Below, in pieces: positions 1-64,000 of a stretch of DNA of 64,000 nucleotides. Under the pieces are notes generated by a model that had not been told where the DNA came from, ran no database searches, and was given only the letters and a program-made list of their open reading frames with translations. Numbering within the stretch: the stretch's first letter is position 1; each line of letters begins with the position of its first letter. Source of the DNA: Moorella sp. Hama-1 (lineage in GTDB: Bacteria; Bacillota; DSM-521; Neomoorellales; Neomoorellaceae); assembly GCF_023734095.1 (NCBI RefSeq), contig NZ_AP024620.1:740501-804500 (forward strand), in the 5' to 3' direction. The translations under genes were made by a program, and so were the position numbers.

Positions 1-2
1 AG

Positions 3-209
3 TCTAACGCCTATTATAATTATGATGAAGATGAAGATGGGTTTCCTTGTGTTGAAGAACAGGCTATGGGCGTTGAAGATGAACTCTATTCGGTAGTATG
101 GACTATAGCTGCCGATGAAGAGTTAGAATACCTCGACAATGAGGAGCCAGAATACCATGAATTAACGAATGAAGATATGGAGGCAGAGGATAAGCAGGAC
201 ACAGGATAA
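3..209 (+). CDS. C-terminal end of an acidic protein (partial)
   Basis: The window opens inside a reading frame that stays open from base 3 to a TAA at 207-209, giving about 68 residues. The peptide is very rich in Asp and Glu and has no motif I recognise. It lies about 100 bp upstream of the AbrB/PIN pair and is read in the same direction. The true start is outside the window, so no function can be assigned. An acidic C-terminal tail on a larger protein is possible. Confidence 0.5.
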   Translation, partial: SNAYYNYDEDEDGFPCVEEQAMGVEDELYSVVWTIAADEELEYLDNEEPEYHELTNEDMEAEDKQDTG

Positions 210-308
210 TGATAAGGTGACCGTAGTACGGAAACCATCAAACCCGATTATTATTGCTTGCGGTAAGTATTCCTGGTATCATACTATAAGAAGAAGGGAG
301 GTATTCCG

Positions 309-581
309 ATGGAAGAACAATTCATCAAACCTACTGAACGCGGCCAGGTAACTATACCTAAAGAGATGCGGGAGAAACTCCAGATCAACTCAAATACCAG
401 GCTACGGATTTATGTCGATGGTAATAAAGTCGTCCTGGAGCCGGTTTCACCTCTAGACCTTATTTTTAAAGAGCTTGAGGTTGAGGCCCGGGAAAAAGGG
501 TTTACCAGGCAGGAACTGGATGAAGAAATAGCTACTGTACGCGAGCGCCTCATGAAAGAGCTTTACGGTGAAGGTCAATGA
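309..581 (+). CDS. AbrB/MazE-type antitoxin
   Basis: This is a 90-residue protein. Its first ~45 residues form a SpoVT/AbrB swapped-hairpin DNA-binding domain (pattern ERGQVTIPKEMRE, then a short beta-rich stretch ending VVLEPVSP). The C-terminal half is charged and helical, as expected for the toxin-binding part of an antitoxin. The start is preceded by GGGAGG at suitable spacing. Its stop overlaps the start of the PIN gene (ATGAGG at 578), so the two are translationally coupled. It probably neutralises the PIN nuclease and autoregulates the operon; that role is inferred from family and arrangement. Confidence 0.85.
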   Translation: MEEQFIKPTERGQVTIPKEMREKLQINSNTRLRIYVDGNKVVLEPVSPLDLIFKELEVEAREKGFTRQELDEEIATVRERLMKELYGEGQ

Positions 582-988
582 GGGTAATGCTCGATACTAA
601 CATCCTTATATCCGGGATGGTCTTCCGTGGGCCTGAACGCCGTTTACTGGACACTATTCATCACCAGCGGTTAACCCTGGTGATAAACAACTACATTGTG
701 GAAGAAACGAAAGAAGTTTTGCAGCGCAAATTTCCCGCCCATGTCCAGGTCTTCGATAGGTTCTTATCCATACTTAATGTAGAATTTACATCTATGCCCC
801 CTTCTGCATCTATAGCTAAAGTTCGGCCCATTATAAGGGACCCCAAAGATGCCGCAATTCTTGCGTCTGCTATTGAGGCCCAACCCGATATTTTTATCAG
901 TGGTGATCTGGATCTGCATACACCGGAAGTAGGTTCTTTAATAAAAGTCTTAACAACCGCTGAGGCTTTAAAGCGTCTTAACCAATAA
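578..988 (+). CDS. PIN-domain ribonuclease toxin
   Basis: This 136-residue protein has the PIN fold acidic residues: Asp in MLDTNILISG at the N-terminus, a central Glu in VEETKEVL, Asp in RDPKDAAILA and Asp in ISGDLDL. It matches the COG1569-type 'putative toxin component, PIN family'. Such proteins are Mg2+-dependent RNases. The gene overlaps its AbrB-type antitoxin by 4 bp. Its last ~20 bases overlap the 3' end of the convergent truncated integrase, so the integrase deletion endpoint lies at this gene's end. All catalytic positions appear intact. Confidence 0.85.
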   Translation: MRVMLDTNILISGMVFRGPERRLLDTIHHQRLTLVINNYIVEETKEVLQRKFPAHVQVFDRFLSILNVEFTSMPPSASIAKVRPIIRDPKDAAILASAIEAQPDIFISGDLDLHTPEVGSLIKVLTTAEALKRLNQ

Positions 989-1552
989 GGGATTTTTTTG
1001 TCGATAGGTGGTAAATATGTCCAACGGCCCCTGATCAACCATTTCACGCAGGTTAGGCCGGCTTTGCAGGTAATCCCAGAGGGCTTCCTTGAGCTCTGGG
1101 TGTATAGCCACGGTACGGTCTTTGTCACCTTTACCGTACTTTATAAGCAGAAGATTGTTTTTAAGATCAACATCCTCCCAGTTCAGCCGGATTATTTCCG
1201 AACGCCGCAAGCCGGCCAAGAGAAGGGTGAGGATTAAGGCCCGGTCGCGCTTGGCAAAATAGTGCCGGGCATTTTTAACTCTTTGCAGGACCGTTCTCAT
1301 TTCTGCATCATCCATGTAAACGGGAAGGGTGTTTTTGGCTACTTTGGGTGGTTCGATATGCTTCATCGGGTTGGTTTCAATCAATTCCTCCGCCAGGCAG
1401 AAACGAAAAAAGGACCTCAAGAAATTAAAACGCCTTTGACGAGTAGCAGGGGCGACTTTACAGGCGAAATACATAAGTTTCTCCTGGCAATCCGTAAGAA
1501 ACCAGAAGATCCAATTACTGTAATACCTAACTCGGCTTACAGGTTTGCTCAA
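968..1552 (-). pseudogene. Truncated XerC/D-type tyrosine recombinase
   Basis: The protein resembles a phage-type integrase. It has a SAM-like core-binding segment (ATRQRRFNFLRSFFRFC, then NPMKHIEPPK) followed by the start of the catalytic domain with the first arginine (LLLAGLRRSEIIRLNWEDV) and the beta-hairpin lysine region (KYGKGDKDRTV). The reading frame ends shortly after DIFTTYR, so the HxxR box and the catalytic tyrosine are missing. The N-terminus also appears short: the only start is TTG, and an in-frame stop lies about 27 bp upstream. It cannot be an active recombinase. It is probably the relic of a mobile element that brought the nearby toxin-antitoxin genes. Confidence 0.8.
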
Positions 1553-1577
1553 AAGACCTTTAGTTACACTTATGGGT

Positions 1578-1630
1578 TATCACCTCTTCTTATGGGTCCT
1601 ATATTAGGACCGGGAAGAGGTGATATTTTT
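1578..1630 (+). terminator. Long hairpin followed by a T-run
   Basis: The outer arms (TATCACCTCTTC and GAAGAGGTGATA) and inner arms (GGTCCT/AGGACC) pair almost perfectly around a 5-nt loop, and the right arm runs into TTTTT. On the + strand this has the form of an intrinsic terminator, although no convincing + strand gene ends directly before it. It also lies just upstream of the truncated minus-strand integrase, so it could instead be part of an integrase promoter/operator or an element end. Confidence 0.5.
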
Positions 1631-1781
1631 TAAAGCGGCTTTCTTCAAGACCTACTACGCATAGTAGCGAACAAGAGAAGTCTCGGACCTTATAACAGGT
1701 GGTTGAACCCATCAATTTCTATAGCACAAAATCTTAAATTAGGGTATAATATTTTCCAGGAGAGGGGCGGGTTAACAGGCA

Positions 1782-2033
1782 ATGAAAACCACGCGTTATT
1801 TTGAGGAACAGGTCGTGCGTAAACGCCCATATATTAGGCTGGAGTGGTGTGTACAGGCTGTACGTGAACCCGAATATCGTAAAGTGCAGCCCGATGGGCG
1901 GATACGGCACTGGGTATTCATTCCTGAGATTGGTAAATATTTGCGCGTGGTAACCCTGGAAGACGGCCAGACAATCCATAACGCCTTTCCTGATCGCAAT
2001 TTCAAAGGTGCAGGAAACAAAAATGAGGGGTGA
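1782..2033 (+). CDS. Small conserved protein partnered with DUF2283
   Basis: An 83-residue basic protein with a DUF4258-like pattern: a central GKYLRVVTLEDGQTIHNA strand-loop region followed by a conserved FPDRNFK motif. Genes of this kind are commonly found just upstream of DUF2283 genes, as here, where the next start is 5 bp past the stop. I suspect a toxin-antitoxin-like pair with this protein as the RelE-like partner. That is inference from size, fold pattern and context; no catalytic residues can be named. Confidence 0.65.
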   Translation: MKTTRYFEEQVVRKRPYIRLEWCVQAVREPEYRKVQPDGRIRHWVFIPEIGKYLRVVTLEDGQTIHNAFPDRNFKGAGNKNEG

Positions 2034-2037
2034 TAAC

Positions 2038-2289
2038 ATGAAGTTTCATTACTACCAGGATACTGACACCCTGTATATAGACCTGGCTGAAAAAGAAAGC
2101 GCCGACTCGGTAGAAGTTGCCCCGGGTGTTATCCTCGACTTTGATGCTGAAGGGAACCTGGTAGGCATAGATATTGACCATGCCAGCGCCCTGATAGATT
2201 TATCGCGCCTTGAGACCAATGGCTTACCACTGGGGCGCATTAAACTTATTGGTCCAGATTCTGACTTGGGCCAAGCCCAGGCAGGTTAA
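2038..2289 (+). CDS. DUF2283 family protein
   Basis: This 83-residue protein begins MKFHYYQDTDTLYIDL and contains the family signature VAPGVILDFDAEGNLVGIDI. I chose the ATG at 2038 because GAGGGGTGA lies at the right distance upstream; an in-frame start 30 bp earlier would overlap the preceding gene without a good ribosome site. DUF2283 proteins are small beta-rich proteins of unknown function, often the second gene of a two-gene unit. A hairpin terminator (2387-2416) follows. Confidence 0.8.
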   Translation: MKFHYYQDTDTLYIDLAEKESADSVEVAPGVILDFDAEGNLVGIDIDHASALIDLSRLETNGLPLGRIKLIGPDSDLGQAQAG

Positions 2290-2328
2290 AAGTGGTACAG
2301 TTTTCCTTGGAAGGCAGGGAGAAATAGT

Positions 2329-2364
2329 ACTCAAAAATAAAAAAGAAGGGAAATTACTTCCCTT
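2329..2364 (-). terminator. Intrinsic terminator of the CoxE/MoxR operon
   Basis: Read on the minus strand, AAGGGAA-GTAAT-TTCCCTT is followed by CTTTTTTATTTTT. It lies about 50 bp past the stop of the CoxE-like gene and faces the convergent DUF2283 gene. Confidence 0.75.
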
Positions 2365-2386
2365 TATAAACTGGTAGTCAACAGGG

Positions 2387-2416
2387 GGCGTGCTGAGAAG
2401 CACGCCACTTTTTTAA
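2387..2416 (+). terminator. Intrinsic terminator after the DUF2283 gene
   Basis: A perfect 8-bp stem GGCGTGCT/AGCACGCC with a GAGA loop is followed by ACTTTTTT on the + strand. It overlaps the 3' end of the convergent CoxE-like gene, so two oppositely oriented terminators sit side by side. Confidence 0.8.
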
Positions 2417-3756
2417 AACCCCTCCCGGGCAATGGCAATTAGCTGCTTCAGATTCGAGCATTCCCTGACAGCATGGCAGAAGGGGGCATACAGGGCCATG
2501 GAGCTATCCATGGTATTCCAGGAGGCTTCCGGTTGCGGGTTCAGCCATACAACCTTTCCTGCTTGACGACAAATGGCGGCAAAACTCTCGACCTCCGGTT
2601 GTCGCCAATTATTGCGCGCGTCGCCCAGGATTAAAATTGTAGTATCAGGGGTTAGAACCTCTCCGTAGCGTTCCAGAAACAGCTTGCAGATACGCCCGAA
2701 GTCCGAGTAACCGCTAACCGAGCAGCGGGCGAAACGGGCCACTTGCTCCATGGCCGTGGCAGTCGGTGCTTCCCTGACGGCGCCGGTAACTTCAGCCAGG
2801 TCATCAACAAAAACAAAGGTCCGGACCTGGCGAAAGGCATGCTGCATGGCGTAGATCAATTCCAGCATAAAGACGCTGAAGGGCGCCACCGAACCCGAAA
2901 TGTCGCCCAGGACAAAAAGGACCGGCCTCTCCCGGCGACGGCCGCGGTAGCGGATTTGCCAAGGTATGCCGCCGTGCCGGCAGGCCTCCTTGACGGTACG
3001 ACGCAGGTCGATCTTCCCCCGGGGAGCGGGGCGGTAACGCCAGGAATACTTATTTCCCAGGTAGCGACCCAGTTTCTTTAAATACGGCCGCATAACGGCC
3101 AGATCCCCCTCGGCCAGCTCACTCCATCCTTTCTCGGCCAGGTTGTAGGTACGGAGAACGGCCGGCATGGCTTCAGGACCTAACTCCTGTACCAGGCGCA
3201 ACTCCAGGTTCCGGCGAATAAGCGTTTCCAGCAGCTGCAAACTTTGCAGGGCTATCCGGGCCTCCTGCCGCCCCTCGTTTTCCATGACCTTTAACCTGTG
3301 GCGGACCATATGCCAGTTTAAAGCCAGCCTGGCTTCCCTTACCTTACCCTCCAGGTGGTCCAGAGCCCCGGCACCCAGTTCTCCCAGCAGGTCAATGGCC
3401 TGCTCAGCCAGGTCGTTAAGGTCCCCCTCTGAACCACTAAAAAGAGCTGCCATTACGTCCAGGACCGGCAACTGCCCGCCCGCATGCCGCGTAGCCTGCC
3501 CGGAAGCCATACCCCTGTTCTTACAGGCAGGCTGTTCCGCCCCGCTGCAGCTGCCGGTGAGGGCAAGCAGGGCCGCCAGGGGCTTTAAATCCTCGTATCT
3601 CTTGACCAGGGTTACCTGCAAAACCTCCGGCCAGTAGGCCACCGGGGTAGCCTGCCAGCCCCGTACGGCATCCACCATTTCCGCCAGGGTCACCTCTATG
3701 CCCCCGGCACGTAATAAGTTAGCCATCTCCTGCAGGGCTTCCGGAATTGTATCCAT
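2413..3756 (-). CDS. CoxE-like VWA-domain protein
   Basis: About 447 residues. The N-terminal two thirds are helical. The C-terminal third is a von Willebrand factor A domain of the CoxE type, with the MIDAS-like motif VLGDISGSVAPFS, a later YSDFGR segment and ILGDARNNW. CoxE proteins work with MoxR/CoxD AAA+ ATPases in metal-cofactor insertion or activation of enzymes such as CO dehydrogenase. The ATG at 3756 is preferred because it overlaps the stop of the upstream ATPase gene as TAATG; a GTG 12 bp upstream is the alternative. No molybdenum hydroxylase gene lies nearby, so the client is unknown. Confidence 0.85.
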   Translation of the reverse strand: MDTIPEALQEMANLLRAGGIEVTLAEMVDAVRGWQATPVAYWPEVLQVTLVKRYEDLKPLAALLALTGSCSGAEQPACKNRGMASGQATRHAGGQLPVLDVMAALFSGSEGDLNDLAEQAIDLLGELGAGALDHLEGKVREARLALNWHMVRHRLKVMENEGRQEARIALQSLQLLETLIRRNLELRLVQELGPEAMPAVLRTYNLAEKGWSELAEGDLAVMRPYLKKLGRYLGNKYSWRYRPAPRGKIDLRRTVKEACRHGGIPWQIRYRGRRRERPVLFVLGDISGSVAPFSVFMLELIYAMQHAFRQVRTFVFVDDLAEVTGAVREAPTATAMEQVARFARCSVSGYSDFGRICKLFLERYGEVLTPDTTILILGDARNNWRQPEVESFAAICRQAGKVVWLNPQPEASWNTMDSSMALYAPFCHAVRECSNLKQLIAIAREGF

Positions 3757-4616
3757 TAAGCATACCACCCCGGCCGGGATTGAACCAGGGCCAGGTCTTC
3801 CTGTTTCTTAATCAAAACCGGCAGGGTAGAGCTAATGACCTCCTGGTTTAAATCCTCCACCTTGAGGGCCTGCAACACCTGCGCCCATTCCAGGGTTTCG
3901 GCGATGCCGGGGGGCTTTTTTAACCCCCGGCCCCGCAGGCCCTGGATAAAACCAACTATTTGGGAGGCCAGGGAAGGCGGCAGGTGCGGTAGCTTTAAAC
4001 GTAAAATAGCCAGCTCCTCTTCGCGACCGGGGAAGTCCAGGTAGAGATAGAGGCAGCGCCGCCTCAGGGCATCGCTCAATTCGCGGACACGGTTGCTGGT
4101 AATAACCACTATGGGCACGGCCCGGGCTTTGACGGTACCGTATTCCGGTATAGAAACCTGGTAATCGGCCAGGGCCTCCAGGAGGAAGCTTTCAAACTCT
4201 TCATCGCTTTTATCCAGCTCATCAATGAGGAGAGTAACCGGTTCCGGGCTCAAGAAGGCCTTTAGGATAGGCCGGGGTAATAAAAACTCCTCACTGAAGA
4301 GGTCCCTCTGGACTTCCGACCAGGCACCGTGCTGTGCCTGTAGGTAGAGGAGCTGCTTCTGGTAGTTCCATTCATAAAGGGCCCGGCTTTCGTCCAGTCC
4401 CTCATAACACTGCAGGCGGATTAACCGGGTAGCGGTCGCCCGGGCCAGGGCCCTGGCCAGTTCCGTCTTGCCCACCCCGGCCGGGCCTTCCACCAGCACC
4501 GGTTTCTGCAGGATCTCTGCCAGGTAAATTGCCACCTCAACGTTCTTACCGGCCAGGTAGCCAACCCGGGACAACCTTTCCCCAACCTCGCCGGGACCCT
4601 TAAAAAACAATGGCAA
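3756..4616 (-). CDS. MoxR-family AAA+ ATPase (CoxD-like)
   Basis: This 286-residue ATPase has Walker A VEGPAGVGKTELA, Walker B VTLLIDELDKSDEE, sensor-1 VVITSNRVRELSDALRRRC with its arginine-finger region, and a C-terminal lid domain. MoxR ATPases act as chaperone-like remodelers together with VWA proteins, here the translationally coupled CoxE-like gene. The start is a TTG at 4616, or a second TTG two codons later that sits at better spacing from a GGGGG ribosome site. The region upstream is degraded coding sequence rather than an obvious partner gene. Confidence 0.87.
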   Translation of the reverse strand: MPLFFKGPGEVGERLSRVGYLAGKNVEVAIYLAEILQKPVLVEGPAGVGKTELARALARATATRLIRLQCYEGLDESRALYEWNYQKQLLYLQAQHGAWSEVQRDLFSEEFLLPRPILKAFLSPEPVTLLIDELDKSDEEFESFLLEALADYQVSIPEYGTVKARAVPIVVITSNRVRELSDALRRRCLYLYLDFPGREEELAILRLKLPHLPPSLASQIVGFIQGLRGRGLKKPPGIAETLEWAQVLQALKVEDLNQEVISSTLPVLIKKQEDLALVQSRPGWYA

Positions 4617-4619
4617 CAG

Positions 4620-4965
4620 CCCCCTGATATGTGTTTTTGAATACCTTGCGCAGCACCCTGGCTGTAACCGCTCCCAGCTGCGCAGCGTTCTGGGAGAGCC
4701 TGTCTGACTCTATCTACCCCGTACTTTTCCTTTAGCCAGATAGCTACCTCTCGGGCCCTGGCCCGGGTTCGGCCTGCCGCCGCCCGGCTAGTATTCGGTC
4801 TTCAGCCATAACCTCCCGGCGCATGGCCATAAAGTCCCTGGGTGGCATGTCGCTGTCACCGCCCTGAACTATTTCCTTGATTGCTGCCTGCCAGCAAACC
4901 ATCGCCTGCCATAATTCTACCAATGCATTACAGCGATAGCAAGGGTGTCTAGCCTGATCTGCCAC
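4620..4965 (-). pseudogene. Possible decayed small gene upstream of the MoxR operon
   Basis: A minus-strand frame at 4744-4965 encodes about 73 residues starting MADQARHPCYRC. After its stop, neighbouring frames carry protein-like text (EVAIWLKEKYGVDRVRQAL, then LGAVTARVLRKVFKN) up to the start of the MoxR gene. Joining them would need two frameshifts. This looks like a gene broken by small indels. I do not recognise the family, and a chance open frame cannot be excluded. Confidence 0.3.
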
Positions 4966-5002
4966 CGGACTGTGATATTGTCACCCCGTAAACGACTGGA
5001 AA

Positions 5003-5035
5003 TATGCTATAATTTAATCAGAGGTGGTAAATATG
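5003..5035 (+). promoter_or_regulatory. Orphan -10 element and gene start
   Basis: ATGCTATAAT (extended -10 element) is followed about 10 bp later by GAGGTGG and an ATG at 5033. This looks like the promoter and start of a real gene, but the frame runs antisense across the ATPase remnant that begins at 5078. It is probably the 5' stub of a gene whose body was deleted. Confidence 0.4.
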
Positions 5036-5077
5036 TCCGGGTTGAAGTGTTCGGCTATCTTGCTGTTCCTCTCGTCA

Positions 5078-5296
5078 TCAGAAAAATTCCCGGAGCAGGT
5101 AATCGTGGAACATCGGCTCCACAAAAGCGTAGACCCGCGCCCGGTTTTTTTCTATGATATTTTTAGCCCGCAAATGGTCGATCGTCCGCTTAATCTGGTT
5201 AGGATTGGATTTTTCGACACTATGAGTGGCTACGGTGGCGATGCGCTTTAACACTTGCCGTCCAATGAAAGCCCTTGGGAAATAGTTTGCCCGGTA
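5078..5296 (-). pseudogene. C-terminal remnant of an AAA-type ATPase (copy 1)
   Basis: The minus strand reads YFPRAFIGRQVLKRIATVA, then a helix-turn-helix-like QIKRTIDHLRAKNIIEKN, then YAFVEPMFHDYLLREFF and a stop. This is the winged-helix tail typical of archaeal-type or P-loop ATPases that end with a 'YAFxEPxFxxYL' segment. No Walker motifs remain, so the N-terminal part is lost. Closely related remnants occur at 7886-7926 and 28566-28697. Confidence 0.6.
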
Positions 5297-5461
5297 TTAA
5301 AACCCCACCGGTATTACCCTTACCGTAATATCATATTACATACAAAGTAACAAAGTTTGGTTCCGCCTAGCAGCCGAATCTGCTCAGCGGTGCTAACTTT
5401 CCGTCATGTTGCCCAGGCTTGGGAAATCCATACTCTTTGTGGAAGAAGGGGTAATAATTCC

Positions 5462-7051
5462 ATGCATCGTCCGGTCATTATGGGTACCAGGGGAATGGTC
5501 GCCGCGGCTCACCCCCTGGCTTCCCTGGCAGGTCTCTATATCCTTAAACGCGGCGGCAATGCCGTCGATGCTGCCATTGCCACCAATGCCGTGTTAAATG
5601 TTACCCAGCCCCACATGTGCGGTATGGGCGGCGACCTGTTTTACCTTATATACCTGGCTCGAACAGGACAGGTAGTCTTTTTGAACGGTTCCGGGCGGGC
5701 GCCCCGGGGGGCCAGCTGGGAACTCTACCGGGAGAAGGGGCTGAAGAAAATACCGCCGCGCAGCGCCCTGGCCGTAACCGTCCCCGGTTGCGTGGCGGCC
5801 TGGGAGGATGCGCGCGAACGCTATGGCACCATGCCCCTGGCGGACCTCCTGGCCGAGGCTATAACTTACGCCGAGGGCCACCCCATTAGCCATAAACTGG
5901 CCGCCTCCATTGCCGAACACCAGGAGGTCCTCTCCCGCCACCCGGATACGGCGGCCATCTTCCTGCCCGGTGGCCGGCCGCCCCAACCTGGGGATATTCT
6001 GTGCCAGGCGGACCTGGCCGCAACTTTGCGCCTCCTGGCCAGGGAGGGAAAGGCGGCCTTCTACCAGGGGCCCATTGCCGAAGCTATAGCCGGGACCGTC
6101 CAGGGAGAGGGCGGTTACCTTACCGCAGCTGACCTGGATGGCCATACCTCCACCTGGGGTCAACCGGTAGCTACCACCTACCGCGGTTATACCATTTATG
6201 AGACCGCCCCCAACAGCCAGGGCCTGACAGCCCTCCTGGAGCTCAACCTGGTTGAGGGTTTCGACCTCCAGGCCATGGGCCCTGATACGGCCGCTTACAT
6301 TCACCACCTGGTAGAAGCCAAGAAACAGGCCTTCGCCGACCGGGATGCCTACCTCAGCGACCCGGAGTTTGTCCCTATTCCTGTGGACCGTCTGTTATCC
6401 AAGGATTATGCATCCCGGCGTCGCCAGCTTATCGACCCGGAGCGCGCCGCCGCCATCACAGCCGGCGGCCAGGTGCAGGGGGACACCACCTACTTTGCTG
6501 TCGTCGACGGGGAGGGCAATATTGTTTCCTGCATCCAGAGCCTCTATTACCCCTTCGGTAGCGGCCTGGTGGCGCGGGGGACGGGTATTTTACTCCAGAG
6601 CAGGGGCGCCTATTTCTCCCTGGACCCCGGACAACCCAACTGCCTGCTGCCGGGCAAACGCACCTTGCATACCCTTATGGCCGCCCTTGTCACCAAGGAC
6701 GGCAGGCCCTGCCTGGTCTTTGGTACCATGGGCGCCGACGGCCAGCCTCAGACCCACCTGCAGGTGCTTTCCCGCCTCCTGGACTTCGGCTGGAATATCC
6801 AGGCGGCCATTGAAGCGCCGCGCTGGGTCCACGGCAGCACCCTTGGTGATGGGCCGCCAGTACTGAATATGGAGAGCCGGTTTGATCCTGAGGTAATCGA
6901 GACTTTACGGCGCCGGGGGCACCAGGTGCATCTCTTGCCGGCCTGGGCCAATGAAGCCGGCCATGCCCAGGGGATCGTCATTGATCACCAGCGCGGCGTC
7001 CTCATGGGCGGCGCCGACCCCCGGGGTGACGGCTACGCCCTGGGCTGGTAA
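5462..7051 (+). CDS. ggt: Gamma-glutamyltransferase family protein
   Basis: A 529-residue member of the gamma-glutamyltranspeptidase (Ntn hydrolase) family. The large-subunit part has GGNAVDAAIATN, MCGMGGDLF and the substrate-binding LNGSGRAPRG. The small subunit begins at the conserved GDTTYFAVVD, whose threonine (about residue 341) is the expected self-cleavage site and nucleophile. No signal peptide precedes MHRPVIMGTRGMVAAAHPLA, so it is probably cytoplasmic, as in the YwrD-like branch. The ATG at 5462 follows AGAAGGGG. Substrates could be glutathione-like gamma-glutamyl compounds. The gene has no operon partner except the PucR fragment downstream. Confidence 0.88.
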   Translation: MHRPVIMGTRGMVAAAHPLASLAGLYILKRGGNAVDAAIATNAVLNVTQPHMCGMGGDLFYLIYLARTGQVVFLNGSGRAPRGASWELYREKGLKKIPPRSALAVTVPGCVAAWEDARERYGTMPLADLLAEAITYAEGHPISHKLAASIAEHQEVLSRHPDTAAIFLPGGRPPQPGDILCQADLAATLRLLAREGKAAFYQGPIAEAIAGTVQGEGGYLTAADLDGHTSTWGQPVATTYRGYTIYETAPNSQGLTALLELNLVEGFDLQAMGPDTAAYIHHLVEAKKQAFADRDAYLSDPEFVPIPVDRLLSKDYASRRRQLIDPERAAAITAGGQVQGDTTYFAVVDGEGNIVSCIQSLYYPFGSGLVARGTGILLQSRGAYFSLDPGQPNCLLPGKRTLHTLMAALVTKDGRPCLVFGTMGADGQPQTHLQVLSRLLDFGWNIQAAIEAPRWVHGSTLGDGPPVLNMESRFDPEVIETLRRRGHQVHLLPAWANEAGHAQGIVIDHQRGVLMGGADPRGDGYALGW

Positions 7052-7173
7052 TGGTGTGATAACCATTTGTTGGCCCGCTAATCACCCCGGGCCAGTTCAT
7101 GGAAACATTTTTGTCCGGTCACCCCCTTCAGTAATACGAATCCGGGCTTAGGCCCCTACAGCAGGTGATTAGA

Positions 7174-7656
7174 ATGGGTATGCAGGGGGTTTCCCTCTTA
7201 AAAATTTTAAGCAGTACGGAAATGCTTGGTGCGGCGGTGGTTGCCGGCTGGGATGGCTTGGGCCGCCTGGTTACCTCCGTGGCTGTAGTTGAGGCGCCGG
7301 TGGCTATGGAGTGGCTTCAAGGGGGCGAGTTAGTATTAACAACTGGCTACTACCTACATAATGATCAGGTGGCATTTACCGGTTTTATCAAGAATCTGGT
7401 GGAAATAGGAGCCGCCGGGGTGGCGATACCGCCCCGGAGTTTTATTGGTACCATTCCCGCCGGGGTTATAGGCAAAGCTGACGAGCTGATGTTTCCGGTT
7501 ATTTCCTTGCCCGCCAACTCCACCTTCTGGAAAGTGGCTCAGACATTAATAATGGAACTTGCTGTTAATGAGCCGCCGCGACTTGACCTGGAGCGGGACA
7601 TCCTGGGTATTTTGGAGGACGGCCTGGGGATACCGGCCCTCCTTTTTGCAGGCTAA
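7174..7656 (+). pseudogene. PucR-type regulator, N-terminal domain only
   Basis: About 160 residues match the N-terminal ligand domain of PucR/CdaR-like purine-catabolism regulators (MEWLQGGELVLTTGYYL, then a run ending PVISLPANSTFWKVAQ). The central GGDEF-like and C-terminal HTH_30 parts are absent: the frame ends with ALLFAG. The ATG at 7174 has AGGTG 6 bases upstream. The following bases encode the tail of an unrelated protein, so a deletion probably fused two genes. Without its DNA-binding domain it cannot act as a normal regulator. Confidence 0.75.
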
Positions 7657-7750
7657 AATGCCACCCGGAGCGCAGACCAAATTGGAAACAATTATAAAGG
7701 ATCTTCAAGACGGCAAAATTGATATTGATAAACTCCCGCTACCTAAATAA
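7652..7750 (+). pseudogene. C-terminal tail of a BMP-family substrate-binding lipoprotein
   Basis: About 30 residues (KLETIIKDLQDGKIDI and a short end) look like the last helix and strand of Med/BMP nucleoside-binding lipoproteins. It overlaps the end of the truncated PucR-like frame in another frame. PucR regulators and BMP-type purine-nucleoside ABC transporters often adjoin, so one deletion may have removed the middle of such a locus. The segment is short, so the assignment is tentative. Confidence 0.45.
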
Positions 7751-7764
7751 TGGTCTCCTGAAGC

Positions 7765-7805
7765 TAAGAAATCCCCCTGCTCCTTCCGGGCAGGGGGATT
7801 TCTTA
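7765..7805. terminator. Perfect 16-bp hairpin terminator
   Basis: TAAGAAATCCCCCTGC pairs perfectly with GCAGGGGGATTTCTTA around a 9-nt loop. It follows the BMP fragment by 15 bp. The A/T-rich stem ends would allow termination in both directions. Confidence 0.7.
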
Positions 7806-7885
7806 TATCTGCCATATGTGCCCTATGCCCTTTTATTTCGCAACTCATCCGCCTGCCGCCTTCTTTCTTGCTGGGCTGGATATTA

Positions 7886-7926
7886 CCGAGGAGGTAATCG
7901 TGGAGTATCAGCTCCACAAAAGCTTG
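7886..7926 (-). pseudogene. Short C-terminal ATPase remnant (copy 3)
   Basis: The minus strand reads AFVELILHDYLL, matching AFVEPMFHDYLL at the end of the remnant at 5078-5296. At the DNA level the shared run includes GAGGTAATCGTGGA and CTCCACAAAAGC-like sequence. Only about 14 codons remain, directly downstream of the MazF gene. Confidence 0.45.
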
Positions 7927-7938
7927 AGACCCACGTCC

Positions 7939-8283
7939 CTAAAGGCCCAGCAATATTTTCAACCGCATTTCCACGGCGGCCATAGATTCTGGTGAAATAG
8001 CGCCCCATTTCTCAATGAGCCTCTCCTTAGCTATTGATCGTAAATCTTCACATTTGATAAAGCTGGTGGATTTGACCCCCCCTTCAGGCGGCACTAGTTT
8101 TACATGAAAAGGGATACCCTTATCCCTGGTAGTCAAAGGTATAGCAACTACCAGACCGGCCGGGCCATAATTAAACAGGTCCACGGAAATAATCAGGGCC
8201 GGCCGGGTACCCGTTTGTTCGTGACCGCGTCCCGGGTTTAAATCCACCAACCAAATCTCACCCCGGGCAGGTTCAATTGCCAT
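7939..8283 (-). CDS. MazF/PemK-family endoribonuclease toxin
   Basis: A 114-residue protein with the MazF signature: RGEIWLVDLNPGRGHEQTGTRPA at the N-terminus, then VAIPLTTRD and a conserved CEDLRSI. MazF toxins cut mRNA at short sequence-specific sites. It lies 7 bp downstream of its ribbon-helix-helix antitoxin gene, and both are driven by the promoter at 8556-8585. All expected regions are present, so it looks functional. Confidence 0.88.
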   Translation of the reverse strand: MAIEPARGEIWLVDLNPGRGHEQTGTRPALIISVDLFNYGPAGLVVAIPLTTRDKGIPFHVKLVPPEGGVKSTSFIKCEDLRSIAKERLIEKWGAISPESMAAVEMRLKILLGL

Positions 8284-8290
8284 AATGATT

Positions 8291-8536
8291 CTAGTGCTCC
8301 TTTTCTAAACCATCGTTTAAGGTAGTTTCCCAGGCTTGGCGCTCTTCTTGCTCCACCTGCCACTCCTCGGGGTCTGACTTCAGGGCTGCAAAAGCAGCAT
8401 TGGCCTGTTCCAGGAAACGCCGGCGTTTATAGGCTTCAAGAGCTTTAATCAATATTTCCTGCCGTGATTCTCCGGTAATCTGGCCGATTTCTTTTAGCGT
8501 CGCCAACGCCTCGTCGGAAATACGTGCCATGGGCAT
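8291..8536 (-). CDS. Ribbon-helix-helix antitoxin of the MazF pair
   Basis: An 81-residue protein. Residues 1-45 (MARISDEALATLKEIGQ and SRQEILIKALEAYKRRR) match the CopG/Arc-type ribbon-helix-helix fold; the acidic C-terminus (PEEWQVEQEERQAWE) is the likely toxin-binding tail. The ATG at 8536 has GAGGTGA 6 bases upstream, better than the TTG two codons earlier. It should repress the operon with MazF. Confidence 0.8.
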   Translation of the reverse strand: MPMARISDEALATLKEIGQITGESRQEILIKALEAYKRRRFLEQANAAFAALKSDPEEWQVEQEERQAWETTLNDGLEKEH

Positions 8537-8555
8537 TATCAATCACCTCATCATA

Positions 8556-8585
8556 AGTATACGCAAACGATAACAGATATGTCAA
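8556..8585 (-). promoter_or_regulatory. Sigma-A promoter of the MazF module
   Basis: On the minus strand TTGACA and TATACT are separated by 18 bp, and the -10 box ends about 20 bp before the antitoxin ATG. It is a near-consensus housekeeping promoter. Confidence 0.75.
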
Positions 8586-9053
8586 CATGCTTGCTAAATG
8601 CGAAGGACTACCATGGAAGCCTGGCAGCAGCTGGGTTATTAAGGTCGACTGATCGCGCCAGATTGTAGCGTACGCGGATAAATAGTATACTATAACCAGC
8701 AGGGAAGAGAGCCGGATTAGTTTCGTCTCCTGAAGTAGAATATAAAAACAATCGACATGGTCCAGGTTGCAAGGTTGTAACCAATAATCGCCCAAGAAGG
8801 CACCGGAGATACAAATCTCCAGGTGCTTTTCTTTTATCCGGCTGAACAGGTACACTTACCAATGTCGCCTTTTTTAAGAAGGATTCCAATACCCATTGGC
8901 GAATTATACCTCCGAAGTAATTTCGGGCCAGATTCACCTCGCGCCGGCGCTTACCCTCCTTGCTCCATTATACCTTCACAGTAAGTTCTGGCCACGTACC
9001 AGCATTATTTTTGGAAGCCATAACGCTTCAAATAAATTCAAGGGGGTTTTTCT
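8586..9053. other. Intergenic region with a terminator-like hairpin
   Basis: I see no convincing gene here. It contains GGAAGCCTGGCAGCAGCTG, a word that recurs with one change near 28541, and a TAGTATACTATAACC motif whose core also recurs near 28512. At 8800-8835 the stem GCACCGGAGAT/ATCTCCAGGTGC with loop ACAA is followed by TTTTCTTTT, the form of an intrinsic terminator on the + strand about 220 bp before the next gene. It may end a leader transcript, but no known riboswitch pattern was recognised. Confidence 0.45.
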
Positions 9054-10187
9054 ATGCCCAAAAAGTTTCTTGCCATCCTTTTAGCCCTGCTTTTATTTTT
9101 AAGCCTGGGTGCGCCCGGCGCCATGGCCGCGAGTCCCCGGCCCGTCGTCGTCCAGGGGGCCATGAATTTAGAGATGCAGAACCTGGTAGCGGCCCTGGAG
9201 GACCCGGTAGAAGTCACATATGGGGGCTGGACCTTCTGGCAGGGGAGTATTAATGGTTTACCCGTGGTTGTTTCTCGTACCGAGGTCGGCATGACCAACG
9301 CCGCTGCTGCCACCCTTCTGGCTATCGAAAAGTTTCATCCCCGGGCTATTATTAACCAGGGGACGGCCGGGGGACACGATCCGTCCCTACATCGCTTTGA
9401 CATTGTCTTGGGGCAGAAAGCCATTAACTTTGGTAAATTTAAATCCAACCATCGCGACTACGGCCAGGGGATTGCCCCGGAAAGCTGGGTACCAGAGGAC
9501 GTAGAGCTTCGTTTAGATGGCAAAGAGGTGAGCTTCCACGGCTTTCCCGGAGACCCCGAACTGATTAAAATCGCCCAGAGCGTGGCCGGCACCTACCAGC
9601 ATGGGCAAATAGTTGCCGGGGTTATCGGTACGGCAGACGAGTGGAACCGGGAACTTGACCGCATAAAATGGGTCCATGAAAAGTTTGGCACATCGGTGGA
9701 GGAAATGGAGACAGCTTCAGCGGCTCAAGTAGCCAGGGCTTATAATATCCCCTTCTTAGGCATCCGCATCCTTTCCAACAGCGAACCCCAGAATGAAGGC
9801 TGGGATCCTAAAGCGGGGGCCTACTGCCAGGAGTACGTCCTGCAAGTTATCAAAGCCCTGGCAGCTGCCGATACCTTTGGTGCTGTCAGTCCAGCCCTCT
9901 TTGTTAACGGCTCGCAGGTTGCCTTAAAGCATACCCCCCTAACTATCTCCGGTTCCATCTATTTACCAGTAAGAGAGGTGTTCGAAAACCTGGGCGGAGT
10001 AGTTGCCTGGGATAATGACAGGGGAGCAGCTCTAGTAAAAATAGACGGTAGAGATTTAACAATCAAAGGGGATGGGGAAGGGTTACTAAAGGACGATACC
10101 CTGTATATCCCGGCCCAGAGTTTATCCCAGATGCTCAATTATCACGTAGTCCTAAATGACGGCCAGGCGGTGCGCCTCTACCAGTAA
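9054..10187 (+). CDS. Exported MTA/SAH nucleosidase-like protein with stalk domain
   Basis: A 377-residue protein with a signal peptide (KK, then a hydrophobic run ending GAMAASP). Residues ~25-280 form a nucleoside phosphorylase/MTA-SAH nucleosidase fold: VSRTEVGMTNAAAAT, INQGTAGG and the ribose-binding VEEMETASAAQVA, where the Met-Glu is the family hallmark. The last ~95 residues (PLTISGSIYLPVREVFENLG and later LYIPAQSLSQML) match the copper-amine-oxidase N1-like stalk domain common on surface proteins of Firmicutes. It probably cleaves a nucleoside outside the cell. The family's usual members are cytoplasmic, so both export and fusion are unusual. Confidence 0.82.
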   Translation: MPKKFLAILLALLLFLSLGAPGAMAASPRPVVVQGAMNLEMQNLVAALEDPVEVTYGGWTFWQGSINGLPVVVSRTEVGMTNAAAATLLAIEKFHPRAIINQGTAGGHDPSLHRFDIVLGQKAINFGKFKSNHRDYGQGIAPESWVPEDVELRLDGKEVSFHGFPGDPELIKIAQSVAGTYQHGQIVAGVIGTADEWNRELDRIKWVHEKFGTSVEEMETASAAQVARAYNIPFLGIRILSNSEPQNEGWDPKAGAYCQEYVLQVIKALAAADTFGAVSPALFVNGSQVALKHTPLTISGSIYLPVREVFENLGGVVAWDNDRGAALVKIDGRDLTIKGDGEGLLKDDTLYIPAQSLSQMLNYHVVLNDGQAVRLYQ

Positions 10188-10231
10188 CCGGCCTGGAAGC
10201 AGAATCTAATTGACGACCCTTATAGCAGGCA

Positions 10232-10256
10232 AGCCGGGCGCAAGCCCGGCTTTATT
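10232..10256 (+). terminator. Hairpin terminator after the exported nucleosidase
   Basis: A perfect 8-bp stem AGCCGGGC/GCCCGGCT with a GCAA tetraloop is followed by TTATT. It lies about 45 bp after the stop codon. Confidence 0.7.
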
Positions 10257-10701
10257 GCTAAGATTGGTTCGGGTGTGAACGCCCTGGCAGGACCAGTCCC
10301 AATCTATCATGGATCCCTGACAAAAACTGGGCTATAAAGGCAGCAGCAGCTTAAAATGGGCATAAGAAAAAGTGGGCTACCAAAGCCGGAAGGTACGTAT
10401 TTGTCGCAATAGAAACGACGGCCATTGCCGCGGGGTAGAGAATATATATCGTCTAATATTGTTGACTTATTCCAGAGATAGTGTAAAGATTTTTTTAAAG
10501 CAACCTGGCTAAGCAAGCAGGAATCTTCGATACCGTGGCGAATAGAATTAAATATTTCAAGGCGCACAACCGGTGACCCTGGGATTGGCCAAGGAAGGGC
10601 CCGGGGCGCAAGGAAGGTCTGTCGCGCGTACATAAGTACGTTGAAGCACTGCTTTACCCGCTACTTAATAAAACCACTGCAAAAAGTATGGAGAATAGGT
10701 T
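10257..10701. other. Intergenic region before the ROK regulator
   Basis: No gene is supported. An open minus-strand frame at 10307-10633 has no recognisable motif. A weak promoter pattern, TTGACT then TAAAGA with 16-bp spacing near 10463-10490, could drive the regulator, which starts about 210 bp downstream. Confidence 0.35.
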
Positions 10702-12027
10702 ATGAAAACGAGCCGGGGACCGGCAGACTTAAAACTGTTACAAGAAATGAACCGGGCGAAGGTGCTGGAAACCATCCGCGCCTCCGGCCCCATTGCGCGG
10801 GTGGACATCGCCCGCCAGACCCATCTCAGCCCGACTACGGTTGCCTCCCTGGTGAGTGACCTGATTGCCGATGGCTGGGTCCGCAGCGTAGGGGAGGGCC
10901 GGTCCCGGGGTGGGCGCAAGCCGACCCTGCTGGAGTTCAACGCCCGGGCTGGCTACATCGTAGCGGTCGATGTCACCGATTCTTATCTCACCACCGCCCT
11001 TACGGATTTGAATGCCCAAGAATTGGAGCAGGAACGAACCATCCCCCACCAGCTGGCCGGCGATGCCCTGGCGGAGCGCATCGGCGCGGAGGTGGGCCGT
11101 GTACTTAGCACCGGAGGGGCGCGGGAATTGCCGGTGGTCGGCATCGGTATATCGACCCCCGGTTTGGTGGACGCCGGCGCCGGGGTAATCCGCTACTCCT
11201 TGAAGCTCAACTGGATGGACCTGCCCCTGGGGCCGGCGCTGGCGCAACGCTTTCATAATCCGGTATATGTGGAAAACGACACCAATGCTGCGGCCATCGG
11301 CGAGAAGTGGTTCGGGGCCGGGCGTCCCTTTGCTAACATGGTTTACGTGTCCATAGGCAGCGGCGTGGGGGCGGGGTTGATCCTCAACGGTGAGGTTTTC
11401 CGCGGTTTTACCGGCAGTGCCGGCGAACTGGGCCATATGAGCATCGACAAGGGTGGGGAAAGGTGCGAGTGCGGCAATATCGGCTGCCTGGAAAACCTGG
11501 TTGCCTGGCCGGCCATCTGGGCGCGGGTGACCAAAGCGGTAAAGCGGGGCGTTCCCACGGTAATTACGGAGATTGTTGAAAATATCGACCAGGTGACGCC
11601 GGAAATCTTGAACAAAGCCGCCTTAGCCGGTGATCAGCTGGCGGTCAATGCCCTGGCGGAAGCCGGGGTCAGCCTGGGGATCGGCCTGGCCAACCTTATT
11701 AACCTTCTGAACCCCGAAGCCATTATCCTGGGGGGCAGCCTCCTCGGCGAAAAGAGTTTTATGCTCCAGCATGTCCGCAAAACCATGGCCACCCACGGGC
11801 TGAAGGTACCCGGTGCCGCCGTGCGCCTCATCCCCAACCAGCTGGGCGAGAAGGCCCGCTTGTTCGGGGTGGCCAGTATCGTGCTGCATAACCTTCTGGC
11901 TACCAAGTTCTGGCCCTCCTTTGCGGAAGAAATCGCCGAACCCTCCTTGGCGGGTGAAAACCAGCGCGCCGGCGGTGTCGCCCCAGATAGTACGCCGCCA
12001 CCGGCGAACTACGAAAATGGCGGTTAA
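10702..12027 (+). CDS. ROK-family transcriptional repressor (NagC/XylR type)
   Basis: 441 residues. The N-terminal winged helix-turn-helix (residues ~10-75: VLETIRASGPIARVDIARQT, then HLSPTTVASLVSDLI) is followed by a full ROK sugar-kinase-like domain with VENDTNAAAIGEKWFGAG and the zinc-binding CECGNIGC box. The ATG is preceded by GGAG. It is the first gene of the amino-sugar locus and most likely represses it until an amino sugar or its phosphate binds. The C-terminal ~35 residues are low-complexity and probably disordered. Confidence 0.9.
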   Translation: MKTSRGPADLKLLQEMNRAKVLETIRASGPIARVDIARQTHLSPTTVASLVSDLIADGWVRSVGEGRSRGGRKPTLLEFNARAGYIVAVDVTDSYLTTALTDLNAQELEQERTIPHQLAGDALAERIGAEVGRVLSTGGARELPVVGIGISTPGLVDAGAGVIRYSLKLNWMDLPLGPALAQRFHNPVYVENDTNAAAIGEKWFGAGRPFANMVYVSIGSGVGAGLILNGEVFRGFTGSAGELGHMSIDKGGERCECGNIGCLENLVAWPAIWARVTKAVKRGVPTVITEIVENIDQVTPEILNKAALAGDQLAVNALAEAGVSLGIGLANLINLLNPEAIILGGSLLGEKSFMLQHVRKTMATHGLKVPGAAVRLIPNQLGEKARLFGVASIVLHNLLATKFWPSFAEEIAEPSLAGENQRAGGVAPDSTPPPANYENGG

Positions 12028-12161
12028 CTTGTGAGGGGTAAGGTAGGAGCTGGCGGGTACGGGCGAAAGGCGACTTGGTTGGAGGCGTAAGCAAACTAAG
12101 CGAAGCCGCGCCGCGGCGGCGGTGAACGGGATGGGGATCGTAGCGTAGGTAGTTGTGAAAA

Positions 12162-12341
12162 GGGTAAGGCAGGTTCCCGGAGGGCGCCTTTGCGCCTTAG
12201 TTCAAAGAGCGGAGCAGGCCGAGGAAACAGCGCGGCCACCTGTTTGAGGCCCGCAGGGCCGAGTTTGGCCGCGCCCAAGGCCTGCGAAGCTCGCACACGT
12301 ATAAGGGCGCAACCAGCGCCCGGAGGGAACCTGCCTCACCC
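12162..12341. ncRNA. 180-nt nested extended hairpin (structured RNA or MITE candidate)
   Basis: Six helices nest inside one another: 12162-12178 with 12325-12341 (17 bp, one mismatch); 12182-12187 with 12316-12321; 12190-12199 with 12302-12312; 12214-12220 with 12279-12285, flanked by GAGC/GCTC; 12230-12238 with 12266-12274 (9 bp perfect); and an apical GGCCC/GGGCC hairpin at 12248-12260. The element sits in the 500-bp gap between the ROK regulator and the oxidoreductase. No open frame here is credible. It could be a regulatory or small RNA, or a non-autonomous element whose 17-bp outer arms are terminal repeats. Confidence 0.55.
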
Positions 12342-12529
12342 TAGCAGCAGGATGACATTAACATATTTTTACCAGAACCCCTTTTCCGGGGAGGTGATTT
12401 TTAATGTAGATGGTAAAGCACGCCATTTTTGGGCTTAGGTAGAAAGCATAATCGGGAAGAGGAATAAAGTGGAGGTCGTACATTTTTTACTTATTTGGCG
12501 TTAATGCCACTAAAGGGAGAGATGGATCA

Positions 12530-14647
12530 ATGGCCAATTTTCCCAACCTGTTCAAACCAATTCGCATCGGCGATCTGGAGTTAGCCAACCGCATTGTCCA
12601 CGTACCCACCGATATCAGTTCCTCCCATGCCGACGGTTCCGTCAGCGAGCGAGATATCCTGCATCACGCCGAAATCGCCAGAGTCGGCACCAGCTTGATC
12701 ATCGTCGGCGCCACCAGCCCGGACGGTAAAACCGGCCGGCCGACGGTAACCTCCCTGGTTGCCGACGGCGACAACTACATCCCCGGCCTGGCCCGCCTGG
12801 CGGAAGCCATGCACCGTTACGGGGCCAAATGCGCCGTCCAGCTGCAGCACCCCGGCCGCCAGGCCGCCATCCCGCGTTACAACACCATGTCCACCAACGA
12901 CATGGTCATCAAGGTCCCCTGGTCGGCGGGCCACGAGGTAATTTACGCCAATGCCGAAGAGAAGGGCAAACAGGCCCGGGCCATGACGGTCGAAGAGGTC
13001 CTGGACATGATCGAACTCTTCTCCGAGGCCGCCTGGCGGGTCCAGCAGGCCGGCTTTGACGCCGTAGAACTCCACGCCGCCCACGGCTACCTCCTGGCCC
13101 AGTTCATGAGCCCCTACACCAACCGCCGCAACGACCGTTTCGGCGGCTCCCTGGAGAACCGCCTGCGCTTCCCCCTGGCCATCATCGACCAGATTCATAA
13201 GAAATGCGGTCGTGACTTCCCTGTCATCGTCCGTTACTCGGTGGACGAGTGGATCCCAGGCGGCCGTGACCTGGAAGAAAGCAAAGCGGTAGCCCGCATG
13301 TTCGAGGAAGCCGGGGTGGCCGCCTTAGACCTCAGCCAGTGCATCACCGAAACCCCGGGGGCCGGTTTCGACCCCATGTATTATGAGCAGGGCTGGACCA
13401 TTTACGCCTCCGAAGCTATCAAAAAAGTTGTCAACATCCCGGTCATCAACAGCCACACCCTGCGCGATCCCGAATACTGCGAGCAGATCCTGGCCGCAGG
13501 TAAGACCGACCTGGTCGGCCTCTCCCGCCAGCTCCTCGCCGACCCTTACTGGCCGGTCAAAGCCCGCCAGGGTAAAACCCAAGAGATCCGCCGCTGCATC
13601 TCCTGCCTGGTAGGTTGCTGGCAGGAATCCATGCTGGCCAAGAAAGAGATCCGCTGCGCCATCAACCCGGCGGTGGGCGATGCCCGCTACGGCCGCATGC
13701 AAAAAGCAAAACAGAGCCTGAACATCGCCGTCGTGGGCGGCGGGCCGGCCGGCATGGAGGCCGCGCGGTTAGCCGCCATTCGCGGCCATAAAGTGACCAT
13801 CTTCGAAAAGACCGGCGAACTGGGCGGGGCCATCCTCGGCTGCTGCCTGGTACCGGGCAAAGAAAAGATGAAGTGGTACGCCGACTGGATTCGCCGCCAG
13901 ATCAAATCCCTGGGGGTGGCGGTCCGCTACCGCACCCAGCCCACGGTGGACGACCTGCGTACTTACGATGTCGTCGTCAACGCCACCGGCGCCAGTTCCT
14001 ATGTCCCCGACCTGCCCGGGGCCGACGGCAGCAATGTAGTAAGGTTTGAAGAAGTCATGGCCTGCCCGAAACGGACCTGCGAGAATTATCCGGGCGACCG
14101 CCAGATGACCCGGGTCGGCGAGCGGGTAATCGTGTGGGGCGACCATTTCCAGGCCGTCGATACGGCCCAGTTCCTGGCCTCCATCGGCAAGCAGGTGACT
14201 ATCATAACACCGAACCGGGAACTGGGGGCCACCATCGAGCCGGTGCACATGTACGTGGTACGCAAGCGCTTTAACCAGACCGATGCCGAAGCCTTAACCT
14301 CGAAGCCGTACAAGCACCCGGTCCGGGTCATCACCAGCGCCACGCTACTGGAGATTCGTGCCGACGCAGCCGTCATCATGGACCGGGAGTTCAACCGTAT
14401 CACCCTGCCCGCCGATACTGTCGTCCTGTGCCAGGTGCAGCCAAATAGCGGGCTGTTCAATGAGCTGCTGGCCGCCGGCCTGAAAGTAGTTAACGTCGGC
14501 GACGCCGTCCGCGCCCGCAATTTAAAGGCGGCTGTAGCCGAGGGCGCCAACTTCGGCCTCATGATTGACGGTGACACCCCCTTCAATACCAACGGCGCCC
14601 TTATGGACGACATCCCCCTGGATGTCCGGTTGGAACTCGGATTGTAG
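12530..14647 (+). CDS. NADH:flavin oxidoreductase, 2,4-dienoyl-CoA reductase type
   Basis: 705 residues in the three-part FadH/trimethylamine-dehydrogenase arrangement. An old-yellow-enzyme TIM barrel (FKPIRIGDLELANRIV, VELHAAHGYLLAQFMSP, NRFGGSLENR-like RFGGSLENR) is followed by an iron-sulfur motif (CISCLVGC, then C with NP). The C-terminal Rossmann region has VVGGGPAGMEAARLAA and a second dinucleotide-binding fold. Such enzymes reduce C=C or related bonds using FMN, FAD and 4Fe-4S. Here it is the first structural gene of a sugar locus rather than a lipid one, so the substrate may be an unsaturated or keto-sugar. GGGAGAG precedes the ATG. Confidence 0.88.
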   Translation: MANFPNLFKPIRIGDLELANRIVHVPTDISSSHADGSVSERDILHHAEIARVGTSLIIVGATSPDGKTGRPTVTSLVADGDNYIPGLARLAEAMHRYGAKCAVQLQHPGRQAAIPRYNTMSTNDMVIKVPWSAGHEVIYANAEEKGKQARAMTVEEVLDMIELFSEAAWRVQQAGFDAVELHAAHGYLLAQFMSPYTNRRNDRFGGSLENRLRFPLAIIDQIHKKCGRDFPVIVRYSVDEWIPGGRDLEESKAVARMFEEAGVAALDLSQCITETPGAGFDPMYYEQGWTIYASEAIKKVVNIPVINSHTLRDPEYCEQILAAGKTDLVGLSRQLLADPYWPVKARQGKTQEIRRCISCLVGCWQESMLAKKEIRCAINPAVGDARYGRMQKAKQSLNIAVVGGGPAGMEAARLAAIRGHKVTIFEKTGELGGAILGCCLVPGKEKMKWYADWIRRQIKSLGVAVRYRTQPTVDDLRTYDVVVNATGASSYVPDLPGADGSNVVRFEEVMACPKRTCENYPGDRQMTRVGERVIVWGDHFQAVDTAQFLASIGKQVTIITPNRELGATIEPVHMYVVRKRFNQTDAEALTSKPYKHPVRVITSATLLEIRADAAVIMDREFNRITLPADTVVLCQVQPNSGLFNELLAAGLKVVNVGDAVRARNLKAAVAEGANFGLMIDGDTPFNTNGALMDDIPLDVRLELGL

Positions 14648-14826
14648 AGGAGGTGAGCAAACCATCTTTAATATTGTTGCCCCAATGAGGTTAGAGGCAG
14701 GAAAGGAGTGAGGGCGCCCACCCATAGAAATAGCTGGCCGGGACTGACACGTCCGGCCCCAGGCAAGTCACCTTCAGGTAGTAGATCACTCATCATCCTT
14801 TAACCTTAATGGAGGGAGGACCATCA

Positions 14827-15990
14827 ATGTTCAGTAAAGGCAGCAAGAAAACTAGGCTCACCAGGGGTTTGTTCCTCATCCTGGCGTTAATCCTGGCAGT
14901 TTCCCTATCCCTGGCCGGGTGCGGCGGCAGCAAAAGCACAGCCCCGGATGCCGGTAAAAGCGGCCAGAGCGGCCAGGCGGAAAAAACAGCGAAGAAATCC
15001 GGCTTCAACATTGCCCTCCTGGACGGCACCAATGGCAATGCCTGGCGCATCCAGATGGAGCAGAACATGCAGCAGGTAGCCGACAAGCTGAAATCCCAGG
15101 GGCTAATCAGCAACTACTCCGTCTATGAAGGCAACAACGACGCCACCACCCAGGCCCAGCAGATGGAGCAGCTGATTAATTCCGGTGTGGACGCGGTCCT
15201 GATCAACCCGGTATCGGCCACGGCCATGGCCCCGGTCATCGACAAAGCGGTGAGCAAAGGGATCCTGGTCATGGCCATTGACCAGCACATCAACCATCCC
15301 AAGGTTATCAGCGTCACCACCGACCAGTACGAATGGGCCCGCATCCAGGCCGAATGGCTGGCCAAGCAGTTAAACGGTAAGGGTGACATCCTGCAGTTTG
15401 ACGCCATGGCCGGCGCGCCGGCCAACGAAGTCCGCCACCAGGCCTTCGCCGATGTCCTGGCCAAATACCCCGGCATCAAGGTCCTGAAGCAGGTCAACAT
15501 GGACTGGGACGAGGGCAAAGCCAAACAATTGATGACCAGCCTGCTGGCTACTTACCCGAAGTTTGACGCCATATTAAACCAGGACGGCGCCGCGGTGGGG
15601 ATCATCAACGCCCTCCAGGAAGCCAAGCACCCGCTCCCCAAGGCCATGACCAGCGACGAATGGATCGCTTACCTGCGCCTGTGGTACGACATCAACCAGA
15701 AAAACCCCAACAACCCCCTGAACGCCATAATCGTGGAGAATCCTCCCGGCATTGGTGCCGACGCCTTGATGATCGCCGTCAACATGCTCCAGGGCAAGAA
15801 GCTGAAGGATGGCGTCCTGACCTCCGATCCCTCGGATAAAGAAAACAAGAACGCCATTTTACTCAAGCCCACTTTGATCATCACCAATGATAATCTCAAA
15901 GAATGGTACGATAAGACCAAGGATAAGCCCGATACTTATTATATCGACAGCGTCCTGTCCCAAGCAGACATCGATAAAATGTTCCAGTAG
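14827..15990 (+). CDS. Sugar ABC transporter substrate-binding lipoprotein
   Basis: About 387 residues. A lipoprotein signal peptide ends at the lipobox LAGC, followed by a short Ser/Gly/Lys linker and a periplasmic-binding-protein type I fold (FNIALLDGTNGNAWRIQME, a repeated VLINPVS pattern, ILQFDAMAGAPAN). It resembles RbsB-like proteins. The ATG at 14827 has GGAGGGAGG just upstream. It is the extracytoplasmic receptor for the importer encoded by the next three genes, anchored in the membrane by its lipidated cysteine. Confidence 0.9.
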   Translation: MFSKGSKKTRLTRGLFLILALILAVSLSLAGCGGSKSTAPDAGKSGQSGQAEKTAKKSGFNIALLDGTNGNAWRIQMEQNMQQVADKLKSQGLISNYSVYEGNNDATTQAQQMEQLINSGVDAVLINPVSATAMAPVIDKAVSKGILVMAIDQHINHPKVISVTTDQYEWARIQAEWLAKQLNGKGDILQFDAMAGAPANEVRHQAFADVLAKYPGIKVLKQVNMDWDEGKAKQLMTSLLATYPKFDAILNQDGAAVGIINALQEAKHPLPKAMTSDEWIAYLRLWYDINQKNPNNPLNAIIVENPPGIGADALMIAVNMLQGKKLKDGVLTSDPSDKENKNAILLKPTLIITNDNLKEWYDKTKDKPDTYYIDSVLSQADIDKMFQ

Positions 15991-16001
15991 GGGTTGAGCC
16001 C

Positions 16002-17516
16002 TTGTTACAAGTACAGCAGATCAGCAAGCATTTCGGCGGTGTGACCGCTCTGAAGGATGCTGCCCTGAGCCTGGCGCCCGGAGAAATCCGGGCGCTCCTC
16101 GGGGCCAACGGCTCGGGGAAGAGTACCCTGGTCAAGGTCCTGGGGGGCCTGGTGGCACCCGACAGCGGGACGATCCTGCTGGACGGGAAGCCCCTGGTCA
16201 TTAATTCCCCTACCGACGCCCGCCGCCACGGTATTGCCGTCGCCTACCAGGACCTGAGCCTGGTGCCCAGGCTGTCCGTGGCCGAAAACCTCCTCCTCGG
16301 CCGGGAGACCTGCCGGCCCCTGGGCTTTGTGGACACCCGGAAGGTCCGGGCGCGGGCGCTGGCATTACTGGAACGCCTGCAGGTAGACGCCGGCCCTGAC
16401 GCCCTGGCGGGCGACCTGGAACCGGCAGCCCAGAGCCTGGTGGAAGTGGCCAAAGCCCTGGCCTGGGAACCCCGCATCCTCATCCTGGACGAAGTGACGG
16501 CCTCCCTGCATCACGATCAGGTGCAGCATCTCTTTACCATCCTCCGGGAGATGAGCCGGAAAGGCCTCGCCATTCTCTTCGTCTCCCATCGCTTCGACGA
16601 AGTCTTTGCCCTGTGCCGGACGGCCGTAATCCTGCGCGGCGGGGAAAGCGTGGCCTCCGTCCAGTTGGACCAGGTGGATGAGGCGGAGGTAGTCTACCAT
16701 ATGACCGGCACCAGGCCCGAGAAGTGCCAAACCGTAACCGCCGGAGCAGGGGAACAGGAGCAGCGAGAGGTAGTCCTGTCCGTTACCGGCCTCCAGGTGC
16801 CACCCCGGGTGCGGGGCGTCACCCTGACGGCCCGGGCCGGGGAGATTATCGGCCTGGCCGGTCTGCAGGGCCAGGGCCAGGCGGAATTCCTGCGCGCCAT
16901 TTACGGCCTGCTCCCCTTTACCAGCGGCCGGGTGGAGTACAGCGGGGCAGCGGTTGCCTTTCACTCGCCGCGGGAGGCGGTACGCCGGGGTATCGGCTTT
17001 ATCTCCGGGGACCGGGAGCGGGAGGGCCTCCTGCCGGTACGCTCCGTGACGGAGAACCTGTTCCTGACACGGCTGGCCAAAAAACGGTTGGTCAAGGCCC
17101 TCAACCCTCGGGTGCTGCAGGACGAAGCCCGCCGGCAGATCCAAGAGCTGCGTATTGTCGCCGGCAGTGCCGGCCACCCGGCCAACAGCCTCAGCGGCGG
17201 CAACCAGCAGAAGTTGATTATCGGCCGCTGGCTGGCCGTACAACCACGGCTTCTTTTGCTCGACGACCCCACCAGGGGCGTCGACGTCAGCGCCCGCCGG
17301 GAGATCCACGACCTGTTGCGCCGGATGGCCGCGGCCGGAACGGCGGTGCTCATCTCCTCCAGCGATAACGAAGAACTCCTGGCCATCGCCGAGCGCATTT
17401 ACGTCTTTTATGAAGGGGAAATAGTAGCCGTGATCCAGGAGCACGAGAAAACGGAAGAATGCCTGGTGGCGGCTATGCTCGGCATGGAACGAACCACGCC
17501 AAAGGAGGGCGCCTGA
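16002..17516 (+). CDS. Sugar ABC transporter ATPase (RbsA/MglA type)
   Basis: 504 residues with two ABC domains. The first has Walker A LLGANGSGKSTLV and ILILDEVTASL. The second has a degenerate Walker A (GLAGLQGQGQAEFL) but an intact LSGGNQQKLIIGRWLA signature and LLLDDPTRGVDV. This two-domain arrangement with a degenerate second P-loop is typical of ribose/galactose-type importers. The start is a TTG 11 bp after the binding-protein stop. It should energise uptake through the two permeases that follow. Confidence 0.92.
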   Translation: MLQVQQISKHFGGVTALKDAALSLAPGEIRALLGANGSGKSTLVKVLGGLVAPDSGTILLDGKPLVINSPTDARRHGIAVAYQDLSLVPRLSVAENLLLGRETCRPLGFVDTRKVRARALALLERLQVDAGPDALAGDLEPAAQSLVEVAKALAWEPRILILDEVTASLHHDQVQHLFTILREMSRKGLAILFVSHRFDEVFALCRTAVILRGGESVASVQLDQVDEAEVVYHMTGTRPEKCQTVTAGAGEQEQREVVLSVTGLQVPPRVRGVTLTARAGEIIGLAGLQGQGQAEFLRAIYGLLPFTSGRVEYSGAAVAFHSPREAVRRGIGFISGDREREGLLPVRSVTENLFLTRLAKKRLVKALNPRVLQDEARRQIQELRIVAGSAGHPANSLSGGNQQKLIIGRWLAVQPRLLLLDDPTRGVDVSARREIHDLLRRMAAAGTAVLISSSDNEELLAIAERIYVFYEGEIVAVIQEHEKTEECLVAAMLGMERTTPKEGA

Positions 17517-18545
17517 ATGAGGCAGTTATGGCGCCGGCTGCGCGCAACACCGGCGGTTTCGGGTTACCTGCTCTTACTTTTAGGTATCATCGTCAACATC
17601 CTGGTGCAGGGCCCCGGCTTTTTTAGCAGTTCCAATTTTAATTCCCTCCTGGCGGTAAATGCGCCCCTGGTGCTGGCAGCCATTGCCCAGACGGTAGTGG
17701 TGCTGACGGGGGGCATTGACCTCTCCATCGGCAGCAACATGACCCTGGTTAACACCCTGGCCATCGCCCTGGCCAACAAGGGGCACTGGCCGGTCGGGGC
17801 GAGCTGGACCGTAGCCCTGGTGGCCGCCACCCTGGTAGGGATAGGTAACGGCCTGATGGTGGCCTACCTCCGCATCCCGCCGTTGCTGGCTACCTTTGCT
17901 TCCATGTCCGTAGTCGGCGGTGTAGCCCTGTGGGTATGGCCCAAGCCGGGCGGCATGGTCCCATCCGCCCTTTATACCGCTTACGGCTCCTCCTTCCTGG
18001 GCATTCCTGTGGCCGGTTGGATTATCGTGGCGATGGGGTTGCTGTGGCTGGTAGTCTCCCGGCAGCGAGTGGGAATCTACCTTCGCGCCGTCGGCGGCCG
18101 TGAGCGCAGCGCCTACGCCTCAGGGATCAACACAGCCGGAGTAAAGTTCTTCGCCTATACCTTCAGCGGCTGCATCACCGGCGTGGCCGGCCTGTGCCTG
18201 ACGGCCCTGACCGCTTCCGGCGACCCCAAGATCGGCCTCCTCTTCGGCCTCAATTCCATTGCCGCCGTGATCCTGGGGGGCTGCAGCCTTTCCGGGGGCT
18301 GGGGCAGCGTCGGCGGTTCCATAGCCGGGGCCCTCTTCCTGGGGCTCATCAATAATATCGTCTTTTTCCTCTTCCGCAATTTCGTCAACAATATTCCTGG
18401 CCTGACGAGCCTGGCCTCCTTCTACCAGCAACTCCTGGCCAATCTGATCGTAATCCTGGGCCTGGCCAGCGCCGCCCTGACCCAGCGGGGCGAGACCGGC
18501 GTCGGCGGGCGCCGGCGTCGCCGGGGAGGTACCCAGCATGCCTAA
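17517..18545 (+). CDS. Sugar ABC transporter permease 1 (RbsC type)
   Basis: 342 residues, about eight to ten hydrophobic segments, with the family motif VVLTGGIDLSIGSNMTL near residue 60-75 and the cytoplasmic coupling segment AVGGRERSAYASGI. The ATG follows the ATPase stop immediately. The last ~20 residues are Arg/Gly-rich and cytoplasmic. It is one half of a heterodimeric membrane channel; its C-terminal codons overlap the second permease gene by 8 bp. Confidence 0.92.
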   Translation: MRQLWRRLRATPAVSGYLLLLLGIIVNILVQGPGFFSSSNFNSLLAVNAPLVLAAIAQTVVVLTGGIDLSIGSNMTLVNTLAIALANKGHWPVGASWTVALVAATLVGIGNGLMVAYLRIPPLLATFASMSVVGGVALWVWPKPGGMVPSALYTAYGSSFLGIPVAGWIIVAMGLLWLVVSRQRVGIYLRAVGGRERSAYASGINTAGVKFFAYTFSGCITGVAGLCLTALTASGDPKIGLLFGLNSIAAVILGGCSLSGGWGSVGGSIAGALFLGLINNIVFFLFRNFVNNIPGLTSLASFYQQLLANLIVILGLASAALTQRGETGVGGRRRRRGGTQHA

Positions 18546-19497
18546 AGTCAGTCAGAACTTGCGGCAAAACCAGCTTTTCATGGCCGGCCTCATCGCCATC
18601 GCCCTCTTTATCGGCGGCGGCCTGGTCAACGCCAGCTTCTTATCGCCGGCCAATATCGGCAGCATCCTCGCCATGGCGGTCCTCCTGGGCTTCGCCGCCG
18701 CCGGCCAGACCCTGGTGGTTATTGCCGGCGGGGAAGGCATTGACCTCTCCGTAGGGGCGGTCATGTCCCTGGGCGCGGTTTTGGCGGCCCAGACCATGGC
18801 CGGTCAAAACAGCAATATCGCCCCGGCCCTGGTGCTGGTAATCCTCGCCGGGGCGACCATCGGCCTGTTCAACGCCGCCGGCATCCTCTACGCCCGGGTG
18901 CCGCCCCTGGTAATGACCATGGCCATGGCCAACGTGGTGACCACCATCCAGCTCATCTACACCCACGGTTCACCCGTGGGCATGCCGGCCCCTATCATCG
19001 CCTTCTTGGGCTCGCGCCGGCTGTTTCCCTTCCTGCCCTGGCTGGTGGTCCTGGGCCTCATCATGATTATCCTGATGCAGTTTATCCTGCGCCGGACTGT
19101 CTACGGCCAGCAGGTCTACGCCATCGGCAGCAACTACAACGCCGCCTACCTGGCCGGGGTGCGGGCCGCCACGGTCAAGGGCATCGCCTATATCTTGAGC
19201 GGCATTTTAAGCAGCCTGGCCGGCTTCTGGCTTATCGCCTACAATAACTTTGTTTTCGTCAACATGGGCGCCGCCTACGTCTTGCCGTCGGTAGCGGCGG
19301 TGGTCATCGGCGGCACCTCCCTGGCCGGGGGTGAAGGCTCCTATACCGGCACAGTGCTCGGCTCGGTCATCCTTACCGCCCTGGCCAGCCTGCTGGTGGT
19401 GCTGCATACCGACGAAGCCGGGCGGCAGATCATCAACGGCCTGGTCCTGATCCTGCTCCTGGCCCTGTACACCCGGCAGCCGGCCATCCGGCAGTAG
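18538..19497 (+). CDS. Sugar ABC transporter permease 2 (RbsC type)
   Basis: 319 residues, multi-spanning, with VIAGGEGIDLSVGAVMSLGA matching the RbsC motif and YAIGSNYNAAYLAGV as the coupling segment. It overlaps the first permease gene by 8 bp, indicating coupled translation and a heterodimeric permease. Two distinct permeases are less usual than a homodimer for ribose-type systems. Confidence 0.92.
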   Translation: MPKVSQNLRQNQLFMAGLIAIALFIGGGLVNASFLSPANIGSILAMAVLLGFAAAGQTLVVIAGGEGIDLSVGAVMSLGAVLAAQTMAGQNSNIAPALVLVILAGATIGLFNAAGILYARVPPLVMTMAMANVVTTIQLIYTHGSPVGMPAPIIAFLGSRRLFPFLPWLVVLGLIMIILMQFILRRTVYGQQVYAIGSNYNAAYLAGVRAATVKGIAYILSGILSSLAGFWLIAYNNFVFVNMGAAYVLPSVAAVVIGGTSLAGGEGSYTGTVLGSVILTALASLLVVLHTDEAGRQIINGLVLILLLALYTRQPAIRQ

Positions 19498-19531
19498 CAC
19501 CTTTTATCTCTCTTGACGGAGGACAGGTAAA

Positions 19532-20545
19532 GTGAGTAATGCAGAAGTAATTAATATCGGTATTGTCGGCGCCGGGTTTATCGGGGAGATCCACGCCGCC
19601 GGTTACGCCCATAATCCCCGGGCGCGGCTGGCGGCCGTAGCGGATATCCGGCCGGAAAAGGCCGGTGCCCTGGCGGCGCAGTACGGCCTTAAATCCTACG
19701 CCACCCTGGACGAGATGCTGGCCGCAGAAAAGGTGGACGCCGTCGATGTCTGCCTGCCGTCCCCCTTCCATCGCGAGGCCGTGGTCCAGGCCGCTGCTGC
19801 CGGGAAGCACATCCTGGTAGAAAAGCCTTTCGCCATCAACCTGGACGACATCGACGCCATGATGGCAGCCGTCGCGGCCGCCGGCGTCCGCTTGATGGTC
19901 GCCCACGTCTGCCGGTTCATGCCCGAATACATGGTGGTGAAGTCCCTGGTGGCGGCAGGGAAGCTGGGCCGGCCCCTTTTCTTCGGCGCCTGGCGGGAAT
20001 CCGCCACTCCAGGTTGGAGCTGGAACAACTGGCTCCTGGACCGCAATCAGAGCGGCGGTACCATTATGGACCTGCAAATCCACGACATCGACATTAGCAA
20101 CTGGCTGCTGGGAACGCCGGCCTCCTTTTCCATGCACGAAATCATGGCCCCCGGGCGGCCAGGCCCGGCCCACGTGGTATCCAATCTGGTCTATGATAAC
20201 GGCGCCCTGGCCGGCCTGGAGGCCGGTCACTTGATGCCGGCCTCCTACCCCTTTACCACCGGCTACCGCCTGGTAGGCGAGGAAGGGGCCGTTGAGTTCC
20301 TGAGCCCCAGGGAGGGTGAAAAACAGGTCCTGGTCTACAACGGGGATGGAGTGACGACCCTAAGGGGCGCCGACCTGCCGCCGGTACTAGCCGGCGATCC
20401 CTACGCCGAGGAACTGGCCCATTTCGTCGACTGCCTCCTGACCGGTGCCCCCTTCCGGGTCAGCCCGGCCGAAGCGCGGTTGGCAGTGGCAACAGCATTA
20501 AAACTAAGGGAGTCTGCTAACCGGGGCAGCGGGCTCGTCAGTTAG
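19532..20545 (+). CDS. Gfo/Idh/MocA-family sugar dehydrogenase (first of three)
   Basis: 337 residues. The N-terminal Rossmann fold shows IGIVGAGFIGEIHAAGYA and the family EKP motif in HILVEKPFA. The C-terminal substrate domain has GGTIMDLQIHDIDISNWLLG, which carries the conserved Asp/His pair. It uses NAD(P)H to oxidise or reduce a sugar or cyclitol hydroxyl. The GTG start follows ACGGAGGACAGG. It directly follows the importer, so it probably acts early on the imported sugar. Confidence 0.9.
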   Translation: MSNAEVINIGIVGAGFIGEIHAAGYAHNPRARLAAVADIRPEKAGALAAQYGLKSYATLDEMLAAEKVDAVDVCLPSPFHREAVVQAAAAGKHILVEKPFAINLDDIDAMMAAVAAAGVRLMVAHVCRFMPEYMVVKSLVAAGKLGRPLFFGAWRESATPGWSWNNWLLDRNQSGGTIMDLQIHDIDISNWLLGTPASFSMHEIMAPGRPGPAHVVSNLVYDNGALAGLEAGHLMPASYPFTTGYRLVGEEGAVEFLSPREGEKQVLVYNGDGVTTLRGADLPPVLAGDPYAEELAHFVDCLLTGAPFRVSPAEARLAVATALKLRESANRGSGLVS

Positions 20546-20644
20546 CCCTGCAGTACCCGCTCCTCGTACGACAGGGAATAAAGCCTGCCGTTAGACAGGG
20601 CAGGCTTCGCCACTTAACCCTACAGCACCCGCGCTACGTACGAC
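20546..20644. repeat. 27-bp imperfect direct repeats flanking a hairpin
   Basis: CCCTGCAGTACCCGCTCCTC at 20546 and CCCTACAGCACCCGCGCTAC at 20618 begin two similar 27-bp units, both ending in GTACGAC. Between them lies a perfect 9-bp stem AAGCCTGCC/GGCAGGCTT (20581-20607). It sits in the gap between the first and second dehydrogenase genes. It may attenuate or process the operon transcript; no T-run follows the stem. Confidence 0.5.
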
Positions 20645-20735
20645 CCGCCATTTAGCACTACTACGTAAACATCATTGTAAACATCAACTTTTGGCGGGCA
20701 ATAATCTAACTTCCGCTGCTGGAAGGTGAATAAGC

Positions 20736-21716
20736 ATGACTCTACGTATAGGCCTTATCGGCTGCGGGGCCGCCGGCCAGGCCCATGCCGCCGCCTACCG
20801 GGGCATTGAGGGAGTAGAACTCCGGGCTGTGGCCGATACCGACGTCGCGGCCGCCACCCGGCTGGCCGCGATCGCCGGCTGTCAGGCCCTGTCCCCGGGA
20901 GAACTCCTGGCTGCCGATTTAGACGTAGTTGCTATCGCGACCCCGACCCCTACCCACGCCGCCCTGGTGCAGGAAGCCGCCCGCCGGGGTAAGGATATCC
21001 TCTGCGAAACCCCCCTGGCCCGCACCCTGGACCAGGCCCGGGCCGCCGTGGCCGCCTGCCGGGAGGCGGAGGTCCGCCTTATCCCTTTACACCTCAACGC
21101 CTTTATGCCACCCCTGCGCCGGGCCGGAGAGCTCCTGGCCGACGGCAGCCTGGGCCAGGTCGGGGTGGTGCGGATCACTCGGCGCCGGCCCGGCGTCCCG
21201 GCCGGCGCCGGCGCCTGGCGCCGCGGCCTGCAGGCGAGCGGCGGCGTCATCCTCGACCTCCTCGCCCAGGATATAGCCTTCCTGATTGGCTGCTGCGGCC
21301 GGGTAGAGCGGGTTTACGCCGCTTCCACCGCCAACCGGGAGCTCCTGGACGGGGAGTACGCCCTGGTCTCCCTCCGCCTGCAGAACGGCATTATCGCCCA
21401 CCTGGACGGGAACTGGCTGCCGGGGGATCAGGGCGGCGACGAGCTGGAGATCGCGGCCAGCAACGGCCTGATCGCCTATTCCGAAGAAAACACGGCGCCC
21501 CTCAGGTTAACCTTCGGCGTCGGGCCGGGGAAACGTATCCTGGCTAGCCCGGTGGACGAGGACTTGTACGCCGCCGGCTTAAGGGCAGCCCTGCGGGCCT
21601 TGGAGGACGGCGATGCCGCACCTCCGGCCGGCGTCGAGGTGGCCCTCCATACCCTGGAGGTGGCCCTGGCGGCCCTGGAATCGGCGGCCACCGGCCGGGT
21701 TCTCACTATAGCGTAA
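20736..21716 (+). CDS. Gfo/Idh/MocA-family dehydrogenase with altered EKP motif (second of three)
   Basis: 326 residues; Rossmann motif IGLIGCGAAGQAHAAAYRG. The usual EKP catalytic-lysine motif reads ILCETPLAR, so the lysine is replaced by threonine. The later region has GGVILDLLAQDIAFLIGCCG in place of the common D-x-x-x-H pattern, so the histidine is also missing. It may therefore have lost classic dehydrogenase activity or use a different residue. GGAAGGTG precedes the ATG. The gene stands between two family members that keep EKP. Confidence 0.85.
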   Translation: MTLRIGLIGCGAAGQAHAAAYRGIEGVELRAVADTDVAAATRLAAIAGCQALSPGELLAADLDVVAIATPTPTHAALVQEAARRGKDILCETPLARTLDQARAAVAACREAEVRLIPLHLNAFMPPLRRAGELLADGSLGQVGVVRITRRRPGVPAGAGAWRRGLQASGGVILDLLAQDIAFLIGCCGRVERVYAASTANRELLDGEYALVSLRLQNGIIAHLDGNWLPGDQGGDELEIAASNGLIAYSEENTAPLRLTFGVGPGKRILASPVDEDLYAAGLRAALRALEDGDAAPPAGVEVALHTLEVALAALESAATGRVLTIA

Positions 21717-21732
21717 TCAGGAGATGACGGGG

Positions 21733-22713
21733 ATGAAGATTGGTATCTTAAGTTTCGCCCACATGCACGCCTACAGCTACGCCGCCGCCCTTACCCGCCT
21801 GCCCGGGGTGGAATTCACCGGCCTGGCCGACGACGACGCCGAGCGGGGCCAGGCCGCGGCCGCAGAGTATGCCACCAGGTACTTCCCCACGGCGGCAGAC
21901 CTGTTAGCTACCGACATCGACGGGGTCATTATTTGCTCCGCCAATGCCGACCACGAGGAATTGGCCCTGGCCGCTGCGGCCCGGGGTAAACATATATTGT
22001 GTGAAAAGCCCCTTGCCACCACCATCGCCGCCGCCAACCGCATGATCGCCGCCTGCCGGGACAACAACGTCCAGCTGGGCGTCGCCTTTCCCTGCCGCTT
22101 TCACCCGGCGGCGCGCCGGTTGCGGGAGGAGATCCAGGCCGGCAAGCTGGGCCGGGTCATGGCCATCCGCGCTACCAACCACGGCTCGCTGCCGCCCGGC
22201 TGGTTTTTAGACCGGGAAAAGGCCGGCGGCGGCGCCGTCATGGACCATACCGTCCACGTCGTCGACCTCCTGCGGTGGTTTTTAGGGCAGGAAGTGACCC
22301 GGGTCTATGCTGAAGCCGGCACCCTCCTCCACGATATCGCCATCGACGACTGCGGCCTCCTTTCCCTGGAACTGAGCGGCGGCGCCTTCGCCACCCTGGA
22401 TACCAGCTGGTCACGGCCCGAGGGGTTCCCCACCTGGGGGGACGTGACCGTGGAGATCGTGGGCACCGGCGGTACCGCCTACCTGGACCTGTTTGCCCAG
22501 AACCTGGCGGTTTACGGCCCGGGTGAACTGACCACCCGCTACGAAAACTGGGGCAGCGACGCCGATTACCTCCTGGTGCAGGATTTCGTAATCAGCATCG
22601 CCGCCGGCCGCCAGCCCCTCGTTTCCGGCCTGGACGGGCTAAAGGCCCTGGAAGTGGCCCTGGCCGCCTACCGCGCGGCCGCAACCCATGAACCAGTTGC
22701 GGTGGGAAACTGA
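21733..22713 (+). CDS. Gfo/Idh/MocA-family dehydrogenase (third of three)
   Basis: 326 residues; starts MKIGILSFAHMHAYSYA, where the nucleotide-binding loop is atypical (SFAHMHA rather than GxGxxG), but ILCEKPLAT and GGGAVMDHTVHVVDLLRWFLG retain EKP and the Asp/His motif. The ATG at 21733 is preferred because AGGAG lies 8-9 bases upstream; the ATG at 21724 abuts that ribosome site. This subgroup resembles enzymes that act on keto- or inositol-like substrates. It lies 7-16 bp after the second dehydrogenase, within the same operon. Confidence 0.87.
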   Translation: MKIGILSFAHMHAYSYAAALTRLPGVEFTGLADDDAERGQAAAAEYATRYFPTAADLLATDIDGVIICSANADHEELALAAAARGKHILCEKPLATTIAAANRMIAACRDNNVQLGVAFPCRFHPAARRLREEIQAGKLGRVMAIRATNHGSLPPGWFLDREKAGGGAVMDHTVHVVDLLRWFLGQEVTRVYAEAGTLLHDIAIDDCGLLSLELSGGAFATLDTSWSRPEGFPTWGDVTVEIVGTGGTAYLDLFAQNLAVYGPGELTTRYENWGSDADYLLVQDFVISIAAGRQPLVSGLDGLKALEVALAAYRAAATHEPVAVGN

Positions 22714-22714
22714 C

Positions 22715-23785
22715 ATGGGGGGAGAACGTGACTGCAAAACCAACCAAGGGGCCTTGATAACCAGCAAAGGAGGAACCAATATTAGTGAGAAAGGCAGTTA
22801 TGTCCTGGGAGTAGATCTCGGCGGCACCAAAATCGCCTTTGGCCTGGTGGATCAGGCCGGTCAGGTCGTCAAAGATCTTATTGTACCTACCTGTCCCGGG
22901 GAGGGCGCTATGGGAGTCATCCAGCGGATCATCGCCGGGCTGCGGCAGGTGGCGGCGGCCGCCGGCGACCGGCAGGGGATCAAGGGCATCGGCATAGTCG
23001 TGCCCGGCGTCCTCGATGTTGATAGCGGCAGGGTCGTCCTGGCTTCCAACTTGAACTGGCGGGACGTCCCCATCAGCGCCATCCTGGAAAAGGAACTCAA
23101 CCTCCCCCTCTTCCTGGAGAACGACGCCCGGGCGGCGGCCTGGGGGGAGAAGTGTTTCGGCCAGGGGCGGCGGGTCGAAGACCTGTTGTATATCGCCATT
23201 GGCACCGGTATCGGCGGCGGCCTGATCCTGGGCGGCCGGATCTATCGCGGCCATCACGGTAACGCCGGCGAAATCGGCCACATGGTTATCGACCCGGAAG
23301 GGCCCCTCTGCGGCTGCGGTAACCGCGGCTGCTGGGAGGCCCTGGCCTCGGGCCGGGCCATCGCCAATCGGGCGGCGGCCCTCCTCGCCGCCGGCCGGCC
23401 CTCGAGCCTGGGGGCCCTGGCAGGCCGGGGCGAGGAGGTCACCGCCCTCCACGTCGCCACTGCCGCCGCAGCCGGCGATGAACTGGCCCTGGAGGTTATG
23501 GGGGAAGCGGCCCGGTATATCGGCCTGGGCATCGCCTCCCTGGTGACCATCTTCGACCCGGAGCTGGTGGTTCTGGGCGGCGGCGTCAGCCGGAATGGCA
23601 GCCTGCTGCTCGCCACGGTAACGCGAGTGGTGCGCCAGCGTGCCCTGCCCCCGGCCGCCGGGGACGTGCAAATAGTCTTATCCACCTGGCCGGAAATGGC
23701 GGGGGTCGTCGGCGCCGCCGCCGTAGCCTTTTCCCGGCTGGGCCTGCTGGACGAAGGAGGCAAGGCCTTATGTCGCGCATGTTAA
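22715..23785 (+). CDS. ROK-family sugar kinase
   Basis: About 356 residues. The phosphate-binding LGVDLGGTKIAFGLVDQ, the catalytic ENDARAAAWGEKCFGQG, and the GHMVIDPEGPLCGCGNRGCW zinc box define a ROK kinase such as glucokinase or N-acetylglucosamine/N-acetylmannosamine kinase. No DNA-binding domain is present. The start is uncertain. The ATG at 22715 has a weak GGTGGG site, while a perfect AAAGGAGG lies 7 bases before an in-frame ATT at 22781, just before the fold begins. In this operon it would phosphorylate the imported sugar before NagA and the SIS enzyme act. Confidence 0.88.
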   Translation: MGGERDCKTNQGALITSKGGTNISEKGSYVLGVDLGGTKIAFGLVDQAGQVVKDLIVPTCPGEGAMGVIQRIIAGLRQVAAAAGDRQGIKGIGIVVPGVLDVDSGRVVLASNLNWRDVPISAILEKELNLPLFLENDARAAAWGEKCFGQGRRVEDLLYIAIGTGIGGGLILGGRIYRGHHGNAGEIGHMVIDPEGPLCGCGNRGCWEALASGRAIANRAAALLAAGRPSSLGALAGRGEEVTALHVATAAAAGDELALEVMGEAARYIGLGIASLVTIFDPELVVLGGGVSRNGSLLLATVTRVVRQRALPPAAGDVQIVLSTWPEMAGVVGAAAVAFSRLGLLDEGGKALCRAC

Positions 23786-24804
23786 CGGAAATCCGGGAAC
23801 AACCCGGGGTTTTACGCCGGTTGCTCCAGGAGGAAGCAGAAAACATCCGCTCCCTGGCCGCCCGCATCCGGGAGCGGCAGTGCCGCTACGCGGTCATCGC
23901 CGCCCGGGGCACCTCCGACCATGCCGCCACCTTCGCCAAATACGCCCTGGAGGTCTACACCGGCCTGCCGGTGGCCCTGGCCGCCCCCTCGGTAATCACC
24001 CTCTACCAGGGCCGCCTGTCGCTGCAGGACGCCCTGGTAATCGGCATCTCCCAGTCCGGTGAGGCGGCCGACGTGGGGGAGATCCTGCGCCAGGGCCGGG
24101 AGAGCGGCGCGGTAGTAGTCACCATCACCAACGAACCAGAATCCACCATGGCCCGGGAAGCCGACCACCTGCTCCTCTGCCGGGCCGGCAAGGAGACGGC
24201 CCTGGCGGCGACCAAGACCTATACCAGCGAGCTGGCCCTCCTGGGGCTGCTGGTGGCGGCTCTGGCCGGACGTGACGACCTGGCCGGCGCCCTGGCCGGG
24301 GTGCCGGACGCCCTGGAGGCCTGCCTGGCCCTGGCGCCCCGCATCAAGCAGGCCGTGGAGCGGTACGCTTATATGGGCGAATGCGTGGTTTTGGGCCGGG
24401 GGCTGAACTATCCCACCGCCCTGGAGGCGGCCCTGAAGCTGCAGGAAACCTCCTACGTCCAGGCCCAGGGCTTCTCTGCCGCCGACTTTCTCCACGGCCC
24501 CATCGCCATTGTCGACCGGGGCTTCCCGGCCATTATCGTAGCCCCGGCCGGCAGGAGCTACCAGCAGATGCAGGCCATGGCCGGCCAGCTCCTGGCCCGG
24601 GGGGCGGAACTCATCGTCCTCTCCGACCAGCGGGAGATCCTGGGCCTGGCCCGCACCGGCCTGGAGCTGCCCGCCGTGGACGAGTTCGCCTCGCCCCTCA
24701 CCAGCATCGTCGCCCTGCAGCTCTTCGCCTGCTTCCTGGCGGAGGCCAGGGGCCTGGACCCCGATAAACCGCGGGGATTGCGTAAGGTAACCGTGACCCG
24801 TTAG
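23770..24804 (+). CDS. SIS-domain amino-sugar phosphate deaminase/isomerase
   Basis: 344 residues with two SIS domains, like the isomerase half of GlmS without the glutaminase domain. Visible motifs are AARGTSDHAATFAKYAL, GISQSGEAADV, TKTYTSELALL and the C-terminal ALKLQETSYVQAQGF with FLHGP. Stand-alone proteins of this type include SIS-fold glucosamine-6-phosphate deaminases (NagB-II). It overlaps the kinase gene by 16 bp and is followed by NagA, so conversion of glucosamine-6-phosphate to fructose-6-phosphate is the likely reaction. AgaS-type galactosamine or other aldose-ketose isomerases are alternatives. Confidence 0.85.
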   Translation: MSRMLTEIREQPGVLRRLLQEEAENIRSLAARIRERQCRYAVIAARGTSDHAATFAKYALEVYTGLPVALAAPSVITLYQGRLSLQDALVIGISQSGEAADVGEILRQGRESGAVVVTITNEPESTMAREADHLLLCRAGKETALAATKTYTSELALLGLLVAALAGRDDLAGALAGVPDALEACLALAPRIKQAVERYAYMGECVVLGRGLNYPTALEAALKLQETSYVQAQGFSAADFLHGPIAIVDRGFPAIIVAPAGRSYQQMQAMAGQLLARGAELIVLSDQREILGLARTGLELPAVDEFASPLTSIVALQLFACFLAEARGLDPDKPRGLRKVTVTR

Positions 24805-24809
24805 AGGAT

Positions 24810-26099
24810 GTGCTGACTGACGCTATGACAGCCACTACTTTTTCCCTGCAGGGCGGTACCATCGTCCTACCAGACCGGCTGCTGCCCGGGGGAACCCTCA
24901 CCATCAGCGGCAGTAAAATCGCCGCCCTGGCCGGCCCCGGCGCCGGCAGGGAGGGGGCGACCATCGGCACGCCCGGCAACGCAGCCGGTAATGGTGACCT
25001 GGCCGGCCCTGCTGGGGTGCCCCCGGGCGTAACCATCGATGTTTCCGGCCGTTATATCTGCCCGGGGTTCCTCGACCTCCACGTCCATGGCGGCGGCGGC
25101 CACGGTTTTGACTGGCAGCAGCCGTGGGCGGAATGGGCGCAGGTGACCCGGTTCCACGCCCGTCACGGCGTCACCGGCCTCCTGGCCACCGTCCCGGCCC
25201 CCCACGGTGAGTGGCACCTCCTCGAGGCCTTCCGCCGGGAGACGGCCGGCAGGCCCTGGAGGGGGAGCACTATCCTCGGCCTGCACCTGGAGGGGCCGTA
25301 CTTAAGCCCGGCGCGCCGCGGTTGCTGGCCGGAATCCTCCCTGCGGCTTCTCCGACCTGACCAATGTCGCACCCTCACCGAAGCCGCCGGTCCCGCCCTG
25401 AAAATCATCACCCTGGCCCCGGAACTGCCCGGGGCCCTGGAATGCATCAACCTGCTGGCCGCCGCCGGGGTAGCGGTCGCCATCGGCCACACGGACGCCA
25501 CCTACGACCAGGCCGTCCAGGCGGCCCGCGCCGGCGCTTGCCGGGTCACCCACCTCTACAACGCCATGCGGGGGCTGCACCACCGGGAACCAGGGGCAGT
25601 AGGGGCCGCCCTGGACCTCCCGGAGGTCACGGTAGAGATGATCTGCGACGGCGTCCACGTCCACCCGGCGGCCCTGCGCCTGGCCTGGCGGGCCAAAGGA
25701 AGCGATGGCATCAACCTGGTCACCGACGCCAGCCCCCTGGCCGGGTCTACCGGCCGGCAGCCAAAGGTGCAGTTCGGCCAGTTCCCGGTACAGATCGTCG
25801 ACGGCGCCTGCCGCACCCCCGACGGCGCCCTGGCCGGCAGCCTCCTCACCCTGGACCGGGCCGTGGCCAACGCCGTCCGGTTGCTGGATGTCCCCGTCTG
25901 GGAGGCGGTACGCATGGCCAGCCTGGTCCCCGCCCGCTCCCTGGGCATCGATGACCGCAAAGGGACCCTTGCCTCCGGCAAAGACGCGGATATCGCCGTC
26001 CTGGACGGCGATATCCAGGTCGAAGCCACCTTCATCGCCGGCCGCCCGGCCTATATCGCCCCCGGGGCCGCCGCGAGGTATCAAGACCTGTTGCGGTAG
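24810..26099 (+). CDS. nagA: N-acetylglucosamine-6-phosphate deacetylase
   Basis: 429 residues in the amidohydrolase fold. Metal and substrate motifs are in order: GFLDLHVHGGGGHGFD, LHLEGPYLSPARRG, AIGHTDATYDQA, THLYNAMRGLHHREPG and VTDASPLAG with the catalytic aspartate. It removes acetate from GlcNAc-6-phosphate (or a similar sugar) in the cytoplasm. The start may be GTG 24810 or ATG 24825. An unusual Gly/Ala/Pro-rich stretch of roughly 25 residues (EGATIGTPGNAAGNG...) interrupts the N-terminal beta domain, probably as a surface loop. It is the last gene of the operon. Confidence 0.92.
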   Translation: MLTDAMTATTFSLQGGTIVLPDRLLPGGTLTISGSKIAALAGPGAGREGATIGTPGNAAGNGDLAGPAGVPPGVTIDVSGRYICPGFLDLHVHGGGGHGFDWQQPWAEWAQVTRFHARHGVTGLLATVPAPHGEWHLLEAFRRETAGRPWRGSTILGLHLEGPYLSPARRGCWPESSLRLLRPDQCRTLTEAAGPALKIITLAPELPGALECINLLAAAGVAVAIGHTDATYDQAVQAARAGACRVTHLYNAMRGLHHREPGAVGAALDLPEVTVEMICDGVHVHPAALRLAWRAKGSDGINLVTDASPLAGSTGRQPKVQFGQFPVQIVDGACRTPDGALAGSLLTLDRAVANAVRLLDVPVWEAVRMASLVPARSLGIDDRKGTLASGKDADIAVLDGDIQVEATFIAGRPAYIAPGAAARYQDLLR

Positions 26100-26345
26100 C
26101 CATTGACATAGCGCAGCCGCCCCAGGGCGCTCGGCTAGGGCCTCTAAGCTACACAACCAGCAAGGAGTTTATCCCCTTACCCAACCGCTTAGGGGCCTAC
26201 TATTCCCACATTATACCTGGCCCGGAGCTAAAAATCGAGGGAATAATGCTCCACACCATCGTTTACTTAGCAACTTTCCCCATCATTGTCATGATAGCGC
26301 AATCGGGCAAGATTTTTTCCTCCAGGGCAATGACGGGCAACTCAC

Positions 26346-28244
26346 TTACCCCTCCCGGTAGGCGTAATCCAGCAGGAAGCGGATTATTTCCTGGTGGCTG
26401 AAACCCTGGGGGAAATTGCCCCACTGCTTGCCCGTCCGCGGGTCGAAGTGTTCCGCCATCAGGAAAAGGTCGGTAGCATTATCCAGGCAGACTCGCAGCA
26501 ATTCCTGGGCGCGCTCGTAGTTGCCGGCGTGGAGGTAATAGCGCCCCAGCCAGAGGGTAGGCAGGTAAAAGGGAATGGCCGCCTGCTCGAAGCGGGCGAT
26601 GCCGCCCCACATATTGAGGCCGCCCCGGCCGCCCGGTTCACCTTTCGCCACCGGAGAAGGCTTCTCCATGGCGGCCACCGTCTTCAGCAGGCGGGGATGG
26701 TTGGCCGCCAGCAAGCCGTAAAACTCCAGGGCCAGCACGGAAATATCCAGGGGTGCGCCGGCACCATAATGCTGCAGGTAAGCCTGGCGCTCTTGGGACC
26801 AGCCTTGGAGCAACAGCTGGCGCCGTACCCGGACGGCGGCCCGGTGCCAGCGCCCCGCCCACTGCAGCCGCCCGATTTCAATCGATAGATGGGAGGCGGC
26901 CGTCAGGCCGGCGTAGCAGAGGATCTTGCCGTAGAGCCAGTGATCCTTGCGCTCGCGGATTTCCCAGATGCCGTTTTCCGGCTGTTCCCAGTATTTCTCC
27001 AGCCAGATAGCCGCACGGCGGATGGCGTCCCACCTCGAGCGGATATACTCCCGGTCGCGGGTGGCCAGGTAATGGTTCCACAGGCCGTCCAGGATATTGC
27101 CGGCATTGTCCAGCTGGATCTGGTGCATGGCGGCATTGCCGAAGCGAATGGGTTTTTCCCCGTCCGGTCCGGCCAGGTCGTCGGCGATGTATTCCGCACC
27201 GCCCCGGCCTTCCACCGGTACCAGGGGCATATACCAGCCGCCGTCGGGCTGCTGCAGGGAAAGGGCGAATTCATAGAAACCGCGCGCTTCCTCGTGGTAA
27301 CCGGCGGCATCAAAGGCCAGGGCGGTAAAATAGCCGTCCCGCAGCCAGCAGTAGCGGTAATCCCAGTTGTCGTTACCACCGGGGACGGCCGGGAAAGAGG
27401 TGGTCGGCGCCGCAATAACGGCCCCGGTGCGCTCGTAGGTGAGGAGCTTCAACACCATCAGGCTGCGGTCATACGCGGCCCTGACCTCCGCGCTGGTCGT
27501 GTTGGGCCGGCGCGCTTTTTTAAACCACCGGCGCCACCAGGTGAGGTTTTCCTCCAGGGAACTGTAAAAGCCCGCCGTCCAGTGCTGGCGGGCCAGGGTT
27601 AAGCTGGCGCCATAGGCCAGGACCAGCCAGAGGCGGTATTTTTCCCCCGGTTTCAAGGTCAGGGACGCAGTGGATCCCGGGGAGCCGGCCATGCCGATGC
27701 AGGCCGCGCCTTCGCGGCCGTAAATAAACTGGAAAGAACCACGGGAGCGGGTTTTAAAAGGATGGACGGCGGTAGTGATGGGGCTGGCCTGCCAGCGCAC
27801 CACGGGCTTTAAAGTCTCCACCCCGGTATTCTCCAGGATGATGAGGCGGCTTAAATGATGGTAGCCCCAGGGCATAAAGTCCAGTACCGTCACCTGCAGG
27901 CCCGGGCCCCTGGCGACAGTCTCCAGGACATTGCTCTCCGGCAGGTAGCTCTGGCTGACCGGCGTCACCGCCGGCTCGATGTCCAGTCGCAGGCCGCCGC
28001 CGCACTGCGGGCATAAAGCGGCGGCAAAAAAGGGGAAGCTGTCGAAACGGGGCACGCACAGCCAGGCGATGGTAAAGTCCGGAGCCACCAGAGCGGCCGT
28101 TTCGCCGTTACCGATAAAACCGTAATAAGGCCGGTGCTGCAAAGCACTTCTCAACCCCTTAGCAAATCTCAATAAGATCTTATGAAAACCGGCCGGTAAA
28201 ATCAACCCCGGATGCATCATAACCGGAGTTGACATCCAAGGCAA
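26346..28244 (-). CDS. Glycoside hydrolase family 15 protein (glucoamylase/trehalase type)
   Basis: 632 residues. After about 40 N-terminal residues comes the family start YYGFIGNGETAALVAPDFTIAWLC, a beta-sandwich domain, then the (alpha/alpha)6 barrel with DNWDYRYCWLRDGYFTALAF, AAMHQIQLDNAGNILDG and NGIWEIRERKDHWLYGK (probable general acid Glu). The end has QWGNFPQGFSHQEIIR, the usual second catalytic Glu position in GH15 being close by. There is no clear signal peptide, so it is probably intracellular and acts on glucans or trehalose. The start may be an internal Met nearer the conserved block. It is a single gene facing the amino-sugar operon. Confidence 0.87.
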   Translation of the reverse strand: MPWMSTPVMMHPGLILPAGFHKILLRFAKGLRSALQHRPYYGFIGNGETAALVAPDFTIAWLCVPRFDSFPFFAAALCPQCGGGLRLDIEPAVTPVSQSYLPESNVLETVARGPGLQVTVLDFMPWGYHHLSRLIILENTGVETLKPVVRWQASPITTAVHPFKTRSRGSFQFIYGREGAACIGMAGSPGSTASLTLKPGEKYRLWLVLAYGASLTLARQHWTAGFYSSLEENLTWWRRWFKKARRPNTTSAEVRAAYDRSLMVLKLLTYERTGAVIAAPTTSFPAVPGGNDNWDYRYCWLRDGYFTALAFDAAGYHEEARGFYEFALSLQQPDGGWYMPLVPVEGRGGAEYIADDLAGPDGEKPIRFGNAAMHQIQLDNAGNILDGLWNHYLATRDREYIRSRWDAIRRAAIWLEKYWEQPENGIWEIRERKDHWLYGKILCYAGLTAASHLSIEIGRLQWAGRWHRAAVRVRRQLLLQGWSQERQAYLQHYGAGAPLDISVLALEFYGLLAANHPRLLKTVAAMEKPSPVAKGEPGGRGGLNMWGGIARFEQAAIPFYLPTLWLGRYYLHAGNYERAQELLRVCLDNATDLFLMAEHFDPRTGKQWGNFPQGFSHQEIIRFLLDYAYREG

Positions 28245-28565
28245 AAAGTGGTTATTATACTTTTGGGATGTAAAACTATAATAACCGGAGCGATATTCTA
28301 CTTTGGTTTAACAACTCTTTACTAAACGGGCTTCAGTACGTATCATAAGAATGCCTGAAGATTTTTGGGCCTGAACAGTATTTTGCTTATACAACTATTA
28401 ATAGGCAATGACAGGTAGGGCATTTTTGAAGGAACTCGAGAAGTTCTACTCTAAATGACACGGCGGTAAAGGCATAAATATGAATATAAAAATGCAATAA
28501 TTCCATAACGGAGTATACTATAACCCGCCCCTGTCTACTTTGGAAGCCTGGCAACAGCTGAGCTC
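28245..28565. other. Intergenic region, no gene supported
   Basis: AT-rich sequence with a short palindrome GAACTCGAGAAGTTC near 28431. GTATACTATAACC near 28512 and TGGAAGCCTGGCAACAGCTG near 28540 both recur in similar form in the 8.6-8.7 kb gap, in the opposite order. These look like debris of a shared repeat rather than a gene. Confidence 0.35.
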
Positions 28566-28697
28566 TCAGAAGAATTCCCGGAGCAGGTAATTGCGGAACA
28601 TCGGCTCCATAAAAGCGTAAGAACCGCGCCCGGTTTTTTCGATGATATTTTTAGCTTTAGCAATAAGGCGCTCCATCTCGGGGCGCCTTATTGCACC
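28566..28697 (-). pseudogene. C-terminal remnant of an AAA-type ATPase (copy 2)
   Basis: The minus strand encodes MERLIAKAKNIIEKTGRG, then SYAFMEPMFRNYLLREFF and stop, matching the end of the remnant at 5078-5296. It carries an embedded perfect 12-bp inverted repeat (GCAATAAGGCGC at 28660-28671 and its complement at 28683-28694). Nothing of the ATPase core remains. Adjacent minus-strand text (RGMYMATLQALSGTAARIKG) up to about 28800 may belong to another lost gene. Confidence 0.55.
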
Positions 28698-28822
28698 CAT
28701 AACTGTCCAGGGCGATGCCTTTAATCCGTGCGGCAGTCCCTGAAAGGGCTTGCAGGGTCGCCATATACATGCCGCGATCTACAGTAAAATTAGCCTGGGT
28801 ACGGACCGGCTATATTATGTTC

Positions 28823-28851
28823 TTGACTTTCACGAGCAAATACGCGATAAT
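28823..28851 (+). promoter_or_regulatory. Promoter of the Phd-like/RelE-like module
   Basis: TTGACT and GATAAT are spaced by 17 bp. Just around and after the -10 box, AAATACG and CGTATTT form an inverted repeat suited to an autoregulating antitoxin operator. Confidence 0.65.
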
Positions 28852-28918
28852 TTAAACGCAAACAACGACGTATTTATTTACGCGTAAAGGCATATCATAC
28901 AGAAAGGAGGATTTTTCT

Positions 28919-29287
28919 GTGGGAGGCTTCGTACCGGTTATGAAAGGTAAGCCGCTTTTCTCCAGCGACCAGATTGTTAACATCAGCGATTTACAACGCA
29001 AATGGCGCAGTGTTGTAGAACCTAAATTGCATAAGATGCCCTTCTTAATGATGTTTTCCGGTTCCGAACCCAGGGCAACTATTTTAAGCTATAATAAATT
29101 TCAAGAACTCTGGGAAAAGGTTGCTGAAGCCGCGGAACTGGAGCTAAAGTTGGAACTGCTGTGCCGTATACTCGAAAATGAAAAGGGCGGCCAGGCTTTG
29201 GTGCCCCTTGCTGAAGTAATTAAAAAGGCCGGTATAACCGCAGAGGATCTGGAGGCTGCTCCTGATGTCGACCTCGAAAATGACTAA
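28919..29287 (+). CDS. Phd/YefM-like antitoxin
   Basis: 122 residues. The segment VNISDLQRKWRSVVEP followed by ATILSYNKFQELWEKVAEA fits the Phd/YefM fold, in which a DNA-binding N-terminal domain precedes a helical toxin-binding tail. GTG is the start, with AAGGAGG 8 bases upstream. Its 3' end overlaps the ATG of the RelE-like gene by 8 bp. It presumably represses the operon through the inverted repeat near the promoter. Confidence 0.72.
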   Translation: MGGFVPVMKGKPLFSSDQIVNISDLQRKWRSVVEPKLHKMPFLMMFSGSEPRATILSYNKFQELWEKVAEAAELELKLELLCRILENEKGGQALVPLAEVIKKAGITAEDLEAAPDVDLEND

Positions 29288-29633
29288 TCTTGTGCCGGCC
29301 AATGTGAAGTTTTTTCCCGCGGCTGAAGCAGATTTCCTGGAATTGGATAAAAGCGGGCAGATAAAAGTAATTAAAGCCCTGCAAAAAATATCCCGGGCTC
29401 CCTCCGCATTTGGCAAAGAGTTGAAAAACCAGGCCGGCAGGCCTTTGGCAGGATACCGGAGCGTTTATGTAGATAACAGGTCGCTTCGGATTATATGGAA
29501 GGTTACAGAACTGCAGCTAATCGAGGTCGCCATCATAGCCGGCATAGCCGAACGGGAAGGAATGTTGGCTTATAAACTGGTTTCCAGGCGCAGGGGAGAA
29601 TTGGAGAAGTTTATCGAGGAACTGGTTAAATAA
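29280..29633 (+). CDS. RelE/ParE-family toxin
   Basis: 117 residues with the family layout: VKFFPAAEADFLELDKSGQ at the N-terminus, then KNQAGRPLAGYRSVYVDNR and RIIWKVTE. RelE-like toxins cleave mRNA on the ribosome, while ParE-like ones poison gyrase; the sequence does not settle which. The ATG at 29280 overlaps the antitoxin end. A GTC-preceded ATG five codons earlier is an alternative. Confidence 0.78.
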   Translation: MTNLVPANVKFFPAAEADFLELDKSGQIKVIKALQKISRAPSAFGKELKNQAGRPLAGYRSVYVDNRSLRIIWKVTELQLIEVAIIAGIAEREGMLAYKLVSRRRGELEKFIEELVK

Positions 29634-29683
29634 TAAGTGTGTCAGCTTGCTATGTTGTTACCCACAGCAGGGTCGCCACATAC

Positions 29684-29712
29684 TTGACCTGATTCAAGAT
29701 ATATGTTAAACT
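29684..29712 (+). promoter_or_regulatory. Promoter of the Phd/PIN module
   Basis: TTGACC and TAAACT separated by 17 bp lie about 40 bp before the antitoxin ATG. GTAGACGTTAAC and GAGGTGTTAAT between promoter and start may hold an operator. Confidence 0.55.
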
Positions 29713-29752
29713 TAAAGAAAATATTAATGTAGACGTTAACCGAGGTGTTAAT

Positions 29753-30031
29753 ATGGAACGCATTGCCGGCATAAATGAAGTTCGCCCGAAATTAACATTC
29801 TTTATCGAATCACTAAAAAAAGATTCCCCTGTAGTTATTACCATCAATAGTGAACCCAAGGCTGTACTGCTAGATTACGAGAAGTACCAGCTCTTGCAAA
29901 AAGCCGTAGAAGAAAATAAAAGGTTGGCCCTAAAAACGGCCCTGGCTAAAATTCGTTCCCGAGCGGTCGCAAACGGGATTACCCAGGAAGATATCGAAAA
30001 AGAGATCGAGCAGTACAGGGCAGAAAAATGA
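29753..30031 (+). CDS. Phd/YefM-type antitoxin of a PIN pair
   Basis: 92 residues. IAGINEVRPKLTFFIESL and VVITINSEPKAVLLDYEKY are the standard Phd/YefM strand-helix pattern; the C-terminus is charged and helical. It overlaps the PIN toxin gene by 4 bp (ATGA at 30028). It should neutralise the PIN protein and autoregulate. Confidence 0.85.
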   Translation: MERIAGINEVRPKLTFFIESLKKDSPVVITINSEPKAVLLDYEKYQLLQKAVEENKRLALKTALAKIRSRAVANGITQEDIEKEIEQYRAEK

Positions 30032-30471
30032 AGGTTACATTAGATACCAATGTAGTTATATCAGGTTTATTGACGCCGGTAGGACCACCAGGCAAAATAA
30101 TAGACTTGTGGGCAGATGGAAAAATTGAAGTGGTAGTAAGTCCGGCGGTTATAACAGAGTATATGGGGGTTTTTCTGCGGCCGAAGTTTGCCCGGACCGG
30201 TACTTTGGAAGAAAGGCAGCAATTACTGGAAGGTTTTATTAACCTACCCAACACAATTTTAGTATTACCGGATCGAGAAATTAACACTATTACCGCGGAT
30301 CCAAGTGATAACCGCATTCTGGAATGCGCCAGGACGGCTGAAACCAACTGCCTTATTTCTGGTGATAGCCACTTATTGGCCCTGGGAGAATATGAAAGGA
30401 TTCCGATAATCACCACGGGCCAGTTCATAGAGATATTTTTTGTCGGTCACCAGGATAAGTACAGGCCCTAA
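30028..30471 (+). CDS. PIN-domain ribonuclease toxin
   Basis: 147 residues with PIN acidic positions in VTLDTNVVISGLL, ITEYMGVFLRPKF, ADPSDNRILECA and LISGDSHLL. It is of the same COG1569 type as the protein at 578-988 but clearly divergent. It is translationally coupled to its Phd-like antitoxin. Confidence 0.87.
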   Translation: MKVTLDTNVVISGLLTPVGPPGKIIDLWADGKIEVVVSPAVITEYMGVFLRPKFARTGTLEERQQLLEGFINLPNTILVLPDREINTITADPSDNRILECARTAETNCLISGDSHLLALGEYERIPIITTGQFIEIFFVGHQDKYRP

Positions 30472-30534
30472 CGTCATTTCTTTAGATGTAGAGCCTGTCA
30501 ATTTAATTTTACACCAAATTAACCCTGCTATCTA

Positions 30535-30563
30535 TTGACGCCCTTAGCATATGCTGGTATTAT
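30535..30563 (+). promoter_or_regulatory. Promoter at the head of the polysaccharide locus
   Basis: TTGACG, a 17-bp spacer and TATTAT precede the winged-helix regulator by about 55 bp. The spacer holds TTAGCATATGCTGG, an imperfect palindrome that could be an operator for the regulator. Confidence 0.65.
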
Positions 30564-30616
30564 TGTTCATAAGATAAGCATAAGAATTGTCGAAAATACG
30601 ATCACGGAGCAGCCGT

Positions 30617-31132
30617 ATGGATAGCCAGTACGCAGTCCTGGACTGCCTGCAAAGGAATAACAACCTCACCCAGCGCGATATCGCCCGCTATACCGGCCTT
30701 TCCGTCGGTGGGGTCAACCTGCTCTTAAAGAAAATGGTGCGTAAAGGCCTGGTCAAGCTAGAAAAGGTCAACGGTCGCACCCTGCGCTACATCCTCACCC
30801 CCCAGGGCCTAGCGGAGAAAACCCGGCTTGCCTACCAGTACATACAGAGTTCCTATCAGCAGATCGTCAAGACCGGCCGGGCGCTGGAAGAGGTAGTGGC
30901 GGCGAGGCCGGAACCGGTGGCAAGAATAATCTTCTACGGCCCCAGCGACGAAGTGCTGGAGATCCTGAAAATCGCCGCCGGGAACTTACATATCCAACAC
31001 ACCACCGCCGCCGGCGCCGCCGACCTGGCCGGCATAGACGGCCGCAACACCCTGGTAATCACCTGGCAGGCCGGGGAAGAGTACCAGCCGCCGCCGGGGA
31101 TAGAAGTGGTGAATATAATCAACCGGTTGTAG
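30617..31132 (+). CDS. Winged-helix regulator of the polysaccharide locus
   Basis: About 171 residues. An N-terminal MarR/Lrp-like winged helix (VLDCLQRNNNLTQRDIARYT, then GLSVGGVNLLLKKMV and a wing GRTLRYILT) is followed by a helical linker and a ~70-residue C-terminal domain ending VVNIINRL that resembles a nucleotide-binding or receiver-like fold. The ATG at 30617 has GGAG at good spacing. Regulators of this type are often the first gene of capsule or O-antigen clusters in related bacteria. It likely controls the genes downstream, but an unrelated two-gene unit intervenes. Confidence 0.78.
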   Translation: MDSQYAVLDCLQRNNNLTQRDIARYTGLSVGGVNLLLKKMVRKGLVKLEKVNGRTLRYILTPQGLAEKTRLAYQYIQSSYQQIVKTGRALEEVVAARPEPVARIIFYGPSDEVLEILKIAAGNLHIQHTTAAGAADLAGIDGRNTLVITWQAGEEYQPPPGIEVVNIINRL

Positions 31133-31216
31133 GAATTAGGGAATAGGAAGAAAATAATAGGCACCCATAGTTACATATAATGGCGCTAATGACTGGTTGC
31201 GGGAGGAATAAGCACA

Positions 31217-31474
31217 ATGACATTTACTAAAGTTAAGCTTTCAGTGCAAGCACTAGCCAAACGGAATGTAGAACTTTATGAAAAATACGGGCGGCCTTTG
31301 GAAAAAGAACACAAAGGTAAGTTCGTTGCTATTTCCGAAGAAGGAAAGGTCATAGTTGATCCCAATGATGTCCGGGTAGCCCAGAGAGCAATAGAAGAAT
31401 TCGGTCCCGGTCGTTTTGCGTTTTATAAGATTGGCTTTAAGGCGATTGGCAAATGGAGGAGCATCTGTGCATAG
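31217..31474 (+). CDS. Small hypothetical protein (DUF5678-like)
   Basis: 85 residues. A short helix (NVELYEKYGRPLEKEHKG) precedes a strand-rich KFVAISEEGKVIVDPN, the pattern of small proteins that accompany retropepsin-like genes. GGGAGGAA precedes the ATG. It overlaps the next gene by 8 bp, so they form a unit. No function can be given. Confidence 0.65.
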   Translation: MTFTKVKLSVQALAKRNVELYEKYGRPLEKEHKGKFVAISEEGKVIVDPNDVRVAQRAIEEFGPGRFAFYKIGFKAIGKWRSICA

Positions 31475-31814
31475 CTATGAATATCCCTACATAGACTTAT
31501 CAATTTCTGTTGATAAATATAAAGCAAACGTTCATGCTTATATAGATAACGGCTTTGAGGGTTATATCGTCTTACCAGAAGATTATGTTGACAACATCGG
31601 CAAACCTTCTTTTATCAGTAATTGGGAAGTTGCTGATGGGACCATAGTTGCAGCAACTGAATATATTGGCACCATTGTGATCCCGGATATAGGATTTACT
31701 CTTATAGCACGTATAACCTGTTTGGACAATGAAATTTTCATTGGAAGAGCAGTAATCGATCATTTGCGTTTGATATTTGACCGGGGGCGGCAAGTTATTA
31801 TTTATAACGACTGA
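31467..31814 (+). CDS. Retropepsin-like (clan AA) protein, putative
   Basis: 115 residues. [20 protein letters not shown] matches the 'D-T/S-G' region of single-domain aspartyl proteases found in bacteria, here with Asp-Asn-Gly; the C-terminal [20 protein letters not shown] matches the hydrophobic strand that closes the fold. I chose the GTG at 31467 because GGAGGA lies 6 bases upstream and it overlaps the previous stop (GTGCATAG). Asn in place of the usual Thr/Ser makes activity uncertain. Confidence 0.65.
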
Positions 31815-31834
31815 AAATTCAGGTGAAATCGACC

Positions 31835-31954
31835 ATGAAAGGCCTCATCCTCTCCGGCGGCAAGGGCACCCGCCTGCGACCCCTCACTTACACGACAACT
31901 AAACAGCTCATCCCCGTGGCCAACCGGCCCATTTTTATTAAAGGAGCAAACGTC
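31835..31954 (+). pseudogene. N-terminal remnant of glucose-1-phosphate thymidylyltransferase
   Basis: About 33 codons read [20 protein letters not shown] followed by [12 protein letters not shown], the exact start of RmlA-type nucleotidyltransferases with the GGxGTRLRP loop. The frame then continues without a stop into the dehydrogenase gene. A ribosome site and ATG for the dehydrogenase lie right after the fragment, so this is the 5' stub left by a deletion that joined rmlA to wbpA. Confidence 0.75.
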
Positions 31955-33304
31955 ATGCCCGTAGCCCACGTTATTACGGAAAACACCTGTGCTGCCGAAC
32001 TGATACATAAAATCAAGACCCGCCGGGCCAGTGTAGCCGTCGTCGGCCTGGGATATGTGGGCCTGCCGCTGGCGGTGGAAAAAGCCAAGGTGGGCTTTAA
32101 TGTTTTAGGTATCGAGCAGAATCCAAAGAGGGCGTTCAAAGTAAACAACGGCGAAAACTATATCCTGGACGTAAAAGACGAGGAATTGAAGTCCCTGGTT
32201 CGGGAGGGGAAGATAAAAGCTTATACCGACTTCAACTGCCTCCTCCGGGCCGATGTCATCGTCATCTGCGTTCCTACCCCCCTGGACGCCAACCGCGACC
32301 CGGATATTACCTACATAAAAAACGTCACGGAAGAAATAGCCCGGCACTTACGCCCGGGCCAGCTCATTACCCTGGAGAGCACAACCTACCCCGGCACCAC
32401 CCAGGAGGTCATCCTGCCCCGCTTAGCAGCAACGGGCCTCAAGGTAGGCGAAGATTTCTTCCTGGCCCATTCGCCGGAAAGGGTGGACCCCGGCAACAAG
32501 CGTTTTACCACCAACAACATTTCCAAGGTCGTCGGCGGCGTGACACCTGCCTGCCTAAAAGTTGCGTGTACTTTCTATGAGCAAACCATCCAGCAGGTAG
32601 TACCGGTATCCTCGCCGGCCGTAGCCGAGATGACCAAGGTCTTTGAAAACACCTACCGCGCCGTCAACATAGCCCTGGTGAACGAATTAATGCTCCTCTG
32701 CGATAAAATGGGCCTGGACGTCTGGGAGGTCATCGACGCTGCCGGTACCAAGCCCTTCGGCATCCAGACCTTTTATCCCGGCCCAGGCGTCGGCGGCCAC
32801 TGCATCCCCGTCGATCCCTTTTACCTGGCCTGGAAGGCGCGGGAATACGACTTCCAGACCCGTTTCATCGAGCTGGCGGGGGAAATCAACATCCAGGTTT
32901 CTTATTATGTTGTCGATAAGGTTACCGAGGCCTTAAATAGGGTACAAAAAGCCGTCAACGGCTCCCGCATCCTTATCCTGGGCGTAGCTTACAAAAAAGA
33001 CATTGCCGACATCCGGGAATCCCCGGCCTTAAGGATTATCCCCCAGCTCATCAAACGCGGTGCGATCTTAAGCTACCATGACCCCTATATTCCCTTCATA
33101 GAACCCCAGGAATGCCCCCAGTTCAGCGCCGCCAGCGTGGAGCTTTCGGCCGAAAGAATCACCGCCGCCGATCTCGTCCTGATTCTCACCGACCACTCCG
33201 GTATCGACTACCAGTGGGTGGTGGACCAGGCCAGGATCGTCGTCGATACGCGCAATGCTACCAAACATGTAGCTAATAACCGGCACAGGATCGTCAAAAT
33301 TTGA
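31955..33304 (+). CDS. wbpA: UDP-N-acetylglucosamine 6-dehydrogenase (WbpA/WecC type)
   Basis: About 449 residues. Rossmann motif [18 protein letters not shown], then [29 protein letters not shown], the central helix [20 protein letters not shown] and the catalytic cysteine in [13 protein letters not shown]. It oxidises a UDP-HexNAc at C6 to the uronic acid with two NAD+. AAGGAG lies 8 bases before the ATG at 31955; translation from the upstream rmlA stub would add 44 residues. The order of genes downstream points to UDP-GlcNAc as substrate. Confidence 0.9.
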
Positions 33305-33329
33305 GCCCTAGAATGAAAGGGAATGACCT

Positions 33330-34277
33330 ATGACTGTAGGAGTAATCGGCGCGGGGAACTGGGGTAAAAACCTGGTGCGTACTTTCCACCGCCTGGGAGA
33401 ACTGGCCGGGGTGGCGGAGGTAAATCCCCAGCTGCAAAAGGCCATCAGGACAGATTACCCCGGCGTTACGGTTTATAAAGACGCCGGGGAAATTATCACC
33501 AGCGACATTCCTACTGTAGCCGTGGCGACACCGGCCCATACACACTACCAGGTTGCCAGGGAGGCCCTGCTGGCCGGCAAAGACGTATTCGTGGAGAAAC
33601 CCCTGGCTCTTTCCCGGGCCGAGGCTGAAGAACTGGTAAAACTGGCGGCAGCCAGAAACCGCATCCTCATGGCCGGGCACCTTCTCCTTTACCAACCGGC
33701 CATCCAGTGGCTGAAAAACTATATTGCCTCCGGCGCCATCGGCGATGTAGCCTACCTCTCCCAGGAAAGGCTGAAGCTCGGACGCGTGCGTGCGGTGGAA
33801 AACGTCCTGTGGAGCTTCGGCGTCCACGACATCGCCGTGCTCCTCTACCTGGTGGGAGAAAAGCCGCGGGAGGTAAAGGCCGCAGGGCAGTGTTTCCTGC
33901 AAGAAGGCATCGAAGACGATGTCCACGTGCATCTCAAGTTTAGCGGCGGCGTGCAGGCCCACCTGCATGTGTCCTGGCTGTGGCCGGAGCAGAGGCGCCG
34001 CCTGACCATAGCCGGTTCTAAAGCCATGCTTACCTATGATGAACTGTCGCAGGAGGTCGTCCTGCATAAAAAGCGGGTAACCCCGGAACTGCAAAACTGG
34101 GATGAAGGCAGCGAAGTAGTCTTCCGGGGCAGTGAAGAACCCCTCCTGCTGGAGTGCCGCCATTTCCTGGAATGTATAAAGGAGCGCTGGGAGCCCTTAT
34201 CTTGCGGCCGGAGCGCCCTGGAGGTAATCGAAGTCCTGGAGAGGGCCGGAAAACAATTGAAGGAAGATGGAGTATGA
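33330..34277 (+). CDS. wbpB: UDP-GlcNAcA 3-dehydrogenase (WbpB/WlbA type)
   Basis: 315 residues; a Gfo/Idh/MocA enzyme with [29 protein letters not shown] and [17 protein letters not shown]. In the WbpA-B-D-E pathway this enzyme oxidises C3 of UDP-N-acetylglucosaminuronate, making the 3-keto sugar for transamination. Pathway assignment comes mainly from its neighbours: the dehydrogenase before it and the acetyltransferase and aminotransferase after it. The stop overlaps the next ATG (ATGA). Confidence 0.87.
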
Positions 34278-34861
34278 GCGAAAAAGATTATTTTGTCCAC
34301 GAAACGGCCTGCGTAGATGCCGGGGCCAAAATCGGCAGGGGAACGAAGGTCTGGCACTTTTGTCATATCATGCCGGGCGCGGAAATAGGCGAAAACTGCA
34401 ACCTGGGCCAGAACGTTTTTGTGGCCCGGAAAGTTAAAATAGGCAACAACGTCAAGATCCAGAACAACGTTTCCGTTTACGAAGGGGTTATCCTGGAAGA
34501 CGATGTGTTCTGCGGGCCGAGCATGGTCTTTACCAACGTCAAAACGCCACGGGCGGCATATCCCCGCAATACCAGCAGCGATTATGCCAGGACCCTGGTG
34601 AAGAGGGGGGCCTCCATCGGCGCCAATGCCACAATTGTCTGCGGGGTGACTATCGGCGAATGGGCTTTTGTTGCGGCGGGGGCGGTGGTGACAAAAGACG
34701 TGCCGCCCTATGCCCTGGTGGCCGGTGTACCGGCCCGGATCGCCGGATGGGCCTGCGAGTGCGGTATACCTTTAAAGTTTGCCGGGAATACCGCTACCTG
34801 CAGTGAATGCGGCAAGAAATATGAGAAGCGAGGAGAAGCTACCGTTGAGCGGATTGCCTAA
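34274..34861 (+). CDS. wbpD: UDP-3-amino-sugar N-acetyltransferase (WbpD/WlbB type)
   Basis: 195 residues. Left-handed beta-helix hexapeptide repeats ([47 protein letters not shown]) contain the catalytic-type CGPSMVFTN. The family end [20 protein letters not shown] is present. It transfers acetyl from acetyl-CoA to the 3-amino group. The C-terminus adds a CECG...CSECG pair that looks like a small zinc ribbon, also seen in some WbpD relatives. The ATG is coupled to the preceding stop. Confidence 0.9.
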
Positions 34862-35957
34862 AATTCCCGTTTTAGACCTTACTCCTGAGATTGAAGCCCT
34901 CTGGGACGAGCTGATGGCGGCCATCCAGGGGGTCCTGAAGTCGGGGCAGTTCATCATGGGTCCCAATGTTAAGGCCTTCGAGCAGGAAGTAGCCGCCTAC
35001 CTGGGGGTCAAGCACGCCATCGGGGTGAACTCGGGCACCGACGCCCTGGTTATCGCCCTGCGCGCCGCGGGAATTGATGCGGGGGATGAAGTCATCACCA
35101 CTCCCTTCACCTTTTTTGCCACGGCCGAGGCCATCAGCCAGGTGGGAGCAACTCCGGTGTTTGTCGATATCGACCCCCGGACTTTCAACATTAACCCCGA
35201 GCTTATCGAACCGGCCGTCACCCCGCGCACCAGGGCCATCTTGCCGGTGCACCTATACGGCCAGGCCGCCGACATGGACCCCATAATGGAGCTGGCGGAA
35301 AAGTATAACCTTAAAGTAATCGAGGATACCGCCCAGGCCTTCGGCGGGGAGTACAAGGGGAGGAAACTCGGCACTATCGGCGATGCCGGGTGTTTTTCCT
35401 TTTTCCCTTCTAAGAACCTGGGCGCCTGCGGCGACGGGGGGCTTATAGCCACCAACGACGACGAAATTGCGGATCAAGCCCGCATGCTCCGGGTCCACGG
35501 GGCAAAGAAGAAGTATTACAACGAAGTAATCGGCTATAACTCCCGCCTGGACGAGATCCAGGCGGCAATCTTAAGGGTTAAACTTCCACATATCGACGAG
35601 TGGAATGAAGGGCGGCGAAGAGTATCCCAGGTATACAAAGAGTTGCTGGGTCACCTGGATGGAATTGAGATTCCATATGAGGCTTCGCATTCTAAGCATG
35701 TGTACCACCAGTACACTATCCGTGTGAAGGGCAGAAATAGAGACCAAGTAAGATTACGTCTGTCAGAGTCGGGTATTAGCACGATGCTTTATTATCCTTC
35801 GGCTGTACATAAGCTTCCGGTTTATACACATTTAGGCTACAAACTGCGAGAAGCCGAGAAGGCTGTTAACGAAGTACTATCTCTTCCAATCTGGCCGCAA
35901 ATGGACTTGACGCTGCAGAGACAAATTGTCATAGAATTACGGAGTGTACTTAAATGA
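34845..35957 (+). CDS. wbpE: UDP-3-keto-sugar aminotransferase (WbpE type)
   Basis: About 370 residues of the DegT/DnrJ/EryC1 family. [17 protein letters not shown] and [17 protein letters not shown] start the fold; [20 protein letters not shown] and the PLP lysine in [17 protein letters not shown] follow. It transaminates the 3-keto group of the UDP-uronate using glutamate. GAGGAG precedes a TTG at 34845; an in-frame ATG at 34821 is possible. From about 35.58 kb the gene turns markedly AT-rich with different codon use, although the protein stays intact, which suggests a chimeric gene made by recombination. Confidence 0.9.
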
Positions 35958-37399
35958 TAAGTAGGTTGCCTCGGCTTGGGTGGTTCCTTCCAAAAGATCA
36001 GTTTGCACGCAGCGTCGCACAGATGGTAGGGGGTACTGCTCTGGGACAAGGAGTCGTGATTTTGTCCTCACCGCTCTTGACTCGGCTGTATACACCCGAG
36101 GAATTTGGGCTTCTCGCTGTCTTTAGTTCAATCCTATCTGTTGCACTTGTTTTGGTCTCCTTTCGGTATGAGTACGCTATTCCACTTCCAGTAGAAGATG
36201 ATCAAGCAGCTGATTTGCTTTCCCTATCTGTTCTTTTGGTATTGGGGACTAGCGTCTTGGGGGTAGTGGCTTTTTGGTGGCTATCGGAAGAAATCAGCGT
36301 TTGGACCAGAACACCACAGCTAGCATCATACATATGGTTTCTTCCTATCGGTTTGTTAGGAGGAGGACTATATCAGGCTTTCAATTATTGGATAACTCGA
36401 CAAAAGCTCTTTTCTGTTGTTAGCCGTACGAAAGTTATTCAGGGTTTTGGGCAAGTCCTTATACAACTGATTGCAGGAACGCTTAAATTTGGAGCAACTG
36501 GCCTCTTAACTGGTTTTATAGTAGGGAAGTTTCTGGGAGTTGGTGCTCTGATGCGCCGCTCTTTTCGCGTGACGCACGTGTCTTCTTGGAGTAGGATAAG
36601 AATTGTGGCTAAAAAGTATCGGAGTTTCGCTCTCTACACGGTTGGTGCTGGAGTTGTCAATATGGTCGGCATGTATATTCCTAACATTCAGTTTGCCAGG
36701 TACTTTGACCTTGAGAAGGTAGGGTTTTTTTTTCTAACTCAACGAATATTGACGGTTCCAATGGCATTAATTGGGCAGTCTGTTGCACAGGTTTTTTACC
36801 CGGTGGCTGCCCAAAGCCAATCCGATCTTTCCCAATCTCGGCATTTGATTGAACGTTTGGCTACTGTTCTTCTCTTCATCTCATTTTCGACCTTTTCAGT
36901 TGTGTCCTTACAAGGACCATTTCTATTTGCAAGTGTTTTTGGTCCGGCCTGGCAAGATGCGGGCCATTACGCCCAGTACTTAGCACCATGGTATGTGTGT
37001 TCCTTTATTTCTTCACCGCTTAGTAGCTTCGTCTTAGTGGCTGGTAAACAGCGCTCTGCTTTTTTCATGACTCTATACGAATCGGGTCTACGGTTAGGTT
37101 CGATCTGGCTTGGTAGTAGGTATGGGTCTCCGGAATTAGCCGTTCTGTTATTTAGCGCATCCGGCGTCCTCATTTCTATAGTGTATATTGGCTGGATTCT
37201 GAATCTCACCGGCACTAACCTCATAAGTTGGGTCGGTCAGCTCCGTAATTACTTTTTGGCTGGGATGTTATTAGTTGTAGGGCTCAGTTTCTTAGGTGAA
37301 ATACTTTCTCCGGCCGTTGCCCTAGGTGTCGATATGCTGATTCTAGGTATCTTTAGTATAGTAAACTATATGAGGGTCTGTAGGAATAATTATGTATAG
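35954..37399 (+). CDS. wzx: Wzx-type oligosaccharide flippase
   Basis: 481 residues with about 12 to 14 hydrophobic segments and the start typical of the polysaccharide-synthesis/MOP family ([20 protein letters not shown], then [20 protein letters not shown]). It should move the lipid-linked repeat unit across the membrane. The ATG overlaps the aminotransferase stop by 4 bp. The gene is AT-rich like the rest of the cassette that it opens. Confidence 0.87.
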
Positions 37400-37423
37400 G
37401 TTAGAGAATTGAAGGTGGGGGAA

Positions 37424-37559
37424 ATGGTCAGTTGGATGTATCTATTGTCTACTACTTTAACCTTTGGTTACTTACCTCTGGTTCGCCTCAGGTGGAGAGA
37501 TAACCAGTTATTGTGGGTAAGCATAACGGGCATTGTAGTTTTGAATTTTTGGGTCCCAC
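37424..37559 (+). pseudogene. 5' part of a Wzy-like polymerase, cut by the IS
   Basis: 45 codons starting MVSWMYLLSTTLTFGYLPLV, ending ...VVLNFWVP at the IS boundary. AAGGTG precedes the ATG at 37424. The frame after the insertion (39498 on) continues in phase once one copy of the 8-bp target duplication GGTCCCAC is removed: WVP joins LSLESLGQLDYF. The hydrophobic start fits the first membrane segments of an O-antigen polymerase. Confidence 0.8.
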
Positions 37560-39497
37560 CCGAGTTCGACAGTCCGAGGGCACATAAAAGTGCCTCAAAT
37601 GTAGGCGCCAGAAGGCTTTTCGGTTCGTTCTGTGAAACATACCGTGTAACTACATCGCCTGGCGTGGGTCCAGCTTGAAGAAGCGCGGGGGCTCTTCCAC
37701 GCCCAGGGCGGAAAGGATCTGCCGCTGGAAGGTGGTGGTTTCGGTACGCTGCCAGACGGTGCCGGCAGGGCCAGCGAAGATGCCAAGGTGCATTCTATTC
37801 AGCTCATCCCTCAGCCGGGGCCAGGTGTAACGCTGGCCCAGCCTTCCTTCCACCCGCGTCTCGGCTACGCGGATGAGCAGGAGGGCCAGCCAGCATAAGA
37901 GGACGTGCGCCTCGATGCGCCGCGAGAGGCGGTGGTAGATAGGCCGCAATTCCAAGGCTTGCTTGAGGGTACGGAAGGCGGCTTCCACTTCCAGGAGTTG
38001 CTTGTAGCCCAGGGCGACGTCCGCGGGACTCAAGGTGTCATCGGAAGTGCGCAGCAGGTACTTGCCATCCAGGCGCTCATCCGCCTTGACCTTGGCCCGG
38101 TCGATCTGTGGCCAGCCTCTCTTGTCGAGCTTTAAGTAGCGGCCGTAGGTGGGGTGGGAGACCAGGCGGCAGACGGCCTTGCCGTGTTCTTTTTTATCCA
38201 GGCGGGCGAGCCCTTGCAGTTCCTGTTCCAGTTCTTTGAGCATCCGTTCCCGCTGTTCCCGGTCCCTGGCTTCTTCGTAAGGGTTGCGGACCAGGATATA
38301 ACGCTTTCTGGCTTCCCCGTCGCCGACGATGATCTCTTTAACTTCCACGTTATCCTTGACCTTCTGGTAGCGGCCGGGACGGGAAAGAGCTTCTTCCACA
38401 GACGGTTTGCCAGATTGCATGCGTTCCCCGGCGATGTAATGGCCACCTGCCCGCTGCAGGGTGCGCAGGTTGTCCTCGGAGACGAAGCCCCGGTCCAGGA
38501 CAGTGATTACCCGTCCCAGTTTCCAGCCCACCAGGTCCTTTTTCACCTGGTCGATGCGGGTGACGTCCGCCGTGTTGCCGGGCCAGACCCAGCAGCGGAT
38601 GGGGATGCCTTCCCGGGTGACGGCCAGGCCAATCACTATCTGGGCAAGATCCGGCCGGTGGTCCTTGGAGTGCCCCCGCCGGCGGAGGAAGTACGCGGCG
38701 TCTCCTTCCTCCGGGTCCTCCCCCTCGACTTCGAAATAGGTACTGGTGGTGTCAAAGAACAACAGGTCAACCTCCAGGTTCAAGAGATGGGCCACGGAGA
38801 AGAAGACCTCTTCTTGCAAGGCGTCGCCGGCTTCCATGAGGACGTCCATGGCCCGGTAGAGCTGCTGCACTGCGATGCTTTCCAGACCAGGGATGGCGAC
38901 GTCTCGTTCCACCCATGTCTCCACCGCCAGCTTGCTCTGCGGGTCCAGCGCCCGGTTGGCCGCCATGGCGAAGATGGCCCGCTCTACGGGGGTACGGAAG
39001 GCGCGGTCCTTGATCACCTTCCCGATGGCCCGGTCAATCCCAAGTTCGCACCAGAGAGCATCCAAAACCCAGGCGCCGCCCAGGGGACGACTCTCCTTGA
39101 AAAGGAGTGGAGCATCACCCACCTTGGCCTGCTGCTGCAGCACGTCCTCCGGCCCCAGGAAGCGGTTGATGCTGTCCACCAGCCGGCGCAAGGAATCCTT
39201 GTCTATCTCCTCTTCCCGGCCGAAGGACCAGAGGACCTGCGCCTGGGGCTTACGGGTTTCGGGGTCGCGGAAGTTGTGGGCCAACTGCACATAGCGGACG
39301 ACAGACCCGTCCTTGTTCTTGCGTTGCACGATTCGGATGTACATGCTTACGTTATTCGACGTATATTAGTTAATTCCTGCTATAACATCCAAAATCGTGT
39401 GCCTACGGATTTTTGCATTTTCTCTACTTTTAAGCCCGGAAAGCCTTGATATTGCTAGATCGGGGTCCTGGCATGTGCCTCAAAACTGTCGAACTCC
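37560..39497. mobile_element. IS1634-like insertion sequence
   Basis: The element is 1938 bp long. Its ends carry imperfect inverted repeats: GAGTTCGACAGTCCGAGGGC just inside the left end and GAGTTCGACAGTTTTGAGGC read inward from the right end. Both flanks show the 8-bp direct repeat GGTCCCAC (37552-37559 and 39498-39505). The single transposase gene is on the minus strand. The duplication is perfect, so the insertion is probably recent. It interrupts the Wzy-like polymerase gene. Confidence 0.9.
37650..39344 (-). CDS. IS1634-family DDE transposase
   Basis: 564 residues in one intact frame. The start MYIRIVQRKNKDGSVVRYVQ, the first Asp in LLFFDTTSTYFEVEG, the second Asp in VITVLDRGFVSEDNLRTLQ and the Glu in KQLLEVEAAFRTLKQALELR fit the IS4-superfamily DDE core of IS1634 elements. 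GC-rich composition contrasts with the AT-rich polymerase gene around it. It should mobilise the element by cut-and-paste or related chemistry. Confidence 0.92.
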   Translation of the reverse strand: MYIRIVQRKNKDGSVVRYVQLAHNFRDPETRKPQAQVLWSFGREEEIDKDSLRRLVDSINRFLGPEDVLQQQAKVGDAPLLFKESRPLGGAWVLDALWCELGIDRAIGKVIKDRAFRTPVERAIFAMAANRALDPQSKLAVETWVERDVAIPGLESIAVQQLYRAMDVLMEAGDALQEEVFFSVAHLLNLEVDLLFFDTTSTYFEVEGEDPEEGDAAYFLRRRGHSKDHRPDLAQIVIGLAVTREGIPIRCWVWPGNTADVTRIDQVKKDLVGWKLGRVITVLDRGFVSEDNLRTLQRAGGHYIAGERMQSGKPSVEEALSRPGRYQKVKDNVEVKEIIVGDGEARKRYILVRNPYEEARDREQRERMLKELEQELQGLARLDKKEHGKAVCRLVSHPTYGRYLKLDKRGWPQIDRAKVKADERLDGKYLLRTSDDTLSPADVALGYKQLLEVEAAFRTLKQALELRPIYHRLSRRIEAHVLLCWLALLLIRVAETRVEGRLGQRYTWPRLRDELNRMHLGIFAGPAGTVWQRTETTTFQRQILSALGVEEPPRFFKLDPRQAM

Positions 39498-40677
39498 GGT
39501 CCCACTTAGCCTCGAAAGCCTAGGGCAGCTTGATTATTTTGTTGTAGATGAAATTTTTGTTGATAATGAAGTATTGAAATATCATGGTCTTATCTTAACT
39601 AACTTGACCATTTTATTCGTTATCTTTGGTTACCTGTGGGGCAAAAAAAGGTTTTTCACTAGAGTGACTGATGACTTACAACGAGTTCGCGATCTAGATG
39701 CTCACAGCCTAGGTATAATCGTCGTTCTGGCTAATGTGATGGCTACAATTGGCTTGATGGGTTTGTTGATGATTCCACCCTCCACGAATGATAGGCTAGC
39801 TTATACTGCCGGTTCTGTGTTGTCAAGGTTAACCATCTTCCGCTACCTAAGCTACGGAGTGGTTTTGGCGGTCTACTATTATATTTCAAGAAACATTCGA
39901 ACTGTTTATACACTCTTGAATGCCTTAGCCTTTTTAGGTGTGTACTTGCTAAAACTTGGGGATAGAGCCCCCGCACTGGCGCTAGGGTTGTCCGTTTTCT
40001 TTGCTCTTACTACTAGTCAAAAGAAGGCAAGGTTCAAACTGGTTATCATTATTTGTCTGCTACTTTACGTGGGGATCGCGTGGCAATACGTTCGGTGGCA
40101 CTGGGACTTGGGGGAGGGTTTTAAAAACCTCGCATTTGTGATCATAGAATCTCTGATTTATGGACTGCCATTTTCACTTAGCTATGGTGAGTTAAGTTAT
40201 TTGTATAAGGCTGAGCAGGCTCTACTATTTATCGTCCCAAAGTACTTTGACTATTTATACGGCGCTTCATACCTTCGCCTTTTAATGTTTTTTATCCCAA
40301 GTTCGGTTTTTGGCGGCTTTAAACCGCGTGAAACACAACTGATAATAGCGGAGATGTTCGGTGTTGGTATAACAGGTGCTAGCCGGCCCGCTACATTCAT
40401 AGGGGATGCGTATCTCAACTTAGGCTGGTTTGGGCCGGTTGCTGGAATTCTCTTAGGTTATGTAATTGCTTGCATTCAACGCTTTTTTACCTCAAAAAAT
40501 GGAGTCGGTTTAGCAGTCGCAAGTCTTGGCCCTTACGGCGTAATTGTCTGGTTACGTGGTAGCCTTAACGGAATCACAGTCTGTGCCGTTTGGCTTTTTT
40601 TAATATGGGTGATGGATACTTTGCTTAAGATTGGGGGGCGCCACGGTGGCAAAAGTGCTTATACTATGGCAGAGTGA
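39498..40677 (+). pseudogene. 3' part of a Wzy-like polymerase, after the IS
   Basis: About 390 codons, with about ten membrane segments and a large central loop (ERYY-like region replaced by FSLSYGELSYLYKAEQ). It resembles O-antigen polymerases with the late SRPATFIGDAYLNLGWFGPV motif, which is common in Wzy/oligosaccharide repeat polymerases. Without the IS it would join 37424-37559 to give a protein of roughly 437 residues. The IS probably abolishes polymer synthesis unless translation restarts internally. Confidence 0.8.
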
Positions 40678-41806
40678 TTATCCGTGGGATGTCAGAATAG
40701 ATAAAATGGTGCGCTCGTTAGTGTCACGGCGGAACCGAGTGACAGTGCTGGCTAATAACCTCAAAAATATTCCACGGGAAGAAGAGTATCTGGGTGCCCG
40801 CGTGATGAGGACAGATAGGTACAGATTACCCGTACCAGGTTCGCCGTACTGGATTAGGGCCATTGAACACGCTGTTCGAGTCGAACCTCCTGATGTGATC
40901 ATAGTTCGTGACCTTCCCCTCTTTCACGTGGCTTATTTGGTTGCTAAGAAAAGAGATATTCCGCTCTGGTTCGATATGGTCGAAGACTACCCGGCTTCAT
41001 TCCTTGACGTCCGCCGTTCTTTATTTCAGAAACTTACCATCAAAAACTACTGGTTGAGTCGGCTATACGAACGCTTTGCTGTCCACAGGGCCACCGTGAT
41101 AACGGTTGTGTGTGATGAGTCCAAAGAGAGAGTTGCTAAGTTGGGCGTTCCAGAATCACGGATTGAGGTGCTTGAGAACATGCCTGACCGTTATTTTTTG
41201 AGTTGCTTTACAAAATCTCCTCGCGAACACAAAGAGCTAATATTAGTGTATAGCGGAAATCTGGATACCAAACGGGGACTGTGCACAGTGATTGATGCCC
41301 TCGCGTTACAAGAGCAGCTAAAACCTCATCGAAACATCCGATTAATCATTGCTGGGGGAACAACTGAGCAAATCCAGGAGTTGAGGCAATTTGCCCAAGC
41401 GAAGTTACGTAAGTCAGCTGTAACATTCTTGGGCAAGATTCCTTATCTTAATCTAGCGAATGTCATTTCACAGGCTGATTGGGGAATCGTTCCCCATCTC
41501 CCAACCCTTCACATCAGTTCTACAATGCCTAACAAAATTTATGACTACATGGCTGTAGGGACGCCGGTGATTGTGTCAGACGTGGGCCCATTGCGTCGTG
41601 TTGTAGAAGATACGGGAGCAGGTGTTATCTTCAGGGCTGGCAATGCCAACTCATTCAGTCAAACCTTAACCCGTCTACTAGAAGAACCGCAATTACAAGC
41701 ACAAATGTCAGCTCGAGCATTGGAAGCCTATAAAAAACGATTTAACTGGGAAGCAGAAGAAATCAAGCTATTCCGTATTCTGGAATCGATCAGAGATAGT
41801 TATTAA
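40646..41806 (+). CDS. GT4-family glycosyltransferase
   Basis: About 386 residues in a GT-B fold. The N-terminus VAKVLILWQSDYPWDVRIDK and the C-terminal donor-binding region LILVYSGNLDTKRGL and MPNKIYDYMAVGTPVIVSD are typical of the family. It transfers a sugar from a nucleotide donor to the growing lipid-linked unit. GTG at 40646 has GGGGGG 7 bases upstream and overlaps the end of the polymerase gene. Acceptor and donor are unknown. Confidence 0.87.
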   Translation: MAKVLILWQSDYPWDVRIDKMVRSLVSRRNRVTVLANNLKNIPREEEYLGARVMRTDRYRLPVPGSPYWIRAIEHAVRVEPPDVIIVRDLPLFHVAYLVAKKRDIPLWFDMVEDYPASFLDVRRSLFQKLTIKNYWLSRLYERFAVHRATVITVVCDESKERVAKLGVPESRIEVLENMPDRYFLSCFTKSPREHKELILVYSGNLDTKRGLCTVIDALALQEQLKPHRNIRLIIAGGTTEQIQELRQFAQAKLRKSAVTFLGKIPYLNLANVISQADWGIVPHLPTLHISSTMPNKIYDYMAVGTPVIVSDVGPLRRVVEDTGAGVIFRAGNANSFSQTLTRLLEEPQLQAQMSARALEAYKKRFNWEAEEIKLFRILESIRDSY

Positions 41807-42135
41807 TAGTTTTGGTGAGGTCAAAATATTTTAGTTGTTGTTGCGGACCCAGGCCTATAAGCATGTTTTATTAATAGAGCTTAACCTAGCCGGTGACAAA
41901 ACAAAGAATATGGTGCGGTTTAGATATCCATCAGGCTAAACCTATACAGGACTGGCAACAGCGGGGAATTAATAGAAAAGTGCCTGCTGGATAGAAATGG
42001 GTTTACCCAAAGGAATAGAGCAAACCATTTACTACCCTGAAAATGGCGCGGCAATTAGCAATTTTTTACTTCTGTTAGTACCGCATTAATGGAATGAGTA
42101 TCTTGTTCAATAATAGGTTCGAGGGAGATTCGACG
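41807..42135. other. Non-coding gap in the AT-rich cassette
   Basis: No open frame of note, terminator or promoter is convincing here. The phrase ACTGGCAACAGCGG resembles the GGCAACAGCTG words at 8.6 and 28.5 kb but is too short to call a repeat. It may be decayed coding sequence. Confidence 0.3.
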
Positions 42136-43407
42136 ATGAGGATCTGGTTGGTGAAAACAGGTGAACCGCTTCCCTTGACCGGGAACGAACGACTTTTAAG
42201 GACAGGGATCATTGCTGATGTCTTGCAAAGAAGGGGTCATGAGGTAATCTGGTGGACATCAACCTTTGATCATATAAAGCGTAGTCAGAGAACTTCCTCC
42301 AACTGTATGATAGAAATTGGGCAACGATACCGTATTAAGATGCTTCATTCACCTGGCTATAGGAACTCGATTTCACTATCGCGGATTTGGGATCACTTTA
42401 TCTTAGGTCAGCTCTTTAAGAAAGTCATTGTGCACGAAACACCTCCCGATATAATATTATGTGCTTTACCAACTATAGAATTGGCTAAAACAGCCACTGA
42501 GTATGGGCGTCATCAAGGAATACCAGTAATTCTTGATCTGAGAGATATGTGGCCAGATATATTTCTGGAACCCATTCCAAGAGCACTTGTCCCGCTGGCT
42601 TATATAGCATTACGTCCAATGTTTCATGCAGTGGAAAAAGCCTGTCGGAATGCTACTGCTTTAATCGGGATCACTGATGAGTTTTTGGAGTGGGGGCTAA
42701 AATACGCATGTAGGGAAAAGACAGATCTTGATAGAGTATTTCCACTTGCACACTCGCCAAAACCACCCGACCCTAATGTAGTTGAGTATGGGAAGGCTTT
42801 TTGGATGAAACATGGTATAGGAGAAATAGACAACACTTCTATTATTCTATGCTTTTTCGGCACAATGGGTCATCAGCTTGATATGGAGACAGTGATTGAA
42901 GCTGCAAAAAGGCTCCTTGAAATCCCTGTGAAGATTGTACTTTGCGGCGACGGGGATAGTCTTGAACGTTACAGAAAAATGGCAGATGGGTGTAGTAATC
43001 TTATTTTCCCAGGTTGGGTGGGGGCAGGAGAGATCCGGACTTTAATGAGTCTTGCTTCTGCAGGATTGGCTCCATACAGAAGTAGTCCTAGCTTTATCAG
43101 GAGTATCCCAAACAAGGCCATAGAGTATCTTTCGGCTGGCTTACCCATAGTCACTAGCCTTGATGGCAAACTAAGGACACTTATTGATGAATGCAAGTGT
43201 GGATATTGGTATAGGAATGGGGATGTAGACGGTTTGGTATCTATTGTATTACGAATGTATAAGAATCGGGAAGAACTTAAAGCCCTAAGTGTCAATTCAA
43301 CCCGTGTGTATAATGAACGGTTTAATGCTAGAAAGATATACGGCCAACTTGCAGACTACTTAGAGATAGTAGCTAACGAAGGTAGGAGGTATAGTAAACG
43401 TGGCTAA
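42136..43407 (+). CDS. GT4-family glycosyltransferase (WbuB-like)
   Basis: About 423 residues. MRIWLVKTGEPLPLTGNERL at the start, DLRDMWPDIFLEP in the acceptor domain and IPNKAIEYLSAGLPIVTSLDG in the donor domain match the WbuB-like branch of GT4 enzymes, which act early in O-antigen unit assembly. The ATG at 42136 has GGGAG 9 bases upstream; an ATG 42 bp earlier is in frame but less well placed. It overlaps the sugar transferase by 8 bp. Confidence 0.88.
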   Translation: MRIWLVKTGEPLPLTGNERLLRTGIIADVLQRRGHEVIWWTSTFDHIKRSQRTSSNCMIEIGQRYRIKMLHSPGYRNSISLSRIWDHFILGQLFKKVIVHETPPDIILCALPTIELAKTATEYGRHQGIPVILDLRDMWPDIFLEPIPRALVPLAYIALRPMFHAVEKACRNATALIGITDEFLEWGLKYACREKTDLDRVFPLAHSPKPPDPNVVEYGKAFWMKHGIGEIDNTSIILCFFGTMGHQLDMETVIEAAKRLLEIPVKIVLCGDGDSLERYRKMADGCSNLIFPGWVGAGEIRTLMSLASAGLAPYRSSPSFIRSIPNKAIEYLSAGLPIVTSLDGKLRTLIDECKCGYWYRNGDVDGLVSIVLRMYKNREELKALSVNSTRVYNERFNARKIYGQLADYLEIVANEGRRYSKRG

Positions 43408-44056
43408 GCGTGCCTTCGATATCGCCTTTAGTATTATTGGGTTAATCGTGTTGTTTCCCTTGATGCTATTGATTACGGTATTGATTAAAATCGACTCTCC
43501 TGGTCCTGTTTTCTATCGCGGACTTAGAACAGGCCTCCATGGAAAGCCATTTAGAATGCTTAAGTTTCGTACAATGGTTCCTAATGCCGACCAACTTGGT
43601 GGGCCCTCAACAGGGAAAAACGATCCGAGAATTACGCGTGTAGGCAGGTTTTTGCGGCGATACAAATTGGATGAAATTCCGCAGCTATTTAATGTCTTAA
43701 AAGGTGAAATGAGTATCGTAGGTCCTAGGCCAGAGGTGCCACAGTATACTAAACTATATACAGGTGATGAACTTATAATACTTTCTGTGCGGCCTGGTAT
43801 TACCGATTATTCTTCTATTATGTTTGCGCAATTAGGAGAAGTGTTAGGCGATGATGATCCTGACAGGGTCTATGAGGAAAAGGTTCGCCCAATTAAAAAT
43901 GCCCTAAGGGTTAAGTATGTTAAAGAGTGTTGTTTTTTGGTAGATCTCAAAATTTTATTCATGACCATTCTACGTTTGTTGGGAGTGAAGATATCTGGAA
44001 TACACCTACCTACCCAATACCGATCTCAGGATTTCAAGACTGGTGCTCGGATGTGA
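43400..44056 (+). CDS. Initiating undecaprenyl-phosphate sugar phosphotransferase
   Basis: 218 residues, the short PglC-like form of the polyprenyl phosphosugar transferases. One N-terminal membrane segment (AFSIIGLIVLFPLMLLITVL) is followed by KIDSPGPVFYRGLRTG, FRMLKFRTMVPNAD, DPRITRVGRFLRRYKLDEIP and MSIVGPRPE, which hold the catalytic Asp-Glu dyad. It starts the repeat unit on undecaprenyl phosphate at the inner face of the membrane. The GTG start overlaps the previous gene. Confidence 0.92.
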   Translation: MAKRAFDIAFSIIGLIVLFPLMLLITVLIKIDSPGPVFYRGLRTGLHGKPFRMLKFRTMVPNADQLGGPSTGKNDPRITRVGRFLRRYKLDEIPQLFNVLKGEMSIVGPRPEVPQYTKLYTGDELIILSVRPGITDYSSIMFAQLGEVLGDDDPDRVYEEKVRPIKNALRVKYVKECCFLVDLKILFMTILRLLGVKISGIHLPTQYRSQDFKTGARM

Positions 44057-44939
44057 AATATTAGGCGGTAGAGACTGGGGTAAGATTGACGAACATCTGG
44101 CATCCAATGCTGTCTTAAGAGCTCTTGACTATGGAGTAAATACCTTTGATACGGCGGATGTTTACGGCCTTGGTCGCAGCGAGCAGGAATTGTCAAGAAT
44201 TCTTGGTGTACGCCGCCACGATGTAGTGATCATTACAAAATGCGGAGTTAGGTGGGCGGAAAATCCTGCTGGTGAAAGAGCTAAGACGTGGTATGACAGC
44301 AGTCCAGAGTATGTGGTGAGGTCTATCGAAAATAGCCTCCGGAGACTAAGGATCGAATGTATTCCATTATATCTGGTTCACTGGCCAGATCCAAATACTC
44401 CAATTGATATGACTCTTGATGCTCTCGTAAGATGCCAAGAAGCTGGTAAAATAAGATATTTTGGGTTATCAAACTTTCCGGGTGTGAAGGTAATGGAAGC
44501 TAATAGGATTTGTAAACTAGGTGCAATTGAGATATTGTATAACCTTGTTAACCGCGAATGTGAAACAGATGTGCTGCCAATCGCGCAAGCTCTTGGCCTT
44601 GGGGTGCTGGCTTATGGAGCCCTTGCTCAGGGTCTATTAACGGGGAAATATACAAGAACGTCGGTGTTTGATCAAACTGACCGTCGTCACCGTCTTTGGC
44701 ATTTCAGTCCAGAAGCATGGCCTGTCAACCAAAGGTTACTGAAACGCCTCAGCAGGGTCGCTGCTTCTTACGGCAAGACTCTTGCCCAAATAGCAATACG
44801 ATGGGTATTGGATCAGCCCGGAGTTACAGCTGCTATAGTTGGAGCAAAATCTCCAGAGCAGGTTGATGCGAACGTTGGAGCTTTACATTGGAGCCTTTCT
44901 GAAGACGAAAGACAGTTTCTCGCAAATGACCACATTTAA
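43995..44939 (+). CDS. Aldo/keto reductase with probable CTG start
   Basis: About 314 residues. The catalytic tetrad is visible as DTADVYG (Asp, Tyr), ITKCG (Lys) and LVHWPDPN (His); the NADPH site is near AIVGAKSPEQV. The first GTG (44043) would cut off the first beta strand. Reading upstream in the same frame gives the normal family start EYTYLPNTDLRISRLVLGCE, and the only suitable codon there is CTG at 43995, 9 bases after GGGAG. In this cluster it may reduce a keto-sugar or a keto-acid-derived side group. Confidence 0.82.
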   Translation: MEYTYLPNTDLRISRLVLGCEILGGRDWGKIDEHLASNAVLRALDYGVNTFDTADVYGLGRSEQELSRILGVRRHDVVIITKCGVRWAENPAGERAKTWYDSSPEYVVRSIENSLRRLRIECIPLYLVHWPDPNTPIDMTLDALVRCQEAGKIRYFGLSNFPGVKVMEANRICKLGAIEILYNLVNRECETDVLPIAQALGLGVLAYGALAQGLLTGKYTRTSVFDQTDRRHRLWHFSPEAWPVNQRLLKRLSRVAASYGKTLAQIAIRWVLDQPGVTAAIVGAKSPEQVDANVGALHWSLSEDERQFLANDHI

Positions 44940-44965
44940 CTTAGTAGTACAGGGGATGATTGCAT

Positions 44966-45979
44966 ATGAAAACCACTTGGCCAAACGAGGCCAAATATGA
45001 TATTGACGCAGCACTCATCATCGAAATGTATAGGAGTATGTTACGCATCAGGGAATTTGAGGAGAAGGTTGCAGAATTGCTAGAGATGGGAGAGATAAGG
45101 TGTCCCACTCATCTTTACATAGGACAAGAAGGCGTTGCTGTTGGAGTTTGCTCCGCCCTGCGCAAAGACGATTACGTTTTTGGTAATCATCGATCACATG
45201 GGCATTATCTCGCCAAAGGTGGCGATATGGCAAAATTGATGGCTGAATTATATTGTAAAGCCACAGGATGCTCAAAAGGGCGGGGCGGTTCAATGCACAT
45301 AATTGCCCCCGAGGTTGGTGTACTTGGGACAGTCCCGATGGTAGCAAGCACAATTCCCATTGCTGTTGGTTCAGCTCTAGCCTCTGTTCTTAAAGGTATT
45401 GACCGAATTTCGGTGACATTTTTTGGGGACGGCGCAACTGAAGAAGGATTGTTCCACGAGTCGCTTAACTTCGCTTCCTTAAAAAAACTTCCCGTAGTAT
45501 TCATATGTGAGAATAATTTCTATTCTAGCCATCTTCCCCTTCACGAGCGAAGATCTCTCGACTCTATCTATATGTTTGGTCTGCCCTACGGGATACCTTC
45601 TAAGCGTATAGATGGGAACGATGTTTTAGCTGTTTATTTTGCGATGAGAGAAGCAGTGAAACATGCTCGAAAGGGTGAGGGCCCTACACTGCTCGAATGT
45701 AGGACATATCGATGGCGTGGGCACGTTGGGCCAAAATGGGACCTTGACGTCGGTATTCGAGATAAGGCTGAACTGGACTACTGGATGTCCAGATGCCCTA
45801 TAAAGACATTGGAACGGAGAATTGTAAACGACGGGCTACTTTCGTATGAAGATTGTACTAATATAAAGCGCGAGGTTAAACAGGAGGTTGAGAAGTGCGT
45901 GGATTTTGCCCGGCAAAGCCCAGAACCTTCTGAGGATGACCTATTAAAGCATGTTTTTATAGATAGGAGAGATTCATAA
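44966..45979 (+). CDS. TPP-dependent dehydrogenase E1 component, alpha subunit
   Basis: 337 residues. The thiamine diphosphate motif is complete (FFGDGATEEGLFHESLNFAS, then ICENN). GNHRSHGHYLAKGGD and CSKGRGGSMHI are typical of pyruvate or acetoin dehydrogenase E1 alpha subunits. AGGGGA lies 9 bases before the ATG at 44966. There is no E2 or E3 gene nearby, so this pair probably decarboxylates a 2-keto acid and passes the activated aldehyde to some acceptor other than lipoate, perhaps a sugar. Confidence 0.88.
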   Translation: MKTTWPNEAKYDIDAALIIEMYRSMLRIREFEEKVAELLEMGEIRCPTHLYIGQEGVAVGVCSALRKDDYVFGNHRSHGHYLAKGGDMAKLMAELYCKATGCSKGRGGSMHIIAPEVGVLGTVPMVASTIPIAVGSALASVLKGIDRISVTFFGDGATEEGLFHESLNFASLKKLPVVFICENNFYSSHLPLHERRSLDSIYMFGLPYGIPSKRIDGNDVLAVYFAMREAVKHARKGEGPTLLECRTYRWRGHVGPKWDLDVGIRDKAELDYWMSRCPIKTLERRIVNDGLLSYEDCTNIKREVKQEVEKCVDFARQSPEPSEDDLLKHVFIDRRDS

Positions 45980-45981
45980 GC

Positions 45982-46965
45982 ATGAGGAGAATAAGCTATG
46001 CAAAAGCTATAAACGAAGCCTGCCATCAGTTAATGGAACATGATCCTCGGGTTATCATCCTGGGGCAGGGAGTGAATAATCCATGGTATGTGGGTACTAC
46101 CGCCATAGGGCTATACAATAGATTCGGGCCTAGTCGGGTTATTGATCCGCCCATTTCGGAAAATGGCATGAATGGTGTAGCCATAGGGGCAGCTCTTGCA
46201 GGTTTAAAGCCCATTGTTATACATCCCCGGTTAGATTTTTTACTGATGGGACTTGAGCAGCTAGTTAACGAAGCTGCGAACTGGGCATATGTATTTGGAG
46301 GTCAAATAGGCGTACAGCTAGTAGTCCGGGGCATCATTAATCGTGGAGGCGAACAGGGAGCCCAACATTCCCAGGCTTTGCAGGCCTTTTTTATGCACGT
46401 ACCGGGCCTAAAAGTTGTCATGCCTTCAAATCCACGGGACGCAAAGGGGCTTCTCGTTTCGGCCATTAACGATGGAAATCCCGTTATTTATATAGAAGAT
46501 CGGTGGTTGTACCATGAAACGGGTGAGGTTCCCGAGGAACTGTACGAAGTACCCATTGGAAAGGGAGTCATTCTCAGAAGAGGTCGGGATGTTACCATAG
46601 TTGCAACCTCGTACATGGTAAAGGTTTGCTTAGATGCTGCAGCAAAACTTCATGAGGTTGGAATTGATGTAGAAGTTATAGACATAAGATCATTAAAGCC
46701 ACTTGATGATGACCTTATTTGCTCATCTATTACTAAGACTGGCAAATTGATCATTGCCGATGCAGCTTGGAAAACAGGTGGTGTGGCGGCGGAAATAGCG
46801 GCTCGAGTAGTGGAGAAGGCTTTTGCCGCTCTTAAAGCACCTATCATGCGTGTTACGTTGCCGGATGCACCCGCACCTTCCAACAAGCTTCAGGAAAAGG
46901 TCTATTACCCTACAGCGGATACAGTAGTTAAAGCAGTAAATCAACTCCTATCGGCTTCTGAATAG
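45982..46965 (+). CDS. TPP-dependent dehydrogenase E1 component, beta subunit
   Basis: 327 residues. The start ISYAKAINEACHQLMEHDPR, the SENGMNGVAIGAALAGLKPI region and the C-terminal transketolase fold (VEVIDIRSLKPLDDDLI) match E1 beta subunits. It follows the alpha gene by 2 bp and must form the alpha2beta2 enzyme. Its position inside a polysaccharide cassette is the main clue to a sugar-modifying role. Confidence 0.88.
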   Translation: MRRISYAKAINEACHQLMEHDPRVIILGQGVNNPWYVGTTAIGLYNRFGPSRVIDPPISENGMNGVAIGAALAGLKPIVIHPRLDFLLMGLEQLVNEAANWAYVFGGQIGVQLVVRGIINRGGEQGAQHSQALQAFFMHVPGLKVVMPSNPRDAKGLLVSAINDGNPVIYIEDRWLYHETGEVPEELYEVPIGKGVILRRGRDVTIVATSYMVKVCLDAAAKLHEVGIDVEVIDIRSLKPLDDDLICSSITKTGKLIIADAAWKTGGVAAEIAARVVEKAFAALKAPIMRVTLPDAPAPSNKLQEKVYYPTADTVVKAVNQLLSASE

Positions 46966-46992
46966 AAGCCCTCATCTAAATAGTTCCCTTTT

Positions 46993-47604
46993 ATGAAGAA
47001 AAAAGTTCTCATAAGTTTAAGGAATACGCCCAATACATTAAATCATTACAATGTGCAATTGGCCGAGCTGTGTCGCAGCCTGCGCAACCAGGGGCGGGGT
47101 GAAGGGGGCGTCTGGTTAAACCACGAGCGCCTGGGCTATAACTACCGCCTGGACGAGCTTTCGGCGGCCTTAGGATTAGCGCAGATGGGCAGGATTGAGG
47201 AGATTATCACGAAAAGGCAGCAGGTAGCGGAGCTTTATAACCAGAGACTGGCGCAGATACCCGGCATCCGCTTGCCTTACATAGCGCCGGAAGTAACCCG
47301 CATGAGCTGGTTCGTCTACGTGATCCGGGTCGGCGTTGATGAGCCGGCGCCGGCCAGGCAGGTGGCGGTGCGTGAGCATGTCATGCAGCGCCTGCAGGCG
47401 GCGGGCATCGGCTGCCGTCCCTATTTTACCCCAATCCACCTGCAGCCCTTCTACCGCTCCCAGTTCGGTTATCGCGAAGGCGACTTTCCGGTAACGGAGG
47501 CTTTCGGCCGGACGAGCATTGCCATTCCTTTTTACAATAATTTAACGGCGGCAGAAATTGATTATGTCGTGGAGATCCTGCAGAAGGGACTGGAGGAATA
47601 TTAG
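46993..47604 (+). pseudogene. C-terminal half of a DegT-family aminotransferase
   Basis: A frame of 203 residues. From about residue 28 it matches the C-terminal part of DegT/PglE-like aminotransferases (LNHERLGYNYRLDELSAALG and AGIGCRPYFTPIHLQPFY). The PLP-binding lysine and the whole N-terminal domain are absent. The first 27 residues (MKKKVLISLRNTPNTLNHYN...) are AT-rich and unrelated. The composition switch near 47.08 kb marks the right edge of the AT-rich cassette, formed inside this gene. The protein cannot be an active aminotransferase. Confidence 0.78.
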
Positions 47605-47624
47605 AAAACCGGAGGAAAGAGGCC

Positions 47625-49538
47625 ATGAATAGAATTACCCGCACCCTGGCCTTGATAACCGTTGACGCTGTAGCAGTCAATGCTGCTTTGTTTTTAGCTT
47701 TATGGCTGCGCTTTGACGGCGTTATTAAACCTGCCTACATAAACGACGCCTTGCGAATAGCGCCCTTTGCCACCTGTATCTACATAGCTTCCTTTTACTT
47801 TTTCCGGCTGTACAATCGTCTCTGGCAGTATGCCAGCATCAACGAGCTGCTGGCCATCGTCACGGCTACCCTGGCAGGCTCCATGGCCGGCGTTTCCCTG
47901 GCCTATTTCCGCATGGCTGCCGGTACCTTCCCCCTGCCGCGCAGCATTTTTGTGCTGTGGACGATCTTAATTATCGCCCTGGTGGGCCTTTCCCGCCTTT
48001 CCTGGCGCCTTTTCCGCGAGTACCGCTTCCCGGTAGCGCGCAATGGTGGACGGGCCGTGCTGATCGTCGGCGCCGGGGATGCGGGGGCCATGGTGGCCCG
48101 TGAATTCCGCAGTCGCAGTAATGATTACGGCAGCGAGGCGCACCCCGTAGGTTTTGTCGATGACGATCCCCATAAGCAGGGCCGCACCCTGTACGGCCTG
48201 CCGGTCCTGGGCACCAGGGATGATATACCCCGGCTGGTGGAGGAGCTTAGTGTTGAAGAAATCGTCATCGCCATGCCTTCGGTGCGGGGCCGGGTTATCC
48301 GGGAGATCGTGGAGATCTGCCACGGTACCGGCGCCGCTTTACGCATCCTGCCGGGCATCTATGACCTGCTGGACGGCACCGTAAAGGTCGATCCTATCCG
48401 CGAGGTAAGGATTGAAGATATCCTGGGCCGGGAGCCGGTCCGGGTGGACCTGGCGGCCATGGCCGGTTACCTGGCGGGGGAAACGGTCCTGGTGACCGGC
48501 GCCGGCGGTTCCATCGGTTCGGAACTCTGCCGCCAGGTGGCCGGCTTCGGCCCCGCGCTGCTGATTTTGCTGGGCCACGGCGAGAACAGTATTTATGAAA
48601 TCCACCAGGAGTTAAGCCGCAATTTCCCGGATATCAAGCTCGTCCAGGCTGTTGTAGATGTGAAGGACGAGGCTGCCGTTGACCAGCTTTTCCGGAAGTA
48701 TAAGCCGGCGGTGGTTTTCCACGCTGCCGCCCACAAGCATGTGCCGCTGATGGAAATGAACCCCGCCGAGGCCATTAAGAACAACGTCCTGGGAACGCGG
48801 GTAGTGGCCCGGGCGGCGGATAAGCATCGCAGCAAGGTTTTCGTCCTGATTTCCACGGATAAAGCCGTCAATCCTACCAGTATCATGGGGGCATCGAAGC
48901 GGGTAGCGGAGATGGTGGTCCAGGAAATGGCCCGGCGGAGTAAAACCCGTTTCGCGGCCGTGCGTTTTGGGAATGTTTTAGGCAGCCGCGGCAGTGTGGT
49001 ACCTTTATTCCAGCGCCAGATTGCCGCCGGGGGGCCGGTGACGGTGACCCACCCGGAGATGACCCGCTACTTTATGACCATCCCCGAGGCGGTGCAGCTG
49101 GTCATCCAGGCCGGCGCCCTGGTCCGGGGCGGGGAGATCTTCGTCCTGGATATGGGCGAGCCGGTGAAAATAGTAGACCTGGCGCGGAGCATGATTATCC
49201 TGTCCGGTTACGAACCGGAAAGGGATATTGAAATCGTCTTTACCGGCATCCGGCCGGGGGAGAAGCTCTATGAAGAGATCCTGACGGCCGGGGAGGGAGT
49301 CAACGCCACTTCCCACGAGCGCATCTTTATTGCCCGGCCGGAGGAATTCGACGCCGCCGGGCTGGAGCGTTTCCTGTGGCTAGTTTCCCAGCCCGGCTGG
49401 CGCGCCGACATGGCCGGGGGGGAAGAATTGCTGCGCCTGGTCCTGCCGGGCTTCCGGGTGGAAAAGGGGCAGGAACTCGTGCAGGTGGGGGAGGTGGTTA
49501 GCTTTGGCAAAGAAGTTATACGAGGACATGCTCTTTAA
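47625..49538 (+). CDS. capD: CapD-type membrane nucleotide-sugar dehydratase/epimerase
   Basis: 637 residues. Four N-terminal membrane helices (residues ~10-115) are followed by a first Rossmann domain (VLIVGAGDAGAMVAREF) and a second SDR domain with TGAGGSIGSELCRQV and LISTDKAVNPTSIMGASKR, the pattern of UDP-HexNAc 4,6-dehydratases such as PglF/CapD. The end GEKLYEEILTAGEG and [17 protein letters not shown] recurs in three fragments downstream. The last ~15 residues (VSFGKEVIRGHAL) replace the usual end 'QVG' and overlap the next gene, so the 3' end was probably rebuilt at the junction near 49.5 kb. It likely makes a 4-keto-6-deoxy amino sugar. Confidence 0.9.
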   Translation: MNRITRTLALITVDAVAVNAALFLALWLRFDGVIKPAYINDALRIAPFATCIYIASFYFFRLYNRLWQYASINELLAIVTATLAGSMAGVSLAYFRMAAGTFPLPRSIFVLWTILIIALVGLSRLSWRLFREYRFPVARNGGRAVLIVGAGDAGAMVAREFRSRSNDYGSEAHPVGFVDDDPHKQGRTLYGLPVLGTRDDIPRLVEELSVEEIVIAMPSVRGRVIREIVEICHGTGAALRILPGIYDLLDGTVKVDPIREVRIEDILGREPVRVDLAAMAGYLAGETVLVTGAGGSIGSELCRQVAGFGPALLILLGHGENSIYEIHQELSRNFPDIKLVQAVVDVKDEAAVDQLFRKYKPAVVFHAAAHKHVPLMEMNPAEAIKNNVLGTRVVARAADKHRSKVFVLISTDKAVNPTSIMGASKRVAEMVVQEMARRSKTRFAAVRFGNVLGSRGSVVPLFQRQIAAGGPVTVTHPEMTRYFMTIPEAVQLVIQAGALVRGGEIFVLDMGEPVKIVDLARSMIILSGYEPERDIEIVFTGIRPGEKLYEEILTAGEGVNATSHERIFIARPEEFDAAGLERFLWLVSQPGWRADMAGGEELLRLVLPGFRVEKGQELVQVGEVVSFGKEVIRGHAL

Positions 49539-50592
49539 AATGATTGCAGAGAAAAGCAGGGAACGTTTGCTTGAGTTCCTGGCAGCCCTGCCTCCAGAAA
49601 CAGACAGGAACTTTGAACTATATCTCACTAAAATGGCCCAGAAAATACCTGATATTAATGGCCTGCTAACGGAAGTCCTCGAAAAGCCTCCAGTGACGGG
49701 AGAGGAAAAAGCAGACCCGATAGCCTTCGCCTGCTTCTTTGCCCTGAATATCTATTACCGTCATAGGAGAGACATAACAAAAGTCCATGATATTATAGAG
49801 AAATATAGGCACCGCTTCAGTCATCATCCCATGTTTCCCCACGTTGTATCCCTTTATTATAGAAGCACTGGCAGTATCAAAGACCTAAAAACAGCGTTAG
49901 ACTATGCTCAGCAGGCTGCTCAACTGATGCCGGAAAATCCAGGCGTCCAGCACAGCCTGGCCGAAGCCTTAATTAATTTGATGGATGAAGGGGAAATCGA
50001 AAAATCGGAAGCCAATTTAAACAGGGCCGAGGAAGCCATTAATAAAGCCATTATGCTGGAGGCAACCTATCCTAAATTTTATAGTACCAGGGGGAGATTG
50101 TTGGCTCTTAAAGGGATGTTCAAGGAAGCCCGGGAAGCAGTAGAGCAGGCGATAGATATGGAAGACTCCACAGCTCATGATTACCCCATTCGCTACAGCG
50201 GGTATCAAGATATTTTAGGGAAAATAAGGCAAATGGAGTTTTCCCGGCAGGTTGATAAGAAGCTGGCTGAAGCGGAAGGAAAAATTAATAAAGCAAGGCA
50301 GGAAACAGAGGAGCAGCTTAAACAATTCCGGGTGCAGAATTTGGAGTTTTTGGGCTTGTTTGCAGCCATTATTTCCTTTACAGTGGGCAGTATTCAATTT
50401 GTTTCCAGGTTGACCTTTGAGCAAGGAGTGATTTTGCTATTAATTTTTACCGGCAGTTTATTATACATTTATAGTGGGTTAAGTATAGTATTACACGGCA
50501 GAGCATATCTGTCTAGGACTATAATAGTACTGGCCCTGGCCCTCATTTTGTTTTTTGTTTCTCTGGCCTTCAAAGGAGTTCTGGTTAAATAA
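49504..50592 (+). CDS. TPR-repeat membrane protein
   Basis: 362 residues. The middle holds tetratricopeptide-like helices (PMFPHVVSLYYRSTGSIKDL, VQHSLAEALINLMD, YPKFYSTRGRLLALKGMF), then a charged coiled coil (QVDKKLAEAEGKINKARQET) and two or three membrane segments at the C-terminus (VILLLIFTGSLLYIY, IIVLALALILFFVSLAFKG). So a cytoplasmic sensor part is anchored at the inner membrane. The start is TTG with a GGGGGAGG site. Its stop overlaps the PP2C ATG as TAATG. I do not recognise the family. Confidence 0.75.
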   Translation: MAKKLYEDMLFKMIAEKSRERLLEFLAALPPETDRNFELYLTKMAQKIPDINGLLTEVLEKPPVTGEEKADPIAFACFFALNIYYRHRRDITKVHDIIEKYRHRFSHHPMFPHVVSLYYRSTGSIKDLKTALDYAQQAAQLMPENPGVQHSLAEALINLMDEGEIEKSEANLNRAEEAINKAIMLEATYPKFYSTRGRLLALKGMFKEAREAVEQAIDMEDSTAHDYPIRYSGYQDILGKIRQMEFSRQVDKKLAEAEGKINKARQETEEQLKQFRVQNLEFLGLFAAIISFTVGSIQFVSRLTFEQGVILLLIFTGSLLYIYSGLSIVLHGRAYLSRTIIVLALALILFFVSLAFKGVLVK

Positions 50593-51464
50593 TGAAAGTA
50601 ATACGTTTAGAAGCGATTTCTTTAGCCGGGAGCGACATAAATGAAGACCTGTACGGTTATGACGCTCAAGCTTTCTGGGTAATGGATGGCGCCACAGCTT
50701 TAGTTACACCGTATACCGGAGATGCTGCCGCGGAAGTTTGCTGGTTGATAAATAAGGTGGATGGAATTATAAGGAGCGGGATTAAGGAACGAAACGCCGC
50801 TTTGCCAGAAATAATGAGTATGGCTGCCTTGACGGTAAGGCAGGAGTTAGCTGGCAATGAAAATCGGCAGCCCTGGGAATTTCCGAGTTGCAGTATAGCG
50901 CTGGCAAGGGTAAACAAGGATTTTCTTGAATATTTCTTGCTCGGCGATGTGACCCTGGCTTTTAAATCCGGTGAAGAATTGAGGGTCATCAGCGATGATG
51001 CCATAAGAAAACTTGATGCAAAGGCGATTAAAGAAAAATTGCGTTTCCAGGCGGAAGGATTGACTTCTGCCGCCGCCAGGCAGGCCATACTCCCGATTTT
51101 GCGCCGGCACCGGTCCTTGATGAACACACCTGGCGGGTATTGGATTTTCAATGGCAGCCCCGAAGCGATTAAGAATGCCCTGACAGGAACGATTAATTTG
51201 GATAAGGGCAGTGAGTTTATTTTGGCAACAGACGGTTTCGCCAGGCTGGTTGACACTTTTCATGTATATCCTACCTGGGGCTTTTTGTTTCATGACCTGA
51301 AAAAAAGTTCCCTCACTGAATTGGCCGAACGGCTCCGGCAGCTAGAACAAGACGACCTGGAATGCCTGCAGTACCCCCGCTTTAGCCCCCACGATGATGC
51401 TACGGCTTTATATGTAGAGTTGGGGCATGAAGCCGAAAGGCGCACCTCATCAACCTCTGCATAA
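50592..51464 (+). CDS. PP2C-like phosphatase domain protein
   Basis: 290 residues. NEDLYGYDAQAFWVMDGATAL matches the PP2C motif with metal-binding Asp-Gly, LLGDVTLAF and ATDGFARLVDTF are later PP2C motifs, and FSPHDDATALYVEL is the C-terminal metal-binding 'DDAT' box. It should remove phosphate from serine or threonine, probably on a partner. Translational coupling to the TPR-membrane protein suggests a two-protein signalling or defence module; this is inference. Confidence 0.8.
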   Translation: MKVIRLEAISLAGSDINEDLYGYDAQAFWVMDGATALVTPYTGDAAAEVCWLINKVDGIIRSGIKERNAALPEIMSMAALTVRQELAGNENRQPWEFPSCSIALARVNKDFLEYFLLGDVTLAFKSGEELRVISDDAIRKLDAKAIKEKLRFQAEGLTSAAARQAILPILRRHRSLMNTPGGYWIFNGSPEAIKNALTGTINLDKGSEFILATDGFARLVDTFHVYPTWGFLFHDLKKSSLTELAERLRQLEQDDLECLQYPRFSPHDDATALYVELGHEAERRTSSTSA

Positions 51465-51479
51465 GGACGGCTGGTAGGC

Positions 51480-51855
51480 GGCCCTATTTGATTGAGCGTC
51501 TACGGCACGGACTATCCCACCCCTGATGGCCTCTGCATCCGCGACTACATCCACGTCGATGACCTGGCGGCAGCCCACGTCCTGGCCCTGGAAGCCCTGG
51601 AGCAGGGCAGCCCTAAGGCGGCCTATAACCTGGGCAGCGGCCGGGGTTATTCGGTTCTGGAGGTAATCCGGGCGGCGGAAAAAGTGACGGGGAAAAAGGT
51701 GCCCTACCGTGTCGGTCCCCGGCGGCCCGGCGGTGCTGGTAGCTTCGGCAGAAAAAGCCATGGCAGAGTTAGGCTGGCAACCGCGATATACAGAACTGGA
51801 GGACATCATTGCTACGGCCTGGCAGTGGCACCGCCGCAGGCCGCGGGTATCTTAA
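51480..51855 (+). pseudogene. galE C-terminal fragment 1 (frameshifted)
   Basis: It reads [37 protein letters not shown] and [20 protein letters not shown], then, after a frameshift near 51.72 kb, [20 protein letters not shown] and a stop at 51853. This is the C-terminal half of UDP-glucose 4-epimerase. The NAD-binding half is missing, so it is inactive. It begins right after the PP2C gene, with no spacer that looks like a normal promoter. Confidence 0.85.
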
Positions 51856-51864
51856 AGGACCATC

Positions 51865-51896
51865 GACCGGCCTGCTTAAACCCGGCCGGTCTTTGA
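51865..51896 (+). terminator. Hairpin terminator after galE fragment 1
   Basis: A perfect stem GACCGGCC/GGCCGGTC (51865-51872 with 51884-51891) is followed by TTTG. It lies 10 bp past the galE-frame stop. Confidence 0.55.
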
Positions 51897-52150
51897 TGCC
51901 AGGGCGACCTTAAGCTCAGGTCTGGAGGTTAAGTATCGATGTTTAAGGGCAAGAACCCTTAGCAGTTCAGCCTCGCTGGTGATGTCAGGTATCTTTTCAG
52001 CCAGGTCATCTGGCTGCTCCACTAATAAAGTCTTTATCTTCGCTTCCACTTCGGGAGACGTGGTACCTAGGCGTTTCCTTAACTGTCTTAAAAGGATTCC
52101 TGCCGGCCCTGCTGCTAGCCTTTTAAATACTAGGATGTGGATAATTCCAT
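51876..52150 (-). pseudogene. C-terminal fragment of an Rpn/DUF4351-type protein
   Basis: On the minus strand an open frame reads LLRQLRKRLGTTSPEVEAKI, KTLLVEQPDDLAEKIPDITS and EAELLRVLALKHRYL. This resembles the DUF4351-type C-terminal tail found on Rpn/PD-(D/E)XK transposase-like nucleases. A ribosome site plus ATG (AAGGAGG, then ATGGAATTATCC) lies on the minus strand near 52.15 kb in another frame, which suggests a second truncated gene start fused to it. An N-terminal Rpn fragment is found separately at 55235-55459. Confidence 0.5.
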
Positions 52151-52434
52151 AATCCGTTGCACCTCCTTGGGTTGGATTTTTTTGGCAGCTTCTGTTGTAG
52201 AGATTTTTCTTCTTGGGCGCTAAGAGAATTAAAATAAAGGAAAACGCCTTTTAAATGGTGTAGCTATAAATTTTATTTGCCAACAATTTCCTTATGAAGT
52301 GGTTAGAGCTGTTTTTCTTGTGCCCGGCCGGAGTTATCCGTACGACATTACTAATATTCCCCCGGTACAAATTCAAATATGCGTAAAAGAAGAGCGGTGT
52401 ATAAAATCTATTGAGCAATGGAGGTGCAGTAACG

Positions 52435-52668
52435 GTGGATTTTAAAGAAGTAGTTGAGCAGATAAACCAATATCTTGCCCGGGTAACTATTGAACAATTT
52501 GAGAGTGATTTACAGAAAGCCGGGATTGAGCAATGTCCCGATATTGGGGAGGAAGCAGATTGTGAATGGCAACCCGAAAGGCTAATCGTTGAATATAGTG
52601 TTCTTGAGGAACCATATAGCGACTTGACAAATGGTTATATTGCTATTGCAAATGGTGAGGCGGCATGA
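52435..52668 (+). CDS. Small protein paired with a SecB-like gene
   Basis: 77 residues starting VDFKEVVEQINQYLARVTIE, with QFESDLQKAGIEQCPD in the middle. Small proteins of this pattern occur beside SecB-like or toxin genes. The GTG at 52435 has GGAGGTG 8 bases upstream; a TTG 24 bp earlier is in frame. It overlaps the SecB-like start by 4 bp (ATGA at 52665). I cannot give a function; an antitoxin-like role is a guess based on layout. Confidence 0.65.
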   Translation: MDFKEVVEQINQYLARVTIEQFESDLQKAGIEQCPDIGEEADCEWQPERLIVEYSVLEEPYSDLTNGYIAIANGEAA

Positions 52669-53096
52669 TAGACAAGTCTATAGAGAGCCAGTTAATTTTT
52701 CGTGGGTATAAAGTATTACATTTATCTTATAAATTAAATTAGAACTTCAAGTCACTGAAGAATAAGTCTATACCGCTAGAGTTCAAAGTATGGAGTGAAT
52801 CAACTGTTGATGAAACAAATAATGAGATTACCGTTGATCTATTTTGCAATATATTTGAAGAAAGCCCCGAAAAAGATAATCCATTTCACTTAGAAGTTAA
52901 TTTACGGGGCTGGTTTAAAACTAACTCTACTGTTGAAAAGAATGAGTTGTATCGTTATGCAGAAATTAACGCCCCGGCTATTCTTTTTCCCTTCTTGAGA
53001 ACAGTTGTTTCGAGTATTACTATGGCTGCAAATGTTCCACCCGTAATACTTCCATTAGTTAACATCAATCGTTTAAATGAGCTTCAAAAACAATAA
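52665..53096 (+). pseudogene. SecB-like chaperone with one in-frame amber codon
   Basis: Reading from ATG 52665 to TAA 53094-53096 gives 143 codons interrupted only by TAG at 52740-52742 (codon 26). The protein after the stop has the SecB-like fold text IPLEFKVWSESTVD, HLEVNLRGWFKTNS and the strongly conserved AILFPFLRTVVSSITMAANV followed by PPVILPLVNI. SecB-like proteins act as export chaperones or as the chaperone in toxin-antitoxin-chaperone modules. The rest of the frame is undamaged, so the stop is recent, suppressible or regulatory. Confidence 0.75.
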
Positions 53097-53133
53097 GAAT
53101 CGCGCAATGGTCACTGAGTTAAAATAGTACTTA

Positions 53134-53257
53134 GAAACAAGAAGTCGTTATGGAAGTTCGCCAGGCGAAAGGGAATAAATTTACTATCCTGCAGATTGAG
53201 AGCGCTTATTTACAAATGCAAGAGTGGGGCATGCTATCGCCGGATGGAGAGGCGTAA
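53134..53257 (+). pseudogene. 3' fragment of a DUF4065 gene
   Basis: About 36 codons, reading [20 protein letters not shown] then [15 protein letters not shown] and stop, are nearly identical to the end of the intact DUF4065 gene at 60576-61100. The fragment is joined directly to a capD fragment at 53258, and the same join is found at 61.1 kb. Confidence 0.85.
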
Positions 53258-53609
53258 AGCGCAACGTCCTGGGCAGCCGGGGCAGCGTGGTACCTTTATT
53301 CCAGCGCCAGATTGCCGCCGGGGGGCCGGTGACGGTGACCCACCCGGAGATGACCCGCTACTTCATGACCATCCCCGAGGCAGTGCAACTTGTCATCCAG
53401 GCTGGCGCCCTTGTCCTAATGCCACTTCCCACGAGCGGATTTTCATTGCCCGGCCGGAGGAATTCGACACCGCCAGGCTGAAGCGCTTCATGTGGCTGGT
53501 CTCCCAGCCCGGCTGGCGGGCCGACATGGCCGGGGTGGAAGAACTGCTGCGCTTGGTTCTGCCGGGCTTTCGGGTAAAGAAGGGACAGGAAATGGTACAG
53601 GTGGGTTAG
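53258..53609 (+). pseudogene. capD 3' fragment A (internal deletion)
   Basis: The frame [20 protein letters not shown] and [19 protein letters not shown] matches capD from about codon 450. After AGALV it jumps, with a change of frame, to the region NATSHERIF and [20 protein letters not shown], and ends VKKGQEMVQVG. About 150-200 bp between the two parts are missing. The fragment ends just before the DUF218 gene. Confidence 0.88.
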
Positions 53610-53631
53610 GTTGTTTACTGTGTACCACAAT

Positions 53632-54243
53632 ATGAAAGCACTAAAACATAAAGGCCTGGGGCTGTTAATTATTACCGCAGGTCTCTTTTTATTTTTGTTG
53701 ACAACGAGAAGTTTCTGGTTACCGTTTGCTGCTCGCTGGCTGATGGTAGGAGACAAAGATTTACATCCTGTCGATGTGATTATTGTCCTCTCGGGTGAAC
53801 AGGGCGAGCGGGTGGCGACCGGGGTAAAGCTCTACCAGGAAGGCCTAGCTCCAAGGCTTCTGATGACCGGCGGCCCTGTAGAATGGAACGTAGCAGCGGC
53901 TGACATCATGGCGGAACAGGCAAAATTCCTGGGGGTACCGGAAAAGGATATCGTCCTGGAAAAGCGGGCTACCAGCACCTATGAAAATGCCCTTTGCAGC
54001 CTTAATATTTTAAAGAAAAATGGCTGGCATTCGGCCATTGTCGTTACTTCTCCTTATCACCTGCGGCGCACCAGGATGACTTTTAACAATGTATTTCGGG
54101 GCAGTGGCATCCGTTTGAGCTTCTACGGGGCGGAGGATCCGTGGCTGGATCCTACCCGCTGGTGGCTCCAGGACCGGGGGATAGAAGTGGTGGGCCTGGA
54201 GTATTTTAAGCTGGCCTGGTATGTGATTCATAATGGGATTTAG
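53632..54243 (+). CDS. DUF218 (YdcF/SanA-like) membrane-associated protein
   Basis: 203 residues. One N-terminal membrane segment (LGLLIITAGLFLFLLTTRSF) is followed by the DUF218 fold: VDVIIVLSGEQGERVATGVK, LLMTGGPVEWN, RATSTYENALCSLNIL and SPYHLRRTRMTF. The family includes YdcF and the vancomycin-resistance protein SanA, and is linked to cell-envelope metabolism. The ATG at 53632 is preferred but no strong ribosome site is visible; a TTG at 53611 is in frame. Its stop is directly followed by galE fragment 2. Confidence 0.82.
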   Translation: MKALKHKGLGLLIITAGLFLFLLTTRSFWLPFAARWLMVGDKDLHPVDVIIVLSGEQGERVATGVKLYQEGLAPRLLMTGGPVEWNVAAADIMAEQAKFLGVPEKDIVLEKRATSTYENALCSLNILKKNGWHSAIVVTSPYHLRRTRMTFNNVFRGSGIRLSFYGAEDPWLDPTRWWLQDRGIEVVGLEYFKLAWYVIHNGI

Positions 54244-54485
54244 TCCTGGAGAAGGCCCTGGCCTCCTACAGCCGCGCTTACAATTTCCGGGCCATACCCT
54301 TACGTTACTTTAACGCCGCCGGGGCTTCATCAGTAGGGGATATCGGGGACGGTGGTGCGGGACTACATCCAGTCGATGACCTGGCGGCAGCCCATAATCT
54401 GGCCCCGAAAGCCCATCATGGGGGGCAGATGCGGAGGATCTTGCTGACGGGCAAGGATGAGGAGAAAAAGAGGGTAGGTATTTAA
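54243..54485 (+). pseudogene. galE fragment 2 (internal deletion)
   Basis: The frame reads VLEKALASYSRAYNFRAIPL then RYFNAAGAS, the central part of UDP-glucose 4-epimerase. It continues, through a damaged stretch, to [15 protein letters not shown] (normally [16 protein letters not shown]) and ends at 54485. It starts on the last base of the DUF218 stop codon. NAD-binding and C-terminal parts are missing. Confidence 0.8.
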
Positions 54486-54815
54486 ATATAGCTTTATGAC
54501 CATTACGTTCATTAAACGGAGTGGGTACGGCGATGGTACGGTGATGTTCGTCCTGGCCGGTTAAGTGCAATTTAACACCCGGGATAAGTCCTGCTGTACC
54601 AGCAGCCGGCCGTGCCTGCTGCAGTCATACCGCTGTAACAACTTTAATACTTTCTCGTGATACGGAAAACTTTTTTCAGGCAGGGAACTTAGACTGGCAG
54701 GTAGTCCTTCGCATCCTGCCGGTAACGTTTACGGCAGCCGGGTTCCCGGCCGCTGACGAAATTAGCCACTTCCTTTAGCCCCTGCTAGAATGAGGGGCGA
54801 AAGGAGGTGAGCACC
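54486..54815. other. Non-coding gap before the phage-like gene
   Basis: I see no gene. The last 40 bases hold TGCTAGAAT, a possible extended -10 element, and a strong AAAGGAGGTG ribosome site for the next gene. Confidence 0.35.
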
Positions 54816-55151
54816 ATGGCCAAAGTGACAGCGCCCCTCATGTCCCTGGATGCCAGCGGCGCCCTAGGGAAGGCTCTGGTCTTTGCCAAATGGAAGGGGA
54901 TCAATTATGCCCGGCGTTATTTTGTGCCCATGAACCCCAATACTGAGAACCAGGAAAGGGTCCGCGGCTACTTCACTCAGGCGGTGACCAGTTGGCAGGG
55001 GGAGAGCCCTGAAACCAGGGCCATGTGGAACGCGGCCGTGCGCGGCCGGCCGCTGACGGGGATGAACTACTACCTGGCCCAGTATATCAAGTACCTTTCC
55101 AGCCATAACGGCCAGGCCCCGGCCCTGCCCTTCCTGCCCCCGGGGCAGTAG
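54816..55151 (+). CDS. Small conserved, phage-related hypothetical protein
   Basis: 111 residues, starting MAKVTAPLMSLDASGALGKA with VFAKWKGINYARRYFVPMNP, a pattern I associate with short proteins found in prophage-like regions of Firmicutes. AGGAGGTG is 6 bases from the ATG at 54816. No function can be assigned. It stands alone between gene fragments. Confidence 0.65.
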   Translation: MAKVTAPLMSLDASGALGKALVFAKWKGINYARRYFVPMNPNTENQERVRGYFTQAVTSWQGESPETRAMWNAAVRGRPLTGMNYYLAQYIKYLSSHNGQAPALPFLPPGQ

Positions 55152-55173
55152 CAGTCCTGAAGCAGTCAGCCGG

Positions 55174-55203
55174 GAAGCGGCAGGCCGGCGGCTTTGCCGC
55201 TTC
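55174..55203 (+). terminator. Hairpin after the phage-like gene
   Basis: A 9-bp perfect stem GAAGCGGCA/TGCCGCTTC lies 22 bp past the stop. There is no strong T-run, so it may be only a weak terminator. Confidence 0.4.
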
Positions 55204-55234
55204 TCACCACTGTAGCTTGCTGGAGTTTCTACAT

Positions 55235-55459
55235 TTAAACGAGAATGGTATCGGAGGAAGCCCTGGCCGTAAGATTTTTAGTTCCCTTTACATCCAGAGC
55301 CACTTCCTTTTCAACTGTGCCTATTGCTAAGATATCAACTAAAGGCCAGGTATCCGTATAATCGATTAAGGCATGGGCCGCAGGGAAGAAGAGCTCCATA
55401 AACTCCCGGAAAAAGGTAGTAAGCAGTCCCTTGAACAAGCGGTCGTGCTCAATGGACAT
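55235..55459 (-). pseudogene. N-terminal fragment of an Rpn-family nuclease
   Basis: 74 residues; MSIEHDRLFKGLLTTFFREF and MELFFPAAHALIDY are the conserved start of Rpn/PD-(D/E)XK recombination-promoting nucleases. After residue ~40 the match fades and the frame ends early, before the catalytic core is complete. A C-terminal piece of the same class is at 51876-52150 on the same strand, so one ancestral gene may have been split by recombination. Confidence 0.65.
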
Positions 55460-55673
55460 TGGCAGTTTTTCCTATTTTTCTTTATTTTACTTGAGAGGGC
55501 CCGGCTGAGCAAGGGTTATTTTTTTAATATATTGGCAAAGGCCTGGCCCCGGAGCTACGGTCCCGGCCAGTTCCCCCGACGAACATGACCAGACATCATT
55601 CTGGGCGGTAATGGTCGTTCTTTTTGGATATATTTAGCCATTGAACTCAATTCACAAGGAGGGCGCCGAACTG

Positions 55674-58600
55674 GTGGCAACTTTTGATTCGATAACCACT
55701 GAACTGATAGCGGCCCTGGAAGAAGAGATCAATGCCATCAAGGAGTCTGGCGGGACGGAGCAAATAGGAGTCCACGATGGAAGGTACGGAGGCACTGCCG
55801 CGGGCCGCTTTCTATATATTTTTTTGCTTGATACCGAACTCAATATTCCCTCCGATACCCCGGCTCAACTCCGTATTGATAAGGATTCACACGAGACCAT
55901 CATATTAAGCGTTCAGGGGTTTGAGATCACGCTGGGCATACAGGATGACCTGGGCCCCTTTATCCCTAAGGCGGTCCTGAGCCTTTCCGCCTACTACTTA
56001 TTAGAACAGTTGCAGCGACGCCTGGATGAAATTCGCACCGGCGTACTTCCTGCCGAACGGGATATGTGTATGCGGCTTTTTGCGTTCCAAGCCAATGTTC
56101 CCTTTCCCAATGTTAAACCTGCCGCCAGCCTTGGAGACTTGAACAGGGAACAAATGGAGGCAGTCAACCGGAGCCTGGGACAGCGAGTCACATTCATCTG
56201 GGGCCCGCCGGGAACGGGGAAGACACGGACCATTGGCGCCCTTGTGCGGGAGTTGGTCCGGCGTGGGGACCGTGTACTGGTTACGTCCCACACGAACGTG
56301 GCTGTAGATACGGCCTTGATTCCCGTTATCAAAGCCCTGGATGATAACGAAATCCAGGGTGGTGCCGTGGTACGGGTAGGCGCACTGGCCCGGGAGGACC
56401 CGGAATTGCAACAGGTGACGATGGAGGCCGTGCTTGAGAGGAAAAGCAAGGATTTAAGGCAGCAACAGCAAGCGCTGGGGGTCGAGCGCAAGAGGGTGCA
56501 GGGAGTGCGGGACCAGTTGGCTGCTACTATCCGGGTTATCGAGACTGTTGAAAAGTCAGAGCAGCTTGTCGCAACAGCAAAGATTGCCCTGGCTGGAGCC
56601 GAACAGAAGGTGCAAGAAGAAGGGAACGCTATCTCGCAGGCCCGTAAAACCCTTGGTGATTTGCATAGTAAGCTGCAGCAAGCTGAAGCGGCCGGGTTCA
56701 TTCGACGGGTCTTTTTCGGTTTTAACCCGGAGGTCATCCGCCGTCAGATCGTCAATCAAGAAACTGTAATCACAAAGCTGGAGGCAGCTTATCAGGTTGC
56801 CCAGCAGGAGAGAAAGGCCGCCAGCGTCGCCCTATCGGAGGCTGAACGCCGGCAGGCCAAAGACCGGCAGGCTCTGGAAAGTCTGGGGCCGTTGCCTCCT
56901 CTCCCGGAACTTCGGCAGCAGCTGGGTGAGGTCGAGAAAAACCTCAAGCAATTAGATGAGCAATTGGCCGCCATGGAAGCCCGGCTGCATGCAATGGCGG
57001 CGACCGTGATTCGCGACGCCAGAATCGTTGGAGCGACTTTATCTCGACTGGTGCTTTTGGAAGAACTGTACCGGGGCACCTTTGATACAGTAATCATCGA
57101 CGAGGCCAGTATGGTTCCCCTGCCCAATCTATTGTTTGCCGGTAGCCGGGCGCAGAAGCGCGTGGTGGTCACAGGTGATTTCCGGCAGCTGCCCCCAATT
57201 GCAACCGCCCGGGACGCTGAAAAGTATCCCCTGGCTGCCAGATGGTTACAAACCGATATTTTTGTTAAGGCCGGTATCGTGGAGGGCCGGGCAAGGTTGG
57301 ACGATCCCCGGTTATGTGCGCTGAAGGTGCAGTATCGCATGCATGAGGCCATTGGTGAAGTGGCCAATATGCTGGTCTATGAGCATGACGGGAACCCGCT
57401 CGAGCACAGGGCGGACCCCCAGAAATATGCTCATGCAACTGCGGCTCTTCCGGAATCCGGGGAGCCCCTGGTCCTGTGTACCACATCGGGTGCCAATCCC
57501 TGGTGCGGCCGGCTAGACCCCGGCTTCTCCCGCTACAATATTTACAGTGCTATAGTCTCCATCCGGCTTGCCGCCCGGGCCCTGGCCAGCGGCGCCCAAA
57601 ATGTTGGATTGGTGGCGCCGTACAGGGCTCAAACTCGCTTGTTGCAACACCTGGTGGAGCAATACAGACTTCCCGGGGAAAGAGTTGAAACGGCAACCGT
57701 GCACAGGTTCCAGGGCAACGAGAAAGATGTTATTATCTTCGACCTGGTGGATAGTCCCCCGTTTCAGATTGGGAAGCTTCTCTCTGGCGGCTGGGGCTCC
57801 GAAGCTATGCGCTTGTTCAATGTGGCCTGCACCCGGGCAAAAGGTAAGTTGGTGATAGTGGCCCACCATGACTATCTGAGCCAAAAAGCTTCTGCGGGTG
57901 ATTCCCTGGCCACCCTGCTGCAGCATCTGGAGCAGCACGGCAAGATCATGGACGCCCGTATGGTGGTCCAGGATTACGCCGACCCGGCGGTTAAGACCGC
58001 ACTGGGAGCAGTTATGCCGGCAGGCCGGCAGCTGGGAAATCCCGAAGGTGCTACGCACTTCAATGAAGGAAATTTTTACCCTGCTTTTCTGGAAGATTTG
58101 CGTGACGCCGCCGGAGAAGTAGTTATATTTAGCCCTTTCATCGCCGAGCGACGCCTGGCGGACATAATCACTCCTTTGCGGCGCCTGGTAGACCGCGGGG
58201 TACCGGTACTGGTGGTAACCAGGGAGCGGCATGAGTCCAACCAGGTTACGGAGGAATTAATTCGTCAGTTATCTACAATAGGTATTAAAGTGTTGCGCCG
58301 CAGAGGCTTGCATGAAAAGCTCGCCTTCGTGGATCGGAAGATCGCCTGGTTCGGCAGCTTGAACATTCTTTCCCACAGCCGGAGCAGTGAGGTGATGATC
58401 CGGTTCTCCCAGCCGGAGCTGGTGGTGAGGCTGATGGAACTCTCAGGTACGGTGTACCTGCTTAAGCAAGAGGAACGGCGGTCTGTACAAAAGCACCGCC
58501 TTACCGAGCTGGCTGCTGCTTTAAAGAAGCGGATGGCGTTTCCATCCTGTCCTTTTTGTGGTGGTCCCACCGAGCTCAGGACGAGCAAGTATGGGCCCTT

Positions 58601-58799
58601 CTTTGGCTGTGCTTCCTACCAGCATGGCGGTTGTAAAGGATTGATTAACATCCCACACCGGGTGCTGGAACTGGCGGTTCAGGACCTGGAGCTTACCTGT
58701 CCGCATTGCGGGGGGAAGGTTGTTCTCAAATCTGGCCGCAACGGGGCATTCCTGGGCTGCAGCCGGTACCCGGACTGCCGCTGGACTGATTCCTTTTAA
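55674..58799 (+). CDS. SF1 helicase-PLD nuclease fusion (Mokosh type II-like)
   Basis: About 1041 residues. Order of parts: an N-terminal domain (1-160); Walker A FIWGPPGTGKTRT (~177); a long coiled coil (~250-450) inserted in the helicase; Walker B VIIDEASMVPLPNLL (~474); GDFRQLPPIA (~500); HRFQGNEKDVIIFD (~677); ACTRAKGKLVIVAHH (~719); a phospholipase-D motif HEKLAFVDRKIAWFGSLN (~879); and two topoisomerase-type zinc ribbons (CPFCGG... and CPHCGG...). The helicase is the Upf1/COG1112 class. A helicase of this class fused to a PLD nuclease is the layout reported for Mokosh type II anti-phage defence. The GTG at 55674 has AAGGAGG upstream; TTG 55641 is an alternative. Confidence 0.85.
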   Translation: MATFDSITTELIAALEEEINAIKESGGTEQIGVHDGRYGGTAAGRFLYIFLLDTELNIPSDTPAQLRIDKDSHETIILSVQGFEITLGIQDDLGPFIPKAVLSLSAYYLLEQLQRRLDEIRTGVLPAERDMCMRLFAFQANVPFPNVKPAASLGDLNREQMEAVNRSLGQRVTFIWGPPGTGKTRTIGALVRELVRRGDRVLVTSHTNVAVDTALIPVIKALDDNEIQGGAVVRVGALAREDPELQQVTMEAVLERKSKDLRQQQQALGVERKRVQGVRDQLAATIRVIETVEKSEQLVATAKIALAGAEQKVQEEGNAISQARKTLGDLHSKLQQAEAAGFIRRVFFGFNPEVIRRQIVNQETVITKLEAAYQVAQQERKAASVALSEAERRQAKDRQALESLGPLPPLPELRQQLGEVEKNLKQLDEQLAAMEARLHAMAATVIRDARIVGATLSRLVLLEELYRGTFDTVIIDEASMVPLPNLLFAGSRAQKRVVVTGDFRQLPPIATARDAEKYPLAARWLQTDIFVKAGIVEGRARLDDPRLCALKVQYRMHEAIGEVANMLVYEHDGNPLEHRADPQKYAHATAALPESGEPLVLCTTSGANPWCGRLDPGFSRYNIYSAIVSIRLAARALASGAQNVGLVAPYRAQTRLLQHLVEQYRLPGERVETATVHRFQGNEKDVIIFDLVDSPPFQIGKLLSGGWGSEAMRLFNVACTRAKGKLVIVAHHDYLSQKASAGDSLATLLQHLEQHGKIMDARMVVQDYADPAVKTALGAVMPAGRQLGNPEGATHFNEGNFYPAFLEDLRDAAGEVVIFSPFIAERRLADIITPLRRLVDRGVPVLVVTRERHESNQVTEELIRQLSTIGIKVLRRRGLHEKLAFVDRKIAWFGSLNILSHSRSSEVMIRFSQPELVVRLMELSGTVYLLKQEERRSVQKHRLTELAAALKKRMAFPSCPFCGGPTELRTSKYGPFFGCASYQHGGCKGLINIPHRVLELAVQDLELTCPHCGGKVVLKSGRNGAFLGCSRYPDCRWTDSF

Positions 58800-58840
58800 G
58801 GTGGCCTTTCGCGCAAAACTATAACCCGGGCTGGACGGCT

Positions 58841-58974
58841 TATAACTTATCTTCCGCACTGATTATTCAAGTCGCATGAATATAATCTTTGTGAGTCTAG
58901 TAGCAGATGGTATCGAAGTATATATACCTCATAGTTCAAGGCTAACCGAGAAGGGGTGCGGAAAATAAGTTATA
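58841..58974. repeat. 19-bp inverted repeats bracketing 96 bp
   Basis: TATAACTTATCTTCCGCAC (58841-58859) and GTGCGGAAAATAAGTTATA (58956-58974) are inverted copies with one mismatch. They span nearly the whole gap between the helicase-PLD gene and the WYL gene. The arms could form a stem in the RNA, act as operator half-sites, or be the ends of a small element. Confidence 0.6.
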
Positions 58975-58987
58975 GAGGTGGTACTGG

Positions 58988-59608
58988 GTGGCCATTTATC
59001 GCAAATGTAAATACTGTGGGCAGCCTATCAGCCTCAGGGAGATGCCCGCAGGTCAGTGGGTGGCCTTTGATGTGGGCACGGACAATGTACATCACTGTGA
59101 TTCCAGGCCTGCCATCACTCCACCGGCCGTATCCGCGGTAGCGGCAACGCTGGATACCAGAACCGTGACCGCCAGCCCAGTAGTTACCACGGGTTCAGAG
59201 CAAATCCGGATGCTCTTGAAAAAGGCGCTGCATGAGCACCGCTGTGTGCATCTTATCTATTACACGGCCTCCAGGAAAGCGCTTACCGACCGGGTGGTGG
59301 AGCCGCTGGCACTGGAACCAGGGGACTGGGGTGGTACCGTTCTTCGGGCGTACTGTCGCTGGCGCCAGGATATGCGGTCGTTTGCCCTCTCTAATATCCG
59401 GCGGGCGGAGCTGCTGGAGGAGACGTTTTCACCGCGCTCACTTTCACGGTCCCAGCCTATCGCTGTTTATAGAACGTCGATTTCCGGCCGGGCTTCAACT
59501 CAGGCAAGCAGCAAGACGCCATCTACAGCCTCAGAATCTACGGGTTGTATCTGGTGGTTGATACTCGTTGGAATGGCCCTTTTGTGGCTGCTCTTTGGTA
59601 GCCGGTGA
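58988..59608 (+). CDS. WYL-domain protein with zinc finger and membrane anchor
   Basis: 206 residues. An N-terminal CKYCGQPI with a later HHC looks like a small zinc-binding motif. Residues ~75-150 are a WYL-like ligand domain (HRCVHLIYYTASRKALTDRV, RAYCRWRQDMRSFALSNIRR). A Ser/Thr-rich linker leads to one C-terminal membrane segment (WWLILVGMALLWLLFGS). WYL domains sense nucleic acids or nucleotides in defence and CRISPR loci, usually with a winged helix, which is lacking here. GAGGTGG precedes the GTG start. It likely works with the helicase-PLD gene upstream. Confidence 0.75.
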   Translation: MAIYRKCKYCGQPISLREMPAGQWVAFDVGTDNVHHCDSRPAITPPAVSAVAATLDTRTVTASPVVTTGSEQIRMLLKKALHEHRCVHLIYYTASRKALTDRVVEPLALEPGDWGGTVLRAYCRWRQDMRSFALSNIRRAELLEETFSPRSLSRSQPIAVYRTSISGRASTQASSKTPSTASESTGCIWWLILVGMALLWLLFGSR

Positions 59609-59615
59609 TGATTAG

Positions 59616-59921
59616 GGTTACGAACTTAGCTTTGCCAGGGAAATCACCTGCGTTTCCCTCCGGTATTTCAATGTTGCCGGGGAAGTGATTGTGGCGACCA
59701 AAAAGGTGACCGGAGTGAACTTTCCGGTAAGGTATGAAGGCCGCCGGCCGGGCGACCCGCCGGTTCTGGTGGCCGACGCCGGGAAGACCCGCGCGCGTTT
59801 CGGCTGGGTGCCGTCTTACGACGACCTAGAGGGCATTATTTATTCCGCCTGGCAGTGGGAGCAAAAGAGGCCGAAGTTACCTATTGACCGTCAGGTTAGG
59901 CAAGAAAAAATTTCCTTTTAG
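59616..59921 (+). pseudogene. galE fragment 3 (internal deletion)
   Basis: The frame reads GYELSFAREITCVSLRYFNV then AGEVIVATKKVTGVNFPVRY, YEGRRPGDPPVLVADAGKTR and LEGIIYSAWQWEQKRP. It joins the 'RYFNVAG' region straight to the last ~80 residues of UDP-glucose 4-epimerase, deleting the stretch between. Like the other galE fragments, it begins directly behind a complete gene (WYL stop at 59608). Confidence 0.85.
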
Positions 59922-60001
59922 ATACGGAGGCAAGCAGGAAAATAAAGTTTTATGCAGAACATATATTCTAAACTTCTTAATAACAAATTGGGGATGGTCC
60001 T

Positions 60002-60575
60002 TTGGCCAAAATGATGCAGATCAGGGATCCGGTTCATGGGATGATTGAACTGAATGAGGGCGAAGCGGCCATAATTCAACATGAAGCCTTTCAGCGCTTA
60101 AGAAGAATCCACCACCTGGCTATGACATCTTATGTTTATCCGGGTGCTACCCACACACGTTTTGAGCACAGCCTGGGTGTAATGCATATCGCTGACAGGA
60201 TGATGACTTCTTTATATAAACGCCCCCTTGTCTACAACCGTTTCAATGAAAAGGAATTTGAGCAAATGCGGCAGCTGGTCAAATTGGCTGCCTGCTAATC
60301 CCTTGTTCGGCTTAAAATTTCAGGAGGCATCTGAAGAGGAAAAAGGCGAGGGTGTTATGTTTAGTAGTATTGTAGTTCAGGACAAGCATTTTCCGGATCG
60401 TTATTATTCTATTTTTGAGCGTTCCCTTCCCTTGCGGCTGTTATCTCAGAAAAATATTAATCTCGTACGTTTTTATGTAGATCCCGGCGACAAAAAAGAA
60501 GCTGAGGAATGGTGTTATAGGATGCACCAACAAATAACTGCCAAGGTGAATGAAATAGAGAAAGGATGGAGTTAG
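60002..60575 (+). pseudogene. HD-domain phosphohydrolase with central deletion
   Basis: The first part (60002-60298, 98 residues) is the start of an HD-family protein: IRDPVHGMIELNEGEAAII, QRLRRIHHLAMTSYVYPGAT and THTRFEHSLGVMHIADRMM, where the first metal-binding His is seen. The frame then stops at LVKLAAC, exactly where 'LLHDIGH' should follow. A second frame (to 60575) carries a C-terminal-like piece, LVRFYVDPGDKKEAEEWCYR. So the HD motif itself and most of the core are gone. It lies directly before the DUF4065 gene. Confidence 0.7.
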
Positions 60576-61100
60576 ATGAAAGTAGAAACAGTCACAGCCT
60601 ACCTTGCGAGCAAAAAAAATATTCGAGGGAAAAAGGCACTGCAAAAGCTCATCTACTTTTGTAAGGAGTCAGGTATTCCCCTGGATTGTTCTTATCGGAT
60701 GCATCTTTATGGCCCTTATAGCCATGAGGTAGCCCAGGAGCTTCATGATGTAATTGAAATGGAGCTTCTAAAAGAAGATAACTTGAACATGGGTTTTACG
60801 CAAGGGACGGCGTGCGAGACTTATCTTAAACAGCATGAGCGGGAGATCGAAACTTACCGCAATAAACTTGATGCTGTACTTGAGAAATTTGGTAGTTTCA
60901 GCCCCTTACTTTTAGAACTTTATGCTACCACGCATTTTATTGCTACTGCCCGCTATCAGACTTACGGCGCGGTGACAAAACAAGAAGTTATTATGGAAGT
61001 TCGCCAGGCGAAGGGGAATAAATTTACTATCCAACAAATAGAAAAGGCTTATTTACAAATGCAAGAGTGGGGCATGCTACCGCCGGATGGGGTGGCTTAA
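60576..61100 (+). CDS. DUF4065 (Panacea/SocA-like) protein
   Basis: 174 residues. The start [53 protein letters not shown] and the end [20 protein letters not shown] match DUF4065 proteins, which are small helical antitoxin-like proteins known from SocA and Panacea modules. The ATG directly follows the previous stop. No cognate toxin is obvious; the neighbouring HD gene, now broken, may have been its partner. A copy of its 3' end lies at 53134-53257. Confidence 0.85.
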
Positions 61101-61627
61101 AGCGTTACGTCCTGGGCAACCGGGGCAGCGTGGTGCCCCTGTTCCAGCGCCAGATCGCCGCCGGCGGCCCGGTGACGGTGACCCACCCGGAGATGACCCG
61201 CTACTTTATGACCATCCCCGAGGCGGTGCAGCTGGTCATCCAGGCCGGTACCATAGTCCGTGGCGGGGAGATCTTTGTCCTCGACATGGGCGAGCCGGTG
61301 AAAATAGTAGACCTGGCGCGGAGCATGATTATCCTGTCCGGTTACGAACCGGGAAGGGATATTGAGATCGCCTTCACCGGCATCCGGCCCGGGGAAAAGC
61401 TCTAGGAAGAGATTCTGACGGCCGGGGAGGGGGTCAACGCCACTTCACACGAGCGGATCTTCATTGCCCGGCCGGAGGAATTCGATGCCGCCGGGCTGGA
61501 GCGCTTCCTGTGGCTGGTCTCCCAGCCCGGCTGGCGGGCCGACGTGCAGGGTGTGGCCGAAGCCCTGCGCCTGGTCCTACCGGACTTCCGGGTAGAAAAG
61601 GGGCAGAAAATGGTGCGGGTGTGGTAG
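61095..61627 (+). pseudogene. capD 3' fragment B (one nonsense codon)
   Basis: It matches capD from about codon 450: [66 protein letters not shown], then TAG where a tyrosine codon is expected (about 61404), then [19 protein letters not shown] in the same frame to a stop at 61627. It is joined to the DUF4065 stop in the same way as fragment A. The domain needed for NAD binding is missing. Confidence 0.9.
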
Positions 61628-61802
61628 GGAGTGGCCCGGCTAAACAGTGATACGTATACTCACCTGAAACAATGTTGATGGGTAATAAATAATACGTTTT
61701 TAATAGGGGAGAAGGAAGGAAAAAAAGAATTGATGGTGAACATTAATTCTAACAACCATAACTAAATCCCAAAACCTGCAATTCGAAAAAAAGGGGGGGG
61801 GA

Positions 61803-62909
61803 ATATCTACGTCCGCCTTTTTTGTCGAGCAAAAGGAGCAATCAGAGATTAAGTCCAGAATAGTCTCCGACTATTTTTTTATGTGGGCGAATATCATGGC
61901 CAGTAAATCCTGTTCACAAAAAATAGCTTATATTGACCTATTTGCCGGTCCGGGACGTTATAAAGATGGATCTAAATCTACCCCGATAAAAGTGTTGGAG
62001 CAGATAATTAATAATGAAAAACTCCGGGATAGGGTTATAACGATTTTTAACGATGCAGATAAGAATTACGCTACTAATCTTGAATCGGAAATAAAGAATC
62101 TTAAAGGAATTGAGTTGCTGAAATACCCTCCTACCGTTTTTAATTTAAATGTGGGAGATGATATGGTTGATCTCTTTGAGCATACAAGCTTAGTACCGAC
62201 TCTCTCATTTGCTGATCCCTGGGGTTACAAAGGTCTTAGTTCAAAACTTTTAACTGCACTCATTAAGGATTGGGGTTCAGACAGTATCTTCTTTTTTAAT
62301 TACAATCGGATAAATATGGGAATCAGCAATCCTATGGTACAGCCACATATGGATGCCATCTTTGGTGTTGAAAAGGCGGCGAAATTAAGAACGAATGTGA
62401 GAAACCTTAAACCCCAGGAACGTGAGGCCACCATTCTTAACGAACTGGCCAAGACGCTGTCAGCACGCGGGAAAATATTCGTTCTCCCATTTCGGTTTGC
62501 CAGAGAAAATGGGAGAACAAGCCACTACTTAATTTTTGTATCGAAACACGTGCTGGGTTACAGCCTAATGAAGGAAATAATGTATAGGTATAGCTCAGAG
62601 CATACCGATGGTGTAGCCAGCTTTTCGTACATACCAGTAGGGAACTTACAATTAGATTTTCTTTCCATGTTCTTAAAGCCTATTGAAGAATTAGGAGATG
62701 AATTATTAAAAACATTCGCCGGCGAAACTTTGACCGTCAAGCAAATATATGATCAACACCAAGTGGGAACACCATTTGTTTTAAAAAATTATAAAGATGC
62801 TATTCTAAAGCTTGAAACTGATGGCAGGGTATCATGTGATCCACCAAAACGAAGAAAACGAAGCGGCACTCTAACACTTGGGGATGCTGTTAAAGTAACT
62901 TTCCCCTAA
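61803..62909 (+). CDS. tcmP: Three-Cys-motif partner protein TcmP
   Basis: About 368 residues. AFFVEQKEQSEIKSRIVSDY, KIAYIDLFAGPGRYKDGSKS, LSFADPWGYKGLSSKLLTAL, FFFNYNRINMGISNPMV and VLPFRFARENGRTSHYLIFV are the blocks that define the TcmP family, which normally sits next to a Gp37/Gp68 (DUF5131) protein, as here. The N-terminal fold looks like a Rossmann/methyltransferase type. No ATG, GTG or TTG lies before the conserved start; ATA at 61803, just after nine G residues, is at the expected place, while the first ATG (61881) would cut off a conserved segment. Confidence 0.82.
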   Translation: MSTSAFFVEQKEQSEIKSRIVSDYFFMWANIMASKSCSQKIAYIDLFAGPGRYKDGSKSTPIKVLEQIINNEKLRDRVITIFNDADKNYATNLESEIKNLKGIELLKYPPTVFNLNVGDDMVDLFEHTSLVPTLSFADPWGYKGLSSKLLTALIKDWGSDSIFFFNYNRINMGISNPMVQPHMDAIFGVEKAAKLRTNVRNLKPQEREATILNELAKTLSARGKIFVLPFRFARENGRTSHYLIFVSKHVLGYSLMKEIMYRYSSEHTDGVASFSYIPVGNLQLDFLSMFLKPIEELGDELLKTFAGETLTVKQIYDQHQVGTPFVLKNYKDAILKLETDGRVSCDPPKRRKRSGTLTLGDAVKVTFP

Positions 62910-62969
62910 GAAACATTTGCTCTTATTCTTCTGGGACTGTGGTGTAATGATACAGGGAGGATTATTTTC

Positions 62970-63728
62970 ATGGCAACTAACTCAAAAATTGAATGGACAG
63001 AAGCAACCTGGAATCCAGTTACTGGATGTACTAAAATCTCAAACGGGTGCAAGCACTGTTATGCTTATACAATAGCAAGGCGGCTTCAGGCAATGGGTAA
63101 CCCCCGTTACAAAAATGGTTTTAATCTAACGCTACATGCCGACCTTATTGATTTACCTCTTAAGTGGAAGACACCTAAAAAAATCTTCGTTAATTCAATG
63201 TCCGATTTATTTCATGAAGAAGTTCCTTTTCAATTCATTGAACGGGTTTTCTATACAATGAGGAAAGCAAACTGGCATATCTTTCAGATCCTTACAAAGC
63301 GGTCCAGACGGCTTCGCGAAATGGCACCATTTTTACCATGGCCTGATAATGTATGGGCCGGAGTAACAGTAGAGGATCAATCTGCAATATACCGAATTAA
63401 TGATCTGAGATCAGTCCCCGCCAGCGTTCGTTTCATATCCTTTGAGCCACTATTAAGCCCTTTAGAAGGCCTTAACCTTGACGGTATACACTGGGCAATA
63501 GTAGGTGGTGAGTCAGGCCCTGGGGCACGTCCGATGGAAACGCAATGGGTTAGAGATATACATAATAAGTGTAGCACCCAAAATGTATCTTTTTTCTTTA
63601 AACAGTGGGGAGGAGTCCAAAAACACAAAAATGGGCGTGTTCTGGATAACCAAACATGGGATGAATATCCCGAGCATCAATACGCTTTTGCTGGGGCTCG
63701 TTACCATGGCCGGATATCTGGCCGGTGA
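62970..63728 (+). CDS. DUF5131 / phage Gp37-Gp68 family protein
   Basis: 252 residues. IEWTEATWNPVTGCTKISNG and CKHCYAYTIARRLQ hold the three conserved cysteines (C-x6-C-x2-C) of the family, followed by KIFVNSMSDLFHEEVPFQFI, QILTKRSRRL, VWAGVTVEDQ and IVGGESGPGARPMETQWVRD. These proteins resemble radical-SAM-type enzymes with an unusual cluster motif. The natural end NGRVLDNQTWDEYP is followed by ~18 residues that arise from fusion to a capD fragment. GGGAGG precedes the ATG. It is the TcmP partner; target unknown. Confidence 0.87.
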   Translation: MATNSKIEWTEATWNPVTGCTKISNGCKHCYAYTIARRLQAMGNPRYKNGFNLTLHADLIDLPLKWKTPKKIFVNSMSDLFHEEVPFQFIERVFYTMRKANWHIFQILTKRSRRLREMAPFLPWPDNVWAGVTVEDQSAIYRINDLRSVPASVRFISFEPLLSPLEGLNLDGIHWAIVGGESGPGARPMETQWVRDIHNKCSTQNVSFFFKQWGGVQKHKNGRVLDNQTWDEYPEHQYAFAGARYHGRISGR

Positions 63729-64000
63729 AGTGGTCCTGGTGACGGGCGCCGACGGTGGTATCCGGCCCTGGGAGAAGCTTTACGAAAAGATCCTCACGGT
63801 CGGGGAAGGGGTCAACGCTACTTCCCTTGAGCGCATTTATATCGCCCGGCCGGAGGAATTCGATGCCGCCGGGCTGAAGCGCTTCCTGTGGCTGGTCTCC
63901 CAGCCCGGCTGCGCGCCGATGTCCAAGGCGTGGAGGAAGCCCTGCGCCTGGTCTTGCCGGACTTCCGGGTAGAGAAGGGGCAGGAACTGGTCAGGTGGGG
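63706..64000 (+). pseudogene. capD fragment C (internal deletion and frameshift, runs off the window)
   Basis: It reads MAGYLAGEVVLVTGADGG, the capD region before the glycine loop, joined to IRPWEKLYEKILTVGEGVNA and [20 protein letters not shown]. More than 800 bp of the middle are missing. A one-base loss near 63.91 kb (GGCTGCGCGCC instead of GGCTGGCGCGCC) shifts the frame. It starts inside the 3' end of the DUF5131 gene. Confidence 0.88.

Follow-up and report, generated by a model that had tools for sequence, protein, structure and literature searches.

The window, that is, the whole 64,000-nt stretch of the Moorella sp. Hama-1 chromosome analysed here (bases 740501-804500 of 3,324,617), carries a gene for a ROK-family regulator (10702..12027, plus strand) and, further downstream, a gene for an OYE-type FMN/Fe-S oxidoreductase (12530..14647, plus strand), the latter followed by sugar ABC-transporter genes. 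Between them lies a 180-nt imperfect palindrome (12162..12341, plus strand), hereafter the H core, which is recognised by its fold, its copies and its covariation. The first-pass annotation had placed it between the regulator and the downstream operon and had found it explained neither by a gene nor by a standard terminator, and both statements stand: there is no convincing gene on the H core, which is overlapped only by a mechanically called 82-aa ORF with a TTG start, and a consensus scan gave no intrinsic terminator at the hairpin. When the window and related loci were searched against Rfam, no family matched the element at the gathering score, and a permissive scan returned chance-level matches only.

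Folded as plus-strand RNA, the H core has a minimum free energy of -113 kcal/mol, compared with a shuffle mean of -75.6 (z = -8.27, none of 200 shuffles equal), and the minus strand gives -113.3 (z = -8.52). The fold is present at the stated coordinates and far stronger than in shuffles on both strands; roughly six helices follow in series up to an apical CCC-GCA-GGG loop. The 17-nt outer arms (12162..12178 and 12325..12341, plus strand) are unbroken on the minus strand, where G-U pairing bridges the position that is a single A/C mismatch in plus-strand RNA.

The 180 nt hold as a core but not as the full extent of the element, since conserved sequence runs past both sides. By its conserved ends, the window copy reaches from about 11994 to 12393. 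On the plus strand it consists of a remnant of block A, the 5' element end (11994..12046, boundary approximate, from alignment with other copies); block B (12047..12161), the 5' half of another core fused to H; the H core; block D, the 3' element end, which finishes in ...CCAGAACCCCTTTTC (12342..12386, from alignment with other copies); and CGGGGAG (12387..12393), the 3' copy of a 7-bp target resembling a Shine-Dalgarno (SD) sequence, after which the host sequence resumes with GTGATT. The anatomy of elements in the same genome was taken from stretches around the copies. A complete element is ordered as the target nnnGGAG, block A (CCCCTCATGGGGGCTGACGCCCCCGCCAGCGAACAATGAAAATG...), a hairpin core, block D (...CCATTTTTGGTAGAAGTCTATTTTC) and a second nnnGGAG, usually followed by a gene start, and it measures 135-450 nt. 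After removal of the 7-bp duplication, the true ends are CCCCTCATGG... and ...CTATTTTC, which are not inverted relative to each other; the arms of H that are inverted are internal, far from either end of the element.

Between the A and D ends we found at least three distinct long imperfect-palindrome cores, namely H, type I and type III. The type I core is about 240 nt (GGGCTGGCGGGTACAGG ... CCTGTACCGCCAGCCC), and 79 distinct full cores were collected. The type III element is about 135 bp, with AAACTGGC-GCA-GCCAGTTT, and has a 3' end of its own, ...CATCTCATTTC. Six copies in the Hama-1 genome, that of the window included, are chimeras in which the type I 5' half (block B) is joined to H at an identical junction. 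Cores also differ at one and the same aminotransferase gene, where the Hama-1 genome (L058) and G010 (L166) have type I while G009 (L010) has H. Two further features were considered and rejected. One was a conserved tiny ORF in block A (SD-CCCCTC-ATG, with attractive spacing), whose length and frame vary (3, 10, 11, 19, 24 codons and others) while the hairpin stem shows compensatory changes, so that a conserved peptide is not supported; the other was a promoter in block D, where a TTGACA-17-TAGAAT-like sequence is visible by eye in some H copies and the window copy has no match. As separate observations, the 3' half of type III (e.g. L229, L233) has a repeated CACCTCC which resembles the 16S rRNA anti-Shine-Dalgarno sequence and which, by eye, is absent from H and type I. 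In G004, G006 and G011 (e.g. G011:C122:5239-5324) there are short forms in which only the outer arms of H remain, joined head to tail, which would fit loss of the inner helices by deletion.

The proposed search for other copies in the genome was run and found them, with 12 matches to the hairpin query in the Hama-1 chromosome. H-core matches occur in 7 of 10 congeners, or in 8 of 11 Moorella genomes when Hama-1 is counted; two fragmented, incomplete Moorella assemblies together contain dozens, some of which lie at the ends of contigs. The type I signature is found 114 times in the Hama-1 genome (reversed-pattern control, 0), compared with 22 in G009, 24 in G010 and at most 9 in the other relatives. 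There are 176 A ends (control 28) and 135 D ends (control 8) in the Hama-1 genome, roughly 127-148 A or D ends over control for the chromosome, and the copies diverge by 5-20%. These counts indicate that the family is expanded in the Hama-1 lineage. By exact pattern search of GTDB contigs, the carriers are Moorella thermoacetica, M. sulfitireducens, Moorella sp. UBA4076 and a Clostridia MAG; scattered exact matches in unrelated taxa look like chance. Elsewhere in the family, only short relics were found, in one of seven genomes of other genera.

The joined flanks of ten insertions in the Hama-1 genome were searched in congeners and the matched sites were read. Empty sites were found in relatives for lysC, glyA, rplL, hisS, purS (G010) and purH (G008), and at the relatives' lysC, glyA, rplL, purS and hisS sites the insertion falls in the SD sequence. 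For example, the empty lysC site reads gattctGGAGGAGgttactATG and the occupied one ...GGAGGAG, then CCCCTC...TTTTC, then AGAGGAGgttactATG. The empty glyA site is TTTTCGAAGGAGGcct, and the occupied one has CTAAGGAG before the element and GAAGGAGGcct after it. Between rplJ and rplL the empty site is cataAGGAGGaattt, and the element is flanked by AAAGGAG and AAAGGAGGaattt when the site is occupied. This last insertion (L043, around 3270619-3270791 of the Hama-1 genome) is a type I element located at the SD of rplL, with a ribosomal protein L10 leader (RF00557) upstream of it, and the congener sites L161 and L162 are empty.

In permutation tests over all usable copies, with copies treated as independent, the two flanks match in excess of permutation before the GGAG end at -5 (p = 0.0006), -6 (p = 0.037) and -7 (p = 0.0086) and at none of the positions from -8 outward (joint test, p = 0.0003). 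The match extends through -7 and ends at -8, which indicates duplication of a 7-bp target that finishes in GGAG, imperfect in many copies, so that the downstream gene retains an SD at a normal distance from its start. A separate test of the type III copies had only a small and very uniform set to work with. When 63 3' ends were sampled, SD-like sequence was present in 59, and 15 adjoined another element. Of the remaining 48, 31 have an ORF in the same orientation, 100 aa or longer, that begins 6-30 nt further along; a control stretch gave 10. The SD bias may be a target preference, or it may arise from selective loss of insertions elsewhere, and part of the spread could be due to gene conversion. 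A tandem array was also seen at 86000-89200 of the Hama-1 genome (L228), with a type III element, a shortened type I element and another type III element before a glmU-like gene; every repeat begins at the SD closing the preceding one.

At the window site, the ROK and oxidoreductase genes of two congeners (G001, G002) are paired without an intervening element; the empty sequences are ttatccGGAGGAGGTGA in G001 and tatacaGGAGGTGAT in G002. This points to an insertion in the window strain rather than a conserved switch. The 3' end of the window copy (12378-12399) reads CCCCTTTTC, CGGGGAG, GTGATT, and the duplicated CGGGGAG is delimited by the empty sites L174 and L175 and by the duplication length. 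The 5' duplication is unrecognisable because the 5' tip has decayed: the first ~18 nt of block A, which in intact copies read CCCCTCATGGGGGCTGAC, have decayed or are missing. At this site the element used as its target an SD-like GGAGG that lies about 130 nt ahead of the oxidoreductase, rather than the SD belonging to the next annotated gene. The oxidoreductase lies outside the element with its own SD, and by comparison with the empty sites its leader layout is preserved despite the insertion. At the other side, block A encodes the last ROK codons (tail ...PPANYENGG) and contains the stop codon (12025-12027), which the insertion evidently shifted into the repeat.

Compensatory changes had been named as a second check, and covariation was indeed found among the repeat copies. 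H has 11 pairs with two-sided changes compared with 5.5 in shuffles, and its covariation score is 0.181, with shuffles at 0.114 and slid controls at most 0.075. The two-sided changes above shuffles support selection on the hairpin. A structured RNA is a possible cause, but a DNA palindrome would show the same covariation, and the ratio of G-U to A-C cells is 41:39 for H; for type I it is 284:194, a slight plus-strand excess. The inserted element may also be a structured RNA.

From these results, we consider it highly probable (roughly 85%) that the hairpin is the exchangeable core in one copy of a non-autonomous, target-duplicating mobile Moorella repeat that inserts at SD sequences. The data support entry into AGGAG-type sequences, mostly the SD of a gene, and growth of tandem arrays by insertion at the SD closing an earlier copy. 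The SD would be cut with a stagger by an enzyme supplied in trans; the simplest assumption is a DNA enzyme whose cuts are staggered by 7 bp. Insertions would persist since they are near-neutral for translation, and the palindromic core would be retained for folding, as single-stranded DNA in mobility, as RNA in the messenger, or both. The copy in the window, a B+H chimera, went into the GGAGG closing the ROK gene and added the ROK tail, and its 5' tip decayed later. As for the mobiliser, none was found: the stretches read contain no ORF or autonomous copy between A and D ends, and no Y1 transposase (PF01797) is encoded in the Hama-1 genome.

The first-pass annotation had offered a cis-regulatory RNA, a small RNA or a MITE. 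The mobile kind is borne out by the many copies, the presence and absence among species and the target duplication, but a strict MITE is not, as the ends are not inverted. The suggestion that the hairpin controls the neighbouring operon is not supported, since the two congeners keep the regulator and the oxidoreductase without it and other copies precede unrelated genes. More generally, a family of cis-regulatory hairpin leaders, with the copies forming a regulon, would agree with the strong fold, the covariation and the elements lying co-oriented with, and near, downstream genes. We nevertheless find it quite unlikely: orthologous genes of congeners have no element, so that the position before the same gene is not conserved; the downstream genes are unrelated (rplL, hisS, efp, glyA, purH, lysC and others); different cores stand at one orthologous gene; H is without a G-U bias; and Rfam offers no match. 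A further rival is that these are old repeats without present mobility that spread and exchange solely through homologous recombination between copies. The chimeras, the core swaps at one site and the 5-20% difference between copies speak for it, but it is very unlikely in view of the new-site insertions with target duplications against empty sites and of the 114 type I signatures in the Hama-1 genome, compared with at most 24 in relatives.

Two other routes of mobility were weighed against insertion of a trans-mobilised repeat. A SINE-like retroelement, whose RNA would be reverse transcribed and inserted at SDs possibly exposed during transcription, could account for a target duplication without terminal inverted repeats and for the shared orientation of element and target transcript, and the Hama-1 genome has one intact reverse transcriptase, inside a group II intron. 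This proposal is unlikely and has no direct support: SD sites alone impose co-orientation, H has no G-U bias, and the intron enzyme has no visible link to the A or D ends. Movement by a Y1 (RAYT) transposase, as for REP/REPIN-type palindromes, is disfavoured as extremely improbable. The modular palindromes dispersed between genes do recall REPINs, but the genome richest in copies has no Y1 transposase, the Moorella elements are far longer than REPs, and they have target duplications. Single-strand insertion by Y1 enzymes is not known to make such duplications.

Rickettsia palindromic elements (RPEs) are known for in-frame insertion within ORFs. These elements (named in PMC10969869) resemble the trans-mobilised Moorella repeat in that a palindromic repeat comes to code for a stretch of protein, which in Moorella is the C-terminus of ROK, encoded by block A; there, however, the coding arose by chance where a gene ends. 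Small mobile hairpin repeats are, as a kind, well known (PMC3049150, PMC10969869, PMC3116915). The MITEs, including ERIC and Correia, are likewise short, non-coding, dispersed, palindromic, target-duplicating and probably trans-mobilised (PMC10969869). The Moorella repeat is short, non-coding and in many copies, and it has a target site duplication (7 bp ending in GGAG), but it differs in its SD target and in having no terminal inverted repeats at its true ends; no parent transposon was found in the stretches read. The BOX elements of Streptococcus pneumoniae share a modular layout of constant ends and variable middles (here A and D ends around H, type I or type III) and are tightly folded, intergenic, clustered, nested and found in few related species (PMC3049150). 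They are reported with terminal inverted repeats, and SD targeting is not described there (PMC3049150); the Moorella cores are longer, and unrelated hairpins replace one another. REPs and REPINs are also high-copy extragenic palindromes in mosaics (PMC3116915, PMC2817692), and REPs measure 20-40 bp and are tied to Y1 transposases (PMC3733652, PMC2817692). The Moorella repeat is set apart from its nearest kinds (MITE, BOX, ERIC) by SD targeting, the absence of terminal inverted repeats and the exchangeable cores. The open-access literature, which leaves out most subscription papers, yielded no earlier account of this Moorella repeat or of small repeats that target SDs. A bolder reading is doubtful: a bacterial mobile element of a new class that would target the SD itself, which it might recognise in the form of RNA or single-stranded DNA while transcription is under way, with insertion in operons translationally silent by design and cores swapped as cargo between shared ends.

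A ribosome-binding site that is regenerated as a landing pad would explain the tolerance of well over 100 insertions, some of them in essential operons (rplJ-rplL). It also provides a testable model of neutral repeat spread in operons, of long hairpins added to mRNAs and of altered protein ends, and it implies that structured leaders in Moorella need an empty-site check before they are read as riboswitches. Elsewhere in the window, two adjoining small ORFs on the minus strand (7939-8542) resemble, from their translation, a MazF-type toxin and an antitoxin, and at 48981-63991 there are several direct repeats, 155-300 nt long and diverged (families D1-D5), which probably represent paralogues within a polysaccharide locus.
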